Part shown: positions 1 through 64,000 of the stretch, one piece after another
Layout of the letters: each line of letters starts with the position of its first letter
Numbering within the stretch: position 1 is the first letter of the stretch
Assembly (NCBI GenBank): GCA_031296305.1
Contig: JARLFZ010000002.1
Span: forward strand, 1-64,000
Source: Occallatibacter sp.
GTDB lineage: Bacteria; Acidobacteriota; Terriglobia; Terriglobales; Acidobacteriaceae
Length of the DNA: 64,000 nucleotides
Reading direction: 5' to 3'
The notes under the pieces: generated by a model
What the model saw: only the letters and a program-made list of their open reading frames with translations
What the model was told of the DNA's origin: nothing
Databases searched by the model: none
Position numbers and translations under genes: made by a program

Positions 1-486
1 GAATGCTTTGGTGCCGCTGTAGACGCCGTTGAGCAATTCGGGGCTGAGGGCGACGACGGAAGCGATGTTGATGATGAGCCCTTTGGAGCGCTCCAGGAAA
101 CCCGGCAGGGCCGCAGCGGTAAGGCGCGTTAGAGCGGTGACGTTCAACTGGATCATGTTGTCCATGTCGTCGACATTGGAGTCAATCAACTTGGCAACGC
201 CGCCGAAACCTGCATTGTTGACCAAGGCTGTGATTTCGCTGTCCGAGCGCAGGCGGTCTTCGACGCGCTTGAGATCAGCCTTGACGGTGAGGTCAGCGGC
301 TAGAACTTCGGCATTTCGATCGGTCTTTGCAGCAATATCGTTTGCCAAGATGGTCAACCGCTCCCGGTCGCGGGCAACCAGGATGAGGTTGTAGCCTCGC
401 TGCGCGAGACGGTGGGCATAGACGGAGCCGATGCCCGTGGATGCTCCGGTGATGAGTGCGGCACCCGGTTTCGAAGGTTTCGACAT
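1..486 (-). CDS. Short-chain dehydrogenase/reductase (SDR), C-terminus cut by window start
   Basis: Translating the minus strand from the ATG at 486-484 gives 162 residues running off the window edge. The N-terminus carries the Rossmann nucleotide motif TGASTGIG, followed by NNAG, an active-site serine region (INIAS) and the YSGTK catalytic Tyr-Lys motif, so this is a classical SDR that reduces or oxidises a carbonyl/alcohol with NAD(P)(H) in the cytoplasm. The start is set by an AGAGGAG ribosome-binding site just upstream. The gene lies downstream of, and on the same strand as, the TetR regulator at 598-1182, and an operator-like palindrome sits between them. By analogy with NemR-controlled oxidoreductases it may detoxify reactive carbonyls; that is inference, as the substrate cannot be read from sequence. 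Confidence 0.88.
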   Translation of the reverse strand, partial: MSKPSKPGAALITGASTGIGSVYAHRLAQRGYNLILVARDRERLTILANDIAAKTDRNAEVLAADLTVKADLKRVEDRLRSDSEITALVNNAGFGGVAKLIDSNVDDMDNMIQLNVTALTRLTAAALPGFLERSKGLIINIASVVALSPELLNGVYSGTKAF

Positions 487-544
487 AGTGGGTCTCCTCT
501 GAGTTGCTGAAATGTGTCCATCAATCGGACTCACTACAGTAGAG

Positions 545-560
545 TAGACCGGTCGGTCTA
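545..560. promoter_or_regulatory. TetR/NemR-type operator palindrome upstream of the SDR gene
   Basis: TAGACCGGTCGGTCTA has seven-base arms (TAGACCG/CGGTCTA) and matches the TAGACC-N4-GGTCTA box described for NemR. It lies about 60 bases upstream of the SDR start, and a second, weaker copy precedes the regulator gene. It is probably bound by the regulator encoded at 598-1182. Confidence 0.75.
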
Positions 561-597
561 GCGATTCAGAATTTATGCATATGCTAAGAATCTTTTC

Positions 598-1182
598 TTA
601 GCGCTTCAGCAAGACGTTGAAAGCAAAGTGCAGAAAGTTCTTCAGTGGTTTGCTGGAGCGGTCCGCCTTTGACCGAAGGAGAGCGCCTTCGTAGCTGTTA
701 AGGAGGAAAGACGCCAGTTCCTGGGGCTTGTTCGATCTGGCAAGATCTCCACGGTCTATTGCCTCCTGGAGAATGCCTGCGATCGCCGTTTGCCAATTCG
801 AGAAGGACATGTGGAGCAGAGATTGGATCGAATCGCTGTGATCTGCCATCTCAAGGCTGAGGTTTGCCAGCATGCAACCGCTAACAGTAGCTCCGGGCCC
901 ATAGATGGCCATGAGTTCCTCGAAGTAACGCCGCAGGCGCCTAAGTGGCGCGGCCTTGCCGTCGCGCAGGATCTTTTCTGCTCGTTCGTTTTCTCCGCGA
1001 ACGTAGAGATTGAGCACCTCTTTTGCGAAGGCCTCTTTGCTGGCAAAGTGATGATAGAACGATCCCTTTGGCACGCCGGCCTCGTCGAGGATTTCTTTCA
1101 CGCCCGTGGCCGCGTAGCCCATAGCATGAATGCGCCGAAGTCCAACTTGAAGAAGATGCTCCCGCGTGTTCCGAACTTCCAT
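598..1182 (-). CDS. TetR-family transcriptional regulator, NemR-like
   Basis: 194 residues, the usual TetR length. The N-terminal helix-turn-helix contains the VPKGSFYHHFASKEAF recognition segment (about residues 38-52). The ligand domain contains SGCMLANLS with Cys103; the equivalent SGC in E. coli NemR (Cys106) is its electrophile/hypochlorite sensor, and spacing and surroundings look alike. A GAGGGAG ribosome-binding site precedes the ATG. Palindromes at 545-560 and 1215-1230 suggest repression of both the SDR gene and itself, with release on reactive electrophiles. The family is seen directly; the sensing role is inferred from the conserved cysteine and the box. Confidence 0.9.
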   Translation of the reverse strand: MEVRNTREHLLQVGLRRIHAMGYAATGVKEILDEAGVPKGSFYHHFASKEAFAKEVLNLYVRGENERAEKILRDGKAAPLRRLRRYFEELMAIYGPGATVSGCMLANLSLEMADHSDSIQSLLHMSFSNWQTAIAGILQEAIDRGDLARSNKPQELASFLLNSYEGALLRSKADRSSKPLKNFLHFAFNVLLKR

Positions 1183-1214
1183 TTTTCTCCCTCTTCGCCA
1201 ATTCTGACATTCGA

Positions 1215-1230
1215 TAGACCGACCAGTCTA
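1215..1230. promoter_or_regulatory. TetR/NemR-type operator, imperfect, upstream of its own regulator
   Basis: TAGACCGACCAGTCTA keeps the outer TAGAC/GTCTA arms and has a poorly matched centre. It lies 33 bases upstream of the regulator start at 1182, a position suited to autorepression. The weaker symmetry than the copy at 545-560 suggests lower affinity. Confidence 0.65.
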
Positions 1231-1618
1231 TTCGATTCAGATTTCGCACAGAAGATTCCCTTGTTGGCACAGAGTTCATGCCAAAGCTCTAGCGACGCTG
1301 GAGATGCGGCTTTCCGAGTCGATTGGTGAGGAAAGGTCTTGCGCTGACAGGCGAGTCGTGTGCCCTCCGCCTTTTGGACCGACATCTCTGCCCTGACAGA
1401 AAGATCAATCCCGAAAGAGGATAGGTCCTCAGTCGGCAAGCGTTCGCCGATCCGTCGTCGGAGAAATCGAAGAAATGGGCTCCCCATTACGCGGGCGAGT
1501 CCAGGACAGCACGGAATCATCCGGTTTCCCCTCGGCAAATGCTCCGTTGGCCTTACAATTCCTCGGATCTGCAGGCTCCGCTCAAGCAACGGCACACGAT
1601 CCATCTCCGTGAGCATCG
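1231..1618. other. Gene-free stretch
   Basis: No reading frame here has a credible start, ribosome-binding site or recognisable domain on either strand, and I see no RNA gene or clear repeat. It separates the SDR/TetR pair from the toxin-antitoxin pair and may be decayed coding sequence. Confidence 0.5.
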
Positions 1619-2062
1619 TCAACCTGACTCCGTTTCATCTGGAATCGGAAGTAAATACCGGACGATCTCAAATTCACCGCTCTCTTCCGCGCCGAGATAA
1701 ACCTCAATCACCTCATTGACGAGGTGATCCACTGTTCCGATTTGATCGAGAACTGCCGTGAAAAGTTCGATTTCGACCTCGCCAGTTATTTTGCCCGTAC
1801 CGTTGATGCAGATCAGACCAGCGTGAATCGGAACATTCGCGTACTGCCCGCTGGAACCTGGCTGGTCGACCGGTCCGCGAAAATCGACGCTGTTTCTCGT
1901 GACAAACGTCCAGTCTTGCTCAACGATCAGGACTCTGAGTTGCCAGTCCTTCCAGCCTGCCTTGCCCAACCAGCTCACATGGGAGCTGGAGTGGAAACCC
2001 CGATCGCGCGCCAACTGCGCAAGGTCGGGGCTCAGGCATTCATCGATCAAGAATTTCAGCAC
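1619..2062 (-). CDS. DUF5615 PIN-like toxin component
   Basis: 147 residues starting at a GTG (2062-2060). The N-terminus FLIDECLSPDLA matches the FLIDENLSP signature of DUF5615, a PIN-like nuclease fold with acidic residues Asp7 and Glu8, and the later VTRNSVDF corresponds to the family's T-x-N-x-x-DF segment. Such proteins are predicted RNases paired with DUF433 antitoxins. The gene starts three bases after the stop of the DUF433 gene, whose last codons supply the GGAG ribosome-binding site, so the two are translationally linked. The C-terminal part is longer than in many members. Toxicity is inferred from family and pairing only. Confidence 0.82.
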   Translation of the reverse strand: MLKFLIDECLSPDLAQLARDRGFHSSSHVSWLGKAGWKDWQLRVLIVEQDWTFVTRNSVDFRGPVDQPGSSGQYANVPIHAGLICINGTGKITGEVEIELFTAVLDQIGTVDHLVNEVIEVYLGAEESGEFEIVRYLLPIPDETESG

Positions 2063-2065
2063 TCT

Positions 2066-2698
2066 TCACGCTCCAGCACGAGTGTTGCGAAGCCGCATCT
2101 TTGTGACTGAAATTCTGGTCGCGCCGGGAATGGAAAGCCGCCGAGGCCGGCCGCGCTGCGGAGCTGCTTTGGCGTAAATCGATGCGAGCTCGACCTGCGA
2201 TGCGTTGAGGCTCGGATAGGACCTGAGAATTCGCTCCATGGGAACTCCCGCATCCAACTGCGCGGCGACATCGTGCACGGGAACGCGTGTGCCCTGAATC
2301 ACCGGCGTTCCGCTCAGGATTTCGGGATCTTCGACGACCATCTGGCGCGCTTCTGTGAGACTGCGCAGACGGCCGTCGACCTCCTTCCAGAGATCAGAGA
2401 AACGGATCGTCAGATTCTGATCGCCCACCGTGCAGTCTTTCCACTCGTCCCAGGTCGAGCAGCGGATCCTGGCGTTGCGGATCGTTTCCAGGCGGGCGTT
2501 CGCGGTCAGCCAATTTGCCGTCTCGAAATAGAAGGCAATGAGGAGACAAGCATCCGACCGGAAGGTCCGGATAGGCGTGGTGTCGTAGAGATCCTCGGGC
2601 AGGATTTTTTCGTCGATCATCCGGTTGATCTGCGGGATCGAGACTCCGGCCGCTATGGCCGCTTCCGTTGTTGTCAGATGTTCCATCCGGGCATCCAT
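2066..2698 (-). CDS. DUF433 antitoxin with N-terminal helix-turn-helix
   Basis: About 210 residues from the ATG at 2698, chosen over an upstream in-frame ATG (2776) because GGTGGAGG lies at ideal spacing before it. Residues 5-25 or so resemble a MerR-like helix-turn-helix (TTTEAAIAAGVSIPQINRM). The C-terminal third is a clear DUF433 domain: EDPEILSGTPVIQGTRVPV followed by a PSLNASQVELA stretch. DUF433 proteins are antitoxin partners of DUF5615 nucleases, and this one is directly upstream of one. The DNA-binding part implies it also autoregulates the pair. Confidence 0.85.
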   Translation of the reverse strand: MDARMEHLTTTEAAIAAGVSIPQINRMIDEKILPEDLYDTTPIRTFRSDACLLIAFYFETANWLTANARLETIRNARIRCSTWDEWKDCTVGDQNLTIRFSDLWKEVDGRLRSLTEARQMVVEDPEILSGTPVIQGTRVPVHDVAAQLDAGVPMERILRSYPSLNASQVELASIYAKAAPQRGRPRRLSIPGATRISVTKMRLRNTRAGA

Positions 2699-2971
2699 GG
2701 GGCGCCTCCACCTTCCAACATGATAATCCATCTGAGGCGCCAGATCAATTATTGCAGCTTTGTAGGGAGGTTCCATTTTCAGTTCTCGAATCGAGGCTTC
2801 TGAATTTCTTAGGGGCTGATGCCGATTCCTCCACGATCAGGTAGTGAGAACCGGGACTTGGTTGAAAAACTTGGTCCAGAATTTGGTCCAATTGCGTGCC
2901 GAAAAGGCTCCGATTACTCCTTTGGCTCCTCTCTACTCCGTTGAAAACATTACTACTCCACCGTTTAGTAC

Positions 2972-3021
<50 letters not shown>

Positions 3022-3033
3022 TAAATCAACAAC

Positions 3034-3230
3034 TTATCTTCCATTGCGCTCTGCTTGCGCTCCGTTTCCCTTAAAAGCAAGCTGCGAAACCTTGATTCCC
3101 GCAGTAGTCATCTCATCCGTTGCAACGTCCCCGTAAATGTTCATCGTGGTTCTGATGTCCGTGTGCCGCATCATTTTCTGTTGCACGGCTATCGGAGTGC
3201 CCACCGCATCAAGCCATGAGCGGTGTGTTG
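3034..3230 (-). pseudogene. C-terminal remnant of a tyrosine recombinase (integrase)
   Basis: The minus-strand frame ends with HRSWLDAVGTP, then MRHTDIRTTMNIYGD and KVSQLAFKG. These correspond to the second catalytic arginine region, the late catalytic histidine (MRH) and the nucleophilic tyrosine (NIYGD) of phage-type integrases. Upstream of HRSW the frame no longer resembles an integrase, and the GH106-like gene begins to overlap at 3311, so the N-terminal and core-binding parts are gone. Its 3' end points at the tRNA-Asn fragment 13 bases away. It is presumably inactive. Confidence 0.78.
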
Positions 3231-3310
3231 CCCCGCCGCACTGTTGCCGGTTGAGTGAGCGTTCCAGCGCAATCGCTAATCCCGTCGCGACGCTTCGCAT
3301 TGCATAGTGT

Positions 3311-6253
3311 TCATTTGATCTCGGTAAAGAGGCGGACGTCGCCCAGAAGGCCGGAGGAGATGGGCATGACGCGGTTAAGGTCCTGCATCTGGAAGCGGTC
3401 TCCATACTTAGCGATCAGCGGAGCGTAGTCGCGTGGCGGTAGAGCAGACCATGCGTTGAGTGCAGTGTTGAATACATGGAATTCTATGTGGTTCACACCG
3501 GATTGAAGGAACCTGGTCACGTCAAGGCGATAGGGAGGATGCCAAAGCGCACCGGCGGCCTGGCCATTGATGGTCACCAGGGCCGCCTCATGAATGGGCG
3601 GGTCGAAGTAGGCGTGAATTCCCGGCCCGGGACGGGTGATGAGCGGGTTTGGCAGGCCGTCGGGGCCGAGCACTTGCAGAACCGCACCGCCTTCGGGCGC
3701 AGAGTTCGGCGCGCCGGGCAGAGGCTTGCCACCACTCACTTCGAGGTAGACAGGATGGGTGGGTGCGGAAGCGATGATGACATCGCGTGAGTAAACGGCC
3801 TCGCCTGAGTAATGGAGGGTGGAGGGATCGGAGATCCAGTCGGTGAGAGTTGGTTCGTTTACGGATTTTTGGATGGCGGGAAAGGTGACCTGCCAGGCAC
3901 TGCTGAAGTCTGTTATGTCCATGTTTGTCGCTTGGTCAGCTGTCGCTGGCTGAGGTGCAGGCAGCGAGCCGCTGAAGACGAAGACGCGCGACTCATATGG
4001 CGCCAGGTGAATTGGGAATGATTCTGCCGAAGCCGGAGTGACGGCGGTGGAGTCGGGGTCCCACGCTTCGCCGTACTTGTGTGCGGTGGCAAAAGAAGCG
4101 GTGGTGTCGATGGGTCGATTGCCGGTGTTGGCGACGAAGTAAATGTCTGTGCCGGGGAGATGGCGGCGGATGAAGCCGAGCTGAGAGCGGGCGACGGTAT
4201 CGTCGGCCGGAAGTTTGAAATCAGGTTTGGCGGCTTTGGTGAGTGCGTCGGCGAGGTGAACCTCGTCGGACACAAAGGAAGACTTCGCCGGATCGAAGAG
4301 TTCTTTCGACAAGCTGGTCAGCGCGGGGATGGTCTTGCCTTCCGGATCGATAGACGGCGCCCGGCCTACGGCGATGACTTTGCCGCCGGTGGCGACAAAG
4401 GCTGCAATCTTTTTCAGTGTTTCCAGCGGAATGCGATTGGTAGGAGGAATCACGAGGACCGAGTGTCTACCAAGGCCGACTTTATTGATGGCATCGGCGT
4501 CGATGTAGTCGATGTTATAACCGGCGGATAGAATGGCGGACATCAACTGGGGTGAAATCAGCTGCGGCATAGCGTTGGTAATGCTGGTCTGGTTAGGCTG
4601 GAAGCCGGCCCAGGCATCGTCGGTGGGCAGCAGGACCACAACCTGGTTGGCGGGTTTTCCCTGGCGCATGAGGTAGCTCATCCGGCCGATGTAGCCGGTG
4701 ACCGCAGGCATGACCGGATGCCACGGGTTGTGGTTGTTGAAGACGGCGGCGGCATAGAGCGACCAGCCGGGCTCGGGGACTTCATGGTCGGGAGGTGAAT
4801 ATGGCCAGCCGTGGCAGATGATCTGGTTCTCGCCCATGATGAAGTCGATATCGGCTTCCGACTTCATGTCGAGCGGAGTGGCGCGGAAGACTGGCGAGTG
4901 AAGCCAGGTAAAGGTTTCGCCGGAGCTGACAACGTGGCCGAATACGTGGTTGGAAGAGGTGGCCCAGCGCAGCGTTGAGAAGGCACGCCACTGCGGCCCT
5001 TCACCCTCCGCGAGCTGTGGGATGTTCTGGCTGGAAAAGCTGACAGCCGATTCATGATAGGTTTGCGAGCGAAACCTGGTGTGGTGAGCGGCAGCCCAAT
5101 CGGCAATTTGCCGCAGGTAGTTCTCATTGACTAATTCGGTCAAGGTCTCGCCATAATCGTGGCGGACGGTCTCGCCCTCCGGCGATCCACCGCCGACCAG
5201 TTCGGGCAGATGCGGGATCAGATCATACCCGCGACGCTTTTTGAACTCCTCAGGCAGCTTCGGCGTCCAATCTCCGCCGAAGGCCTCCAGCGAATCAGAG
5301 AAGATGGCATACGGCGGAGTATTGCCGAAGGCCTTGAGCAGCGGCTCACCCACCTTATCGAGATGCTTGGCGACTGCTTCATGGGAGTAGGAGTCGAGGA
5401 CCCAGCCCTCCGCATTTACGGCGGCGCGCTTAACCACCTGGCCGGTGTGACTTTGGATAAAGAACACGGCGATGCGCGGGGTGTTGGAGGGCGCCACGGT
5501 TATCTGCGGGCCGTAGAATTGGAGGGGCTGCGCGGAGGCTGGAATCCAGTCGACGGGGGGTGGGCCGAAATTGCGGCCGCGTCCGGTGGCCGGAGCGGGT
5601 GTGCGGGCCACGGAGGTGGCAAGTATTGCGGAGAGGATGGAATCGCCCTCTGCGAGTTTTTGCTGGCCATTGATGACGAAGCGGGTTGCAATGAGGTCGG
5701 TGACCGACTTGCCGGCCGCGAGGGTCGGTACGGCGATCGTAGTAGCGCCGGCGGGAACGGCGACTTCGGCGGTGCGGAGATGGGTAGAGGCTTCCGCGAG
5801 CGTGATGTGCGGGCCGCCGTAGGGCCAGCCGGAGCAGAGAGTCACATCGATGCGTAGACCGAGCTTGCGGCCTTCGGATTGCGCGTAGTTGACGTCGTCG
5901 AGCATCTCAGGCGAGAGGAATGAAAGGTTTTTCAGCCCCCTGGCAGGGTCGTCGAGCACTTCGGGATAGACGAAGGCGAGCTCTGCGCCCTGGATGCCGT
6001 CGGCCTTCATTTGCTGCAGCTCAGCGAGGATCTCCGGCTTGACCACGGCTGTGCCAAACCACCACCAACGCACCATGGGCCGGGCATCGTTGGGTGGATT
6101 GACGAAGTTTTTGCGCAGGGTTGCAATGGTGGGCGCAGGCGATTGCGCGGTGAGAGCGGGGATGAGCACGAGCAGAAGCGCTGCGGCCAGGCTGTATGCG
6201 GCGAAGTTGCGAACCGTGTGCAGACGGGTTTGCGGACGCTGAGACTGTTTCAT
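3311..6253 (-). CDS. Secreted GH106-like alpha-L-rhamnosidase
   Basis: 980 residues with a Sec-type signal (hydrophobic run about 20-36 ending ALTAQS). The segment RPMVRWWWFGTAVVKPEIL near residue 58 and the following ADGIQGAEL are typical of the GH106 (Glyco_hydro_106) catalytic start; a GH2-like sugar-binding beta domain forms the last ~170 residues. GH106 enzymes remove terminal rhamnose from rhamnogalacturonan and other glycans. The start has a GGAGAA ribosome-binding site. It lies downstream of a GH28 gene and a TonB receptor on the same strand, which fits pectin use. The linkage it cuts cannot be read from sequence; a second, distant paralogue is at 29205-31943. Confidence 0.82.
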   Translation of the reverse strand: MKQSQRPQTRLHTVRNFAAYSLAAALLLVLIPALTAQSPAPTIATLRKNFVNPPNDARPMVRWWWFGTAVVKPEILAELQQMKADGIQGAELAFVYPEVLDDPARGLKNLSFLSPEMLDDVNYAQSEGRKLGLRIDVTLCSGWPYGGPHITLAEASTHLRTAEVAVPAGATTIAVPTLAAGKSVTDLIATRFVINGQQKLAEGDSILSAILATSVARTPAPATGRGRNFGPPPVDWIPASAQPLQFYGPQITVAPSNTPRIAVFFIQSHTGQVVKRAAVNAEGWVLDSYSHEAVAKHLDKVGEPLLKAFGNTPPYAIFSDSLEAFGGDWTPKLPEEFKKRRGYDLIPHLPELVGGGSPEGETVRHDYGETLTELVNENYLRQIADWAAAHHTRFRSQTYHESAVSFSSQNIPQLAEGEGPQWRAFSTLRWATSSNHVFGHVVSSGETFTWLHSPVFRATPLDMKSEADIDFIMGENQIICHGWPYSPPDHEVPEPGWSLYAAAVFNNHNPWHPVMPAVTGYIGRMSYLMRQGKPANQVVVLLPTDDAWAGFQPNQTSITNAMPQLISPQLMSAILSAGYNIDYIDADAINKVGLGRHSVLVIPPTNRIPLETLKKIAAFVATGGKVIAVGRAPSIDPEGKTIPALTSLSKELFDPAKSSFVSDEVHLADALTKAAKPDFKLPADDTVARSQLGFIRRHLPGTDIYFVANTGNRPIDTTASFATAHKYGEAWDPDSTAVTPASAESFPIHLAPYESRVFVFSGSLPAPQPATADQATNMDITDFSSAWQVTFPAIQKSVNEPTLTDWISDPSTLHYSGEAVYSRDVIIASAPTHPVYLEVSGGKPLPGAPNSAPEGGAVLQVLGPDGLPNPLITRPGPGIHAYFDPPIHEAALVTINGQAAGALWHPPYRLDVTRFLQSGVNHIEFHVFNTALNAWSALPPRDYAPLIAKYGDRFQMQDLNRVMPISSGLLGDVRLFTEIK

Positions 6254-6326
6254 GGGATTCTCCGAATTGGCAATTAGCTCTGTCGTGCAGGTTGCTCGAT
6301 CCGCGACTCAGTGAACCTCGAGGACC

Positions 6327-7622
6327 TCAAGCCGACTGGAGCTGCCCGTTGACAATCACATTTTCGAACTTGAGACCTTTGACGCCGCTGGCCATGAGCT
6401 TTTCCTGCTGCAGCACCACGTCGAAATCCTTGAAGGAAATGTCGCTGATCTCCGTTTGTCCAGGGTTGGGCCTGATCGTGCCGAACGCTGTGTAATGACC
6501 CTTGATGCCGATGAAGCTCACGTTACGAACCACAGACTGCGGCGGTGCTTCACCCTGCAGATTCGCATACTGCATCCACGGCTGTACCGAAAGGATCGCG
6601 GAGGCCGTGGCTTCCGAGGTGATATTGCGGAACGTGATGTCCTCATAATGCTGCGGCGTGTCCGGCCGCAGCTTTAAGGTTGCGATTCTGACATTGCCGG
6701 TGATCCTGCAATTCTCCACGACCACGTCGCGAACGATGGTGGCTTCTGATCCAATCGTCAGCACGCCGCCGCCACGCTTGTAGACACAGTTCCGGATGCG
6801 GATGTGCTCCACCGGCGGACTGTCTTTGTCCTGCATGGCATGGGGTCCCTTGGAACCTTTGGCCGCGATGCAATCGTCCGTGACGGAGAAAAAGCAGCCG
6901 TCGATCGTGACGTTCCGGGAGCTGTCCAGATCGATTCCGTCTGTGCTGGGAGCCTGCTTATAGTCGTCCGGAACCTCGAAACGCGCGTTGCTCACCGTGA
7001 CGCCGTCGCAGTTGTAGATATGCAGATTCCAGAACTGCGAATCCTTGAAAGTAATGCCCTCGATCTTCACGTCACGCGAACTTTCAATGAGCGCGAGGCG
7101 GGCGCGGGGCACACCCACGTTCGGAAAGTTGCTGCGCTCGGGCGACGCGTTACGCAGTTTCCAGAACAAGTCCCATATGGGCCGGCCGGCTCCATCGAGC
7201 GTCCCTTCGCCAGTGAGCTGGAAGCCATCGCAATTCGTTGCGTTGATCAGAGCCGGATTGAACTTCTCCTCGAAGTGGCCCTCAATTCGGGTGCGTTGTG
7301 CGGGGAAGTTGGCCATGTCCGTCGAGCACTGCAGCACTGCTCCCGCCTGCAGATGAAGATTCACGTGCGGCTTGAAGAACAGGGCGCCGCTCACGAACGT
7401 GCCCTGCGGGATGACGACCGTTCCTCCGCGGCGCGATGCCAAATGATCGATCGCCGCCTGGATGGCCTTGGTGTTGATGGTTGTACCGTCAGGCCGCGCG
7501 CCGAATTCCGTAATCAGGGCTTCCGCAGAAGACTCCGCTTCGGCCATCAATGCAGACCCCCAGACGGGAGCTGCAAGCATCAACGACATGAACCGCCGGC
7601 GTGCCAACGGATGACTGGACAC
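6327..7622 (-). CDS. GH28 family polygalacturonase/rhamnogalacturonan hydrolase, Tat-exported
   Basis: 431 residues from a GTG preceded by GAGGTGAG. The N-terminus (ARRRFM plus a hydrophobic stretch) is a Tat-like signal. The body is a right-handed beta-helix of GH28 type: EFGARPDG near residue 39, STDGID 226-231 and TDDCIAAKG 248-256 provide the catalytic aspartates, and LKLR follows. The GHG motif that carries the conserved histidine of polygalacturonases is GGG at 284-286, so the enzyme departs from the classical type and may act on another galacturonate linkage. It is separated from the upstream TonB receptor by a strong hairpin and lies 73 bases before the GH106-like gene. Confidence 0.88.
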   Translation of the reverse strand: MSSHPLARRRFMSLMLAAPVWGSALMAEAESSAEALITEFGARPDGTTINTKAIQAAIDHLASRRGGTVVIPQGTFVSGALFFKPHVNLHLQAGAVLQCSTDMANFPAQRTRIEGHFEEKFNPALINATNCDGFQLTGEGTLDGAGRPIWDLFWKLRNASPERSNFPNVGVPRARLALIESSRDVKIEGITFKDSQFWNLHIYNCDGVTVSNARFEVPDDYKQAPSTDGIDLDSSRNVTIDGCFFSVTDDCIAAKGSKGPHAMQDKDSPPVEHIRIRNCVYKRGGGVLTIGSEATIVRDVVVENCRITGNVRIATLKLRPDTPQHYEDITFRNITSEATASAILSVQPWMQYANLQGEAPPQSVVRNVSFIGIKGHYTAFGTIRPNPGQTEISDISFKDFDVVLQQEKLMASGVKGLKFENVIVNGQLQSA

Positions 7623-7658
7623 AACTCACCTCTGTGCGACAGATAAAGATGCTATAGC

Positions 7659-7690
7659 AAGGCGCCACCTGCCGAAGCAGGTGGCGCCTT
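7659..7690 (-). terminator. Strong hairpin after the TonB receptor gene
   Basis: A perfect 14-base stem (AAGGCGCCACCTGC and its complement) closes a TTCG tetraloop as read on the minus strand. It starts 19 bases after the receptor stop codon and ends 37 bases before the GH28 start. There is no clean U-tract on the minus strand, so it may be a partial terminator or an mRNA-end stabiliser that sets receptor against enzyme levels. Confidence 0.65.
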
Positions 7691-7708
7691 ATTTGATTCG
7701 CGCCGGTT

Positions 7709-10700
7709 TTAGAACTTGTAGCGCAGCGCGAGTTCCATGATGCGGGGATCGTACGCACTGGTGACTTTGTTCATGTTCGCATTGCCGATGGTGGTATTCG
7801 GGTTTTGGGGGTTGGGGTGGTTGAACAGATTGAAGGCCTCAGCGCGGAACTCAAGCACATTCGACTCCCGGATGTGGAACTCTTTGAACAGGCTCATGTT
7901 CCAGATCTCCTGCCCGGGCCCGCGGATGGTGCCGTTCTGGGCGTTGCCATAGTAGCCGTAATACTGAGCCACGTTCGGGATGGCAGTCGTACCGAGCGCA
8001 ACCCCATAAGCTGCCGAGTTGTACCACGTCTGCGTAGTAGCGGTTTTCTTCCAGGTCTTCGGCCCGTTGGTTGAGACACCCGGCACCACGAACGGCCGAT
8101 TGGTGAGTCCGCCATTGGTCAGAGTGATACCCGGCGTGAGCGAGACTCCGGCGCGGAAAGTCGAGATGTCGTTCAAGCGCCATCCGCCCAGGATCTGCTT
8201 CTCGAATTGATTGCCGCTGTGCTGGAAGAACGGCAATTCATAGAGCACCGTGATGTTAAAGGATTGAGGATAGTTCAGCCCATTGTTGCCGTGGAAAAGG
8301 CCCATGTTATACGGATTGACCACGGAATTGGATGTGTCGTGCGACCAGGTGTAAGCCGCGGCGACATAGAGCCCCCGTGTCGCCGTGTGCTTGACCTGTG
8401 CCTCAAGGCCGTTCCATTCCTGCCATAGCCGTGTGGAATAGACGTTGATGGTGCCAAAACCCTGGTAAGGCGCATAGTAGTTCGCGTTGTCGCCCTTGTT
8501 GCTGTTTGCGGGGTTGATGGCTATGAGCGGATTGTAGTCGTAGTTCACGCCACCCACGAGGGCGGGAGGCGCCTGATTCCAGTTCCATGTACTCGTAAGA
8601 TGCTGGAGGCGGCTACCGGCTCCAGCAACCGAGGCGATGATATTCAATGGGAATTCATGCTGGATTCCGAGCGAGTAGCTGGCCGCCGGCGAGGCCTGGA
8701 TGTTGTAGTCCGCCCCAGTGACCCCTATGACGCTCTCCGTATTCGCGGAGCCGCCCGCTCCCACGACGTTCCAGGAAGTAGTTGAAGGGAGTACGAGGTT
8801 GGAAAGGTTCTGGTTGCTGAACACGGGAGGATTGGCGATGCAGTTGAACGAGCAATCCTGGTTGGTAAAGATGCGCGTGTAGCTGATGCCGTAGCCGCCG
8901 CGCAGGCTGGTCTTGCCGTTGCCAAAGACGTCCCAGGCGAAGCCTGCATCGGGCGCGAAGTACCAGGTATGAGCGTTGGAGAAGTTGACCGGCAAGCCAC
9001 CTGACTGGCCGCTGTTGTAGAGCATGCCGTTGCTGTAGGTGGCAGGGTACTTGAGGTTGGTGGCGCCGCTGAATTCGTTCACAGTGGGTGCATTTGCTGC
9101 AACGTAGGACGGGTTGGCGTATGGGTTTCCGGGCGTTACTCCCGCGCCCCAGTTGGTTTCGGAATTCGGCACGCCGTAGGGCAGAGGCAAGTGGTAGATG
9201 CGGAGGCCAAGGGTGAAGCTCAGGTTCTTATTGAACTTGAACTGGTCCTCAACATACGGGGTCCAGGAGAAGGCATGCATATCGCCGTGAGGCGCGTTGC
9301 TGGCCTCGCTGAAGGTGCCGATATAGCCGAGGAGCATATCCGACATCGAGGCATCGATGCTGCATAGGCCGGAAGCTGATACGCCGTTAGGAACTCCGGG
9401 CGTGGTACTGGCGCATCCACCCGTTGCGGTTTTTTGCGTCGAGGTGGGCGCGCTGGAAGTGCCGTTGAAGGCGAATGACCCATTGGTCTGCTGGCCGGAA
9501 ACCTGGCGCTTTGTGTTCCAAACGAAGGTGATGCCCGCCGTGAAGTAATTTTTGCCTTTGAGCCAGCTCCAGTTGTCGGAGACCGTGTTGTCAAGATCGG
9601 ACGCGTGGGGGATGGGGCGGGCTGCCTGGATGCCCTCGCCCGCCATGCCGCCAGTGAACGAGATGACTGGAGTGCGGCTGGCGTAAAGGCCGTTGGGATA
9701 GTAGAGATTTTCAGAGAAACCCGACACTTGGCTGATGTCAGTGGTTCCGACCAGGGTGAGGTTCAGAAGGTAAATGTTCATGGCCACGCTGGTGGTGTTG
9801 ATCATGTTCTGCGTCAGGGTCTGGGTGAGCGAAACCTGCGCCAGCTTGTTGTGCGTGAAGTCCGTCTCCGTGCTGATGGGAGTCGTGCCTGGGCTCTCAG
9901 TGTTCTGCGCATACGACTGGTATTCGTCCAGGTACTCGCCCATGGCGTGGTACTTGGGCGTGAAGTTGTGATCGATCTTGATCTCATCGTCGCGCTGATC
10001 GGTAATCTGCGCCTTGTTGTTGATGTAGTTGGTGGTGCTGCCGGGGAGGACGTAGTCGGGCGCCGGATAGAGGGTTTTCACGTAAGCCGCCGAACTGGTG
10101 TTGATTCTACTGCTTGGGATCTGGTAATAGCCGGCGGGGCATGAGCCTCCCGTTGAGGTCGGGAAGAGAATGCCCGACACCGGGTCCTTGACCGGCGAAA
10201 AGAAGCAACCGGCGGCCTGAAGCGCCGTGGGGATCGTGCTGGTGTTCTGGCTGGGCACGTGCAGAATGACCCACTGCTCATCCCAGAAGAAAAAGGTTTT
10301 CTTCTTGTCGGAGTTGTAGTGGTGGGGAATGTAGACCGGGCCGCTGGCGTTATAGCCGAAGATGTTCTGATGGTAGGGCGCAGCGGCGGTGGAGAAGTAG
10401 TTGATTGCGTTCAGATTGGTGTTGCGCAAGAACTCCCACGCGGTTCCGTGCCAGTTGGCCGTGCCGCTCTTGGTTTGCGCGATAATGACCGACGAGCCCA
10501 GCAGCGAATACTGCGCGGAGAAGTTGTTCTGGAGCACGCGCACTTCTTCAAGGGAATCGGGGTTTGGAACCACCGAATTTGCGGTCATGTTGCCGGTGTT
10601 CTCGTTCCACACGCCGTCCAGCACGTAGAAGCTGCGCGACACGTCCAGGCCGTTGATGGAGAGAACGCTGCTTGTGGAGCGGCCGCCGGTACCCAGTGAC

Positions 10701-11245
10701 GAGCCCTGGGAGGAAGCGGTTACGCCGGGCATCATCACTGCCAAAGCCTGGTAGTTGCGCCCATTCATGGGCAGCGTGCTTATTTCTTCGCTGCTGACAT
10801 CGGCCGAAACCTCAGGGGTGGTGGTCTCCACTTCGGTGGAGACTGCGTTCACCGTGACGTTTTGCGTTTCAGCGCCTACCGTGAGTGTTGCGTTCACGGT
10901 GACTGTTTCCGTCGGGTGCAGCTCGACGCGGGAGACGGTATAGGTCTTGAAGCCTTTCCGGGCGATGGCCACCGTGTACATGTCTACGACCAGGTCGCGC
11001 ACGATATAGACACCATCGCTATTGGTTTTTGTCACGGTTGAGACTTTGGTCGCATCGTCGGTGAGAGTGACGGCGGCGCCCGACACGACTGCGCCGGTCG
11101 AGTCCGTTACGGTTCCGGTGATGGTTGCCTGGGTGGACAGTTGCGCGTGAAGAAACGTGGCACCGGGAAGGAGAACCACTAGAAATGCGAGTGCTCCGGC
11201 CAAGTGTGGCAGGTAACGGTAACTGGCGAAACGACGATCAGACAT
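7709..11245 (-). CDS. TonB-dependent receptor, Oar-like, with carboxypeptidase-regulatory domain
   Basis: 1178 residues. A signal segment (about 14-35) precedes a carboxypeptidase-regulatory-like beta-sandwich (ITGTVTDSTGAVVSGAAVT to about residue 120), then a plug region (LPMNGRNYQAL, VMMPGVT) and a long outer-membrane beta-barrel ending in the aromatic LALRYKF. This is the Acidobacteria-type Oar/TonB receptor, expected to import glycan fragments through the outer membrane with TonB energy. The start has an AAGGATGGGG ribosome-binding site and a good promoter upstream. It is the first gene ahead of GH28 and GH106-like genes, so pectin oligosaccharides are likely ligands. No SusD-like partner is present in the window. 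Confidence 0.92.
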   Translation of the reverse strand: MSDRRFASYRYLPHLAGALAFLVVLLPGATFLHAQLSTQATITGTVTDSTGAVVSGAAVTLTDDATKVSTVTKTNSDGVYIVRDLVVDMYTVAIARKGFKTYTVSRVELHPTETVTVNATLTVGAETQNVTVNAVSTEVETTTPEVSADVSSEEISTLPMNGRNYQALAVMMPGVTASSQGSSLGTGGRSTSSVLSINGLDVSRSFYVLDGVWNENTGNMTANSVVPNPDSLEEVRVLQNNFSAQYSLLGSSVIIAQTKSGTANWHGTAWEFLRNTNLNAINYFSTAAAPYHQNIFGYNASGPVYIPHHYNSDKKKTFFFWDEQWVILHVPSQNTSTIPTALQAAGCFFSPVKDPVSGILFPTSTGGSCPAGYYQIPSSRINTSSAAYVKTLYPAPDYVLPGSTTNYINNKAQITDQRDDEIKIDHNFTPKYHAMGEYLDEYQSYAQNTESPGTTPISTETDFTHNKLAQVSLTQTLTQNMINTTSVAMNIYLLNLTLVGTTDISQVSGFSENLYYPNGLYASRTPVISFTGGMAGEGIQAARPIPHASDLDNTVSDNWSWLKGKNYFTAGITFVWNTKRQVSGQQTNGSFAFNGTSSAPTSTQKTATGGCASTTPGVPNGVSASGLCSIDASMSDMLLGYIGTFSEASNAPHGDMHAFSWTPYVEDQFKFNKNLSFTLGLRIYHLPLPYGVPNSETNWGAGVTPGNPYANPSYVAANAPTVNEFSGATNLKYPATYSNGMLYNSGQSGGLPVNFSNAHTWYFAPDAGFAWDVFGNGKTSLRGGYGISYTRIFTNQDCSFNCIANPPVFSNQNLSNLVLPSTTSWNVVGAGGSANTESVIGVTGADYNIQASPAASYSLGIQHEFPLNIIASVAGAGSRLQHLTSTWNWNQAPPALVGGVNYDYNPLIAINPANSNKGDNANYYAPYQGFGTINVYSTRLWQEWNGLEAQVKHTATRGLYVAAAYTWSHDTSNSVVNPYNMGLFHGNNGLNYPQSFNITVLYELPFFQHSGNQFEKQILGGWRLNDISTFRAGVSLTPGITLTNGGLTNRPFVVPGVSTNGPKTWKKTATTQTWYNSAAYGVALGTTAIPNVAQYYGYYGNAQNGTIRGPGQEIWNMSLFKEFHIRESNVLEFRAEAFNLFNHPNPQNPNTTIGNANMNKVTSAYDPRIMELALRYKF

Positions 11246-11617
11246 AACCCCATCCTTTCTGGCGAAGTGTGGATTTCGGGCGAGCTGGATTTAGAGCAGC
11301 CTCCGATGAAGATTGGGTCTCTCTCTCGAGATAAATTCAAAAGAGAAATTCATCGCGTCCGGAAATTATCAATAGGAAACTAATCTTGTCAAGAAAAAAA
11401 TAAATATAAATCATTTAGTTTCACATGAATACTGTTACATATTGGTCGATAAATCGCTTTGTTATTGAAGATACGTGCATTCCGTAAGGTCTGTTTCCAG
11501 GCTGAGTCACAGCTGCAGGAAGTGGCGATCACGATGTACACTTACGCAGCGCTGATGGCCATTACGTAGCTGAAAATGAAGTTTTGATTGCGCTTTATGG
11601 GAGGACAAATCGACGCC
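11246..11617. other. Divergent intergenic region between receptor and acetylesterase genes
   Basis: No gene seen. It holds an A+T-rich stretch near 11390-11440 and the receptor promoter at 11365-11392. It includes two in-frame upstream starts for the plus-strand gene (11588, 11597) that I consider less likely than 11618. Confidence 0.6.
11365..11392 (-). promoter_or_regulatory. Sigma70-type promoter for the TonB receptor
   Basis: Reading the minus strand, TTGACA (11392-11387) is followed after 16 bases by GATAAT (11370-11365). It points to the receptor gene starting at 11245, leaving a leader of roughly 110 bases. An A/T-rich tract lies immediately upstream. Confidence 0.7.
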
Positions 11618-13033
11618 ATGCGAACCTCACATTGTCTTGTTCTGCTCAGTTTCGCAACTTTGGTATTCGCTGGAACGCCGGCCGCGATCCCGGTTCAAGC
11701 TGCTCCTCAGCCGGCACCGCCGATTGACCTTAAATTCGACTTTGGCGCAGGCTCCGCTAAGGCCGGGTACACGCGAGTCGCCCCGACGACTTTTTGCACG
11801 GACGATGTCGGCTTCGGGTATGAACCTGGGGCAAAGGTCGCGGCGGGCGATGGCGGCAACACCACGACAAGTGACCAGCCGTTTATGTTTTCCGCCAAAG
11901 TGCCGGAGGGCAACTACGACGTGACGGTCACGATTGGAGACTCTCACGAGGCAACGACTACGACGGTCAAGGCAGAATCAGGCCGCCTGATGCTCGAGCG
12001 CCTGGAGGTTCCCGCGGGCCAGGTCGTCGAGCGCACTTTCACCACGAATGTTCGCACCTCTCGCCTGTCCAAACTACCGATGAACGCACCCGGACGCGAA
12101 GAAGTGAGCCTGGACCGCTTTGACGCCGCGAACGCGCGCGATTGGGATGACAAACTGACAATTGAAATCGTGAGCCCGCATGCTGCGTTACGCTCAATTG
12201 AAATTACTTCGACGCCTGCGGCCCCGGCCGTTTATATCGCGGGCGATTCGACGGTCACCGATCGTGATGGCGGCGGCGATGTGAGCTGGGGACAATTGCT
12301 CCCGCGCTTTTTCAAGCCGGGCGTCGCGGTTTCGAACCACGCCCAGTCCGGCGAGACGCTCAAGTCCTTTGCCAATGCGCTGCGCCTGGACAAAATCCTG
12401 AGCCAGATGAAGAAGGGCGACTATCTCTTCATTCAGTTCGCGCACAACGACTCAAAGGACAGTTGGCCGCAGACTTATGTGGAGCCGGAGACCACGTACA
12501 AGGCCTATCTGAAGGTCTATATTGCCGAGGCACGTCTGCGTGGCGCGACGCCGGTGCTGGTTACGCCGATGGATCGCGGAGTTCGCGGAACGGGCGCGCC
12601 TACTCACGGCCACGACGGTTATCCCAAGGCAATGCGCGAGGTGGCAGAGGAGGAGCATGTGCCGCTTATCGACTTGTACAACATGAGCATCGTCTTTTAT
12701 GAAAATGCCGGCGCCGACGCTGCGAAGATTCTGGCCGATGGAACCCACTCGACCGCTTACGGCGGCTACGAATTCGCCAAGTGCATCGTGACGGGTATCA
12801 AACAAAACAAACTTGATCTTGCGGGCTTCATCGTGGACGACTTCAAAGATTTTGATCCAGCTCATCCCGACTCCGAGGCCGCGCTCAACCTCGGCGTCCT
12901 GTTTACCAGCGGTGGAGGTGGACGCGGAATGAGCAGGGGAAGCGGCGGCGTATCGCCCACAGGAACTCCAGGCTCAGCACCCGCGGCAACTCCTCCTGCC
13001 AGCACAGGTAACCCCGGTCTAGGTCCGCTTTGA
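11618..13033 (+). CDS. Rhamnogalacturonan acetylesterase-like SGNH hydrolase (CE12 type)
   Basis: About 471 residues from the ATG at 11618, preferred because GGGAGG precedes it. A signal peptide is followed by a beta-sandwich domain (IDLKFDFGAG, about 35-190), then the SGNH esterase: YIAGDSTVTD with nucleophile Ser211, HNDS as the N block, and ADGTHSTAYGG carrying the catalytic Asp and His. This arrangement is typical of CE12 rhamnogalacturonan acetylesterases, which remove acetyl groups from pectin galacturonate so that backbone enzymes can act. The tail is a Gly/Pro/Ser-rich low-complexity run. It is divergently placed from the TonB receptor and upstream of the aldolase gene by 167 bases. 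Confidence 0.87.
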   Translation: MRTSHCLVLLSFATLVFAGTPAAIPVQAAPQPAPPIDLKFDFGAGSAKAGYTRVAPTTFCTDDVGFGYEPGAKVAAGDGGNTTTSDQPFMFSAKVPEGNYDVTVTIGDSHEATTTTVKAESGRLMLERLEVPAGQVVERTFTTNVRTSRLSKLPMNAPGREEVSLDRFDAANARDWDDKLTIEIVSPHAALRSIEITSTPAAPAVYIAGDSTVTDRDGGGDVSWGQLLPRFFKPGVAVSNHAQSGETLKSFANALRLDKILSQMKKGDYLFIQFAHNDSKDSWPQTYVEPETTYKAYLKVYIAEARLRGATPVLVTPMDRGVRGTGAPTHGHDGYPKAMREVAEEEHVPLIDLYNMSIVFYENAGADAAKILADGTHSTAYGGYEFAKCIVTGIKQNKLDLAGFIVDDFKDFDPAHPDSEAALNLGVLFTSGGGGRGMSRGSGGVSPTGTPGSAPAATPPASTGNPGLGPL

Positions 13034-13200
13034 GAAATCACACAGCGAGGAATGCCGCTTCGGTGCGCCGAAGTGCGATTCGGCGAAACCACACTTGCGA
13101 AATCGCAGTTCCTGATACATTAAACTCGTGATTGCATTGGAACGAGAGAATCTGCGATTCGCGCTCTCTCGCCCCATGAACGGAAAGCCTGGTACGTGCG

Positions 13201-14229
13201 ATGGATGTGAGTCAAGCAAACAAACTGGAAGGGATTTTCACGCCGCTTCTGGTCCCGCTGGACGATCGCGACCGGGTGAACGAAGCGGAATTGCGCCGCT
13301 TTGTTTCCTGGTTGATTGATCGCGGTGTGCACGGCGTCTACCCGAATGGTTCGACGGGCGAGTTCACGCGTTTCACGGCAGAAGAGCGACGCCGGATTGT
13401 CCAGGTGGTAGCAGAAGAGTGTGGCGGCAGGGTTCCGATTCTGGCCGGCGCGGCTGAGGCAAATGTGAAAGAGACGCTTGCCGCGTGCGAAGCCTACGCG
13501 GGGATGGGCGCAAGGGCAGTAGCCATTGTTGCGCCGTTTTACTACAAGCTGACTCCCGAATCGGTCTACGCGTACTTTGCTGAAATCGCACGCCACTCGC
13601 CAATTGACATCACTCTGTATAACATTCCCATGTTCGCCAGCCCGATCGACGTGCGGACGATCGAGCGACTGGCCTGCGAATTCCCCAGGGTGATCGGCAT
13701 CAAGGATTCTTCGGGTGATCTGGGTTTTATGATGCGCATGATCGCGGCGGTGCGCCCGCACCGGCCGGATTTCAGCTTCCTCACGGGATGGGAAGCTGTG
13801 CTGGTTCCTATGCTGATGATCGGCTGCGATGGCGGCACGCACGCATCGAGTAACGTGGTGCCGGAGATCACGCGGCGCATGTACGATCTCTATCGCTCAG
13901 GAAATCACGCCGCGGCCATGCGGTGGCAGTTCAGGATCCTGGAGCTGTTCGACGCCATGCTCAGCCCATGGGAGTTCCCGGATGGGTTCCGGGCAGCCGC
14001 TGAATTGCGCGGATTCCAATTCGGCCGGGGACGGCAGCCGCAGACCAGCGCACAGCGAGCCGATCATGCTCTGCTCAGCACCACCCTGCAATGCCTTTTG
14101 GCGGATTTCGAGTTGGTGGAGAGGCCAGCTGGCGGCTGCACGGTGCGGGCAGATGACAACGCGCAAGATATGGTGAAGCAAGTAGCCACGAAAGTTCTAC
14201 AGGAACTCAAGAAGAGAGGCGCATTCTGA
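13201..14229 (+). CDS. DapA/KDG-aldolase family enzyme with C-terminal encapsulation-type tail
   Basis: 342 residues of the dihydrodipicolinate synthase/N-acetylneuraminate lyase superfamily. All class I aldolase signatures are present: NGSTGEF (49-55), Tyr140 in LYNIP, and Schiff-base Lys168 in GIKDSSGD. There is no signal peptide, so it is cytoplasmic. Family members cleave or form 2-keto-3-deoxy acids with pyruvate. The normal barrel and helical end are followed by a Gly-containing linker (about 307-320) and a terminal amphipathic helix, [16 protein letters not shown], that resembles microcompartment encapsulation peptides. Its TGA overlaps the ATG of the shell-protein gene by one base (TGATG), so the two are translationally coupled. 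The substrate is unknown; a 2-keto-3-deoxy-sugar acid fits the context. Confidence 0.88.
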
Positions 14230-14831
14230 TGGATGCGCTTGCGCTGATCGAAATTGGCGGTTGGTCACCGGCCATGGTGGTCCTGGACGCGATGGAGAAA
14301 AGCGGCAACGTGCGCCTGCTCCAGACTGAGTTGAACGACGCTCCCGGCGTGTGTATGAAGTTACGCGGGGCCATCGCAGATATTGAGGCCGCCGCGCAAG
14401 CCGCCGAAGAGACTGCCAGGGCCATCGAGACTTCGGCCATCATCCATGTGATCGAGAAGCCGGCACAACATTCGCGCGCCGCCTATGAAGCAGATCTGGA
14501 TTTTAACCCTCTCATCGAACAGGCGTCAGTCAAAAGACCGGAGAAAACTATGAGCGAGCAAGCCAACTTTGCCGTGGGCCTTATCGAAACCCAGGGCTTT
14601 ACCGGCGTATTTGAAGCCATTGATACCGCACTCAAGACCGCGGCAGTAGAGGTTCTGGCGCGGGAAAAACTCGGCGGCGGATATATTACCGTTGTGATCA
14701 AAGGGGACGTTGCCAGCGTTCGCGCGGCAGTGGAGGCGGGAAAGGCGAAAGTGGAAGGTCTCGGCCGCCTGGTGGCCGCTCACGTCATTCCCAATCCCAG
14801 TCCTGGCGTGCTTTCGCTGCTGCCCAAGTAG
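14229..14831 (+). CDS. Bacterial microcompartment shell protein, tandem BMC domains (BMC-T type)
   Basis: 200 residues with two BMC folds. The second (about 112-192) is clear: FAVGLIETQGFTGVFEAIDTA, GGGYITVVIKGDVASVRAAVEAG and AHVIPNP. The first (1-78) is divergent but collinear: LALIEIGGWSPAMVVLDAM, then VRLLQTEL and MKLRGAIADIEAA. Its pore-loop region reads DAPGVC where PduT has CPG for an iron-sulfur cluster, so the PduT-type cysteine is replaced and a different cysteine follows. BMC-T proteins form pseudohexameric trimers in polyhedral protein shells. The start overlaps the aldolase stop codon. No BMC-H, BMC-P or other core genes lie in the window, so this would be a satellite locus. Confidence 0.87.
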   Translation: MDALALIEIGGWSPAMVVLDAMEKSGNVRLLQTELNDAPGVCMKLRGAIADIEAAAQAAEETARAIETSAIIHVIEKPAQHSRAAYEADLDFNPLIEQASVKRPEKTMSEQANFAVGLIETQGFTGVFEAIDTALKTAAVEVLAREKLGGGYITVVIKGDVASVRAAVEAGKAKVEGLGRLVAAHVIPNPSPGVLSLLPK

Positions 14832-14875
14832 TTGCCGCGAGCCGTGGGACCTGGACAAAGTTCGCGGCCTCAGGA

Positions 14876-16282
14876 TCAGCCTGCATATCGGATGAGCTGC
14901 ATAAAGCCGAAGTCCATGTGGAGTTGCATGTGGCAATGCAGCAGAGTATCGCCGGGGTTGTCGGCGACAAAGTCGACCGCGACGGTATCTAACGGCATTA
15001 CGTTGACGACATCTTTTTTCAAGCCACTTAGGTTTTTGTCGCCGATGCTTGTGACTTCAAAGGTATGGCGGTGCAGATGCATTGGATGTTGATCGCCTGA
15101 AGCATTCTGGAAGACGAGACGATAACGCTTGCCCTGCTCCACCTTGATCGCGTCTGTATCGGGCCACGACTTTCCGTTGATGGCCCAGGTATCGAATTTG
15201 GAGCCATCTGCCTGGCCGAGATCGATGATCGTCAGAGTGATGGTGTCATCCGGTTTCGGAGCCGGCGCACTTCTTGCGAATTGCGAGTAATCCCACACCG
15301 CGGGGGCCGGATCCTTCCAAACCGGAGCCCCGGTCTTTCCTGCATATTCAACTACGATTCCCAGTCCCATCTGACGGCTCTTTTCGAGCGTCGATCCCAA
15401 CACCCACACGCCCGGTGAGTTCATCTCGACGATCGCGTCCACACGTTCGGCAACTGCCAGAGAAAGAACCTCCACCTCTTTCGGATTGGGGACCGGATTG
15501 CCGTCCATGGCCACCACCCTGAATTTATGGCCGGGAAGCGCAAGCACCGCATTCTCGGTGGCGCTGGCATTCAGCAGGTGCAACAACACTCTCTGGCCCG
15601 GCTTTACGCGAATGGGCTCTCCAAAACCCAAGCGATGTTGATTGACTGTGGCGTACTGGTAGCCGACATCCGAGCCGGTTGACGCAGGATTGTTGGCGGA
15701 CTGCATCTGCATGGTCTCAAGCATGGGCACAAACGAAGGCGCCCAATGGTGAATGGCAAGAAAAACCTCTTGATCGAAGTGGCCGGGTTCGTCTCCGCCA
15801 TCCACGACAAGGAAGCCGAACTGGCCGGTGTACGTTGCCCTGGAAAGATCGGCACCGGCCGAAGTGTGCGTGTGATACCAGCGCGTGCCGGAAGGCCGCG
15901 GAGTGAAGTGATAGCGCAGGCTCCCGCCTGCGGGAATCATCGGGGAGCCCTCCTCCATGGCCCCGTCATTGAGTGAGTCGATCTTGAGTCCGTGCCAATG
16001 AACAATCTCGGGGGTCTTCGATGCGTTGGTCACGTCGATCGTTACCGGCGAGCCTTCGCGCATGCGCAGGATGGGGCCCGGGACCTGACCGTTATAGCCG
16101 ATGGTCTCGATTTTGACGCCGGGAGAAATCTCAATAGTGCACGGCTCGATCTTCAAGGTGTAATCGGCCGCTGTTGCTGGTGGTTTCGCGGTCGCGGCAG
16201 CGGCGGTGCGAAGAAGCGTGGAATCGAGTGCTGGGCCGACAAGCAGCGCGCCGGCAGAAGTGAGAAACTCGCGCCGTTTCAT
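14876..16282 (-). CDS. Multicopper oxidase (laccase-like), Tat-exported
   Basis: About 468 residues from the ATG at 16282, chosen because GAGG precedes it and the protein then begins MKRREFLTSAGALL, a Tat signal. Copper ligands are all present: HWHG and HTHTS in the first cupredoxin domain, HPMHLHRH and HCHMQLHMDFGF in the last. The axial type-1 position after the final histidine is Phe, as in high-potential laccases. It would oxidise phenols, metals or similar donors in the periplasm with reduction of O2 to water. It converges on the BMC-T gene (45-base gap) and is divergent from the aldolase/quinoprotein operon. No copper chaperone gene is nearby. Confidence 0.9.
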   Translation of the reverse strand: MKRREFLTSAGALLVGPALDSTLLRTAAAATAKPPATAADYTLKIEPCTIEISPGVKIETIGYNGQVPGPILRMREGSPVTIDVTNASKTPEIVHWHGLKIDSLNDGAMEEGSPMIPAGGSLRYHFTPRPSGTRWYHTHTSAGADLSRATYTGQFGFLVVDGGDEPGHFDQEVFLAIHHWAPSFVPMLETMQMQSANNPASTGSDVGYQYATVNQHRLGFGEPIRVKPGQRVLLHLLNASATENAVLALPGHKFRVVAMDGNPVPNPKEVEVLSLAVAERVDAIVEMNSPGVWVLGSTLEKSRQMGLGIVVEYAGKTGAPVWKDPAPAVWDYSQFARSAPAPKPDDTITLTIIDLGQADGSKFDTWAINGKSWPDTDAIKVEQGKRYRLVFQNASGDQHPMHLHRHTFEVTSIGDKNLSGLKKDVVNVMPLDTVAVDFVADNPGDTLLHCHMQLHMDFGFMQLIRYAG

Positions 16283-16513
16283 GGACACCTCGGAGGGGAT
16301 AAAAGTCAGCTTACATGGCCGGAGAAAGTAGTACGTAAGTTCCCGGGCCGCAGCAATAGTCCACACCAAGAAATCTTCCTAGACGTGGTTGCAGCGCGCG
16401 GCGAGCAAGAGACACGGCTTTCGTGCGGGGGAGGCCAACGCCAGCGACAAGCGCCCTGAGCGCGGATTATAGGAACCGCAAACCCGACTGTCAATTCGCG
16501 GAAAATGAATGTC

Positions 16514-16542
16514 TTGACAGAGCCACTTGCGATCTGTATATC
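16514..16542 (+). promoter_or_regulatory. Sigma70-type promoter of the quinoprotein operon
   Basis: TTGACA at 16514-16519 and TATATC at 16537-16542 are 17 bases apart. The leader to the ATG at 16572 is short, about 25 bases, and contains GAGGGG. It is the only good promoter seen ahead of the five-gene series 16572-23662. Confidence 0.72.
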
Positions 16543-16571
16543 AATAGCGAAACTTAACCAGAGGGGAATTT

Positions 16572-17576
16572 ATGCCCAACGAAATGAATCGTCGAGCGAT
16601 TTTGAAGGCGGCCGGTGCGATCGCGGCCGGAGTTGCTTTTTCGCGCGTTGGCTTTGCGGCGCAGGGCGCGAATCCAGGGTCCAAGCCATTGCGCGGCCTC
16701 TTTCCCATCGGACAAACTCCCTTCACGCAAGACGATAAGCTGGACCTCGACTGCCTGGCCGCGGAGGTGAAGTTCTGTAACCGCGCGTCAGTTCCTGGAT
16801 TCATTTGGCCGCAAATTGCGAGCGGCTGGTCGACGATGACCGCGAGCGAGCGCTATTCAGGGGCGGAGGCGATTTTGGCCGCGGGAAAGGGCGGAAGGAC
16901 CGCGCTGGTGATCGGGGTGCAGACCCAAAACAACGATCTTCCTGGCGCCATCGCCTTTGCCAAACACGCAGCCCAACACGGAGCCGACGCTATCTGTTCA
17001 CTGCCGCCTGAGGGGGACGACAACGCACTGCTGAGTTATTACAAGGCGATCGGCAATGCTACGGATCTTCCCTTGTTCGTGCAAACCATCGGCAACATGT
17101 CGGTGGATTTGATCGTCCACATGTTTCATTCCATTCCCACCATGCGCGTGGTGAAGGATGAGGCGGGCGATCCATTGGCGCGAGTGACTGAGATCAGACA
17201 GAAAACCGGAGACAAGCTGGGAGTGTTTGCCGGCAAGGGAGTTCGGGTGATGATCGATGAGATGCAACTCGGTTTCGCCGGATACTGTCCCGTGGTCGCG
17301 CTCGCGGATGTGTTTCAGCAGGCTTTCGAGCTGTTTGAAGCAGGGAAGCGCAGAGAGGCCTTTGATATGTTCGGCCGCATTCTGGCATTCGATTCCATCG
17401 CGCATGCGGATCAGTATCTGCTGGTGGCGCGGGGAATCTTCAAGGAGAACACCAGGTCGCGGCCCATGCCTGGAATGGGAAACCCAGCTAACAAACCATC
17501 CCCGTTGACAGAGGACGACAAGAAAGCCGTTCGCGAAGCGCTTAACACTTATCTGAAGCCGTACCTGCGCGGCTGA
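16572..17576 (+). CDS. Tat-exported dihydrodipicolinate synthase-family protein with altered active site
   Basis: 334 residues. NRRAILKAAGAIAAG at the N-terminus is a Tat signal, unusual for this normally cytoplasmic aldolase family. The barrel keeps a Schiff-base lysine (Lys195 in VVKDEAGDP). The pyruvate-binding GxTGE loop is replaced by IASGWSTMT (82-90), and the catalytic tyrosine position reads VQTIG (170-174). It is therefore either an aldolase with unusual substrate binding or a non-classical relative. It is the first gene of an operon with a periplasmic quinoprotein and a Tat-exported dehydratase, so a periplasmic sugar-acid role is suggested. A GAGGGG ribosome-binding site and a good promoter precede it. 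Confidence 0.83.
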   Translation: MPNEMNRRAILKAAGAIAAGVAFSRVGFAAQGANPGSKPLRGLFPIGQTPFTQDDKLDLDCLAAEVKFCNRASVPGFIWPQIASGWSTMTASERYSGAEAILAAGKGGRTALVIGVQTQNNDLPGAIAFAKHAAQHGADAICSLPPEGDDNALLSYYKAIGNATDLPLFVQTIGNMSVDLIVHMFHSIPTMRVVKDEAGDPLARVTEIRQKTGDKLGVFAGKGVRVMIDEMQLGFAGYCPVVALADVFQQAFELFEAGKRREAFDMFGRILAFDSIAHADQYLLVARGIFKENTRSRPMPGMGNPANKPSPLTEDDKKAVREALNTYLKPYLRG

Positions 17577-17699
17577 ATGGAACGCGCCTAAAGCAAAGCT
17601 GCGCGACCAGTGATATCTGGAAGTTATGGATTTCGATTCCCGCTACGTGGCGCAGATATCAACGAGCAGTTTTCCTGACTAATAGCTAAGGAGCCGCAA

Positions 17700-20054
17700 A
17701 TGATTCGATCTCTCCGTAATGCGAGGCCATTCACAGCGCGAGTGCTGGCGGTGGCCATCGCATGCGGGGCGGCAGCATTGCCGGCGCGCCCGCAAGCAGC
17801 AGCGCATCAATCGCCTTCAGCACAGATGCAGGAGCCACCACAGCTATTCAAACGAACCTGCGCTCTGTGCCATGGCGCGGATGCGCGGGGAACGGACCGG
17901 GGGCCATCCCTGGTGAATTCGGCCGAGCTCCGCAGTATGCCGGACAGCAACATCGCAGACATCATTCGCAAGGGCAAGGCCAAGATGCCGGCCTTTCCAC
18001 TGCCGGAAGCCAATATTGACGCTCTGACTCGTTTTGTGCGATCGCTCAACCCGATCGAATTGGCGACAACGGTTGCAGGCGATCCGAAGGCAGGCGAACG
18101 CATCTTCTTCGGCAGCGGTCAATGTTCCACATGCCACATGGTTCGAGGCCGTGGAGCGCCCAAGGGACCTGACCTTTCTGATGTTGGTCGCAGGCTGAGG
18201 CTGGAGGAGCTGAAGCAGTCGCTGACTGACCCGGATGCAAGAATTGCCGACGGCTGGGGCACGATTTCTGCAAAACTGAGCGATGGAAGAACGCTGCACG
18301 GGTTCGCTCGCGCTCAGGGCAGCCACGATCTGGTTCTGGAAACCGACGACAGCAAGTTGCACCTGCTGCTAGACAGCGAATTCAAAGCGCTCACTCCAGA
18401 CAGACACTCCGCGATGCCTGCATACAAGGGAACAGAGGGCGAACTGCGCGATCTGGTTGCGTACCTGAATGGTTTGAACGGTGTGGGCGTCGGCCCGCTC
18501 ACAGGGCCGCAGTCGCCGCCCACGCAGGCGGAGATCGAGGCGATTGTCCATCCCAGGAAGGGAGATTGGCCGACTTACAACGGTACGCTGGATGGCAACC
18601 GGTTCAGCCACCTTGATCAGGTGAATTTGAGTAACGTTGCAAAGCTGCAACTGCAATGGACCTACTCGATTCCTTTTAATGGCCTGGAGACGACTCCGGT
18701 GGTTGTAGATGGAGTGATGTATGTGACCGGGAATAATCAGGTCTATGCGCTGAGCGGGAAAAGCGGGCGCGAGATTTGGCGATACGTGCGGCCCAAGAGT
18801 GTTGCGGGCACCATCGCCAGCGATGCCGCGATCGGCGTAAATCGTGGCGTGGCCGTGTTGGGAGATCGAATTTTCTATCTTACTGACGATGCGCACTTGA
18901 TTTCGCTGCACCGGTTGACCGGCGCTTTGCTTTGGGACGTGGATACTGCGGAGGGCGCAAAGGGTCTCTATGGTGGCACTTCGGCACCGCTGGTTGTGGG
19001 CGATCTGGTGATCACGGGCGTGAGCGGAGGCGACAATGGGATTCGCGGATATGTCGCCGCATACAAGGCGGCAACGGGAGAGCCCGCGTGGAAGTTGTAC
19101 ACGATTCCGAATCCCGGAGACACCGGGCCCGCAGCCGACACATGGAAGGGCTCGGCTCTCGGGCTTGGCGGCGGAGCCACATGGCTGACCGGCAGCGCCG
19201 ACACTGAAGCGAAGGTTTTGTACTGGGCCGCCGGCAATCCGCATCCGGATACGGACGGGGATGAGCGGACCGGCTCCAATCTCTACACCAACAGCGATCT
19301 GGCCATCGACGTGAATACCGGCAAGATGCTCTGGTATTACCAATTCACTCCACACGATCTTCACGACTGGGACGCGAATGAGCCCATCGTGCTGGTGAAT
19401 GCAAGGTGGAATGGCCGGGATCGCAAGTTGCTTTTGCACGCCAACCGCAATGGCTTTCTGTATGTTCTCGACCGTACAACGGGAAGGCCCTTGATGGCGA
19501 CGAAGATGGTGAGGAAGCTGAACTGGGCCAGCGGCATCGACGAGCGTACCTGGACTCCGCAACTGCTTCCGGAAAACGAAACCAGCTTGCAAGGAACGGT
19601 GACCTGTCCCGCTGTGCGCGGCGCCACGAACTGGTACTCAACAGCCTACAATCCTGCCACAAAGTTGTATTACGTGATGACTGTGGAGGATTGCACCACC
19701 TACATCAGGGCGGAAGACGCAGGCTACCGCAGATACAACAACCCTGCCGATCCGGCGCAAAAGATTCTTCGCGCTTTCGATATCGAATCCGGCAAAGTGG
19801 TTTGGCAAATTGTTCTGCCCGGGCCGTTGCAATCGAATTACTCAGGTGTTCTGACCACATCCGGCGGCTTGGTGTTCTTCGGCGAAAGCAGTGGAGGATT
19901 TGCGGCGGTCGACGCGCGCAATGGAAAGTATCTCTGGCACTTCGAGACCAACCACGCTATTCGAGCCTCACCTATGACCTACGCAATCGATGGCCGGCAA
20001 TACATCGCCATCGCTTCGGGGTCTAACATTCTCTCGTTCGCTCTGCCCAAATAA
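17700..20054 (+). CDS. Periplasmic cytochrome c-quinoprotein dehydrogenase fusion
   Basis: 784 residues: signal peptide, two N-terminal cytochrome c domains (CALCH 54-58; CSTCH 142-146), then an eight-blade quinoprotein propeller from about residue 275 (GDWPTYNG, W-motifs). Type II quinohaemoproteins usually place the haem domain at the C-terminus, so this order is reversed. HDWD at 555-558 carries a catalytic-type Asp556 and an Asp558 at the +2 position used for lanthanide binding in XoxF-type enzymes. It would oxidise alcohols or sugars and pass electrons through its haems. Acidobacteria also have quinoprotein homologues suspected of lacking PQQ, and I cannot tell which type this is. It lies 123 bases after the Tat aldolase gene and 16 before the dehydratase. 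Confidence 0.87.
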   Translation: MIRSLRNARPFTARVLAVAIACGAAALPARPQAAAHQSPSAQMQEPPQLFKRTCALCHGADARGTDRGPSLVNSAELRSMPDSNIADIIRKGKAKMPAFPLPEANIDALTRFVRSLNPIELATTVAGDPKAGERIFFGSGQCSTCHMVRGRGAPKGPDLSDVGRRLRLEELKQSLTDPDARIADGWGTISAKLSDGRTLHGFARAQGSHDLVLETDDSKLHLLLDSEFKALTPDRHSAMPAYKGTEGELRDLVAYLNGLNGVGVGPLTGPQSPPTQAEIEAIVHPRKGDWPTYNGTLDGNRFSHLDQVNLSNVAKLQLQWTYSIPFNGLETTPVVVDGVMYVTGNNQVYALSGKSGREIWRYVRPKSVAGTIASDAAIGVNRGVAVLGDRIFYLTDDAHLISLHRLTGALLWDVDTAEGAKGLYGGTSAPLVVGDLVITGVSGGDNGIRGYVAAYKAATGEPAWKLYTIPNPGDTGPAADTWKGSALGLGGGATWLTGSADTEAKVLYWAAGNPHPDTDGDERTGSNLYTNSDLAIDVNTGKMLWYYQFTPHDLHDWDANEPIVLVNARWNGRDRKLLLHANRNGFLYVLDRTTGRPLMATKMVRKLNWASGIDERTWTPQLLPENETSLQGTVTCPAVRGATNWYSTAYNPATKLYYVMTVEDCTTYIRAEDAGYRRYNNPADPAQKILRAFDIESGKVVWQIVLPGPLQSNYSGVLTTSGGLVFFGESSGGFAAVDARNGKYLWHFETNHAIRASPMTYAIDGRQYIAIASGSNILSFALPK

Positions 20055-20070
20055 CGCCCAGGAGATCAAC

Positions 20071-21441
20071 ATGAATCCGACAACATCGCGACGCAATTTT
20101 CTGGCTGGCTCAACCGGATTCGCGGCAGCCGGCTTCGCCACTCTCGCCAATCCCATCGCCGCCGCCGCTCAATCGGTGGATGTGAAACCGGGCGACCTTC
20201 CCGACCTCACCATCAAGGAAGTGAAAGTCTATGTTACTGACATCAGCAAGCTGCATAAGCTCAACAGTTCGGAGACTGGCGAGTTGATCTCAATAGTTAC
20301 CAACAGTGGTATCGAGGGTAACTACACCATTGGCGATCGCGACATCACTGTTGGATGGCTCGATTGGGCCAAGCCCGTGCTCGTCGGCAAGAGCGTCATT
20401 GACCTATTGCCAACGCTGACCTCGACTACCGGCATGAAAGCTCGCGCCGGTTTCGATGGGCCAGTTGTGCGGCGACCCGGCGGAATGGGCGCAGTAGGCG
20501 CGCGCACGGGAACGGGACCGGCTTATGGCGGCGCGGCGGCGGGATCGGGAGTGTTTACACGCGGCGGAGGCTCGTGGCCAAATTACTACACCGCGGCGGC
20601 CGATGTTTGCATGTGGGATATCCTCGGCAAAGCAGTCAACCGGCCCATTTACAAAATTCTGTCGGGAGGCGCTCCTACCAAAGAGCGCATGATGGCCTAT
20701 GCCAGCTCGCAACATCTGCCGACGGTGGAAGATTATGTGCCCGACGTTTTGAAGGCCAGAGAGCTCGGGTACAAGGCTTACAAAATCCATCCGGGCCAGG
20801 GTCAGCATGCCTCCGGGCCTGAGATTCCAAGCTACCTCGGACATATGGAGGAGATTCGCGCAATTCGCAAAGCAGTTGGTGACGAATTCGTTCTCATGCA
20901 CGATCCGGTGCAGCAATACAACCGCTACGAGGCGATGGCCGTTGGCCGCCTGCTGGATGAACTCAACTATGCGTGGTTTGAGGACCCGGTGCGGTCCACC
21001 GATCAGGAGGGGCTGATCGAGCTTTGCGCGGCATTGAATCTTCCCATCCATGTGGGCGAGTTTTTGTACTCGATCGCCGATTTCGGGGATTACATCAAGC
21101 GCGATGCACTGGACGTGGTTCGGCTGATTGCCGATAACGTGGGCGGAATCTCCGGTGCCATGCGCGTGGGACTTTTGGCGGATGCTCATGGGATGGAATG
21201 CACACCGCACAACTGGGGAAACACTGGAGATATGGCGTTGCATTTCCATGTAGAGTTGGCGTTGCCGAACTCCTATTGGTTCGAGATGCCATTCCCGGCC
21301 GAATATGCGGATCGTCCGTATTACAAAGACAAATTCCGCATCGATGCCGAAGGTTATGTGCATGCGCCCACTGCCCCGGGCCTCGGTTATCCGCTCGATA
21401 TGAACGCTTTGGGCAACATGACCAAAAGAATAGATAGGTGA
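20071..21441 (+). CDS. Mandelate racemase/muconate lactonizing-family dehydratase, Tat-exported
   Basis: About 456 residues from the ATG at 20071, which follows AGGAG and yields a textbook Tat signal (SRRNFLAGS). The enolase-superfamily pattern is complete: KIH at the end of the second barrel strand (GYKAYKIHPGQ), metal-ligand candidates in MHDPVQQ, WFEDPV and HVGEF, then the Asp-His dyad candidates ADNVGG and PHNWG. Such enzymes dehydrate aldonates (galactonate, rhamnonate, fuconate and others) to 2-keto-3-deoxy acids. Residues about 105-170 carry a Gly-rich insertion. Export is unusual for the family. It sits 16 bases after the quinoprotein gene in the same operon. Confidence 0.87.
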   Translation: MNPTTSRRNFLAGSTGFAAAGFATLANPIAAAAQSVDVKPGDLPDLTIKEVKVYVTDISKLHKLNSSETGELISIVTNSGIEGNYTIGDRDITVGWLDWAKPVLVGKSVIDLLPTLTSTTGMKARAGFDGPVVRRPGGMGAVGARTGTGPAYGGAAAGSGVFTRGGGSWPNYYTAAADVCMWDILGKAVNRPIYKILSGGAPTKERMMAYASSQHLPTVEDYVPDVLKARELGYKAYKIHPGQGQHASGPEIPSYLGHMEEIRAIRKAVGDEFVLMHDPVQQYNRYEAMAVGRLLDELNYAWFEDPVRSTDQEGLIELCAALNLPIHVGEFLYSIADFGDYIKRDALDVVRLIADNVGGISGAMRVGLLADAHGMECTPHNWGNTGDMALHFHVELALPNSYWFEMPFPAEYADRPYYKDKFRIDAEGYVHAPTAPGLGYPLDMNALGNMTKRIDR

Positions 21442-21468
21442 TTGATTTCTGATTGAGGAGGTCCTGCG

Positions 21469-22611
21469 ATGTGGCGACGTTGTTTCCTGCTGTGCATTCT
21501 TTTCTTGATGCTGTATCCTGCCGGAGCTCTTGAACGTCAGGATGTAACATTCAAGATCTTTCAGTTTCCGCCGGATAAGATTCCGCGCATCGATGGCGAT
21601 GACAGCGACTGGGCGATGGTGCCGGACAGCTATGCCATCGGCATGGATCAGCTTGAGGACACTTTGGCTCCAGGCGGACACGGTACCGACCGCGATCCGA
21701 AAGATCTGGACGTGAAGGTAAAAGTGGGATGGGTCAAGGGGCAGAATCGCCTGTATTTTCTGTATGAGGCATACGACAATTACTGGGACTTCTCAAGACC
21801 CGATTTGCACAATGACATCTTTGAAGTTGTTGTCGATGGCGATATGTCCGGGGGACCGCTGATCGATATCTATCATCGCGATGTGTGGACGAAGGAAGCC
21901 GTCGGCGAGATGGCCAATCTCGATCCCCGCATCAGTGGCTCCGATGCTTATTTCTCATATCAGGGCGATCAGGCGCAGAATTATCACATCTTCACGCCTG
22001 CGGAGGGGAAAGACTGGGCGATGGATTGGGGATGCGCCCAGTACACAAAAGAGCTGCCATATGCGAATCACGCAATCAAATACAACTTCAAGCCAGGCGA
22101 GTCGGGAAAGCTTGTGCTGGAGTTTTGGATTACTCCATTCGATTACGCCGGGTGTGAAGGTCCGGAGCGCGCCGTAGAAACTCCGTTGACTGAAAACAAG
22201 TTGATCGGACTTTCGTGGGCTGTCCTCGACTACGATGACGTCAATTCGGAGAAACATCGTTTCTGGAATCTGAGCCACAAACACACTTTCTTCGGAAACT
22301 CCTCGGAACTCGTTGCATTTCGCCTGATGCCTCTTGAACCGCAGTTCCGCAAGGCCATCGATGCACAATGGACGTTCAATGTAGTCGACATGGATCGGGG
22401 AATCGTCGCCTTCAAAGACTTGTCACAAGGAGACATCACTTCCTGGAAATGGGACTTCGGCGACGGATCAACTTCGACTGAACAGAACCCGATCCATCAA
22501 TACAAACCCAAGCCCGGCAAAGAGGGAATTTACACGGTGATACTTTACATCACGGGCCCCGCGGGAACGTCGCGCATGTCCAAGGTGTGGGAAGTTCACG
22601 TAAGAGGCTGA
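21469..22611 (+). CDS. Secreted CBM9-like/PKD-domain protein
   Basis: 380 residues. A signal peptide (hydrophobic 5-20) is followed by a beta-sandwich resembling the CBM9-type sugar-binding fold: IDGDDSDWAMVP, LYFLYEAYDNYWDF, HNDIFEVVVDGD, and a later FWITPFDYAG. The C-terminus (about 300-380) is a PKD domain with the WDFGDGS signature. It probably binds a carbohydrate at the surface or in the periplasm; I see no catalytic motif. AGGAGG precedes the ATG and the gene follows the dehydratase by 27 bases, so it belongs to the operon. Its presence among oxidation enzymes suggests substrate capture, which is inference. Confidence 0.8.
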   Translation: MWRRCFLLCILFLMLYPAGALERQDVTFKIFQFPPDKIPRIDGDDSDWAMVPDSYAIGMDQLEDTLAPGGHGTDRDPKDLDVKVKVGWVKGQNRLYFLYEAYDNYWDFSRPDLHNDIFEVVVDGDMSGGPLIDIYHRDVWTKEAVGEMANLDPRISGSDAYFSYQGDQAQNYHIFTPAEGKDWAMDWGCAQYTKELPYANHAIKYNFKPGESGKLVLEFWITPFDYAGCEGPERAVETPLTENKLIGLSWAVLDYDDVNSEKHRFWNLSHKHTFFGNSSELVAFRLMPLEPQFRKAIDAQWTFNVVDMDRGIVAFKDLSQGDITSWKWDFGDGSTSTEQNPIHQYKPKPGKEGIYTVILYITGPAGTSRMSKVWEVHVRG

Positions 22612-22702
22612 CCGGCGAATGGGCTCTCTACTTGTGAATGAAAGAGACCAATTGCCTGCAGGCGACAACCTCTTCGAACGGCACTGAAAAGGGAGATTCT
22701 TG

Positions 22703-23662
22703 ATGAGCAATGTGAACTGGGTTCTGGGCGGCATCGGCGATATTGCGCGCAAGCGGGTCATTCCCGCCATTCAAGCGGAGCCGCGCAGCACACTTTATGG
22801 ATTTGTCACGCGTGACGCGGCCAAAGCGCGTGAGTTTCCCGGCGCGAAAACGTGGGCGACGATGGAGGAAGCCGTCGCCGATCCTGCGGTGGACGCGGTC
22901 TACATTGCGCTTCCCGTGGCTTTCCATGCCAACGCCGCTATCACGGCCTTGCGAGCTGGCAAGCACGTGTTGTGCGAGAAGCCCATGGCTATCAACTATG
23001 CGCAGGCGGAGCAGATGGTTGCCGAAGGCCGCGCCTCAGGGCGCATGTTCGGCGTCTCGTATTATCGGAGACTCTATCCGAAGCTCCTCCGTGCGAAGCA
23101 CCTTGTGAAGGAGGGCGCCATTGGCCGGCCGCTGCTGGCCGAAGCCAACTGCCACAGCTGGCTCGAAATCGAGGGGCGCGAATGGCTGCGTGACCCGGCG
23201 CTGGCCGGAGGTGGGCCGCTCTACGACATTGCCTCGCATCGCATCGATGCTATGAACTTCTTCTTTGGCAAGGTGGAGCACGCCTGCGGAATTCGGTCGA
23301 ATGCTGTCCATCGCATGGGCGTGGAGGATTCCGCAACGGTTTTGATGGGTCTGCCGGGGGGCGTGCATGGCGTGGTCGACGTGCGCTGGAACTCGCGCGT
23401 GGCACGTGACCAGTTCCGCATCATCGGCGAGGAGGGCGAGATCAATCTCGATCCGCTCAACAGTCCGGAGTTGCGCTTGACTACTCGTGATGAGTGCCGC
23501 GTGGAGAATTTACCGCCCCACGCCAACCTGCACTATCCCTTGGTGGAAAACTTCGTAGACGCCGTTCTGGCGAATGGGTTCGGCAGCGTGGCTTGCCCCG
23601 CCGAGCAAGGCGCCTGGGTGGACTGGACCATCGAACAGGTGGTTCGTTCGCAGGCGGGATGA
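22703..23662 (+). CDS. Gfo/Idh/MocA-family NAD(P)-dependent oxidoreductase
   Basis: 319 residues from the ATG at 22703 (GGGAGA upstream). The N-terminal Rossmann half begins WVLGGIGDIARK and contains GKHVLCEKPMA, the family's conserved EKP signature; the C-terminal half holds GGGPLYDIASHRIDAM with the catalytic-type Asp and His. There is no signal peptide, so it acts in the cytoplasm. Members oxidise sugars or cyclitols to lactones/ketones or reduce them. As last gene of the operon with a dehydratase and aldolase homologue it could supply the first oxidation step or act on a side product; the substrate is unknown. Confidence 0.87.
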   Translation: MSNVNWVLGGIGDIARKRVIPAIQAEPRSTLYGFVTRDAAKAREFPGAKTWATMEEAVADPAVDAVYIALPVAFHANAAITALRAGKHVLCEKPMAINYAQAEQMVAEGRASGRMFGVSYYRRLYPKLLRAKHLVKEGAIGRPLLAEANCHSWLEIEGREWLRDPALAGGGPLYDIASHRIDAMNFFFGKVEHACGIRSNAVHRMGVEDSATVLMGLPGGVHGVVDVRWNSRVARDQFRIIGEEGEINLDPLNSPELRLTTRDECRVENLPPHANLHYPLVENFVDAVLANGFGSVACPAEQGAWVDWTIEQVVRSQAG

Positions 23663-23732
23663 CAGATATTGATCCTGCATCGGCAGCTCGTATGCGTACT
23701 TCTATTGCCTCCGACCCGGTGGATGAAGAAAA

Positions 23733-25091
23733 TCAACAGGCTTTAGACGGCGTCTTTTTCGAATTGGCGTCTGATTCGTGCCACGCCTTCAGCGGGTTGA
23801 TGACCAGCCATGCCGCGCCTCCGAGCAGTGCGATGGAAGCAGCGGTTACGAAGGACATCTCCCACCCCCAATGGGCCGCAATCAGTGGAGTAAGCGAAGC
23901 CGTGCAAGCTCCGCCCACCTGCCCGCCCATGTTCATGATGGCGGAAACCACGCCGACATTCTCTCCGGCGATATCGGCCGTAACTGCCCAGAAGGCGCTT
24001 TGAGAGATGTACAAGACACCCGCGCCACAGGCGAGAATCAGTCCCCCGGCAGCAGCGCTGTGAACCCGCGACCCGACTACCAGGAGAACCGCCGTGCATG
24101 CAAAGGAAAGTGCGGGCAACAGGCAGCGCCCGGTGCGCAGGCCGAAGCGGACCACGATCCAATCGCTGACAACGCCTCCACCGAGGCTGCCCAACGTCAT
24201 CGCGATGAACGGCAACATCGAGAAGGCCGCGCTGGTCTTAAGGTTGAAACCTCGCACCTGCGCCATATAGATGTAGAACCACGCAAAGAATATCCAGGCA
24301 ACATATCCAAAAGCAAAGTAACTTGAGGTCAGGGCAAAAACCTCTTTGCTCCTGAAGATCTTCGCCCATGGAACCGTAAGTTTAGTGACGCGCGTGGCGT
24401 CAACTTGCAGGGGAGAGGGAATGGGCTGATTCCGTTGTCCCCCGATGAGATCTATTTCAGCTTGCCCGGCCAGAGGATGCTCTGCGGGGGTATCGCGGGC
24501 GGCAAGGTACCACACAAGGCTCGCAACCGCGTCGATCGCAGCGCTGAACCAGAAAGCGGCGCGCCATCCGTAGCGCAGGATGATCGCAGTGACAAGCGGA
24601 GGTGTGAGACCTGCGCCCATGCCAACCCCGGCGAAGATAAGTCCATTGGCCTTGCCGCGCTCATTTTCGGGAAACCAGCGCTTGACGAATTGACTGGCAG
24701 CCGGATACATGGCGGCCTCGCCGCAGCCAAGACCAAAGCGCACTAACGCCAAGAGAAACACCGCGCCGCGCATGTTGGAAGGAACAAGCGCAGTCAAGGC
24801 TGCGAAGACGCTGCACCACGCAATGCCGAAACTCAAAACGCGACGAGGGCCGAGACGCCTGGCAAGCAGTCCCGCGGGGATTTGAAAGATGGCGTAGCCA
24901 ATGAGGAATGCGCTGAAGATCCAACCCAGATGCGTATTGTCAACCGCAAACTCACGGCCGATTTGCACGCCGGCGATCGAGATATTCGTCCGGTCAAGAT
25001 ACGCCACCGCGCTCAATACAAACAGCCACAGCACCAGGAGGTAGCGTATGGGCAGAAGACTTCTTTGCCGGTGATCCGATCTCACATGCAT
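23733..25091 (-). CDS. MFS transporter, anion:cation symporter (hexuronate-type)
   Basis: 452 residues with twelve predicted hydrophobic segments in two halves. Typical ACS-family features are YLDRTNISIA at the end of the first helix, GWIFSAFLIGYAIFQIPAG, LARRLGPRR and RFGLGCGEAAMYPA. Known members carry galacturonate, glucuronate or related sugar acids across the inner membrane (ExuT/GudP type). It lies 102 bases downstream of the GH35-like gene on the same strand and converges with the Gfo/Idh gene. Uptake of sugar acids fits the pectin-degrading neighbours; the exact substrate is not readable. Confidence 0.87.
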   Translation of the reverse strand: MHVRSDHRQRSLLPIRYLLVLWLFVLSAVAYLDRTNISIAGVQIGREFAVDNTHLGWIFSAFLIGYAIFQIPAGLLARRLGPRRVLSFGIAWCSVFAALTALVPSNMRGAVFLLALVRFGLGCGEAAMYPAASQFVKRWFPENERGKANGLIFAGVGMGAGLTPPLVTAIILRYGWRAAFWFSAAIDAVASLVWYLAARDTPAEHPLAGQAEIDLIGGQRNQPIPSPLQVDATRVTKLTVPWAKIFRSKEVFALTSSYFAFGYVAWIFFAWFYIYMAQVRGFNLKTSAAFSMLPFIAMTLGSLGGGVVSDWIVVRFGLRTGRCLLPALSFACTAVLLVVGSRVHSAAAGGLILACGAGVLYISQSAFWAVTADIAGENVGVVSAIMNMGGQVGGACTASLTPLIAAHWGWEMSFVTAASIALLGGAAWLVINPLKAWHESDANSKKTPSKAC

Positions 25092-25192
25092 TCCATGCCC
25101 AACTTCAATGCTCTAACTTACTCGCCATCTAGACAGATGTGTTCCGATTCCAATGGAACGAGAAAGCGTCCAGAGAATTCCTAAGCGCGTCT

Positions 25193-26824
25193 TCAGTCGT
25201 GCCGGTAGAGCCGAACCTTCTGGGTGGTTGGTGCAGCGCCGCGGAAGATGAGGTAGTTGCCGCCGTTGGTCTCATCGCCATTCAGACGCCGTTCCGGCAT
25301 CCACGTTCCATTGTCGAACGTGCCCTCCTCAACGTTCATCAACTCGACATGCTGCGGTCCCTGTGAGTCCGGCAGAAAGGTGACGGTGAGCCCCTCGCCG
25401 GCGATCACGAATTCATCCGGGGCGGTGTTGATGATGATTGCGGCGCCGGAAGGCACGCCCATGTTCTCTCTCTGCGGCGGCCCTGGAATCTGTGGGCCTT
25501 GCTGATACTGGATTCGCAAGAGATAGCCGCCGAGTTCAACGGCAGCCCTGGTGTCTCCAGCCTGGCGGACCACACTGGTCATCTGCGGTCGGTCGATGCT
25601 GGTGAGCAGGGGTGCAAGCTGATTCAGCGCGCCGTAGGCGAGAGCAAGTGGCTCGTTGTCATTCGAACTGTCGACGGCAAACGGCGAAAAGCCGAAGACG
25701 CCCTGGCCAAAGGCATACAGTGCGTTCGCACCGCCCGTCTCTCCGCCGCGCGTCTCCGGAATGAAGAGAGGATTTCCCAGATGGTCGTAACTGGACAGTA
25801 CCTCTCTCAGGTCGGGTAGATAGATGTCGGGGGCGAGAACATCGATGTGGGAGATTCCAGCGAGCCAAACATCCAGCACGCGCGAGACCGCGCCGCCGCT
25901 GGGATGCTCACCTCCGGGTTCACCCGTGTATTGCGTAAGCCAGGCATTCACGTACATCGGGATGGGATATTCCGCTTTGCCTGCTGCTGCGACCGCGTCG
26001 ATGTACTGGGAATACTGCCAAGCCTCAAAGATTTCGCCTGCTTTTTGCGTAGTGCCGAAGACCTCGGCCCAGGTCCCGCTGCTCCTGAAGCCCGTCCGCC
26101 TCCACACCTCCAGTAACTCCGGCTGCAGCGACCCCCTATTTTTCGTGAGGAAAGAAAGCAGAGCGTCAGGCACAGGATTCTTCCAGGCTGCCTCAGCTCC
26201 CGGGGAGAAGTCGCGCGGCGAACCGAGCACTCCTGATTCATTTTCCACTTGCATCATCAGCACCGTGTGCTTGCTGCCATCCACCTCGCGAATGTGCTTC
26301 ATCAGCGCTGCAAAGGCGTGGGCGTCCGCGTCGCGATTGGCAGTGCTGAATGCCGAAAGAATCTCCAGATTTCCGCCCTGCTGGTCCTGAGCGCGAGGGA
26401 AGCGCTTCAGGTCCGACTTGACCCATGCGGGAGTGTAAACAGACTCACCATTCTTCCAGCTTCCAAACCAGAGGAAGACAAGGTGGAGGTGGTTTTCCTG
26501 GGCGGCTGCGATCATGCCATCGACGAGGGCGAAATCAAGTTTTCCCTCCTGGGGTTCAACGAGTTCCCAGCTCACGGGCGCCAACAAGGTATTCATCTTG
26601 TCGGCGGCCATACGAGGCCAGATTGGCTTCATGTATTCGAGGCTGGAGGTGCTTGAATTGCGGAGCTCACCACCGAAAATGAGGAACGGCTTCCCATCGA
26701 CCATAAGATGGGTGAGGCCGCCCACTTTTGCCAGATGAGGGATTCCGTCGGATGGCGGTTGGGCGCTTGCATAGGCGGTAAATGCCGCCAGCAGGATGGC
26801 AATTGATACTGCGCGTGTAAACAT
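25193..26824 (-). CDS. Secreted GH35-like beta-galactosidase with DUF5597-type C-terminus
   Basis: 543 residues with a Sec signal ending ASAQPP. The TIM barrel shows a DGKPFLIFGGELRNSS start, MMQVENESG (acid/base glutamate) and FIPETRGG (likely nucleophile). The last ~150 residues form a beta domain like that of the GH35/GH42-type galactosidases with DUF5597. It would remove terminal beta-galactose, for example from rhamnogalacturonan side chains. It is divergent from the amidohydrolase gene (92-base gap) and upstream of the MFS gene on the same strand. Confidence 0.85.
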   Translation of the reverse strand: MFTRAVSIAILLAAFTAYASAQPPSDGIPHLAKVGGLTHLMVDGKPFLIFGGELRNSSTSSLEYMKPIWPRMAADKMNTLLAPVSWELVEPQEGKLDFALVDGMIAAAQENHLHLVFLWFGSWKNGESVYTPAWVKSDLKRFPRAQDQQGGNLEILSAFSTANRDADAHAFAALMKHIREVDGSKHTVLMMQVENESGVLGSPRDFSPGAEAAWKNPVPDALLSFLTKNRGSLQPELLEVWRRTGFRSSGTWAEVFGTTQKAGEIFEAWQYSQYIDAVAAAGKAEYPIPMYVNAWLTQYTGEPGGEHPSGGAVSRVLDVWLAGISHIDVLAPDIYLPDLREVLSSYDHLGNPLFIPETRGGETGGANALYAFGQGVFGFSPFAVDSSNDNEPLALAYGALNQLAPLLTSIDRPQMTSVVRQAGDTRAAVELGGYLLRIQYQQGPQIPGPPQRENMGVPSGAAIIINTAPDEFVIAGEGLTVTFLPDSQGPQHVELMNVEEGTFDNGTWMPERRLNGDETNGGNYLIFRGAAPTTQKVRLYRHD

Positions 26825-26915
26825 GACCTCGAATTATAGATTCATTGCGCAGAATTGCAACCAGAACCGCCCGGGCATGTGCTTTATGATTGCCCAAAGT
26901 GCTTGGAGGTCTGCG

Positions 26916-27932
26916 ATGTCAGAATTCCGAAAACTCGATAACATGCACGAAGGTTTGAGCCGCCGGGAGTTTCTTGCGGGCGCCGCGGCGACAGCCGCTA
27001 TCGCGTCATGGAACAGCGCGAACGCCCAATCGGCGAGCGTCGACAATATTCCTATTATCGACGCGCACATTCACTTGTTTGACGGCGCACGTCCACTGGG
27101 TGCGGGATACATGGGTTCGCAGGCCTATCGGGCGATCTCCAAGACATCGCTTCCGTCGATGTATGGTCCTTTAGCAAGACCGGCCGGCATCGTCGGAGCG
27201 ATTGTGGTCGAATCGAGCCCCTGGATCGACGACAACCTCTGGTATCTCGAACAGTGCAGCGACAACCCGATCATGGTTGGCGTCTCGGGAAATTTGGATC
27301 CGGGGCGGCCAGATTTCGGCCAGTATGTTGCGCACTTTCACAAGGACCCGCTTTATCGGGCGATCCGATCCAGCCGCTTCTACAGCGCGGACAATGGAAA
27401 GGTCGTTTTGAAGCCCGACCAGGTGGCCAATTTGAAGCTGCTGACTCAGGCTGACCTCGCGCTGGACACCGCCAATCCAAGCATGAATCTGATGCAGGCC
27501 AATGTGCTGCTGGCGGATGCCATCCCCGACCTTCGCATCATCATGGACCATCTGCCTTCCTTCGATGCGACGCCGGACAATCAGCAGGCCTACGAAGACG
27601 TAGTCAAGGAGATGGCGGCGCGACCCAACCTCTTCGTCAAACTCACGGAGGTGTATCACCCGCGCTTGACTGACGGCGTCATCGTGAAGGACTATGAGCC
27701 TCTGCGCGCCAGGCTCGAGTATCTCTTTGATGCCTTCGGCGAAGATCGTGTGATCTTCGGAACCGATTATCCGAACAGCTACGGTGTCGCCACCATCCCG
27801 GAAGAGGTTAAGCTCGTGAAGAGATTCTTCTCCGCCAAGGGGAGAGAAGCGGCAGAGAAATATTTCTGGAGGAATTCGGCGCGCGTGTATAAGTGGATGA
27901 AGCGCGCGAACGATCAGCCGAGCCTGACTTGA
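26916..27932 (+). CDS. Tat-exported amidohydrolase-family protein (sugar lactonase-like)
   Basis: About 338 residues from the ATG at 26916, supported by GGAGG at 26905. SRREFLAGAAATAA is a clear Tat signal. The barrel carries IIDAHIHLFD (HxH metal pair), IMDHLPS (third histidine) and FGTDYPNSYG (catalytic aspartate), the pattern of COG3618-type enzymes that include rhamnonolactonase and fuconolactonase. Hydrolysis of a sugar lactone outside the cytoplasm would follow the quinoprotein oxidation step. Other amidohydrolase reactions are possible. It lies about 70 bases upstream of the alpha/beta hydrolase gene on the same strand. Confidence 0.83.
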   Translation: MSEFRKLDNMHEGLSRREFLAGAAATAAIASWNSANAQSASVDNIPIIDAHIHLFDGARPLGAGYMGSQAYRAISKTSLPSMYGPLARPAGIVGAIVVESSPWIDDNLWYLEQCSDNPIMVGVSGNLDPGRPDFGQYVAHFHKDPLYRAIRSSRFYSADNGKVVLKPDQVANLKLLTQADLALDTANPSMNLMQANVLLADAIPDLRIIMDHLPSFDATPDNQQAYEDVVKEMAARPNLFVKLTEVYHPRLTDGVIVKDYEPLRARLEYLFDAFGEDRVIFGTDYPNSYGVATIPEEVKLVKRFFSAKGREAAEKYFWRNSARVYKWMKRANDQPSLT

Positions 27933-28004
27933 GTCATTGGGACCCCCGCGAATTTCTGTATTCAGCTAGATCACGTGAAATCGCTCGGCAAAGGAGAGAC
28001 CTTC

Positions 28005-29159
28005 ATGTTCGATCGTTCTCCCGCGAAACCTTCTTTTCAATCTCGCGGCCCATCGCTTCGCTTGCTGATCGCCAGCGCACTGCTGATGGCGTCCGCCGCA
28101 GCATGCGCCCAGCAGGCGGCGACGACGCCCTCCGCCAACTCACCCGCATCTCAGTCCGTTAACGTCGTTCCGGATCGAAGCAACACCTGGACAGCTCCGC
28201 CCGGTTCGCAAATCACTGTGGATCGCCGCTCCGGCCGGATCAGCATCACGCTTCCTGTGCAGCCGACCGATGGCTCAAGAGAACAGGCTCTGCGTTTTGC
28301 CGATTGGAGTCTCCATCCCTACGCCGGCTCAGGCCCATATCCCGCTGTACGCGAGGAGCCGGCCTCGCTGCCAATGCACACGGTATACAGGCCGGCTGAT
28401 CTTTCGAATACTCCCAAGCTTCCCGTCTTGCTATGGGCTAATGGCGGATGCAGGAACACATCGGTTGAGTTCACGCGATTCCTCGGCGAACTGGCATCGC
28501 ACGGGTATCTTGTCATCGCCATTGGCCGAAGCGACATTCCCTTTCTTGTCATTCACGGCAGCATCGCCGCGGTGGTGAATGAGAAAGACGCCAATGGCAA
28601 TCCGCTCATCGTCAGCGATCCTGCAGCCCTGATCAAAGGTCTGGAATGGGCCATCTCTGAGAACAGCCGCAAAGACAGCGTGCTGTACGGCAGGGTCGAC
28701 ACATCGAAGATTGCAACCATCGGGCAGTCATGCGGCGGCCCGCAAGCTTTTCGCGCAGCCAAAGACCCGCGCATCACCACGGTGGTCGCGCTCAACAGCA
28801 GCTTCCCCACCCAGGCCGCGCCCGGAATGGCCGGCGGTGCCGACGACGGCTGGACCGCGGAAAAGCTGGCCATTCCCGCCGCAATGTTTACCGGCGGCCC
28901 TGCGGACTCGGGGTTTAGCGGCGCAGAGCAGTGTTATAAGGCGCTCAGTTCTACCTTGCCTGTGCTCAAAGCCAGTCTCAATACGGTTGGCCACACCGGC
29001 GCCTATCCGATGCCCGATCTTCGCTGGTCCAGCGCAGTTCTGGCGTGGCTCGACTGGCAACTCAAGGGCGACAGACAGTCTGCGGAGATGTTTGCCGGTC
29101 CGGACTGCGCACTTTGCAAAGATCCGGATTGGTGGATCGATACACGAAACATTCCTTGA
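28005..29159 (+). CDS. Secreted alpha/beta hydrolase
   Basis: 384 residues from the ATG at 28005, after AAAGGAGAG. A signal segment ends near ASAAACAQQ; the cysteine might act as a lipid anchor, although the lipobox is weak. The hydrolase core contains LLWANGGC (oxyanion-hole region), the nucleophile elbow IGQSCGG and a late VGHTGAYP that may supply the histidine. It resembles dienelactone-hydrolase or PAF-acetylhydrolase-like proteins of Acidobacteria. Ester substrates on pectin are possible, but nothing in the sequence fixes them. It follows the lactonase-like gene and converges with the GH106-like gene 45 bases later. Confidence 0.78.
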   Translation: MFDRSPAKPSFQSRGPSLRLLIASALLMASAAACAQQAATTPSANSPASQSVNVVPDRSNTWTAPPGSQITVDRRSGRISITLPVQPTDGSREQALRFADWSLHPYAGSGPYPAVREEPASLPMHTVYRPADLSNTPKLPVLLWANGGCRNTSVEFTRFLGELASHGYLVIAIGRSDIPFLVIHGSIAAVVNEKDANGNPLIVSDPAALIKGLEWAISENSRKDSVLYGRVDTSKIATIGQSCGGPQAFRAAKDPRITTVVALNSSFPTQAAPGMAGGADDGWTAEKLAIPAAMFTGGPADSGFSGAEQCYKALSSTLPVLKASLNTVGHTGAYPMPDLRWSSAVLAWLDWQLKGDRQSAEMFAGPDCALCKDPDWWIDTRNIP

Positions 29160-29204
29160 GTAGCGATCGAGGCCGGTGCATGCGCGAAACTTTATACGCA
29201 GGCC

Positions 29205-31943
29205 CTACTCCGATGACACGATTCTGACTGGGCCGAGCAGGCCAGCCGGCGGCGCTGGAGGTGTTGGCCGTCCCGCGCCATTCACGGCGGTCTGAGGACG
29301 CACGGCTGAGCCGGGGCTCGGTGGCGCCGGTGCCGGGCCTCTGCCAACGGGCGCGGCCCTGACTTCGATCTCGATCACATTCTGTCCGCGCTTCAGGGCG
29401 TGCGTCAGATCCCAGCGGTACGGCTGCCAGCCACGCGGCTGAAGATCAACACCGTTCAACCGCACATCCGCATAGTCGCGAACATCCGCACAATCCAGCC
29501 AGATGCGACGCTTGCCAGCAGGCTTTGTGCTCAAGACAAATTCCTTCGTATACGTGCCTGCGCCGGATACGTCCCTGACTCCCAGTTCCTGCCATGACTT
29601 CAGCGGACCAGCGAAGCTCTGGCCATTGATTTTGAGCGACCAATCGCCGCCGAGTTCCTGAACTACTTTTCGCGACGCGAGAACCGGCTCCGGCGCCGAG
29701 ACCCCGGGCGGAAGAGGGCCAATCACAATGACGCTTGCTTCATAGGGCTCGAGCACGAGAGGCAGTAGCACCGTATCTCCCTGCGCTGTGGCATCGAGCA
29801 TGGGATGAATCTGTCCTGTCGCCAAATCCCAGACCTGTGCGCGGCCATGACCGGCGACCGTCGCGGTCCGCGTTTGCTCCACGTTGCTTTCGTTGAAGAT
29901 GAAGTAGAGGTCAGCATCGGCCCATGCGCGATGCGTGTATTTGATCGACGGACACGGCTGATCGAGGTGAAAATCCGGCTTGGGCAAATCCGCGATCACT
30001 GCGGGTGTCAGATCATCCGTTGGTTCGTGCATCGCGAAGCTCAGATCGGGCGCAGGTTCCGGGTGAAGGAAGGTCCGATCAACAACCATGGACGGTGTGT
30101 TGCCAACGAAGATCACTTTTCCGCCGGTGCTTGCAAAGGTCCGCAAACGGTCCAGAGAAGCTCGCGTGATGACAACCGAGGAAGGAACGATCACGACGCG
30201 GTAAAGCTGGCCGCTCAAGTTCCTGAAGCCATCCTTCTCCAGGGTCGCCACCGAGCTGAGCGATTGCTCATCGAAGTAATCGAAGTCAATCTGATGCTCC
30301 AGCAACTCCTTCGATAGTTTTGTGGTGCTGCGATCCGCGTCTTCATCCCCAAGCCACATGCTGTTGGCCGGATGATACAAGGCAACTTGCGCGGCGGGCC
30401 GGCCGATGGACATCAGATAACCCGCGCGATTGGTGTACCACGCAAGCAAGGTAAACGACGGCGAGATAGGGATCTGGCCCGTGCCTCCTGTCATTCCGCT
30501 GCGCCCAAGCGCCCCCTGCAGCTGCAATGCGGTCAGGCCTTCGACTAATTGATAATCGAGCTGGAATTTGCCGTCGATCCCCTGCGCGCCGCCCTCCTCG
30601 GCCCATGCGCGCGGCCGCCCGAACAAGTGCGCCGCAGAGGACGCCAGCTTGGGAAAGTTATTGTTGACCGAGTAAGTCGGATCATCCGTGTTCACCATGG
30701 CCGGAACAAGCTGGTTGAGGTTATCCACGCCGGGAACTTCGACATGGCGCTCATCGCGGAAGAAATCTCCTTCGTTACGGATCAGGTCCTCGCCGTGGGA
30801 AAGATTCAGCATCAATTCTTCATGATTCAGATGGACCAGGTATTCCAGGTGATTCTGCGCGCACCACTCGGCCTGCACGCCGAAGAAACTGTTACTGAAG
30901 ATGCCGCTCCACACATCCCAGTAATCCGCCTTTACCCTCCACGCTTCTTCGGTCATTTTCGGCGCGAACAGCAATGGCAAGTAAGGCTGCAGATCGTAAC
31001 CTTTCTTTTGACGAAACTGTTCGAGTAGCGCCGGGGTCCATGGCATGAAGCCGGTGTAGTCCGGCTCATCGCCGAAGTAGCCAAGCACGGTCGTCCCGAA
31101 TTCGCCGCCAAAGAGTCCCTTGTACACTTCGTGCGTGGTCTTCAGAAACGCTTTTGTCGCTTCCGGATTCAGATAGTCAATTAATGAATACAAACTGTCT
31201 TTTGAGTACGTGCCGTCGGCGCGATTGATATAGCGCGTAGGCGAGCTGCGAAATACGTGGCGGATGAATTCGATCTCCCAATGCCCGTCCGGCGGCGCGG
31301 TCCACTTGATCCGACCATCCACAATCGGCAACGTCTCGGCCGTTCCTACCGGCGGTCCTACTGGGCCGCCCGGTGTCGGGCTCACCCCCGTCGCCTGGCC
31401 CGTCGCCGGAGGCGCGATTCTGGGTGGTGCGGGCGTATTGACAGCCATCGCCGCCAGTGTGTCCACGGGCACAGGCATGGCAATCGTCTGCCCCGGCGCG
31501 ATGCTCACACGCAGATCCGCCACGATCCCCTGCATGGTGAGTTGTGGATACTCTTCACTGATTTTTCCTCCAGCAAATCCACTGGGGTAGCTGCCTTCAT
31601 CCGCAAGCCAAACCTTCATCCCACGTTTTTTCGCTTCGTCCACGGCGAACTTCGTTAGTGCCAGATGTTCCGGTGAAAGATACTTGGGTGTCATGCCGCG
31701 CGCGGGTCCGAAATTCACGACATACATGCCCTCCTTCGTCAGGGCATCGAATTCGGTGGTGATGCGCTCCTGAGTGAGGGGACCACCCCAGATGGCCCAA
31801 TGAATCGCGCCGTACTCTCGCGGAGGAGCGAGGAAATTTGCCGCAACCTCACGGGTTGTGGGAACGGTGATCTGCTGCCACGGCTGTTGTGCAAGCAGGG
31901 TCAAGGGCGCGATGAGGAATAGGAAGGAGAATTTCGAACGCAT
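29205..31943 (-). CDS. Secreted GH106-like glycoside hydrolase (second copy)
   Basis: About 912 residues from the ATG at 31943, which starts a good Sec signal (FSFLFLIAPLTLLAQQ). YGAIHWAIWGGPLTQERITTEF near residue 45 and the following NFGPARG match the GH106 start in divergent form; the C-terminal ~150 residues are a GH2-like sugar-binding domain (YADVRLNGVDLQPRGW) with a Pro/Gly-rich tail. An insertion rich in Pro, Ala and Gly occurs near 180-220. It probably removes rhamnose or a related deoxysugar from a complex glycan. It is divergent from the TPR gene. Similarity to the other copy at 3311-6253 is at family level only. Confidence 0.78.
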   Translation of the reverse strand: MRSKFSFLFLIAPLTLLAQQPWQQITVPTTREVAANFLAPPREYGAIHWAIWGGPLTQERITTEFDALTKEGMYVVNFGPARGMTPKYLSPEHLALTKFAVDEAKKRGMKVWLADEGSYPSGFAGGKISEEYPQLTMQGIVADLRVSIAPGQTIAMPVPVDTLAAMAVNTPAPPRIAPPATGQATGVSPTPGGPVGPPVGTAETLPIVDGRIKWTAPPDGHWEIEFIRHVFRSSPTRYINRADGTYSKDSLYSLIDYLNPEATKAFLKTTHEVYKGLFGGEFGTTVLGYFGDEPDYTGFMPWTPALLEQFRQKKGYDLQPYLPLLFAPKMTEEAWRVKADYWDVWSGIFSNSFFGVQAEWCAQNHLEYLVHLNHEELMLNLSHGEDLIRNEGDFFRDERHVEVPGVDNLNQLVPAMVNTDDPTYSVNNNFPKLASSAAHLFGRPRAWAEEGGAQGIDGKFQLDYQLVEGLTALQLQGALGRSGMTGGTGQIPISPSFTLLAWYTNRAGYLMSIGRPAAQVALYHPANSMWLGDEDADRSTTKLSKELLEHQIDFDYFDEQSLSSVATLEKDGFRNLSGQLYRVVIVPSSVVITRASLDRLRTFASTGGKVIFVGNTPSMVVDRTFLHPEPAPDLSFAMHEPTDDLTPAVIADLPKPDFHLDQPCPSIKYTHRAWADADLYFIFNESNVEQTRTATVAGHGRAQVWDLATGQIHPMLDATAQGDTVLLPLVLEPYEASVIVIGPLPPGVSAPEPVLASRKVVQELGGDWSLKINGQSFAGPLKSWQELGVRDVSGAGTYTKEFVLSTKPAGKRRIWLDCADVRDYADVRLNGVDLQPRGWQPYRWDLTHALKRGQNVIEIEVRAAPVGRGPAPAPPSPGSAVRPQTAVNGAGRPTPPAPPAGLLGPVRIVSSE

Positions 31944-32110
31944 GGAGAACCTCGCATTTCTCAGGCAAAGCATTCAGATGAGAAATTGTATGTTGAATGA
32001 ATTATGAAGTAAACTGCAGATCGTATTTGGGCTCATTTCTCCCCATCCATCGATTACACCGGAGGATTATTCCCGGCAAGCATGCGAATGTTGGTTACGA
32101 GTCCTTTAGC

Positions 32111-33379
32111 GTGAAGACGTTTTTCGATGCTCGATCAGTTTGCTCAGCTGGCTATGCCGCGCCGGCAGCAGTATGGTGCGTTCTCCTGTTTTCCGGCGCC
32201 ACTGCGGCGCAGAACCCTGCAGACAACTGGGCTCGCTGCGAGGGCTCCGATCCGGACTCGAGCATTGCCGCTTGCACGGCGCTTATTGAATCAGGCAAGG
32301 AGGACAACGAAAATCAAGCGGTGGCTTTCAACAGCCGCGGCATTGCGCACTCCATGAAGAATCAACAGGACCAGGCCATCGCAGATTTCAATCAAGCGAT
32401 TCAGCTTGAGCCGGACTACGCAGGGGCTTTCAGCAATCGCGCCAACGCGTATGCAGCGAGAGGCGATTTCGATCGAGCCATGGCCGATTTCAATCGGGCG
32501 ATCCAGTTGAAGCCCGATGACAGTGACGCTTACAGCTATCGCGGTGTAGCCTACGCCTTCATGGGCCAATTCGACAAAGCCATCGCGGACTTCGACCGCG
32601 CCATTCAGCTGAAACCGGAGAACGCAGGCGCATTGAACAACCGGGGCAGCGCATATGACTCCATGGGCAAATATGAACGGGCCATCGCGGATTTCGACAA
32701 GGCTATCGAGCTCAAGCCAGATGATGCCGAGGCTTACAGCAATCGCGGCAACGCGTACACCGACGAGCATCAATACGACAAGGCAATTACGGATTACACG
32801 CAGGCCGTGCGACTGAATCCCGAAGATGCCGGGACCTATTGCAACCGTGGCATCCGGTACCTGGCGAATGGGATGTTGGACGAGGCTATTGGGGACTTTG
32901 ACAAGGCGCTTCGCATCAGGCCGGATCTGACTGAAGCGTACGACGCGCGGGGCATCGCCCACCATCGCGAAGACAAGGAGCAGCTGGCCATCGCAGACTT
33001 CGATCAGGCGATCCGCTTGAAACCGGATGATGCCGAAGCCTATGGCAACCGATGCTTTTCTCGTGCGCTTGTGGGACAGCTTTCGCTCGCCCTGGAGGAT
33101 TGCAACAAGTCGCTGATGTTGCGCGCGAACGATGCGGCGACGCTCAACAGCCGCGGCCTGGTGCATTTGAAGTCGAACGACGCAGAAGGGGCGATGGCTG
33201 ATTACAGCGCCGTTCTAGCCATGAATCCCGTAATGGCCATCGCGCTTTATGGGCGCGGCCTTGCGAAACAGAGATCAGGCGACGCTGCCGGGGCCGTGGC
33301 GGATATGGATGCAGCAAAAGCAATTCAGACTGATGTCGCCAGTCAATTCGCAAAGTGGGGTATAACCGCCAAGCCCTGA
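32111..33379 (+). CDS. Tetratricopeptide-repeat protein, probably exported
   Basis: About 420 residues from the GTG at 32111; an in-frame ATG at 31997 would add 38 residues that do not look like protein and would bury the signal segment (AAPAAVWCVLLFSGATAAQ). After a short Cys-containing spacer come about nine near-perfect TPR units of 34 residues (for example AIADFDRAIQLKPEDAG-like). Such arrays mediate protein-protein contacts in the periplasm or at the membrane. It starts divergently from the GH106-like gene and lies 47 bases before the DUF6152 gene, so it may belong to that operon. No specific partner can be named. Confidence 0.82.
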   Translation: MKTFFDARSVCSAGYAAPAAVWCVLLFSGATAAQNPADNWARCEGSDPDSSIAACTALIESGKEDNENQAVAFNSRGIAHSMKNQQDQAIADFNQAIQLEPDYAGAFSNRANAYAARGDFDRAMADFNRAIQLKPDDSDAYSYRGVAYAFMGQFDKAIADFDRAIQLKPENAGALNNRGSAYDSMGKYERAIADFDKAIELKPDDAEAYSNRGNAYTDEHQYDKAITDYTQAVRLNPEDAGTYCNRGIRYLANGMLDEAIGDFDKALRIRPDLTEAYDARGIAHHREDKEQLAIADFDQAIRLKPDDAEAYGNRCFSRALVGQLSLALEDCNKSLMLRANDAATLNSRGLVHLKSNDAEGAMADYSAVLAMNPVMAIALYGRGLAKQRSGDAAGAVADMDAAKAIQTDVASQFAKWGITAKP

Positions 33380-33426
33380 TTGGAAGGAATTCTGAATCAG
33401 GAGGATCGTGAAAGGGAGAACGCTCG

Positions 33427-33873
33427 ATGAAAGCCAGACTCGCACTCGCACTTGCTCTAGCAGTTTCAGGAGCTGCCGTTCCTGCGCACGCTCATCACTC
33501 GTTTGCCGCCGAATTCGACATCAACAAACCTGTGCGCCTGGTGGGCAAGGTGACGCGCATCGAGTGGTCCAATCCTCATACCTACTTTTACATCGACGTC
33601 GTGGATGCGAACGGCACAGTCACAAACTGGGCGATTGAAGGGCCGAGTCCGGGGGCGCTCAGCCGCCGGGCCTGGCAGAAAGACGATTTGAAAGTCGGCG
33701 ACACCGTTGTCGTCGAGGGGTATCGCGCCAAGAACGGTTCGAACACTGCCAACGGCCGCCGCGTTACGCTGCCGGATGGACGAAGGCTCTATGGCGGTAG
33801 CCCTGGCGATGGGGGCCCGGGCGATGACGGAACCGATCAGGGTAATCTTCCAGCCGCCGGCACAATCAAGTAA
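33427..33873 (+). CDS. DUF6152 family exported protein
   Basis: 148 residues with a signal peptide ending AHAHH. SFAAEFDINKPVRLVGKVTRIEWSNPHTYFYIDV is the hallmark of DUF6152, a small beta-barrel-like domain common in Acidobacteria and Proteobacteria and of unknown function. The C-terminus is a Gly/Asp-rich tail (GGSPGDGGPGDDG). AAGGGAG precedes the start. It opens a five-gene series (33427-39124) with two DUF6644 membrane proteins; DUF6152 and DUF6644 genes are often neighbours in genomes, which suggests a joint function, possibly in metal handling, but that is not established. Confidence 0.83.
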   Translation: MKARLALALALAVSGAAVPAHAHHSFAAEFDINKPVRLVGKVTRIEWSNPHTYFYIDVVDANGTVTNWAIEGPSPGALSRRAWQKDDLKVGDTVVVEGYRAKNGSNTANGRRVTLPDGRRLYGGSPGDGGPGDDGTDQGNLPAAGTIK

Positions 33874-33942
33874 GGCAAGTCCGGCATCGGGGCGCCGCAG
33901 ATTCCCGAAACGCCCGTTTCGCCGACGTGGAGATTTTCGCTT

Positions 33943-34434
33943 ATGCAGTTTCTTCAACATTTTTGCGACGTGCTTTATCAGTCCAGCTTTGGCACGATGC
34001 TGCGCGAATCGAACAACGCGTTCTCTGTCATCGAGTCGGTTCACGTGCTGAGTATCGCGCTGCTCGTTGGCACCATCGCGATCCTCGACCTTCGAATGCT
34101 CGGTCTTATTTTGCGATCCGTCTCGGTGAGTAGCCTGGCACGGGGTGTGTTGCCGCTATCATGGACCGGCTTCGCCGTTAGCGTGGCCAGCGGCTTCCTG
34201 CTCTTCTGGGCAGAAGCGGCAAAGATGTATGTCAATCCGAGTTTCCGGGCGAAACTGGTTCTGCTCGCTCTTGCCGGATTCAATGCGCTTGTCTTTCACA
34301 CCACCATCTATCGTCGTGCCCGGGAGTGGGAGACGCTTGAGGTATGTCCCTGGCGGGCTCGCGTCACTGCCATTGCATCGCTAGCGATTTGGAGCGCCGT
34401 GATTATCGCGGGCCGCGCCATTGCCTACTTCTGA
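33943..34434 (+). CDS. DUF6644 family integral membrane protein (first copy)
   Basis: 163 residues with about four hydrophobic helices. SVIESVHVLSIALLVGTIAILDLRMLGLIL is characteristic of DUF6644, with a conserved histidine in the first helix, and LLFWEAE-like and IAGRAIAYF segments follow. The conserved His and Arg residues in helices could bind haem or metal, though none is proven. It sits 69 bases after the DUF6152 gene and 23 bases before a second DUF6644 gene, and the two share the helix-1 and C-terminal AGRAI motifs, so they may form a heterodimer. Confidence 0.78.
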   Translation: MQFLQHFCDVLYQSSFGTMLRESNNAFSVIESVHVLSIALLVGTIAILDLRMLGLILRSVSVSSLARGVLPLSWTGFAVSVASGFLLFWAEAAKMYVNPSFRAKLVLLALAGFNALVFHTTIYRRAREWETLEVCPWRARVTAIASLAIWSAVIIAGRAIAYF

Positions 34435-34457
34435 TCGTGAAAGGATTCGGTCTGGAC

Positions 34458-34934
34458 ATGAGTTTGCACGGCTGGTTCATCGCGCTGGCTCGCTCTCCAT
34501 TGGGTCATGCGATGCAGACCTCGCGATGGGGCTTTGCCGTGGTGGAGATGGTGCATCTGCTCGGTCTCGCACTTCTGGGAGGGTCGGTGCTGATTGTCGA
34601 CCTCCGGCTTCTCGGAGTGATTCTGAAGGGCGAATCGGCCATCGCGATTGGCCGCGGCGTGAGCCGTCTGCTCCTGTGCAGCCTTACCGTCATGGTGCTG
34701 TCGGGGATTGCGCTGCTTTCAGAGGAGGCAGGGAAGTGCTATTACAGCCCGGCTTTTCGGTGCAAGATGGCGTTGCTTGCCGCAGCGATCGCCTTTTATT
34801 TCACGCTGCATCGTCAGGCGCTCCTGCGCGTGCAGAGTGGAACGCCGACACTTTGGCCGCGCATTGCAGCAGTCGTATCCCTGCTGCTGTGGCTCGGAGT
34901 GGGAGTCGCGGGACGGGCGATCGGTCTGTTGTAA
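34458..34934 (+). CDS. DUF6644 family integral membrane protein (second copy)
   Basis: About 158 residues from the ATG at 34458; a GTG at 34437 is an alternative. It repeats the layout of the preceding gene: FAVVEMVHLLGLALLGGSVLIVDLRLLGVIL in helix 1, then further hydrophobic segments and a C-terminal VAGRAIGLL. The conserved membrane histidine and arginine are kept. The pair probably arose by duplication and acts together in the inner membrane. Function unknown. Confidence 0.76.
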   Translation: MSLHGWFIALARSPLGHAMQTSRWGFAVVEMVHLLGLALLGGSVLIVDLRLLGVILKGESAIAIGRGVSRLLLCSLTVMVLSGIALLSEEAGKCYYSPAFRCKMALLAAAIAFYFTLHRQALLRVQSGTPTLWPRIAAVVSLLLWLGVGVAGRAIGLL

Positions 34935-34957
34935 CTCGGAGGAAGAGAGGAACAAGG

Positions 34958-35587
34958 ATGGGCGTACAGATACGCAAATTGCCGTTTCGATTATGTGAGG
35001 GCGTTCTTCTTTGCGCTTTGTTCAGCTCGCCTCTCGGTGTGAAGGCGCAAATTGCGCCTCTGCCCGCCGGAGTCGAAAAGCTTTGCGTGATCCAGTTCGA
35101 TCGGGATCAAAAGCGTGCGGCTCGCGTGGAGGACAGCGCCCTCCTTTGCCTGAAGCTTGCGGTGAAACGAATGACAGCCGACGCGACTGTGAAACTGGTG
35201 CTCGTGGGCGTGAAGGATCCCGCGAAAGATCATGAAGCGAGCGAGAACGGGAGAATGCGGGAGACGGAAGATACAACAGGCTACGACATCCGCCTTGAGG
35301 ACTTGGCTGCCTACAGGTCGCTGAACACTAAAGGATACCTGGTACGCTGGTATCGCATCGACCCCGCGCGCATCTTACCCACGACCGATGAATCTGCTTT
35401 CGAGCAGTCCGTAACTTTCTATCTTGTGCCCGGAAATGCGGACTTCAACCATAACTACCTGGGGATGACCAAGACGAATGAGCGTCCGTGCACGGTGAAA
35501 CCCTGCTACCCCGCGGACGAAGAAAGCCTGGCAGCGCAGCCGCGATCGCGAATCATCGCGGCTGGCACAGGCAAATCCGGCAAGTAA
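34958..35587 (+). CDS. Exported protein with OmpA-like fold, function unknown
   Basis: 209 residues from the ATG at 34958, behind GGAGGAAGAGAGG. A signal peptide (to VKAQ, about residue 31) is followed by a beta-alpha-beta pattern KLCVIQFDRDQK, VKLVLVGVKDP, DLAAYRSLNTKGYLVRWYRIDPARI that resembles the OmpA C-terminal peptidoglycan-associated domain, though the key Asp/Arg pair is not convincing. Four cysteines are present (KLC, LLC, RPC, KPC). It lies 23 bases after the second DUF6644 gene and 40 before the peptidase fusion, in one operon. I would call it hypothetical if the OmpA resemblance is discounted. Confidence 0.68.
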   Translation: MGVQIRKLPFRLCEGVLLCALFSSPLGVKAQIAPLPAGVEKLCVIQFDRDQKRAARVEDSALLCLKLAVKRMTADATVKLVLVGVKDPAKDHEASENGRMRETEDTTGYDIRLEDLAAYRSLNTKGYLVRWYRIDPARILPTTDESAFEQSVTFYLVPGNADFNHNYLGMTKTNERPCTVKPCYPADEESLAAQPRSRIIAAGTGKSGK

Positions 35588-35635
35588 ATCCTTCGCGACG
35601 AGGTTTGCTCCCGCGCGAAAAAAGAGGTGGTTCCG

Positions 35636-38600
35636 TTGAGTACAAGCAAAAGACTTTTCGATCTGATTTGCGGAGTCTCATTCAGATTTCGCTCCGTCTC
35701 GCTTGCGATCCTTCTCTGCATTGCGCTGGTTGCCCAAGCTTCAGGCCAGGTTCCGGCGCGACGCAATGCCGGCGGACGTCCAGTGCACGACGAAGCTGAG
35801 CGTGCCGCGCGCTGGAGGACCGTCATAATGCCCTACGAGCGTGCCGAGCTCAGTACGCGGGAGCAACAGATGGTGGCAAAGCTGGCTGACGCCTGCCGGC
35901 TGATGGACGAGTTGTTCTGGCATCAGAGTGATCAGGGTGGATGGGCAGTTTATCGCGTGACACAAAGCCCCGTGCTTGGCAAACTTTTCGGCGTCATGGG
36001 CAGTCGGTGGGATCTGTTGGATGATAACTTTCCGTTTCTCGGCGAAGAGCCCATGCCTCCCGGCCACGAGTTGTATCCCTACGGACTGAGCCGGGAGCAG
36101 GTTGATCGCTTTACAGCAACGCATCCTGAGATGAAGGCTGCGCTCTTCGATGAGCACACTGTGGTGCGGGGTACGCCGGATCATTTGCTGGCCATTCCGT
36201 ACCACGAGGCCTACGCAGAGTGGCTTCAACCGATGGCAGCAGATCTGCGCGCAGCGGCCGCGCTTTCGCGGGATACCGCATTCGCCAAATTTTTACGATT
36301 GCGTGCGGATGCCCTGCTCTCCGACGACTACTATGCCAGCGATATCGCGTGGCTCGATCTAAAGAATCCGAAAATCGATCTGATCTTCGCGCCGTACGAA
36401 ACCTATCTGGACGAACTGCTCGGTGTGAAGACTTCGTATGGCGGGGCCATTCTGATTCGCAATCAGGAGCAAAGCCGCAGGCTGGACGTTTATCAAGCGA
36501 ACGAATCCGCCATGCAGCAGGCGCTGCCTTTGCCCGACGCGGACAAACCGTCGAAGCAGGGCCAGGCCACGCCGATGGAGGTGGTCGATTCGCCGCTTCG
36601 TGCGGGCGATCTGCGGTACGGCTACCAGGCGGTGGCCGACAATCTGCCCAACGATGCACGCATTCATGCAGAGAAGGGAACGAAAAAGATCTTCTTCAAA
36701 AACTTTATGGATGCGCGAGTGAATGACGTGATTCTGCCCATCGCAGCCCGGATGCTGACGCCGGCGCAGGTTAACGATGTTACTGCGGACGGGTATCTTA
36801 CCTTTGTGATACTGCACGAGGTATCGCACGGACTTGGGCCAGCATACGCACACGTTAACGGCAAGCAAGTAGATATTGACGAGGCCATCGGCGGGGCATT
36901 CGACGAACTCGAAGAGTCCAAGGCCGACGTCACCGGTATCTTCCTTGCTAAATGGCTGGTCGATCGAAAGATTCTGCCAGATAGCATGCTCAACAAGATT
37001 TACGGTTCGTATGCGGGCGATATGTTTCGCACACTGCGGTTCGGCGCAGGCGAAGCTCACGGGCGCGCCGAGTTAATGGAGTTCAACTATCTGCTGGAGC
37101 AAGGCGCTATCCGGCAAGGCGCAGACGGCCGTTACGCCGCCGACTACACGGCAATGCCGGGCGCGATCGCAAGCCTGGCTCAGAGGCTGCTCACATTCGA
37201 GGCCGAGGGCGACCGAGCCGGCGTGGAGGCCTGGTATGCCAAATACGATGTGATGCCGGGCTCGCTGACGAAGGCGCTGGAGTCGATCAAGGACATTCCG
37301 GTGGAGATTGCGCCGGAGTTCGAGCTTGCCGGCGGGATGCGGCAAATGAACAAAGTCATCTCGACACAGCAGCCCGCGCTGACACCGCATCATCATGATG
37401 CCGCGCATCAGCTTCCGGGTACGATCATTGTTCCTGCATCTGACTTCTTTGCCACGATTCCATCGGGCGACAGCAACGATGGACGCTTTCCAGCGGGGGA
37501 GTGGTTCTTCAACAACGACACGATCAACATGAGTGTGACTGGCGATGTGACGGCGAAGGTGCCCGTGAAGGAAGCCGGCGTCTATCACCTTTTCGTGCGC
37601 AGCATCGGTACGGCATCAAGCTCGTTCCGCGTCACGATCGATGGCAAGGAGGACGCGGGCTCTTACGGCCACGGTGCTCTTGAATGGCAGCGTGGCGGCG
37701 ACTTCACTCTCCATCCCGGAACAACGGAAATCCGCCTGACATCCATTGTGCCGAGACCGTCGTTGAATGTTCTTGTGCTGACCAAGAACGCGGACTTCAA
37801 GGAAGACGATTTGAAAGACCTGGAGCTTCCGCCGGAGGTGAAGCTGCTGCATGAGTACCACATCGAACCTTCGAACATTGTGAAGTTCGGCGATGTGGAC
37901 GGCAGCGGTAAATTCGCCATCCTCGATATCACCAATGATTACTCCGCCATCATGTATGCCAACGACGGTCACGAGCTGTGGCGTTGGAAGGCGCCGGCGC
38001 AGGATGCGCGGCTGCGCGGAGAGTTTGAGGCGCCAGGCATGCTATGGAATTTTCATCACACTGGGCGCGACGAGTTGGCGCACTGGCGCATGATCGACGG
38101 CAAGGAGTGGCTGGTGCTTTGCGATGGCCGCACCGGAGAGATCCTGAAGAAGGTTCCTTGGCCAGCGCCGCCGATGCCGCATGTGTATAACAATTACCGA
38201 ATGGCGGTGGCAAAGTTTCACAAGGACTCCGATGGGCCCGACACGCTGCTGGTGCTCAGCGATACTGGGGGCTTGATCAGCCTGACGGCATACGACAAAG
38301 ACCTGAATCAGATCTGGCAGCACAGCGAGCATCGCGACAAGGATTATTTTGGCCACTACATTTATCCCTATGACGTGAACGGCGATGGCATCGATGAAGT
38401 CTTCATCAGCCACCTCTGCCTTGATGCGAATGGAAACGAGGTGTGGAATAACGCCAAGTATTTTGAGAAGAACAACGACCATATGGACGCGATGGAGTTC
38501 TTTGACATCAATGGCGATGGCAAACCGGAACTGTTGACCAGTCAGAGCGACGTAGGCACATTGGCATATAACGCACGAAACGGAGACATTCTGTGGCAAA

Positions 38601-39124
38601 ATCTCTCTGACCATTCGCAGCAAATTACCGCCGGCTACATTCTCGGCGACTCATCCACGCCGCAGGTAGTTACCAACGGCCGGACCTACATACCGATGAC
38701 GAGACCTCCTGGAGCCATTCCAGGACAGGGGCCCATGAGGATGGCTGTGCCCCCCGGTGAAATCGGAGTTGGCGGCGGGCTTGGTGCGCAGCTTTACTGG
38801 TTTGACAATCGCGGCAAGCTATTGGAGACATGGCCCGCCCATCCGTTATACGGCAATCCCAATTTCGTGCGCGGCGACTGGTACGGCACCGGCAAACGCA
38901 CTTATTTCTGGTACCGTTTCAAGCTTGAGCCGGACGGCAACGCTACGCTCTTCTTCAAAGGCGAGGTCTATCACATGTTCGACTTCGATCACACGGGCGC
39001 GGATCAGGTGATTACTCTCGACGGCGAGACTTTGCGCGTGTATGGCAACGCAAACGTTGTGCCTAACCCCGTCAAGCGGGATGCAGAGTATCGGAGGACG
39101 ATTGCCAACCATACACACTATTGA
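35636..39124 (+). CDS. M49-type zinc metallopeptidase fused to a carbohydrate-binding-like domain and FG-GAP propeller
   Basis: About 1162 residues. The start is a TTG at 35636 with AGAGG at good spacing; an in-frame GTG lies at 35627. After a signal peptide, the first ~570 residues match the DPP III-like (M49) group: HEVSH at about 394, followed by EESKAD at about 426, which is the zinc-binding HEXXH...EExKAD pattern. A beta-sandwich (about 610-725, VPASDFF to LTKNADF) then leads into a propeller with repeats such as FGDVDGSGKFAILD, DVNGDGIDEVF and DINGDGKPELL, of the type found in PL11-like and FG-GAP proteins. There is no frame break across the junction. It closes the DUF6152/DUF6644 operon. 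The peptidase substrate and glycan role are unknown. Confidence 0.8.
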   Translation: MSTSKRLFDLICGVSFRFRSVSLAILLCIALVAQASGQVPARRNAGGRPVHDEAERAARWRTVIMPYERAELSTREQQMVAKLADACRLMDELFWHQSDQGGWAVYRVTQSPVLGKLFGVMGSRWDLLDDNFPFLGEEPMPPGHELYPYGLSREQVDRFTATHPEMKAALFDEHTVVRGTPDHLLAIPYHEAYAEWLQPMAADLRAAAALSRDTAFAKFLRLRADALLSDDYYASDIAWLDLKNPKIDLIFAPYETYLDELLGVKTSYGGAILIRNQEQSRRLDVYQANESAMQQALPLPDADKPSKQGQATPMEVVDSPLRAGDLRYGYQAVADNLPNDARIHAEKGTKKIFFKNFMDARVNDVILPIAARMLTPAQVNDVTADGYLTFVILHEVSHGLGPAYAHVNGKQVDIDEAIGGAFDELEESKADVTGIFLAKWLVDRKILPDSMLNKIYGSYAGDMFRTLRFGAGEAHGRAELMEFNYLLEQGAIRQGADGRYAADYTAMPGAIASLAQRLLTFEAEGDRAGVEAWYAKYDVMPGSLTKALESIKDIPVEIAPEFELAGGMRQMNKVISTQQPALTPHHHDAAHQLPGTIIVPASDFFATIPSGDSNDGRFPAGEWFFNNDTINMSVTGDVTAKVPVKEAGVYHLFVRSIGTASSSFRVTIDGKEDAGSYGHGALEWQRGGDFTLHPGTTEIRLTSIVPRPSLNVLVLTKNADFKEDDLKDLELPPEVKLLHEYHIEPSNIVKFGDVDGSGKFAILDITNDYSAIMYANDGHELWRWKAPAQDARLRGEFEAPGMLWNFHHTGRDELAHWRMIDGKEWLVLCDGRTGEILKKVPWPAPPMPHVYNNYRMAVAKFHKDSDGPDTLLVLSDTGGLISLTAYDKDLNQIWQHSEHRDKDYFGHYIYPYDVNGDGIDEVFISHLCLDANGNEVWNNAKYFEKNNDHMDAMEFFDINGDGKPELLTSQSDVGTLAYNARNGDILWQNLSDHSQQITAGYILGDSSTPQVVTNGRTYIPMTRPPGAIPGQGPMRMAVPPGEIGVGGGLGAQLYWFDNRGKLLETWPAHPLYGNPNFVRGDWYGTGKRTYFWYRFKLEPDGNATLFFKGEVYHMFDFDHTGADQVITLDGETLRVYGNANVVPNPVKRDAEYRRTIANHTHY

Positions 39125-39239
39125 GTTATCACTCGCTATTGCTCTAAAAGACGGCGGAGCACAGGGACATTGATGAACGGGGACAGACCGTGAAACCGCA
39201 ATCGTTGATACGGATTCACAGCCAGTTCTTTCATTGCGA

Positions 39240-41990
39240 TCATCCTTCGGCCGGGCCCGCCAGAAGTTGTGGAACCAACGTTGACAAACCATCCGCCAGA
39301 TTCACCGGCCGGGCTACGAGCTGAACCTTCGCCGATTTAAGGCCGGGACGGCTGGCGGTGACGGTAATGGTCCCGGCTTGCAGAGTCGAGCGCACGAAAA
39401 CGCGGTTGATGCCGCATTCGGTATTCAAATACAGATTGTTTGTCGAGTCTATCTTGCCGCTGTTATAGCCGCCGCGCCAAATGCCGGGTCCTGAAATTGC
39501 AAAGTCGACTCTTGCGTCATTGGTCGGGCAGCGTTGGCCCTTCGCGTCGACGACTTCAAAATCGATGAAGGCTGCATCCTGCCCATCGGCCTGGAGCCCC
39601 AGCGGGCCGACCGTCGAAGTGAGTCTGATCGCCACAGGAGGGCCAGTGGTGATCAGTTCCTGCGCGGCCACCACTTTGCCCGCGTTCCTGCCCACCGCCT
39701 TCAGGGTCCCGGGCACAAACGCAACATCGGGAAATGCGAAGACGAAGCCGTTTTCCGGCTTCGAGTTGGTGCCCAGCGACTTTCCGTTGAGGAATAACTC
39801 CACTGAGTTGGTGTTCGCGACAACGTAGACGGTTTTCACTGTCTTGTGCGCGGGCTGAGCCGGGATTGCCGGCAAGTCAGGCATCGGAGGACGGCCAGGC
39901 ACCGCAGGCCAGCCTGGCACCGCGGGCTCTTCCGGACTGGCGGGTTGCTCGAGCGGATAACTCCAATGCCCAAGAATATGCAGGTCCGGCTTGTCGTTCT
40001 GCATTACGCGATGAGCGAAGTAAATCTCCTTGGGGAGACGCACTGCATCCACTTTGCCGCTCACGCGGCAGACTTCGCTAGAATCCTGGCGGCCGTCCGC
40101 ATCGGAATCGGAGAAATAAATCGAGGCGTATCCGGACCACTTCGAATGCGCTGGATCGGGATTGGAGATGCGGTTTTGCCAGTACGCCCAATAGCGTTCG
40201 ATACCGGCCAGCGCGAAGCTCTCCGAAGTGAAGAGATACCGTGACCGATTTCTCCACGTGTCGTTCGGTCCCTTCTTTGCTTTGTAGTAAGGCGGCGAGT
40301 CATCGTCCCAGAGGCGGCGCGCGCCTTCCTCGCGGAAGTCTTCGGCTTCGACCAGCGGAGCGCGATCGCGGCGATAAGCGGTGTATCCGCGGAACATGTC
40401 GTTGGGTCCGGCCAACGCATCCGTCTTCGGATCCTGGCCGATCATGACGCCGTAGTACTCCGCGATGGGCGTGAGCGCGGCGTTGGCCGCTAGGTCGTCG
40501 TTATCGCGATAGCCCATTACGCGCCCGCCATATGGATCCCACTGCTTGCGCAGCGCGACCATTTGCTCCATTTCTTCCTGCGTAACAATTGTGTTGCCCG
40601 CCTCCCAGAAGAGAATGCTGGGATTGTTGCGGAAGTAGATGATCGAATCGCGCATAACTTCGAGACGCTGTTCCCACTGGCGCCCGGTAACCTCGCGCTC
40701 CTTATCGCCCGCCGGGCAAACCTGGATGATGCCGTAGCGGGCCATCGCATCTGCGTCCACTTTCTGCGGCGAGATGTGCATCCAGCGCATGTAGTTGCCG
40801 TGGCAATCGCGCATTAGTTTGATGGTATAGTCGTGCAGCCAGTCCGGATTCGCTCCGCCGAGGGCCGCCCACTCATTGCTAGAGCGTTGCGCGAAGCCTT
40901 TCAGATAAACAAACTTCTCGTTGAGATAGACGCCTCCGGTTCCCGCGCCTCCTTTGAATTCGGCTTTGCGAAATCCGGTAACCGTCTTCTCGACGTCGAC
41001 AACCCTGCCGCCGACTTTGAGGACGGTGTACACGTTGTAGAGGTAAGGATCTTCGGTACTCCAGAAGCGCGCATTCCTGAGCGCGCCTGTCGCGGTCAGC
41101 AGCCTCTTTTCGCCATTCGCCATGTCGACAGGATCGCTGTCGAACTTTGCCCGGATCTGCCCGCGGTGGTCGACGATCACTGCAGAGAGACTCACAGCGG
41201 CGCGCTCACCCGAATCGTTGCGAACCTCGGAGTCGACTGTAATGTCGGCCGTCTTTCTCGCAATGTCGAAGTTGGCGGCATGCACGTAAACGCCACTGGT
41301 CTCGAGACCGTAATAGAGAGGCAATGTCTGGTGGATCTTGCCGGTGACGTGCAGCCAAACATGCCGGTTGATGCCTCCATGGTCGGGATTGAAATCGTTG
41401 GCATTCCATTCAAACGGAGTTCCGGTAGCGCGCTCCTTGTAGTCCGTGCGGTTGTCCACCTTCACCGCCAGCACGTTCTCCTGAGATCCAAAGTGCACCG
41501 CTTCGCTGACGTCGATGCCGTAAGCGGTAATTCCGTTTTCATACAAGCCGACCGCTTTCCCGTTTAGAAAAATGTCTCCGGCCTGGCGCATACCCTCGAA
41601 TTCGAGAAAGATCTTTCGGTCCGAGAAGCCGGCCGGAAGCCTGAAGTGCTTGCGATACCACGAGAGCCCCTTGTAGGTTCCCAGGTCGCCGCCGCTGTGA
41701 GAAATGATTTTCCTAAACGAGTCGACGTCGTTGAAGCTGTGCGGAGTGCTGACGGTTGTCCAATGCGAATCGTCAAAGTCGGGAGCTTCCGCGCCGGGCA
41801 CATCTTCGCGGATAAATCGCCAGTTCAGATTGAAGTTGATCCTGGACCGCGGGGAGGCGGGTGGCGTGAAACGCGCAGCTTGAGCGGTGGCGAGGATACT
41901 GCGCACCGGTCCTGTCACCACAGGTAATCCGGCTGCCGCGACGGCGGCTGTTGAAAGAAACTCGCGGCGGGATATGGGAGGTCTCAGCAT
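39240..41990 (-). CDS. GH2-family glycosidase, Tat-exported, with DUF4982-like C-terminus and altered acid/base motif
   Basis: About 916 residues from the ATG at 41990 (AGAGGAA upstream). SRREFLSTAAVAAAG is a Tat signal. Domains in order: GH2 sugar-binding (FNLNWRFIRED), Ig-like, TIM barrel, a Pro-rich repeat linker near 700-740 and DUF4982/invasin-like beta domains. The canonical GH2 acid/base motif GNE reads FWEAGNT (E463, T467); a glutamate lies three residues before the asparagine instead. A candidate nucleophile region is PLVEAEDF. It may be beta-galactosidase or glucuronidase-like. It is divergent from the protease-like gene at 42233 and converges on the peptidase fusion. Confidence 0.85.
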   Translation of the reverse strand: MLRPPISRREFLSTAAVAAAGLPVVTGPVRSILATAQAARFTPPASPRSRINFNLNWRFIREDVPGAEAPDFDDSHWTTVSTPHSFNDVDSFRKIISHSGGDLGTYKGLSWYRKHFRLPAGFSDRKIFLEFEGMRQAGDIFLNGKAVGLYENGITAYGIDVSEAVHFGSQENVLAVKVDNRTDYKERATGTPFEWNANDFNPDHGGINRHVWLHVTGKIHQTLPLYYGLETSGVYVHAANFDIARKTADITVDSEVRNDSGERAAVSLSAVIVDHRGQIRAKFDSDPVDMANGEKRLLTATGALRNARFWSTEDPYLYNVYTVLKVGGRVVDVEKTVTGFRKAEFKGGAGTGGVYLNEKFVYLKGFAQRSSNEWAALGGANPDWLHDYTIKLMRDCHGNYMRWMHISPQKVDADAMARYGIIQVCPAGDKEREVTGRQWEQRLEVMRDSIIYFRNNPSILFWEAGNTIVTQEEMEQMVALRKQWDPYGGRVMGYRDNDDLAANAALTPIAEYYGVMIGQDPKTDALAGPNDMFRGYTAYRRDRAPLVEAEDFREEGARRLWDDDSPPYYKAKKGPNDTWRNRSRYLFTSESFALAGIERYWAYWQNRISNPDPAHSKWSGYASIYFSDSDADGRQDSSEVCRVSGKVDAVRLPKEIYFAHRVMQNDKPDLHILGHWSYPLEQPASPEEPAVPGWPAVPGRPPMPDLPAIPAQPAHKTVKTVYVVANTNSVELFLNGKSLGTNSKPENGFVFAFPDVAFVPGTLKAVGRNAGKVVAAQELITTGPPVAIRLTSTVGPLGLQADGQDAAFIDFEVVDAKGQRCPTNDARVDFAISGPGIWRGGYNSGKIDSTNNLYLNTECGINRVFVRSTLQAGTITVTASRPGLKSAKVQLVARPVNLADGLSTLVPQLLAGPAEG

Positions 41991-42232
41991 GGGTGTTCCT
42001 CTTTCTTCCATTGTTTTCGATGGACAAGGAAGGCGACGTTCACGGCCATAGTACTTAAATTCAGCGGTGATTTCCATTGTGAGTTAATATTCTCGATCCC
42101 CGGATCGTCTCAAATGCCAGTGTTCAGGAAGGAGCCAATGAGAGAAAGATCGCGAGCGGCGTGCATACGGCGGTATATTAGTTCGCAGCCAAAAGGCAGA
42201 ACCGAAGTTCTTAGTAAGGAGGTCGAGCGCCA

Positions 42233-43462
42233 ATGAAGGTTTGGACGGGTATAGCACTCTTGATCGTGATCGGGCCCAGCCTGGGAAGTCTGCGTGCACA
42301 GACTTTGGAAGAACTGAAAATGATGTTTGACGCCAATCAAGCATTCGCGCTGCGCGAGGCGGTCAAGCACGGTCACGCGCCGGCCTTCTATCGCGGTGCT
42401 GTGGAAGATTCTGAGAATCGCACCGCGGCCGCGCAAAAAGATCTAGAGAAGGCGATTCGTGCGAATCCGCGCTCGGAAGAGGCGTTTGAGGCGCACGAGA
42501 TGATCGCCAATATGAATTTTCGAGAAGGGCGTTATCACGATGCGCTGCTCGAAGCTAAGGCCGCGCACGCCGTCAAGCCAGATTCGGAAGACTTGAACAA
42601 TGAGCTGCCTTTATTCGAAGCACTGGCCGCGTCGCCGGATATGCAATTGGTCGAGCGGCGGGACTCGCATTTGGAGCTGACGCGAGACAGTGGCGGGTCG
42701 CACGGGCTGCAGATGACGATTGACGGGAAGGGAGTGACGTATGGCTTTGACTCCGGCGCGGCGCTTTCGGTGATGGGAGTATCGGACGCGAAGATGCTTG
42801 GGCTGAAGGTGCAGCACGTTAAGAGCAATCTGACGGAGGCAAGCGGGAAGGCGATACCCGGATTCGATCTTGCTATTGCGACGGACCTGGTGATTGCTGG
42901 ATTGCACCTCCGGAATGTTCCGTTCTTTGTGTTGCAAGATACCGGTGAGCCATGGGTTCATGTGCCGGTCGGGAGCCGGGGCCTGATCGGGCTCCCGGTT
43001 CTGCTTGCGATGCAGACCGTTCGCTGGCAGCATGGAGCCTGGTTTGAATTTGGCGAGTGCGTGCAGGCGAAGTCGCACGCTGCGCAAAACCTGCTGTTCC
43101 ACGGAGCGACGGCGATTGTGCAGGTGAGTGTGGAAGGCAAAGCCCTCACCTTCAGCCTCGATACTGGCGCGGCAGACACCGATCTGAACGAGGGATTCGC
43201 GAAGGCTCTTCCGGATCTGGTGGAGGCAGGAACGAAGGAGACGCGTGCCATTACCGGTTTGGGCGGAAGCAACGAGTACGATTCGGTGTTGCTGGGGCCA
43301 ATAGCGCTTGATGTGGGCGGAAAGATAGTGACGCTACCGTCGCCGCACGTATTTCCGGCGCACACCCTGGGAAAGTTCGATGGCAATCTGGGCAACGACA
43401 TTCTCAAGCAGACGAAGGCTGTCACGCTGGACTTCAGGACGATGACGCTCGAGCTGGAATGA
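42233..43462 (+). CDS. Exported protein with TPR-like helices and two retropepsin-like aspartyl protease domains
   Basis: 409 residues with a signal peptide (to LRAQT). Helical repeats with ALREAV and DLEKAIRANPRSEEAF occupy about 25-130. Two retropepsin-like domains follow: the first has GFDSGAALSVM (a DSG variant) with GLIGLPVL, and the second SLDTGAADTDL (DTG) with GNLGNDIL. One polypeptide could thus form an internal pseudo-dimer with one aspartate from each. AAGGAGG precedes the ATG. It is divergent from the GH2 gene, 242 bases away. Substrate and role are unknown; a cell-envelope function is plausible. Confidence 0.82.
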   Translation: MKVWTGIALLIVIGPSLGSLRAQTLEELKMMFDANQAFALREAVKHGHAPAFYRGAVEDSENRTAAAQKDLEKAIRANPRSEEAFEAHEMIANMNFREGRYHDALLEAKAAHAVKPDSEDLNNELPLFEALAASPDMQLVERRDSHLELTRDSGGSHGLQMTIDGKGVTYGFDSGAALSVMGVSDAKMLGLKVQHVKSNLTEASGKAIPGFDLAIATDLVIAGLHLRNVPFFVLQDTGEPWVHVPVGSRGLIGLPVLLAMQTVRWQHGAWFEFGECVQAKSHAAQNLLFHGATAIVQVSVEGKALTFSLDTGAADTDLNEGFAKALPDLVEAGTKETRAITGLGGSNEYDSVLLGPIALDVGGKIVTLPSPHVFPAHTLGKFDGNLGNDILKQTKAVTLDFRTMTLELE

Positions 43463-43735
43463 TCGGCTTCCTTGGCTTTGAACAAGCCTCCTGGTGGCGC
43501 TGCTTTTCCGTGCGAGAGATAGCAGGCTTTCACCTTCAATCAGCCTAGCAATTGTGTACGGAATGGAATACAAATGCCTCGTTCGCTCTCTAAATGGCAC
43601 GCCGTCAAACGCATGCTGTGGTAATCTGCTCTACGAATCCGGAGCCATTTCCGCGATCAAGTTGTCGTGGGACTCTTTCACATGCTCTGCAAAGAGCCCG
43701 TCGTTCTGCTCTTCTGAGGCTCAGGTAGACCGCAC

Positions 43736-44770
43736 ATGTCGACAGTCACTTTGAAAGACGTTGCGAAAGCTTTAGGCGTCTCGGTCATGACCGTGTCAAA
43801 GGTCATGCGCGACCAGGCCGGCGTGGCGGCAAAAACGCGCAAGCGTGTGCAGTCTAAGGCTGCGGAGTTGGGCTACCGGCCGAACTTAACGGCGCGCAGC
43901 CTTGTTACGGGACAAAGTTCCCAGGTTGGGATCATTGTGCCCACGCTTCTTCATCCGTTCTTCGCGGAGGTTTTGGATGCGCTTTCCTCGACTTTGCAGC
44001 AGGGCGGATATGCCGTAATGATCTCTTCGTCTCTGGAGAATCCGGCCATCGAGGAGGCAGCGATTGAGCAGCTTCTTGCGCATCGTCTCGATGGTTTGAT
44101 CATTGCGTCCTGCAATTCATCTCCGGAGAAATTCAAACAACTCGCGGAGCAGAAAATTCCATTTGTTCTCATCGATCGTTACTTCCCCGGCTTCAAGACC
44201 AACTTTGTCGGCGTCGACGACGTAGCCGTGGGGCGCATTGCAACAGAACATCTCATCGAAATGGGATGCAAGCGGATTGCGCACATTCGCGGCCTGGAAT
44301 TCACCACTGGACTGGGCAGGTACGAAGGATACAAACGGGCGCTCAAGCAGCACGGAATGAATTTCGATCCCAGCCTGGTGAGTCCCTATGTGACCGCGGA
44401 CGGAAAAGACTGGCAGCAAAGCTACGACGCCATGCGAGGCTTGCTCAAGGTTGATCGGCCCGACGGTGTCTTCTGCTACAACGATCCGATTGCGTTTGCC
44501 GCGATCGAAGTGGCCCTGGAAGCAGGCCTTCGGATTCCCGAAGACATTGCGTTTGTGGGCTGCGACAACCTCCATTTCGATACCACCATCCGAGCGCCTC
44601 TAACGAGCATTGATCACCATAGCGGTCTGGTGGGAGTTCGTGCCGCCAAGATGCTGCTAAGCCTGCTGAAGAGCAAAACTTCCCAGTCGCCGCGGCACGT
44701 TGCCCTGAAGCCTTCGCTCGTGGTGCGGCAATCCTCGCTTCACAACGGGCGGGGACACGCGACGGCATGA
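43736..44770 (+). CDS. LacI-family transcriptional regulator
   Basis: 344 residues. The N-terminal helix-turn-helix is textbook: VTLKDVAKALGVSVMTVSKVM, then GYRPNLTARSL hinge region. The C-terminal part is a periplasmic-binding-protein fold with VGIIVPTLLHPFF, VLIDRYFPG and PEDIAFVGCDNL, so it binds a sugar-like effector. A perfect palindrome with central CG, the normal form of LacI-family operators, lies 125 bases after its stop and in front of the TonB receptor gene, making that gene its likely target. Effector identity is unknown. Confidence 0.93.
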   Translation: MSTVTLKDVAKALGVSVMTVSKVMRDQAGVAAKTRKRVQSKAAELGYRPNLTARSLVTGQSSQVGIIVPTLLHPFFAEVLDALSSTLQQGGYAVMISSSLENPAIEEAAIEQLLAHRLDGLIIASCNSSPEKFKQLAEQKIPFVLIDRYFPGFKTNFVGVDDVAVGRIATEHLIEMGCKRIAHIRGLEFTTGLGRYEGYKRALKQHGMNFDPSLVSPYVTADGKDWQQSYDAMRGLLKVDRPDGVFCYNDPIAFAAIEVALEAGLRIPEDIAFVGCDNLHFDTTIRAPLTSIDHHSGLVGVRAAKMLLSLLKSKTSQSPRHVALKPSLVVRQSSLHNGRGHATA

Positions 44771-44855
44771 GCTCTGGCGGGAAATCCACGTTTTCTGGGC
44801 GCCCTCCTAAATCTTGCCTCTTCCGGAAAATACTCCATTAACATGTTTAGAATTC

Positions 44856-44876
44856 AATAGTTTATCTAATAGTTTA
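44856..44876. repeat. Short direct repeat AATAGTTTA x2
   Basis: Two copies of AATAGTTTA start 12 bases apart, upstream of the palindrome and promoter of the TonB receptor at 45051. The position suits a binding site for an activator, but the region is A+T-rich and chance is possible. Confidence 0.45.
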
Positions 44877-44895
44877 GGTATCGTTAAATATTTTT

Positions 44896-44909
44896 GTGTA
44901 ACGTTACAC
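44896..44909. promoter_or_regulatory. LacI-family operator
   Basis: GTGTAACGTTACAC is a perfect 14-base palindrome with a central CG, the symmetry used by LacI-family proteins. It ends eight bases before the -35 element of the receptor promoter, and the regulator gene is the next gene upstream. Confidence 0.75.
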
Positions 44910-44916
44910 TTTTTTC

Positions 44917-44945
44917 TTGACAATTGGTGGATTGCGCGTTAACAA
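44917..44945 (+). promoter_or_regulatory. Sigma70-type promoter for the second TonB receptor
   Basis: TTGACA (44917-44922) and TAACAA (44940-44945) are separated by 17 bases. The transcript would have a leader of about 100 bases before the ATG at 45051. Confidence 0.68.
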
Positions 44946-45050
44946 TCGCATTCGAAAGAAATTCAGCAGGGAAACCGTTCGCGCTGTTCCCCAAATCCCT
45001 GTTCTTCCCTTTCGCTTGCTGTTTCACAGCTTCAACCCTGGAGGTCAAAG

Positions 45051-48000
45051 ATGCTGCAGTTGATTTCACGTCCCGGACGTTCCGCGCCCGCAGGATTCCT
45101 AGTCACATTTTTGGTGCTTCTTCTCGTCACCGCGCTACCCCGTGCATTGCAGGCTCAGACCGCCGGTGAAGGCGGAGTTACCGGCACGGTGACGGACAGC
45201 ACGGGCGCGGTAGTTGCTAAAGCAGCTGTGAGGGCCACCAACGCTTCGACCCATATCTCGACCGAAACGACGACGGATTCGGCGGGTCTTTACACCATCT
45301 CCCCATTGCCCGTTGGAACTTACTCCGTGACGGTAACGGCCAAGGGCTTCAAAACCATGACGCAGGAGAATCTCCACGTCGATGCGCTCAATGAATTGGC
45401 GTTCAACCCGGTACTCACGGTCGGCGTGGCGACAGAAACTGTGACCGTGACCACGGCCCCTCCGGTGCTGGATACGGAAAGCCCCATCCTGGAAGGCACG
45501 ATGGAGAATCAGGATTACGCCGCTTTGCCCATCGTCATGTCCACCACGCAGCAGCGCGATCCCACTGCGTTTGCCGTGCTCTTGCCGGGCGCCCAGGCCG
45601 GATCACGCACGCCACTGATTGCCGGTCTTTCCAACTACCAGGGCTATCTCTATCTGGATGGCGTGCCATCTGAGACCATCAATCAACAGGGCGACAACCG
45701 CACGGTTGCGTTGAGCATGAGCGTTGAAGCCGTCGATCAGTTCCAGATCACCACCAGCGTCCCGCCGGCGGAGTACATGGGAGCCGGCGCATCGAATTAC
45801 ACCATGAAATCCGGAGGCCACGATTATCACGGCCAGGCCTCGGATTACGTGCGCAACACCGTCCTGGACGCATGGAATTTCTCGCAAAAGGAAGCAACCG
45901 TAAAGAACGCCGCGGGACAGACGGTCGCGGCGCCGAAGAATATCGAGCATGCAAATGAGATGTCAGGATCCGTTGGCGGTCGTGTCCCTCATACGGGAAG
46001 CAAGTTGTTCTTCTTCGTCGCCTACGACAAATACCACTCCCGCTTGAACGATACCCCTGGCCAGCTTACGATTCCCACCGCACAGGAGGAAGGGGGCGAC
46101 TTCTCCCAGTTGGCTGACGCCAATAACGATCCCTTCATCTTCGATCCGGCGTCCAATAGCTGCGTCGGCAGTAGCTGCACACGAACGGCGTTTTCGTATA
46201 ACGGCAAGAACAACGTGATTCCGGCCGGCAGGATTTCGGCGATCACGCAGAAGATGGAGTCGTTCCTGCCCAACTATCCTAATTCGCCCAACGCCAACCT
46301 GTCGGGCAACGTCAACACCGCCGTGCTCACGAATAACTACCTCGGCACGCAAATCAACGGCCGCGACAGTCATCTTTACGACTGGCGGGTGGACTATGAT
46401 TGGACCGCGAAAGACCGCGTATCTGCTGTCGGCGCGATGGGGCAGTTTGTGTATCTCAACAATTTCGGCTCCCCATATCTTCCGCTGCCGTATGCTGTGG
46501 GCGATTATGCCACCATCGTCCCCAAACAATACAACATCGAGGAAGTGCACACGTTCAATGACCACCTGACCAATCAATTCAAGATCGGCTACACGCGTTT
46601 CTTCATGCCCATCACCAACCCCACCGATGGCGTCTCGCAGTACGATATTGGAACTTTTGGCGTGACCAATCTGCCCACGGGCCAGGCGGGAAGGGAGTTT
46701 CCCGGCGTCTCGTTTTCAACCTCCGGGGCAACCACCGTTAATCCCACCACCTGGACTACAAACAGCAACTCGGCTTCAACCCAGCTCACCATCCCCAACA
46801 ACTATGCATTGGTCGACAACGTGCTGTGGATCAAGGGCAAGCATCAGTTCACCTTTGGCATGACCTACCAGTTTGAAGGTCTCAACAACGCCAACCCGGC
46901 CACCTTTACCGGTGTTCTTTCTCTGCCCTTCGACCAATATGCCACGGCAAACTTCACGGCAGGCAGCTCAGCGATCGATACCAAGTCAACCGGCTATGGA
47001 TACGCCAGCTTCCTGCTGGGCGCAGTGGGCGCAACCGGCAGCGGCGCCACAGGCATATCACTACCGCTGCAGAATGTAGCCACCATTTATAGCCGCATCA
47101 AGGCCATCGCGCCGTTTGCTGAGGATACTTACAAACTCAGCAAAAAGCTGACCGTCAGCTATGGGCTACGCTGGGACTATTTGCCGCCGCTTCACGAGAA
47201 GTTCGACCACTTCACCTTCCTGAATCCCACCGCCACGAATTCGGCTACAGGGACCCCTGGTGCGCTGGAATTTGATGGAAGTTACGGTGGTCCAAGTGTC
47301 AGTTGCGGCTGCGTGACGCCGTTGAAGACTTACTGGAAGAACTTTGGTCCGCGACTGGGTTTTGATTACGCGATAAACGACAAGACCGTGATTCGAGCGG
47401 CTTCTGGTCTCGTCTACTCCCAGGGCGGAGGCACTGGCGGCGGCCGCACCTCCGGCGGTCCCGGCGCTTCCAATGGCGCGGGCCAGGCCCTCGGATTCAA
47501 CACTACGGCGCAGGCGGTGGGAGATACTCTTTCCGGTCCAAGCGCCGGTCCATCGTTCTATCTCAACAGTTCCAATACCTCGCTCTTCGGCCCCGGGTTC
47601 ACCTACCCCAGCGCTCCCACGCCCGGCGCGGCAAGCACCATCCTGAACACCGGCAACTATCTCAACGGCAGCGGCGCAGTCGTGACCGCGGGACAGATGG
47701 GATATGACGATCCCTATGCGGGCGGGCGCGCGCCGATGTATACCTTCTGGAACTTTGGTATCGAGCGGAGCCTCACCAGGGACATTACCTTGAACATTAA
47801 CTACGTGGGAGACGAGGCCCATCATACCTGGGACAGCGGCGCACAGAATGCGCGTGGTTACTGGAACAATGAGCCGAATCCCCTTTACCGTGCCCTTCTC
47901 GGCGCCGTGAACGGAACGAACTCCAAAGGATCAACTGTGTCTATTCTGACTGCGCCTGCGACGACAGCGAATGTGGCCATCATGAATGCGGCGGCCCCCG

Positions 48001-48986
48001 GATTACCAAACCCCGCCTTCTTTATCGCTGCTGCAAACGCGGCACCTTCCAATTCCAATCTAACTATCGCGCAAATGCTGACTTCGTTTCCACAGTACAG
48101 CGGCCTTCAGGACGGATGGGGCGGTGCCTTTGTGGAGAATTACAGCTATGAGGCGATTCAGGCCACTGTAAGCCAGCGCACGGCCCATGGCCTCGCCTTC
48201 AACTTCAACTTCACGTTCTCAAAGAACATCGGAGACGACGGTAACTTCCGCAGCGGTTGGAACATCCCGGCGTCGGCCATCGACGGTCACGCACAAGCCT
48301 GGAAGCAGGACCGTATCGATCGCTCCTGGACGACCACCTCGGCGCCGTTCATTCTGAATACCTACGCCGTCTACCAGCTTCCCTTCGGCAAGGGCAAGAT
48401 CGGCGCCAACAACTGGCTGGTCACGCAGCTTGCCGGCGGATGGACGATCTCCGGAGTTTACCAATACAGCTCCGGCGGACCGTTCGGCGTCACGTGGAGT
48501 TCGGGCGGCCAATGCGCCAACGGATACACGACTCTGAATGCTTATACGTGCATGCCGTCTCTCACTCCCGGATACTCCGGCCATCCACGCATCAATGGCA
48601 AGTTCGGTAGCGGGCCTAACGGCTACGTGTTCGCCAATGCGAGCAACATCAAATACCTCGACATTGGTGCGTTCTCGCAGCCGGCGAATATATCAACCAC
48701 CGGCAACTCCGCCCAGTACCTGATTGGCAATGCGCCACGCACCGCGGCGTATGGTATTCGCAATCCCGGCAATCAAACCAACAACCTTTCCATCCGGCGT
48801 GCCTTCCCCTTCCTTCACGAAAAGATGGCGTTCATCCTGCAGGCGGACTGCTCGAATTTCCTGAACAAGATGATCTGGGGCGGCCCCAGTGCAGGCTGGG
48901 GGGTCGGCTCTACGACATTCGGTGAAGTGAATGCTCCTGGCACAGCGCCTCGCGACTGGCAGATGTCAGGACACGTTACGTTCTGA
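45051..48986 (+). CDS. TonB-dependent receptor, Oar-like (second)
   Basis: 1311 residues from an ATG with TGGAGG upstream. A signal segment (about 14-36) precedes the carboxypeptidase-regulatory-like domain (VTGTVTDSTGAVVAKAAV), a plug with AVLLPGAQAGS, and a long barrel ending in WQMSGHVTF. It shares architecture with the receptor at 7709-11245 but differs in sequence through the barrel, so a different ligand is likely. The upstream LacI regulator, operator and promoter indicate induction by a sugar. A hairpin follows the stop codon. No SusD homologue is adjacent. Confidence 0.92.
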   Translation: MLQLISRPGRSAPAGFLVTFLVLLLVTALPRALQAQTAGEGGVTGTVTDSTGAVVAKAAVRATNASTHISTETTTDSAGLYTISPLPVGTYSVTVTAKGFKTMTQENLHVDALNELAFNPVLTVGVATETVTVTTAPPVLDTESPILEGTMENQDYAALPIVMSTTQQRDPTAFAVLLPGAQAGSRTPLIAGLSNYQGYLYLDGVPSETINQQGDNRTVALSMSVEAVDQFQITTSVPPAEYMGAGASNYTMKSGGHDYHGQASDYVRNTVLDAWNFSQKEATVKNAAGQTVAAPKNIEHANEMSGSVGGRVPHTGSKLFFFVAYDKYHSRLNDTPGQLTIPTAQEEGGDFSQLADANNDPFIFDPASNSCVGSSCTRTAFSYNGKNNVIPAGRISAITQKMESFLPNYPNSPNANLSGNVNTAVLTNNYLGTQINGRDSHLYDWRVDYDWTAKDRVSAVGAMGQFVYLNNFGSPYLPLPYAVGDYATIVPKQYNIEEVHTFNDHLTNQFKIGYTRFFMPITNPTDGVSQYDIGTFGVTNLPTGQAGREFPGVSFSTSGATTVNPTTWTTNSNSASTQLTIPNNYALVDNVLWIKGKHQFTFGMTYQFEGLNNANPATFTGVLSLPFDQYATANFTAGSSAIDTKSTGYGYASFLLGAVGATGSGATGISLPLQNVATIYSRIKAIAPFAEDTYKLSKKLTVSYGLRWDYLPPLHEKFDHFTFLNPTATNSATGTPGALEFDGSYGGPSVSCGCVTPLKTYWKNFGPRLGFDYAINDKTVIRAASGLVYSQGGGTGGGRTSGGPGASNGAGQALGFNTTAQAVGDTLSGPSAGPSFYLNSSNTSLFGPGFTYPSAPTPGAASTILNTGNYLNGSGAVVTAGQMGYDDPYAGGRAPMYTFWNFGIERSLTRDITLNINYVGDEAHHTWDSGAQNARGYWNNEPNPLYRALLGAVNGTNSKGSTVSILTAPATTANVAIMNAAAPGLPNPAFFIAAANAAPSNSNLTIAQMLTSFPQYSGLQDGWGGAFVENYSYEAIQATVSQRTAHGLAFNFNFTFSKNIGDDGNFRSGWNIPASAIDGHAQAWKQDRIDRSWTTTSAPFILNTYAVYQLPFGKGKIGANNWLVTQLAGGWTISGVYQYSSGGPFGVTWSSGGQCANGYTTLNAYTCMPSLTPGYSGHPRINGKFGSGPNGYVFANASNIKYLDIGAFSQPANISTTGNSAQYLIGNAPRTAAYGIRNPGNQTNNLSIRRAFPFLHEKMAFILQADCSNFLNKMIWGGPSAGWGVGSTTFGEVNAPGTAPRDWQMSGHVTF

Positions 48987-49012
48987 GCGCATGGCTAGAG
49001 TCAACCCGAAGA

Positions 49013-49038
49013 GGGCGTCGTCTTAGGCAGCGACGCCC
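49013..49038 (+). terminator. Hairpin after the second TonB receptor gene
   Basis: GGGCGTCG and CGACGCCC form a perfect eight-base stem around a ten-base loop, 26 bases after the receptor stop codon. There is no U-tract, so it may stabilise the mRNA end rather than terminate. Confidence 0.5.
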
Positions 49039-49209
49039 CTACGGTCCCGACCTTTCTAATTCACCAGTAAGCGGGACGGCGTGAGAAAGAAACGAATATA
49101 TTTCGATCCATTCATCCGATGAACGCCGGTCAGATTGCACCGAGTCCGATGAATTCCGTTCAATTCTCAAGTCCAAATCTTGCGCTCTCGGGAGAGGAGT
49201 TAGCTGGCT

Positions 49210-49482
49210 ATGGATAAAGTTGCGGCGGCATTGGAAGTAACACGAACGGATGACACACAAGAAGTCGTCATCATTCATCCGGATCTAAAACCAGACGCAA
49301 GCGGCATTGGTCGACTCATTTTCTCGCCACGCAATGCGCGTTATCTGGCCAACCTGCTCGTTGAGCACGCGGCCGCTGCCGAGGCTGAGGCAATCATGTC
49401 CGACGAAGTTAGGGCGGGCAATCCGACTCTCGCATTTGCGCCCGCTGGAAAACTCTCGCGCCGCAACAAGCCGCGGGATTAG
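49210..49482 (+). CDS. Small hypothetical protein
   Basis: 90 residues, hydrophilic, with no signal peptide. A strong GGAGAGGAG ribosome-binding site ahead of the ATG supports it as a real gene. A predicted beta-alpha core (EVVIIHPDLKPD, RLIFSPRNARYLANLLVEH) is followed by a basic tail (RRNKPRD). I do not recognise a family. It lies 33 bases before the trehalase-like gene. Confidence 0.62.
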   Translation: MDKVAAALEVTRTDDTQEVVIIHPDLKPDASGIGRLIFSPRNARYLANLLVEHAAAAEAEAIMSDEVRAGNPTLAFAPAGKLSRRNKPRD

Positions 49483-49515
49483 GATTGTTTGAAGTTAGAA
49501 ATGAGGAAAGCGATC

Positions 49516-50877
49516 ATGTCCGTCACCCGGCGAACAATGCTTATCGGTTCCGCCTCGCTTCTGGGGCACGAATTCATCACCCGTCAAAGCCTGGCACAAG
49601 CGGTAGCGGCACTCGCCTCGACGTCGCCGAACGACACACCGATCGCACCCCCAGCCACGGCTGCGGCAAAGACCCTCTTCAACGATATCGGCGCCAGCAG
49701 CTGGACCGAGCTCAACCACCGACTTCGTGCCGTGAACTCCGATATTCAAGCCAACGGCTTGCGCCACATTCCCGGTGTCGAAGGCACCTTTCTCACCGGC
49801 TACCCCTATAACGAGTTCTACGATTGGGATCTATACTTCGAGAACCTCTACCTCTCTTACTACGGAGTCTGGCCTTATTGCTTCACAAATCTGAAGGAGT
49901 TCCTCAACCGCCAGCAGCCGGATGGCTACATCAGTCGCAGCCTGATCGCGCAGCGCGACCGCCAGCATTTCAAGCCGTTCCTTGCCCAATTGGCGGTGCT
50001 TGGCTGCAAGCAGAATCACGACGACTACGAATGGCTCCGTGGCAACTACTACGAACGCCTGGGGAAGTACATCGATAAGTGGTTCTCTTATGACTCGGAC
50101 CACAATGGTTTGCCCGTCTGGAACTCGGCGGACGCCGCGGGAACCGACAATCAATGGTCGCGCGCCGGCGCACTCAGCTCTTTCGAAATCGAAGGCGTCG
50201 ATCTGGCCTCCTATCTCGTCCGCGAATTGCGCGCCATGTCGGTCATCGCCACTCACCTGAAACTCGATGCAGACAGCAAAGAATTCGATCGCCATGCCGA
50301 CCAGTTAAGCGAGATCATGAATTTTGCTTTCTGGGACCAGAAGCAGGGCATGTACTTCGACCGCAATGAGAAGACCGGCAATCGCGTCTACGTGAAGTCA
50401 GCCACAAACTTCATGCCGCTTTTTGCCGGCGTAGCCAAGCCCGAGCGCGCCCGGCGCATGATCCACGAACATCTGCTTAACCCAGATGAGTTCTGGCTGG
50501 CATATCCTGTGGCTAGCTATTCGAAGACAGAGCCCGACTATTATCAGGGCTCGCACCACGAATGCAATTGGCGCGGTTCCACCTGGGCGCCCACCAATTA
50601 CATGATCTTTCAGGGATTGCGCGCTTATGGATATCAGGCCGAGGCGCGTGAGCTCGCCACTCGTCTCTTCAACATGGCCTTACTCAAGAATGCCGTGCTC
50701 CGCGAATACTACAACGCCGAAACCGGCGAAGGCCTTGGCCAGACACGCTTCTGGGGGTTCACCTCTTTGTACTACGGAATGCTCCTCGAATCCATCCTCG
50801 GATACGATGCATCCACCCTCCAAAAACCAGTCGAGCCCATCGTGACTCGTGAGCTCGGCATTCAATTCCAGTCGTGA
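49516..50877 (+). CDS. Trehalase/GH63-like (alpha/alpha)6-barrel glycosidase, Tat-exported
   Basis: About 453 residues from the ATG at 49516, favoured over 49501 because GAGGAAA precedes it. TRRTMLIGSASLLG is a Tat-type signal. The barrel contains GYPYNEFYDWDLYFENLYLSYYG, which carries the catalytic-type aspartate of GH37/GH63-like inverting glycosidases, and later HHECNWRGSTWAPTNY with ETGEGLGQTRFWGFTSLYY. These features match mannosylglycerate hydrolase/GH63-type enzymes acting on alpha-glucosides or mannosides. The substrate is not fixed. The gene follows the small hypothetical gene and overlaps the possible GTG start of the hemerythrin gene. Confidence 0.82.
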   Translation: MSVTRRTMLIGSASLLGHEFITRQSLAQAVAALASTSPNDTPIAPPATAAAKTLFNDIGASSWTELNHRLRAVNSDIQANGLRHIPGVEGTFLTGYPYNEFYDWDLYFENLYLSYYGVWPYCFTNLKEFLNRQQPDGYISRSLIAQRDRQHFKPFLAQLAVLGCKQNHDDYEWLRGNYYERLGKYIDKWFSYDSDHNGLPVWNSADAAGTDNQWSRAGALSSFEIEGVDLASYLVRELRAMSVIATHLKLDADSKEFDRHADQLSEIMNFAFWDQKQGMYFDRNEKTGNRVYVKSATNFMPLFAGVAKPERARRMIHEHLLNPDEFWLAYPVASYSKTEPDYYQGSHHECNWRGSTWAPTNYMIFQGLRAYGYQAEARELATRLFNMALLKNAVLREYYNAETGEGLGQTRFWGFTSLYYGMLLESILGYDASTLQKPVEPIVTRELGIQFQS

Positions 50878-50945
50878 CCCTGAACTCGACACAGAGCGGC
50901 GATACCCGGCGCAAGGAGAGTCGCCTTGAAAGGCGTTGGCATGGA

Positions 50946-51512
50946 ATGCAAAAACGTCCGAAGGGGAAAGCGTCACACCTGGCGGCGCAGGCGGATGTGA
51001 AGCTGGACTGCGAATTCGACGATCCGATCGGCATGCTGAGAGACTGTCACCATAAGATCAAGCGATCTCTTCACGTTCTTTGGGTGATCGCGGACCGTGC
51101 TGCGGGCAGAGAATTAACCGGCGAAGAAATGGCAGCGGTGCGATCGGCGATGGACTGCCTTCGCGTGGACGGAACACGGCACACAGCGGACGAGGAGGAA
51201 TCCCTGTTTCCCCGGCTTCGCGCAGAGACCATTTCCGGAGACTCCGAAGAGCTGAACGTACTCGAGGATAACCGGCGACAGGCGGATCCGCTACACGCGA
51301 TGGTTGAGACTCTCTACTCAACGTGGATGTCGGCCGGAGCGTTGCGTCCGGAAAACCAGCTGCGGTTGCAATCGTGCACTGAAAGTCTGAAGCGCCTCTC
51401 TGACCAGCACATCCATATCGAGGAGCAAATCGTGTTTCCTCGAGCGCAGCGCGTGTTGGACGGCCAGACCATCGCGGCCATGGGGCAAGAATTCGGCGCC
51501 CGGAGAAGCTGA
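50946..51512 (+). CDS. Hemerythrin-domain protein
   Basis: About 188 residues from the ATG at 50946; an in-frame GTG at 50874 would overlap the preceding gene and add 24 basic residues. The four-helix metal-binding pattern is visible: MLRDCHHKIKR, DGTRHTADEEESLFPRL, HAMVETL, and DQHIHIEEQIVFPRA. These His/Glu residues hold a di-iron or similar centre that senses or binds O2, NO or oxidants. The protein is cytoplasmic. No regulatory or signalling domain is fused. The start choice is uncertain. Confidence 0.8.
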   Translation: MQKRPKGKASHLAAQADVKLDCEFDDPIGMLRDCHHKIKRSLHVLWVIADRAAGRELTGEEMAAVRSAMDCLRVDGTRHTADEEESLFPRLRAETISGDSEELNVLEDNRRQADPLHAMVETLYSTWMSAGALRPENQLRLQSCTESLKRLSDQHIHIEEQIVFPRAQRVLDGQTIAAMGQEFGARRS

Positions 51513-51709
51513 TTCGGCTTGGTACGACGCGGGAACGGTCCAGGAAGCTGCGGAAAAACTCTTCAAGGGTTGCGAGAAGTGTCAGGGCACGACTTCAGTT
51601 GTGCCATGGGTCCAGCAAAATCGATTTGGGCTTTAGCTCCCGAAAGAAGCGTTTGGGAAGTTGAAACGTTGACGAATTCACCTTCGGCAAAGGAGAGGAA
51701 ACAAACCGC

Positions 51710-52213
51710 ATGGGACTGAGCGAGGATTTGGAAAAGTTTGCGGCCCAGGAGCGTGAGCTGCGCTTGCCGCGCCTCGATGCGCAGATTGCGTGGGAGCTGG
51801 GGACGCGCATTCGAACCTTGGCGACGGACCGCGGCCTCACTTTGGTCATCGACGTGCGGCGTTTCGGGCAGCAGCTGTTCTTTGCTGCTCTCGACGGCAC
51901 CACTCCCGACAACGCCGAGTGGGTGCGCCGCAAGAGCAACGTGGTGGCGCGCTTCCATCGCAGCTCCTATGCCGTGGGCATGACGCTCAAGATGAAGGCG
52001 ACAACGCTTCTCGAGGGCTACGGACTGCCGGTCGCCGATTATGCGGTCGACGGCGGCTCCTTTCCGCTGATTGTTGAGAACGCGGGCAGCGTGGGCAGCG
52101 TGACCGTCTCCGGGCTGCCGCAGCGCGACGATCACAATCTGGTTGTGGAAGCGCTGTGCGCGTTGCTGGGGCGTGATTTTGAAGCAATGCGCATGGGTCC
52201 CGAGTCGGCATAG
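51710..52213 (+). CDS. UPF0303/heme-degrading-domain protein
   Basis: 167 residues, the usual length of the UPF0303 (YbcJ/YBR137W-like) family. LVIDVRRFGQQLFFAALDGTTPDNAEWVRRKSNVVARFHRSSYAVGM is the family hallmark and ends are typical (SVTVSGLPQRDDHNLVVEAL). Related HbpS-type domains bind heme; the precise role is unproven. AAAGGAGAGGAAA precedes the ATG. It lies 197 bases after the hemerythrin gene, and both could concern oxidative or iron stress. Confidence 0.84.
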   Translation: MGLSEDLEKFAAQERELRLPRLDAQIAWELGTRIRTLATDRGLTLVIDVRRFGQQLFFAALDGTTPDNAEWVRRKSNVVARFHRSSYAVGMTLKMKATTLLEGYGLPVADYAVDGGSFPLIVENAGSVGSVTVSGLPQRDDHNLVVEALCALLGRDFEAMRMGPESA

Positions 52214-52528
52214 CGGTTCGACAAAAGCGAAACGGTGCGCAAAATAAATGACCAATCATCCTGTCGCACTTCGCCGTCAGCGCGAAGAATGCCATTCCCC
52301 CTTAGGGCATTGACCCGAACAGCCACTTCAAGTCGAACAATTATAAGTATTTAATTCCGAAAAATGACTCTCTCTGACCCTCTGAGTTCCTCATTTGAAA
52401 AAAATTCAAAAAACAATGGTCGACCGGGGTTAATCGGAACTATACTGTTTCGTCACCGGAAAATCGAAGTGGGGAAACAGGAGGCCGTTCCGCGGCTTTC
52501 GGCGCTGGTGACAGGGAGGGTTGAGAGT
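52214..52528. other. Intergenic region before the DUF362 gene
   Basis: No gene is supported. It contains an inverted repeat TTTGAA-AAAAA-TTCAAA at 52394-52410 and a possible -10 TATACT at 52441-52446 without a good -35 element. In-frame upstream starts exist, but the ATG at 52529 is preferred for the DUF362 gene. Confidence 0.5.
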
Positions 52529-53584
52529 ATGACAACCGGATGTTTCACTTCCCGGAGAAATTTCCTGAAAACGACAGTAGCCGGTGCCACTGCTGCAGCG
52601 GCGGCTTTGCGCATGCCATCGGCATGGGGCGCTGACGCTCCTTCCGCCGCTCCACCCAGTACGATAAGCCGCGTCTCTCTGGCCGCGGGCGATGATCGCG
52701 CCAACATTGCGTTCAAGGCACTTGAGCCGTTCAAGAAAGAGATTGCTGTCGCGATTGGCAGGAAGCGCGTCATTATCAAGCCCAACAACGTCATTCCCAA
52801 CCGCGTCTTGTCTGCCTCCCACGCCGACAATCTGGAAGGAATTTTGGAATTTCTGAGATCGATCGGCAAGAAGGACATCGCGATTGCCGAGTCGCCGGCC
52901 ATGGGTTCGGCACTGGATGGCTTCGAGAGCCTTGGCTATAACAAATTTGTCGCTCAGTACGGCGTGAAGCTGGTCGACCTCGACAAGGACGATTTCCAGG
53001 TTGTTCAGTGCATCGACCAGAAAGATTTTCAGCCCCATCCATGCCGCATGGCGAAGACCATGCTCGACCCGAATAACTTCATCATCTCAGCGGCCAAGCT
53101 GAAGACACACGACCTGGTTGGTATCACGCTCTCGTTGAAGAATGTGGTGGTTGGTTCGGCGCTCAAGGATGCGGCGAACCGGCCCATGAGCGGCAAACGC
53201 GTCACCCATGGCGGGGGCACCTATGGCATCAATTACAACCTCTTTGCCCTCTCCGCCAAACTTCATCCGCATCTCGCGGTGATCGACGGGTACGAAGGCA
53301 TGGAAGGCACCGGCCCTGTGAACGGCACACCGATCGCGCAGAAGGTTTGCGTCGCGAGCCTCGATTGGCTGGCTGCCGACCGCGTCGGCGCCGAGTTGAT
53401 GGGCGTCGACTTCAGCAAGATCGGCTATCTGTCGTTCTGCGCCCAGGCCGGGGATCGAGGCCAGTCGGATCTGAGTAAGATTGAAGTCCTCGGGCCGCCG
53501 ATCAAGGATCATGCAAAGACCTATCAACTGCCGAAGCAGTGGGATCAGATCACGAGTTGGCAAAAACCGATGATGGTTGGATGA
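52529..53584 (+). CDS. DUF362 family protein, Tat-exported
   Basis: About 351 residues from the ATG at 52529, where AGGGAGGG precedes it and a Tat signal (SRRNFLKTTVAGATAAAAAL) begins. RVIIKPNNVIPN, IAIAESPA, ISAAKLKTHDLVGITLSLKN and a VIDGYEGMEGTGP segment are typical of DUF362. Some DUF362 proteins carry 4Fe-4S ferredoxin motifs; none is seen here. An oxidoreductase role is suspected in the family but not shown. No close partner gene is apparent; the fucosidase cluster follows downstream. Confidence 0.84.
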   Translation: MTTGCFTSRRNFLKTTVAGATAAAAALRMPSAWGADAPSAAPPSTISRVSLAAGDDRANIAFKALEPFKKEIAVAIGRKRVIIKPNNVIPNRVLSASHADNLEGILEFLRSIGKKDIAIAESPAMGSALDGFESLGYNKFVAQYGVKLVDLDKDDFQVVQCIDQKDFQPHPCRMAKTMLDPNNFIISAAKLKTHDLVGITLSLKNVVVGSALKDAANRPMSGKRVTHGGGTYGINYNLFALSAKLHPHLAVIDGYEGMEGTGPVNGTPIAQKVCVASLDWLAADRVGAELMGVDFSKIGYLSFCAQAGDRGQSDLSKIEVLGPPIKDHAKTYQLPKQWDQITSWQKPMMVG

Positions 53585-53807
53585 CGGCCTTTGTGTGACC
53601 GCCAAATCTAACGTTCGGTCTATTCCCGGAGTGGGCTGACTGGCAATCAGCAGACCCAGTCTGGCCATAGAACGCGGGTGCTGTGGCTGTCGGTCCCGGT
53701 GTGCGAGCGGTGTGCCGGAGCCTGGGAATCGCACTTCAAGATGGTCCATGTCTGGTGTATCGCGGGCCATGGGCTTAGCTACCGGTACTGAGGAGAATCA
53801 TTTCACT

Positions 53808-53963
53808 TTCCAGAAACTTTCTGCCGCCGGCAAGATCCAGAACGTCGAGCTGCTTGACGCGGGCAAGATGAAGTTCGCGCAGAATGATACGGCGCTGACG
53901 GTACAACTGCCCGAAAAGCAGCCCGGCGAACACGCCATCGCGTTTGAAATTATCGGTGCTTAA
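53808..53963 (+). pseudogene. C-terminal remnant of a GH29 alpha-L-fucosidase
   Basis: The frame from about 53808 reads FQKLSAAGKIQNVELLDAG, then ALTVQLPEKQPGEHAIAFEIIG and a stop. The intact fucosidase just downstream ends in the same way (ISLLGYGG, ALSVNLPETSPGQHAVTLKING). Nothing upstream in this frame resembles the catalytic barrel and there is no start codon with a ribosome-binding site. It looks like the end of a tandem copy whose rest was deleted, 12 bases before the next gene. Confidence 0.75.
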
Positions 53964-53975
53964 GGAACGCCAGCC

Positions 53976-55646
53976 ATGCATACCACCTTCACCCGACGCC
54001 AGTTTGCCAGGTTGATCGCCGCCGCCGCGGCATGCGCACGCCTGCCTCGCGCATTTGCCCAGAACGCCCCGCCACCCCGACAGATCGCTCCAGGCCCATT
54101 CCAGCCGACATGGGAATCGCTCACCGCGAACTACAGGACGCCGGAGTGGTTTCGCGATGCTAAGTTCGGCATGTGGGCGCACTGGACGGCGCAATGCGTC
54201 CCCGAGCAGGGCGACTGGTATGCGCGCCGCATGTATGTCCAGGGCGAAAAGGACTACGACTTCCACGTCAAGACCTACGGCCACCCCTCCAAGGTCGGCT
54301 TCATGGAGATCGACAATCTCTGGAAGGCGGAGAAGTGGAATCCCGAGCATCTGATCGGCCTCTACAAACGCGCTGGGGCGAAGTACTTCTTCGCCATGGG
54401 CGCGCATCACGACAACTTCGACATGTTCGACTCAGCCCACCACGACTGGAACTCGGTCAAGGTGGGCCCGAAGAAGGACCTCGTCGGCGCCTGGGCAAAG
54501 ATCGTTCGCGCGAACGGCCTGCGCTTCGGCATCTCCAACCACAACTCGTGGGCCGCGCGCTGGCTGCAGCCCGCGTACGGATACGACGGGGAAGGCCCGC
54601 TGGAGGGCGTGCGTTACGACGCCTATACGCTGACCAAAGCCGACGGCAAAGGCAAGTGGTGGGAAGGCCTCGATCCGCAGGACCTGTATACCGGCAACAG
54701 CGTGCGCATGCCCAACGGCATCCACGGTATCGCTGCCATCAAGGCCTGGGTGAACGAGTACACCAGCCTCGCCAAGAGCAATCCCATGCCGTCCGAGGCC
54801 TTCTGCGAGAACTGGTACATCCGCTGCAAAGACATGGTGGACAAGTACCAGCCGGACGTTCTTTACTTCGATACGAATGAGTTGCCGTTGGGGCAGGCGG
54901 GGCTCGATCTCGTCGCGCATTATTACAACCTGAGCTCCCAAAAGAACGCTGGTAATGCCGAGGTTGTTGTAAACGGCAAGCACATTCTGCCGGAGCACAT
55001 CGGCTCGTTCGTCGAGGACATCGAGCGCAGTACCGCCAACGCCATTCGGCCCCAGCCATGGCAGACCGACACCTGTATCGGCGATTGGCACTACAGCCGC
55101 GCAGTCTATGAGGAGAATCGTTATCAGACTGTACCTCGCATCGTCTCCATGCTGACCGATATTGTCAGCAAGAACGGCAACCTGATGCTTAATATCCCGC
55201 TGCGCGGCGACGGCTCAATCGATGAGAAGGAAGAAGCCTTCATCGCAGGCTTCACCGCATGGATGGACATCAACTCCGAAGGCATCTTCGCGACGCGGCC
55301 GTGGAGGGTCTATGGCGAGGGACCGTCCACCACTGCGCCTCCGCCACGCGCCTACGGGCCTCCTGGACCGCCTTACACCGCTGAGGATATTCGCTTCACC
55401 CAAAAGGGCGATGCAGTTTATGCGTTCGTCGGTGCGTGGCCGGAATCGCGCATTGTGAAGATCAAGAGCCTTGGGACAGGCTCGGCTTATTCCGGTGGCG
55501 CCAAAGCGACCAACATCTCGCTGCTCGGTTACGGCGGCAAGCTGAGCTGGACGCAGGACGAGCAAGCCCTCTCGGTAAATCTGCCGGAGACGTCGCCAGG
55601 TCAGCACGCCGTGACCCTCAAGATCAATGGCTTGCCGGCGGCATAG
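53976..55646 (+). CDS. GH29 alpha-L-fucosidase, Tat-exported
   Basis: 556 residues. TRRQFARLIAAAAACARLP is a Tat signal. The barrel begins PEWFRDAKFGMWAHW, with GAKYFFAMGAHHDNFDMFDS (conserved His/His) and the nucleophile region DVLYFDTNELP; the C-terminal beta domain ends the protein. It hydrolyses terminal alpha-L-fucose, a component of rhamnogalacturonan II, xyloglucan and other glycans. It follows a decayed copy of the same family by 12 bases and precedes an acetylesterase-like gene by 31 bases on the same strand. Another GH29 is cut by the window end at 64000. Confidence 0.9.
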   Translation: MHTTFTRRQFARLIAAAAACARLPRAFAQNAPPPRQIAPGPFQPTWESLTANYRTPEWFRDAKFGMWAHWTAQCVPEQGDWYARRMYVQGEKDYDFHVKTYGHPSKVGFMEIDNLWKAEKWNPEHLIGLYKRAGAKYFFAMGAHHDNFDMFDSAHHDWNSVKVGPKKDLVGAWAKIVRANGLRFGISNHNSWAARWLQPAYGYDGEGPLEGVRYDAYTLTKADGKGKWWEGLDPQDLYTGNSVRMPNGIHGIAAIKAWVNEYTSLAKSNPMPSEAFCENWYIRCKDMVDKYQPDVLYFDTNELPLGQAGLDLVAHYYNLSSQKNAGNAEVVVNGKHILPEHIGSFVEDIERSTANAIRPQPWQTDTCIGDWHYSRAVYEENRYQTVPRIVSMLTDIVSKNGNLMLNIPLRGDGSIDEKEEAFIAGFTAWMDINSEGIFATRPWRVYGEGPSTTAPPPRAYGPPGPPYTAEDIRFTQKGDAVYAFVGAWPESRIVKIKSLGTGSAYSGGAKATNISLLGYGGKLSWTQDEQALSVNLPETSPGQHAVTLKINGLPAA

Positions 55647-55677
55647 CTGCCAAAAGAAAGGCGCCGGTCGCGAATTG

Positions 55678-57252
55678 ATGAGATCGCTCAAGACTTACTC
55701 GTTCCTCGCATCGCTCTCGCTCACTCTGTGCTGCGCGCAGGCAGCCACCGCGCAGGTGAAGCCGTCTGCGCTCTTTAGCGACCACATGGTGTTGCAGAGC
55801 GGCATGGCGGTACCGGTCTGGGGCACAGCCGAGCCCGCAGAGAAGGTGACCATCCAATTCAACGGCCAAAGAAAGTCCGCTGTTGCCGACGCCTCCGGCA
55901 AATGGATGGTGCGCCTCGCCAACCTCCATCCCGGCGGCCCGTTCGAGATGAGGATCGCCGGCAATAAGCCAGGTGAAACCCCAATCGTTGTGCAGGACGT
56001 TCTTGTGGGCGAGGTTTGGCTCGGGTCGGGCCAGTCGAATATGGACTTCACCGTCGCTACCACCCCGAGACACTACTTCGCCGGCGTCCAGAACGAAGCC
56101 GAGGAAATCGCCGCCGCAAACTACCCAAACATCCGCATGTTCACCGGCGCATGGAAGAACAGCTATGAGCCCCAGACCGAGATCTCCGGTACCTGGCTCG
56201 TCGTCACTCCGGAAAACGTCAAAGAGATGTCGGCCATCGGCTATCTCTTCGCGCGCGACATGCAGAAAGAGTTGAAGGTGCCCTTCGGCATTATCACTGA
56301 AGCCTTCGGCGCCAGCACGGCTGAGGCCTGGACCAGCAGCGATGCGCTCGTGGCCAATCCAAAATTGAAGCCGCTGATCGACAAATTCGACGCCAAGGTA
56401 GCCGCCTACAAGACCAACCCACCCGACATCACCGCAGCCCTGAAGGCATGGCAGGAGGCCGTCACGAAAGCTCAGGCTGCCGGGCAGAGACCACCCCGGC
56501 GACCCAGCAATGGCGACCCGGTCGGAGACCAACACAACCCCACCGTGATGTACAACGGCATGATCGCTCCGGTGATTCCCTACGCCATTAGGGGCGTCCT
56601 CTGGTATCAGGGCGAAGCCATCAACGGTGGCCCCACCGGCTACAAGCTTTACCCGCTCCTGCAATCGACCCTGATCAACGACTGGCGCCAGCGCTGGGGC
56701 GAAGGCAACTTCCCGTTCTACATCTGCCAGCTTGCACCACTCAAGGCATGGCCTAATCGGCCGGACACCTTGTACAACAACCCCGATGTCCGCGAAGCGC
56801 AGGCGACGGTGCTGTCTCTGCCGAACACCGGCATGGCTGTCACCATCGACATCGGCGACCCGGTCAACATTCATCCTAAGGACAAGCAGGATGTGGCGGA
56901 CCGGTTGACGCGCATTGCTTTGGCCAACACTTACGGTCGCAAGATCGAGTTCGCCGGCCCCATGTATGACTCGATGAAAGTTGAAGGCAACGCCATCCGC
57001 ATCAAGTTCACTCACGTCAGTACCGGTCTCGTGGCCAGGGGCGGCGAACTCAGGACCTTCATGATCGCCGGTGAGGATGGCAAATTCGTTCCGGCGACCG
57101 CCCGCATCGATCACGACACGCTGCTCGTCTCCAGCCGCGATGTTGCCGAGCCGGCAGCCGTCCGCTACGCCTGGGACAACTATCCCGAAGGCTGCAATCT
57201 CTATAACGGAGATGGCCTTCCCGCAGCACCGTTCCGCACGGATACGTGGTGA
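55678..57252 (+). CDS. Secreted sialate O-acetylesterase-like SGNH esterase
   Basis: About 524 residues from the ATG at 55678; an earlier in-frame start would overlap the fucosidase gene. A signal peptide (LASLSLTLCCAQAATAQ) leads into an N-terminal beta domain, then GSGQSNMDF with the nucleophilic serine, WYQGEAINGG, and NIHPKDKQDVADRL with the catalytic histidine and aspartate. This is the SIAE/DUF303 family, which deacetylates sialic acids or, in plant-polymer degraders, acetylated hemicellulose and pectin. Context favours the latter. It sits between fucosidase and agarase-like genes in one direction. Confidence 0.87.
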   Translation: MRSLKTYSFLASLSLTLCCAQAATAQVKPSALFSDHMVLQSGMAVPVWGTAEPAEKVTIQFNGQRKSAVADASGKWMVRLANLHPGGPFEMRIAGNKPGETPIVVQDVLVGEVWLGSGQSNMDFTVATTPRHYFAGVQNEAEEIAAANYPNIRMFTGAWKNSYEPQTEISGTWLVVTPENVKEMSAIGYLFARDMQKELKVPFGIITEAFGASTAEAWTSSDALVANPKLKPLIDKFDAKVAAYKTNPPDITAALKAWQEAVTKAQAAGQRPPRRPSNGDPVGDQHNPTVMYNGMIAPVIPYAIRGVLWYQGEAINGGPTGYKLYPLLQSTLINDWRQRWGEGNFPFYICQLAPLKAWPNRPDTLYNNPDVREAQATVLSLPNTGMAVTIDIGDPVNIHPKDKQDVADRLTRIALANTYGRKIEFAGPMYDSMKVEGNAIRIKFTHVSTGLVARGGELRTFMIAGEDGKFVPATARIDHDTLLVSSRDVAEPAAVRYAWDNYPEGCNLYNGDGLPAAPFRTDTW

Positions 57253-57429
57253 CCGGAAGCCAACTGCCATTTTTCAGTTGCCGAGGAGTGTCCAGGACCA
57301 GGAAACTCCCGTGAAACACCCCCGCTGACACACCATTGCGTTCAAGATCACGGGCGTTTTAGTCGGTATACAATTCAAGCCGAGTCGTAGCGTCGGTAAC
57401 GACGATCGACTAATCAGAGGAACGGAACT

Positions 57430-59232
57430 ATGAAACTTAATCGCCGGGAGGCAGTGAAAATCATCGCCGGAGCCGTACCGGCACTCGCCAGTTCCAGCGC
57501 GTTTGCCGCTTCTCCGCAGGCGTCAGTGCGCAAATCGGCAACGGACGCGATCATGCGTTTCGCTTTTGACAGTGTCTTCTCCGAGTTCCCGATCGCGATG
57601 ACCGAACTCGGCCAGCAGTCGCCCACCAACTTGTCGGCGTACTCACACCTGGTGATGGAGATGCGGATGAGCTCTCCACAACGGCTCTCTCTCTGGGCCA
57701 ACACAAGCCACGGGCCGCGCTCCGTATCGATCATCGGGTTCGGGCAGAACGCGTGGCTGCGGGCGTCGATTCCGTTACAGTACTTCATCGGCCGGGATTC
57801 GCGGGGCAACGATCTGGCCTCGGCCTCGAACAGGCGCACGAATTGCTGTTGGTATTCCGTATGGGGACCGTTCGGGGACCTGACATCCGTTGAGTCGATC
57901 TCGATCGCGATGGAGTATCCGCTGAACAAGCCGACGGTCGAACTGCGCAACGTGCATCTGTCAACCAAGGACGAAGGGTCGGATTTTCTCGAAGCTGGCC
58001 CTATGCTCGACTCCTTTGGACAGTGGGCGTATGCGGACTGGCCGCGAAAGATCAAGAGTCACGAACAATTGACGCGAGAGCTCGCTGCGGAGGAAAGGAG
58101 CTTCGGTAGCGCTGCGGAATTCGGCTACGGCCGTTACAACGGTTACGCCGGTACCCGCGCGAAGGCCACCGGCTTCTTCCGCGTTGAGCTAATCGACGGC
58201 CGCTGGTGGTTCGTCGATCCGGAAGGTCATCTCTTCTTGTCCACGGGGATCAACGGGACACCAGGCGGCGGTGCGGGATTCGGCGGCAATGACACGGGGA
58301 CTGAGCGAACCAATCGTCGGCTGGATTCATGGGGCATGACCACTGGCGGGATGAATCGTCCAGGCACTGTAATGCTGCGTTGGCCGCTGGGCACAACCTA
58401 TCTCGGATTACCCGACGTCTACTCGCAGAAGTTTTCCGACGATATCGATGCTGCCGCGAACACTCAGTGCACGCCACACAGAAACGACCCTCTGTTGATC
58501 GGCTACTTCGTTGGAAACGAACCGCCCTGGAATAACCGCGAGAGCGAGCTTTGCGAGCTGATTCTGTCCGGGCCGGATACCGCCACAAGAGCCAGGCTCA
58601 AGGAACATCTGTCGGAGGGAGATACTCCTGCGCGGCGGCGCGAATTTGTGCTGAACGCCTTCGCCAGATATCTGGAAATTGTCTGCGGCTCTGTACGAAA
58701 ATACGATCCGAATCATCTTCTGCTGGGAATTCGATTCGGAGGCAAAATGTCGGATGAGGCGATGATGCTCGCGCGTGCCTTCGACGTTTGCAGTATCAAC
58801 GTATACGAGTATGAGCCGACGAAACAGATCATTCGGGCTGGCCGCCTCACTGGCCGGCCAGTCCTGATCGGGGAGTACCACATTGGTGTTCCGGCTGACG
58901 GTCTCGCCGCGGGACTGGTGCAGGCGAAAGACCAGCATGAGCGCGGCGTTGCGTATCGCTACTTCCTGGAACAGGCAGCGTCGCTCGAATGGTTTCTGGG
59001 CGCATACTGGTTCGCATGGCGCGACGAGCCGGTACTGGGCCGCATGGACGGCGAGAACTATAACATCGGTTTTGTAGACGTGACCGATCGGCCGTATACG
59101 GAGCTGATTGAAGCGGCCAGGACGACGCACAAGAGACTACTCGCCGTGCATTCGGGCGACCTGTCTCCGTTTGCGCAACATCCCCTCGCGTCGGATGCAG
59201 GTGCGCCATCCTCACCGTGGCCGTTGGATTGA
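57430..59232 (+). CDS. Agarase-like GH-A clan glycoside hydrolase (GH50-like), Tat-type signal
   Basis: 600 residues with a Tat-like signal (NRREAVKIIAGAVPALASSS). A beta-sandwich N-terminal half contains FGQWAYADWPRKI, a segment typical of beta-agarase-like proteins. The TIM barrel has FFRVELIDGRWWFVDPEGHLF, YFVGNEPPW (acid/base glutamate) and VLIGEYHIGVP (nucleophile). It may act on beta-galactan or another linkage rather than agar, since no agar-specific partners are present. AGAGGAA precedes the ATG. The C-terminus is Pro-rich and overlaps no neighbour; the DUF5107 gene follows 22 bases later. Confidence 0.8.
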   Translation: MKLNRREAVKIIAGAVPALASSSAFAASPQASVRKSATDAIMRFAFDSVFSEFPIAMTELGQQSPTNLSAYSHLVMEMRMSSPQRLSLWANTSHGPRSVSIIGFGQNAWLRASIPLQYFIGRDSRGNDLASASNRRTNCCWYSVWGPFGDLTSVESISIAMEYPLNKPTVELRNVHLSTKDEGSDFLEAGPMLDSFGQWAYADWPRKIKSHEQLTRELAAEERSFGSAAEFGYGRYNGYAGTRAKATGFFRVELIDGRWWFVDPEGHLFLSTGINGTPGGGAGFGGNDTGTERTNRRLDSWGMTTGGMNRPGTVMLRWPLGTTYLGLPDVYSQKFSDDIDAAANTQCTPHRNDPLLIGYFVGNEPPWNNRESELCELILSGPDTATRARLKEHLSEGDTPARRREFVLNAFARYLEIVCGSVRKYDPNHLLLGIRFGGKMSDEAMMLARAFDVCSINVYEYEPTKQIIRAGRLTGRPVLIGEYHIGVPADGLAAGLVQAKDQHERGVAYRYFLEQAASLEWFLGAYWFAWRDEPVLGRMDGENYNIGFVDVTDRPYTELIEAARTTHKRLLAVHSGDLSPFAQHPLASDAGAPSSPWPLD

Positions 59233-59254
59233 ATCAAATATTCGGAGAATACCC

Positions 59255-62200
59255 ATGCAACGGAGAATGTGCCAATCTATCTTCACGGTTGCGCTGATTC
59301 TCGCGGCAACTTCGCCGCTGTTGGCCGCAGCAGCGCCGGTAAATGCCTGGGAAGAAAAGGTCACCATCCCGACCTACCTGATCGGCCCCCCGGACCCCAA
59401 CCCGCAGTTCTACTTCGGCGGCAACTCGCAGGGCGCGCAACACCGCATTTACCCGTATTCTGTCTACGACAACCTGACCACGGAGAAGAAAGACAAGACC
59501 TATACCATGGTCTATCTCGAAAATGAGTACATCAAGATCGGCATTCTTCCCGAGCTTGGTGGCAAGATCTTCGAAGCGGTCGACAAGACGAACGGTTATG
59601 ACTTCATCTACCACCAACATGTCATCAAACCCGCGCTGATCAGCCTGCTCGGCGCCTGGATCTCCGGTGGAATCGAATGGGACCTGCCGCACCATCATCG
59701 CGCCACCAGCTTCCTGCCGATGCAATACAAGATTGAGGCGAACGCCGACGGCTCAAAAACCGTCTGGATCGGTGAGTTGGAGTTGCGCGATCGCATGGAG
59801 TGGGTTGTCGGGGTGACGGTACGCCCCGGCAAGTCCTACTTCGAAGCCGCCTTCCGTATGATCAACCGGACGCCGGTGCCTGCCTCGATGCTGAGCTTCT
59901 CCAACGTTGCGGTTCACGTCAACGATACGTACCAGGTCATCTTCCCTCCGAGCACGCAGTTCGTGACCTATCACGGCAAGCGGGATTTCACTACTTGGCC
60001 GATCGCGACGACAAAGTTCAACGGCGCGGACTTTACCTCCGGCGTTGACGTGAGTTGGTACAAGAACCACGCCGGCGCAAACTCCATGTTTGCCTGGAAC
60101 TATCAGGACGACTTCCTCGCCGGTTACGACCACGGGAAGAATGCGGGCATCCTCAGCATTGCCGACCACAACGTAGTCCCCGGCAAGAAGTTCTGGACGT
60201 GGGGCAACGGCCCCAACGGCCGCGCAGAGGACCATCTGCTCACCGACTCCGACGGGCCCTACATTGAGCTCATGGTCGGCGCCTATTCGGACAATCAGCC
60301 CGACTACAGTTGGCTGGAACCGTATGAGGCCCGCGAGTGGACGCAGTATTGGTATCCGTTCCGTGACATCGACGGCGTGAAGAACGCAAATCTCGACGCC
60401 GCAGTCAACCTCGACGTCAAAGACAGCAAGGCTGTGGTGGGGTTCTACTCCACCGAAGCGCGTCCCGCGGCGCGCGTCACACTGAAACTGAAGGATCGGT
60501 TCTTGCTCGATGTGACGGTCGCAATCAGCCCTGGCCATTCTTTCGTAAAGACGGTCAATCTGCCCGCCGGCACGGACGAGCATGATCTGCGCGCTGCGAT
60601 GGAGGCGGATGGCCGCGAGTTGATTGCATACGCGCCGGTCAAGCTTCAGCCTGAAAAAATGCCGGCGCCCGTGTTGGCTCCGCCCGCGCCGTCGGAGATC
60701 AAGACCACGGAAGAGTTGTACCTGACCGGGCTGCGAATGGAGCAGTTCCATTCTCCCAGCGGCGATCCAAACGAATATTGGCAGGAGGCATTGCGGCGTG
60801 ACCCCGGCGACATCCGCGTGAACACAGTCCTGGGAATTGACGCGATCAAGGCAGGCCGTTATGCCGAGGCGGAGACGCTGCTGCGCAAAGCGCTGGAGCG
60901 GTCCACGGCGAGCTATACATCGCCGAAGGATGGTGAGCCGATATATTACCTCGGGCTCGCTTTGAAGGCACAGGGCAGGCTGGATGAAGCGTACGCTGAA
61001 TTGTTCAAATCAACATGGAGTTCGGCTTGGCGGTCTCCGGGTTACTTTGCACTGGCAGAGATTGACTCGACAAAAGGCGACTTCAATGCGGCTCTGAAGG
61101 ATGATGAACGAGCGCTCCAGGCCGATGCTCTGAACATTCGCGCGCTGGCATTGAAGGCCGCTTTGCTCCGCCATACCGGCCGAAACAGAGAGGCACTTTC
61201 TACCGTCGCTCTCATCTGCGAGATCGATCCGCTCGACGTGCACGGTCTGGTGGAGCAATGGCTTTCCACCGCCTCGACCAATAACGATGCCGTCCTGTGG
61301 ACGACGGTGAGCGAGCATGTCGCGACAGCGCTCGAGGTGGCGGCAGACGATATGAATGCGGGCTTGTGGCAGGACGGTACCAGGTTTCTGGGGCACATCG
61401 TCGACGCGGCTCCCGATAAGTCCAGGGTGTCTCCGCTCATTTACTACTACCTGGCCTACTTCGCCGGACAGATGAACCAGCAAGGCAAAGCTCGCGAGTA
61501 CGATCAACTGGGCGAAAAAGCTTCACCGGACTATGCCTTCCCTTTCCAGATGGAGATGATTGCCGTGCTGGAAAATGCGATGAGCACGAACCCATCCGGC
61601 GCACGCGCTCCGTACTACCTCGGCAACCTGTTGTTCGATTGGCAGCCGCAACGGGCGCAGGCTCTCTGGGAGCAATCCGCCTCGCTGGGAGCAGACTTCC
61701 CGGTCGTCTATCGCAACCTCGCCATGGTTTATGCGCGCAATGGCAATCAGCGTGACCAGGAGCTGACCGCACTTGAGAAAGCAGTTAAGTTCGGCGGTAA
61801 CGCGATGGTCTTCAACGATCTCGACAAGCTGTATGAGGAGAATGGGGTCCCTCCGGCAAAGCGCTTGGCGCTGATGGAAGCGCACCAGGCAGCCATCGAT
61901 CGTGACGACGTGATCGCCCGCGAGATCAACCTCGAAATCTTCGCGGGCAAACCCGAAGCCGCGATTCAGCTCATGGAGTCGCGATTCTTTCGCTCTTGGG
62001 AAGGCGGCGGCGCCTTCTCTCTGGGCGACTCATGGATCAATGCCAACCTCGCTCGCGGTCACCAACGCATGGCCGAGAAGCAGTATACCCAGGCGCTGAC
62101 TAGCTATCAGGCAGCACTTCAGATTCCGGCCAACCTGCAGGAAGCCGCTGGTAATGTGGGTAGCCGCAAAGCCGAGATCTCTTATTTCATCGGAAACGCA

Positions 62201-62665
62201 TATCAGGTCCTGGGCGATTCGGCGAACGCCAAGCGCTTTTGGCACAGCGCATCCAGCGATACGGGAGACGCACACTCAGAGGCAAACGGTCCCGGAGCCA
62301 CCACCCATTTCCGCCGGCGAGGCAATATGGGTGGCCTCGCGGCCGGTGTGCGCGTAGAGCAAGACACGCTCTACTATCAGGCCTTGGCTCTCCAGAAGCT
62401 CGGGCAGCCAGATGATGCTGCGGCAATTTACACACAGCTTCTCGATATTGGCTCAAAGATGCTTGCGGCCGCGCCGGAGATGCCGATCCAGTCGGCAGCC
62501 AGCCAGACCCAGCGAACACTATTCGCGGACGCCCACTACCTCGTCGGCCTCGGCGACCTGGGGTTGAACCACCGGGACCAGGCACGGCAGGAGTTTGCGC
62601 TCGCCCTAAGAGCCAGTCCCGATCATTACTCCGCCGCCAGGGCTCTAAGAGAGGTGACACCTTAG
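59255..62665 (+). CDS. Secreted DUF5107 and TPR protein
   Basis: About 1136 residues from the ATG at 59255 (GGAGAA upstream). A signal peptide ends near LAAAAP. Residues ~30-430 are a DUF5107 domain with an aldose-epimerase-like beta-sandwich: YLENEYIKIGILPELGGKIFEAVDKTNGYDF, WISGGIEWDLPHHH and PGKKFWTWGNGPNGR. The rest is a long run of degenerate TPRs (ALRRDPGDIRVNTVLG, LALRASP). DUF5107 proteins accompany glycan-degradation genes and bind or process sugars; the reaction is uncertain. It ends the plus-strand fucosidase-to-DUF5107 gene series. Confidence 0.84.
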   Translation: MQRRMCQSIFTVALILAATSPLLAAAAPVNAWEEKVTIPTYLIGPPDPNPQFYFGGNSQGAQHRIYPYSVYDNLTTEKKDKTYTMVYLENEYIKIGILPELGGKIFEAVDKTNGYDFIYHQHVIKPALISLLGAWISGGIEWDLPHHHRATSFLPMQYKIEANADGSKTVWIGELELRDRMEWVVGVTVRPGKSYFEAAFRMINRTPVPASMLSFSNVAVHVNDTYQVIFPPSTQFVTYHGKRDFTTWPIATTKFNGADFTSGVDVSWYKNHAGANSMFAWNYQDDFLAGYDHGKNAGILSIADHNVVPGKKFWTWGNGPNGRAEDHLLTDSDGPYIELMVGAYSDNQPDYSWLEPYEAREWTQYWYPFRDIDGVKNANLDAAVNLDVKDSKAVVGFYSTEARPAARVTLKLKDRFLLDVTVAISPGHSFVKTVNLPAGTDEHDLRAAMEADGRELIAYAPVKLQPEKMPAPVLAPPAPSEIKTTEELYLTGLRMEQFHSPSGDPNEYWQEALRRDPGDIRVNTVLGIDAIKAGRYAEAETLLRKALERSTASYTSPKDGEPIYYLGLALKAQGRLDEAYAELFKSTWSSAWRSPGYFALAEIDSTKGDFNAALKDDERALQADALNIRALALKAALLRHTGRNREALSTVALICEIDPLDVHGLVEQWLSTASTNNDAVLWTTVSEHVATALEVAADDMNAGLWQDGTRFLGHIVDAAPDKSRVSPLIYYYLAYFAGQMNQQGKAREYDQLGEKASPDYAFPFQMEMIAVLENAMSTNPSGARAPYYLGNLLFDWQPQRAQALWEQSASLGADFPVVYRNLAMVYARNGNQRDQELTALEKAVKFGGNAMVFNDLDKLYEENGVPPAKRLALMEAHQAAIDRDDVIAREINLEIFAGKPEAAIQLMESRFFRSWEGGGAFSLGDSWINANLARGHQRMAEKQYTQALTSYQAALQIPANLQEAAGNVGSRKAEISYFIGNAYQVLGDSANAKRFWHSASSDTGDAHSEANGPGATTHFRRRGNMGGLAAGVRVEQDTLYYQALALQKLGQPDDAAAIYTQLLDIGSKMLAAAPEMPIQSAASQTQRTLFADAHYLVGLGDLGLNHRDQARQEFALALRASPDHYSAARALREVTP

Positions 62666-62764
62666 GCCGCGCCGCCGCACCAATCGCACCCTTGCGTTGG
62701 CCTGTCTGGGATTCAAAAGCTGGAGGACGCGATCAGCCAGGCGTCCTTTCTACCCAATGAGTTG

Positions 62765-64000
62765 CTATTGAATCTTGAACGCCACGGCGATCTGTGATGG
62801 CATCTTCGATGGACAGACAATGATCAGGCCTTCGGGATGCTGGCTCCAGACGAGTTTCTCTGGGCTGCCCAGCATCGTGACCGAGTGAATAGGCGCGGTG
62901 AGCAGGCCGGCGTTGGCGCCGAGCGAGGAGATGGTGACTTGCGCACCGGGTTGTGGCACTTGCAGTGCAAAAACGTAGATCGAGCCGTCTTTGCCGGATG
63001 TGAATCGAAAATCGCTGGGGCCGAATTGGAAATCGGCTTGTGCGCTGCCGAGTGCGCCCCCGGGCAGAGTACGCAGGGTACCGTCGGCATTGGTGACGCC
63101 TTCGCCGAATTTGACCCAAGCTTTGCTCCCGTAGATGCCTTCACCATTGATTTCCATCCAGACGCCGACCTCGTGAAGCATCTGAAGCAAGCCGTCGTCC
63201 AGCGATCCATCTGGCCGGATCGGAATATTCACCAGGTAACTGCCATCGCGAGAGACGATCTCAAGCATGTAAAGGATCAGTGCGCGCGAACTGTAGACGA
63301 AGTTGGGCCGGTAGAACCAATCGCCCACCGCATTCTCGCCGATCCACGGCCCGTTGGTCTGAATGGCCTTTGGAATGCGGCTTTCGGCGGTGTTTACGAT
63401 GCCGTTGGTGCCTGCATGGAACTTTACGATGCTGAATGTGTCCACTTTGCCGCGATTCGCCTGGGCGCGGTTATAGAAATCAGCGATGACGCGCTCAATG
63501 GCATCGCACTTGTAGCCAGTGCCGGTCTTGTCTCCGCTGAACGGCTGAGTCGAGTCGCCGTCGGTGTAAATGAAATCGGGATCGTATTTATTGATGACAT
63601 CCATGATGCGCAAGGCCCAGCGCGTTGCGTACCAGTGCGCATAGTCAAGATGCTCATAAAAGATGCCCTGCTCCGGCCTGAACTTCACATTGGCGACGTT
63701 TTTGTAGGCGCGAAGATCGATCCCATAGAGCAGGCGCGGATCGTAGCCCTCCCACCATTTTCCTTTTCCGTCGGCGAGGGTCTGGTGGGCATCATAAGGT
63801 ACGCCTGCCTTGGGTCCGGTGGTGTCGCTGCCAAAGGCAGGCTGGTACCACCACCAGGTGTACTCGTGATGAAACGCTACACCGTAACGCATGCCGGCCG
63901 CGTGGGCGGCTTTTGACCATTCACCGATCAGGTCGCGGTGCGGTCCCATGTTTACCGAGTTCCAGGGCTGATAGGTTGAGTTCCAGTTGTCGAAGTTATC
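62765..64000 (-). CDS. GH29 alpha-L-fucosidase, N-terminus beyond window end
   Basis: 412 codons are open from the window edge to the stop at 62765. DNFDNWNSTYQPWNSVNMGPHRDLIGEW matches the early barrel of GH29, where the fucosidase at 53976 has a corresponding stretch; DFIYTDGDS occupies the nucleophile region, and a C-terminal beta domain follows (VTISSLGANAG). The start lies outside the window. It converges with the DUF5107 gene. It is too different from the 53976 gene to be a recent duplicate and probably acts on another fucoside. Confidence 0.85.
   Translation of the reverse strand, partial: DNFDNWNSTYQPWNSVNMGPHRDLIGEWSKAAHAAGMRYGVAFHHEYTWWWYQPAFGSDTTGPKAGVPYDAHQTLADGKGKWWEGYDPRLLYGIDLRAYKNVANVKFRPEQGIFYEHLDYAHWYATRWALRIMDVINKYDPDFIYTDGDSTQPFSGDKTGTGYKCDAIERVIADFYNRAQANRGKVDTFSIVKFHAGTNGIVNTAESRIPKAIQTNGPWIGENAVGDWFYRPNFVYSSRALILYMLEIVSRDGSYLVNIPIRPDGSLDDGLLQMLHEVGVWMEINGEGIYGSKAWVKFGEGVTNADGTLRTLPGGALGSAQADFQFGPSDFRFTSGKDGSIYVFALQVPQPGAQVTISSLGANAGLLTAPIHSVTMLGSPEKLVWSQHPEGLIIVCPSKMPSQIAVAFKIQ

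Follow-up and report, generated by a model that had tools for sequence, protein, structure and literature searches.

A probable recent fusion of a secreted DPP III-type peptidase with a CBM-like sandwich and PL11-related propeller in an Occallatibacter genome

In a 64,000-nucleotide stretch of Occallatibacter DNA (the window), one stop-free reading frame joins an M49 peptidase of the dipeptidyl peptidase III (DPP III) type to a carbohydrate-type beta-sandwich and a PL11-related beta-propeller. On balance, this gene probably arose by a recent and genuine fusion of two operon genes that had been coupled in translation, and its product would be a glycan-docking enzyme acting on short peptides or glycopeptides. 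The frame ran from TTG 35636 to a TGA ending at 39124 and encoded 1162 amino acids; all of its features given below lie on the plus strand. An earlier note on this DNA had read a signal peptide, an M49 peptidase, a beta-sandwich and a PL11-like propeller in one open frame, and the frame itself together with structure, Pfam and profile matches bore this out. The TTG start also held up, because the upstream alternative, GTG 35627, nine bases before this TTG, falls inside a Shine-Dalgarno-like GAGGTGG (35624–35630) located 5 bases ahead of the TTG, and was rejected. Residues 1–35 (35636–35740) formed a signal peptide with the core ILLCIALVA and a hydropathy maximum of 3.4 over 9 residues; judged by eye, cleavage would occur near the AQA/SG boundary.

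Residues 57–566 (35804–37333) matched the DPP III enzymes of Caldithrix abyssi (6eom, E 1.9e-99, ~33% identity over these residues) and Corallococcus (5zum, E 1.8e-91), and the peptidase model superposed on 6eom with a TM score of 0.92 by target length and an rmsd of 2.4. The Pfam M49 model scored slightly below cut-off (19.2 versus 21 bits), which is unsurprising in the short pentapeptide group. The HEXXH motif of this bacterial group was present in its pentapeptide form, HEVSH (residues 394–398, 36815–36829), and the second M49 zinc motif, EEXR(K)AE(D), was present as EESKAD (residues 426–431, 36911–36928); H394, E395, and H398 of the former and E426, E427, and D431 of the latter were invariant in 34 homologues. 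The peptidase is a member of the known ~550-residue bacterial pentapeptide-motif M49 group. By the residue list published for the Caldithrix enzyme, CaDPP III (PMC5805324), H394, E395, H398, E427, E255, D325, A334, N336, and N339 were active-site equivalents, again invariant in the 34 homologues, and CaDPP III residues E240, D310, A319, N321, N324, H379, E380, and H383 all aligned to invariant positions. That paper prints the second CaDPP III motif as E441ECKAD; in the 6eom sequence it aligned at 411–416, with the zinc-binding Glu opposite E427. Five of the six CaDPP III substrate residues (E240, E254, D310, A319, N321, N324) were kept. The sixth, E254, was replaced by Gly269, a Gly also found at this position in most of the subfamily, and substrate handling may differ from that of the characterised enzymes, given this replacement.

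The second half opened with a CBM6/CBM35-like beta-sandwich (residues 596–716, 37421–37783), assigned by comparison of predicted folds. AlphaFold modelled it fairly well, with most of residues 636–700 at pLDDT about 83–88, and Foldseek matched it to 2w47, 2cdp, and 2w1w with probability 1.00 and TM scores of 0.5–0.6 by target length; Pfam searches gave no CBM match to the second half. The propeller (RGL11_C/CGLA type, residues about 734–1140, 37835–39055) was assigned from Pfam and profile comparison. It matched PF25292 above the Pfam cut-off (E 1.2e-7) and was homologous over 353 columns to acidobacterial PL11-type propellers (hhalign 99.6%, E 2.1e-24), some of which belong to FGE-sulfatase/RGI-lyase/RGL11 proteins. 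The match to PF21348 (PL11, RGL11_C) fell under the cut-off, at 22.6 versus 27 bits, so PL11 homology was clear by profile comparison only. AlphaFold models of the propeller, within the full protein or in the second half alone, were of poor confidence; their Foldseek matches were discarded, and we claim neither a propeller fold match nor a docking surface from them. A scan of viral contigs found no relative of the second half.

Lyase-site residues, given here by YesW numbers, were read from an alignment that also included fragments of YesW and 4cag; the expected letters stood at those positions in the alignment. The calcium ligands His363, His399, and Asp401 of YesW were aligned and kept in the propeller, and the column of Glu422 held Ser388, with Asp389 adjacent. 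Arg452 and Lys535 were not kept, in a region where the alignment is weak; Arg452 also had no clear counterpart in the acidobacterial PL11 rows, so that the alignment there is not decisive. The roles of these residues were described for two Bacteroides enzymes (PMC8787155). Because Arg452 and Lys535 were not kept, we prefer docking to catalysis and hold with moderate confidence that the second half is more likely to dock glycan than to act as a lyase.

The junction was interpretable by comparison with four relatives (loci L031, L032, L034, and L156) in which the two halves lie in different frames as two genes. In all four, the peptidase TGA overlaps the ATG of the second frame in a four-base ATGA stop/start overlap (CCATGA), and the second frame then begins with its own signal peptide; genome G716 (L156), for example, encodes 601 and 587 amino acids with a 4-base overlap. 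The relatives read CGC CCA TGA or CGG CCA TGA where the window reads CGG CAA ATG AAC AAA, within the in-frame junction sequence CGGCAAATGAACAAAGTC. The ATG of the window, Met571 (37346–37348), aligned with the second-gene start codon of the relatives and now lies in the peptidase frame. Residues 567–584 (37334–37387) correspond to the former stop/start overlap and a remnant of the second signal peptide that has lost its hydrophobic core, and AlphaFold modelled them in the full protein as a low-confidence linker. The stretch ahead of the conserved HHHDAAH motif (residues 585–591, 37388–37408) was MNKVISTQQPALTP in the window versus 28–36 residues with a hydrophobic core in the relatives, and over 9 residues the hydropathy at the second N-terminus peaked at 0.47 in the window versus 2.5–3.0 in the relatives. 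The simplest account of the aligned sequences would be a net gain of one base before Met571 and an in-frame loss of roughly 14–22 codons. In the separate second proteins (L031, L032, L034, and L156), HHH(D/N)AAH stands just after the signal peptide, and the fusion retains this motif, which is possibly a metal site.

A scan of genome contigs yielded 80 loci, among which the second half was also present in only five (L031, L032, L033, L034, and L035). Among 398 family genomes, five had it, namely that of the window and four more, of which one held a remnant; among 396 phylum genomes, only that of the window did; beyond these, 399 class genomes held only distant propellers. The family, class, and phylum samples overlap. 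Peptidase homologues were common, with some match in 30 of 149 relatives, and stand-alone forms were widespread in Acidobacteriota, adjoining unrelated genes. About 70 of the M49 homologue loci that we fetched stopped at the same boundary and were followed by varied genes. Where the junction was readable and both parts were present, the halves were fused once, in the window, and separate in four cases. The fusion is not common, as it would have been under one of the earlier note's grounds for refutation.

These stop positions and the peptidase tree give the fusion a direction. In the tree, the window peptidase was sister to those of the four separate-gene relatives with support of 100/100, the four grouped at 97/90, and the clade of five was nested in a larger group of single peptidases. 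The peptidases of the outgroup end here, which makes the fusion derived; on the strength of these stop positions and the tree, we rejected fusion as the ancestral condition. On this sequence evidence the fused form is found only in the window lineage, and just one MAG contig carries it. Pairwise NG86 dN/dS was about 0.12–0.21 for the peptidase and 0.07–0.09 for the second half, rough ratios at high dS, and by these values both halves are under purifying selection; a chance open frame is ruled out, as both halves are conserved coding sequence with low dN/dS. Private changes in the second half numbered 13 amino acids on the window branch (18/11/59 by codon position) and 30 on the L033 branch (33/21/65), a comparison that gives no sign of decay of the second half in the window.

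Elsewhere, second-half sequences were partial or altered. The L033 contig starts inside the second half and says nothing on the junction. In L035, a propeller remnant comes after the peptidase stop, and G639 (L157) retains only the last ~124 residues of the second half; these remnants, at L035 7819–8633 and L157 5829–6200, adjoin carbohydrate-related genes and suggest repeated loss. In L034, a frame change around 8764–8777 inside the propeller gene marks either a pseudogene or an assembly error.

From these observations we infer translational coupling, export and cleavage, the substrate, the docking role, and the sharing of one substrate by the two parts. The ancestor would have carried a first gene for a secreted pentapeptide-type DPP III and a second for a secreted protein with a CBM6/35-like domain and a PL11-related propeller, each with its own signal peptide, joined by an ATGA overlap that presumably coupled their translation. 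In the window lineage, a net one-base change of frame just before the second ATG would have abolished the stop, and the second signal peptide would have lost its hydrophobic core, leaving one polypeptide exported by Sec through the first; the frame join and the signal-peptide loss may have come in either order. The sandwich and propeller would then dock glycan while the zinc site, with a predicted activity of N-terminal dipeptide release, would free dipeptides from short peptides or glycopeptides. DPP III enzymes cut dipeptides from the N-termini of oligopeptides. Because intact proteins are poor DPP III substrates, the substrate is probably an oligopeptide already released or taken up. The earlier note had proposed a secreted enzyme for glycoproteins or peptidoglycan-like material; the secretion signal is present, but those substrates reach further than is warranted for an enzyme expected to act on oligopeptide N-termini, and by analogy short peptides or glycopeptides are the plausible substrates of the fused enzyme. 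The apparent merger of neighbouring genes points to a joint role for the two proteins, perhaps on peptides that carry sugars. We propose only tentatively that the fused protein, like its parent gene pair, is a glycopeptide processor in which the CBM-propeller part holds the glycan and the secreted DPP III clips dipeptides off the attached peptide, the fusion indicating joint action of the separate proteins.

The genomic setting agrees with the glycan side of the earlier note's reading, as a cluster of glycoside hydrolases surrounds the gene. A GH106 alpha-L-rhamnosidase (29205–31973, minus strand, assigned from Pfam) and a GH2 beta-galactosidase-like gene (39240–42077, minus strand) are neighbours, as are a LacI-family regulator (43736–44770, plus strand) and an outer-membrane receptor of the carboxypeptidase-regulatory-domain/beta-barrel type (45051–48986, plus strand). 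In all, the glycan genes of the window comprise two GH106, two GH29, GH2, GH35-like, and GH63/78-like genes, and its other genes include the LacI regulator, MFS, DHDPS-like, MR/MLE, and Gfo/Idh genes and two outer-membrane receptors. By inference from gene content, the neighbourhood would be a utilisation cluster for a glycan bearing rhamnose, galactose, and fucose. Among relatives, a GH2-type protein is encoded downstream of the pair in both L156 and L158, and GH106 upstream of it in L158; in L031 and L032 the pair lacks an adjoining glycan cluster.

The same-genus genome G024 shares 40519–50535 with the window, with the GH2 end on another contig, and the GH2 of G031 is 83% identical to that of the window; given this downstream synteny and identity, a mis-binned contig is unlikely. 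Beside GH2 in G024, L167 carries transposase-like, GH28-like, GH35-like, and PQQ-like genes at 1812–7810 in place of the fusion, names assigned by eye except for GH35-like. Farther along the window, frames at 55624–57270 (minus strand, 548 amino acids) and 55627–57252 (plus strand, 541 amino acids) overlap almost completely in antisense; the minus-strand frame had no Pfam match.

Could the joined frame be a one-base assembly or sequencing error in what are really two genes, as in the relatives? The fusion comes from a single MAG contig (G000, 171 contigs, 84% complete), and a net change of one base at the overlap is what separates its in-frame state from that of the relatives. One base, however, leaves the loss of the second signal peptide's hydrophobic core unexplained, and unless fused, a conserved second protein would lack any signal for export. 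No long homopolymer occurs at the site, CGGCAAATGAACAAAG, and the contig sequence gave no sign of the frameshift or assembly join near residue 590 that the earlier note had raised. An error of this kind is quite unlikely.

Two other explanations accept the fusion and differ over what the second half does. It could be a polysaccharide lyase, making the protein a bifunctional peptidase-lyase, as the 353-column PL11-type homology, the retained equivalents of YesW His363, His399, and Asp401, and Asp389 beside the Glu422 column would favor; the equivalents of Arg452 and Lys535 are not kept, although the Arg452 alignment is not decisive, and the RGL11_C match is under cut-off, so we regard lyase activity as improbable. 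Rather improbable too is a propeller that merely stabilises or anchors a peptidase recycling ordinary peptides, the glycan setting being incidental. Stand-alone peptidases beside unrelated genes, the L031 and L032 pairs away from glycan genes, and the lost or decayed propeller genes of L035, G639, and possibly L034 are consistent with such a role. Against it, a CBM-like sandwich combined with a PL11-related propeller is an arrangement of carbohydrate type, and in the window, L156, L157, L158, and L035 the genes near the pair or its remnant include GH2, GH106, or related ones. A fused, glycan-docking peptidase remains our preferred reading.

If so, the fusion connects a secreted DPP III with the breakdown of glycans. 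It also offers a readable example of an overlapping gene pair becoming one exported protein through a frame join and loss of the second signal peptide, for which the separate-gene relatives are ready-made controls for the effects of fusion. A full-text search of an open library of papers found none naming dipeptidyl peptidase III together with Acidobacteria. Contrary to the earlier note's description of such peptidases as normally single-domain and often cytoplasmic, M49 fusions to Nudix in plants and to an ARM/AlkD-like domain in Porphyromonas have been published, and the ~550-residue pentapeptide group includes CoDPP III of Corallococcus, identified among extracellular proteins (PMC9820243); export is therefore not unusual for this group.

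Among known systems, the Caldithrix abyssi enzyme (6eom; PMC5805324) and CoDPP III (5zum; PMC9820243) share the pentapeptide zinc motif and an EExKAD-type motif with the window protein, but have no described C-terminal glycan-type module and differ at E254, which is Gly269 in the window. The DPP III of Porphyromonas gingivalis also carries an added C-terminal domain, but one of ARM/AlkD-like fold, a fusion reported in Porphyromonas only (PMC5708649). Plant Nudix hydrolase 3/M49 proteins (PMC5805324, PMC9820243) have Nudix fused at the N-terminus of a pentapeptide M49 domain, unlike the window protein. PL11 rhamnogalacturonan lyases such as YesW (2z8r) have a related propeller with repeated DxDGDG-type motifs and three of four calcium ligands aligned with the window, but differ in the N-terminal module, which is CBM6/35-like in the window, and in the lyase-site Arg and Lys, which do not align. 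The same two proteins, about 62–79% identical by half, occur in Granulicella MAGs (L031, L032, L034) and G716 (L156), where they are two coding sequences with an ATGA overlap and two signal peptides.
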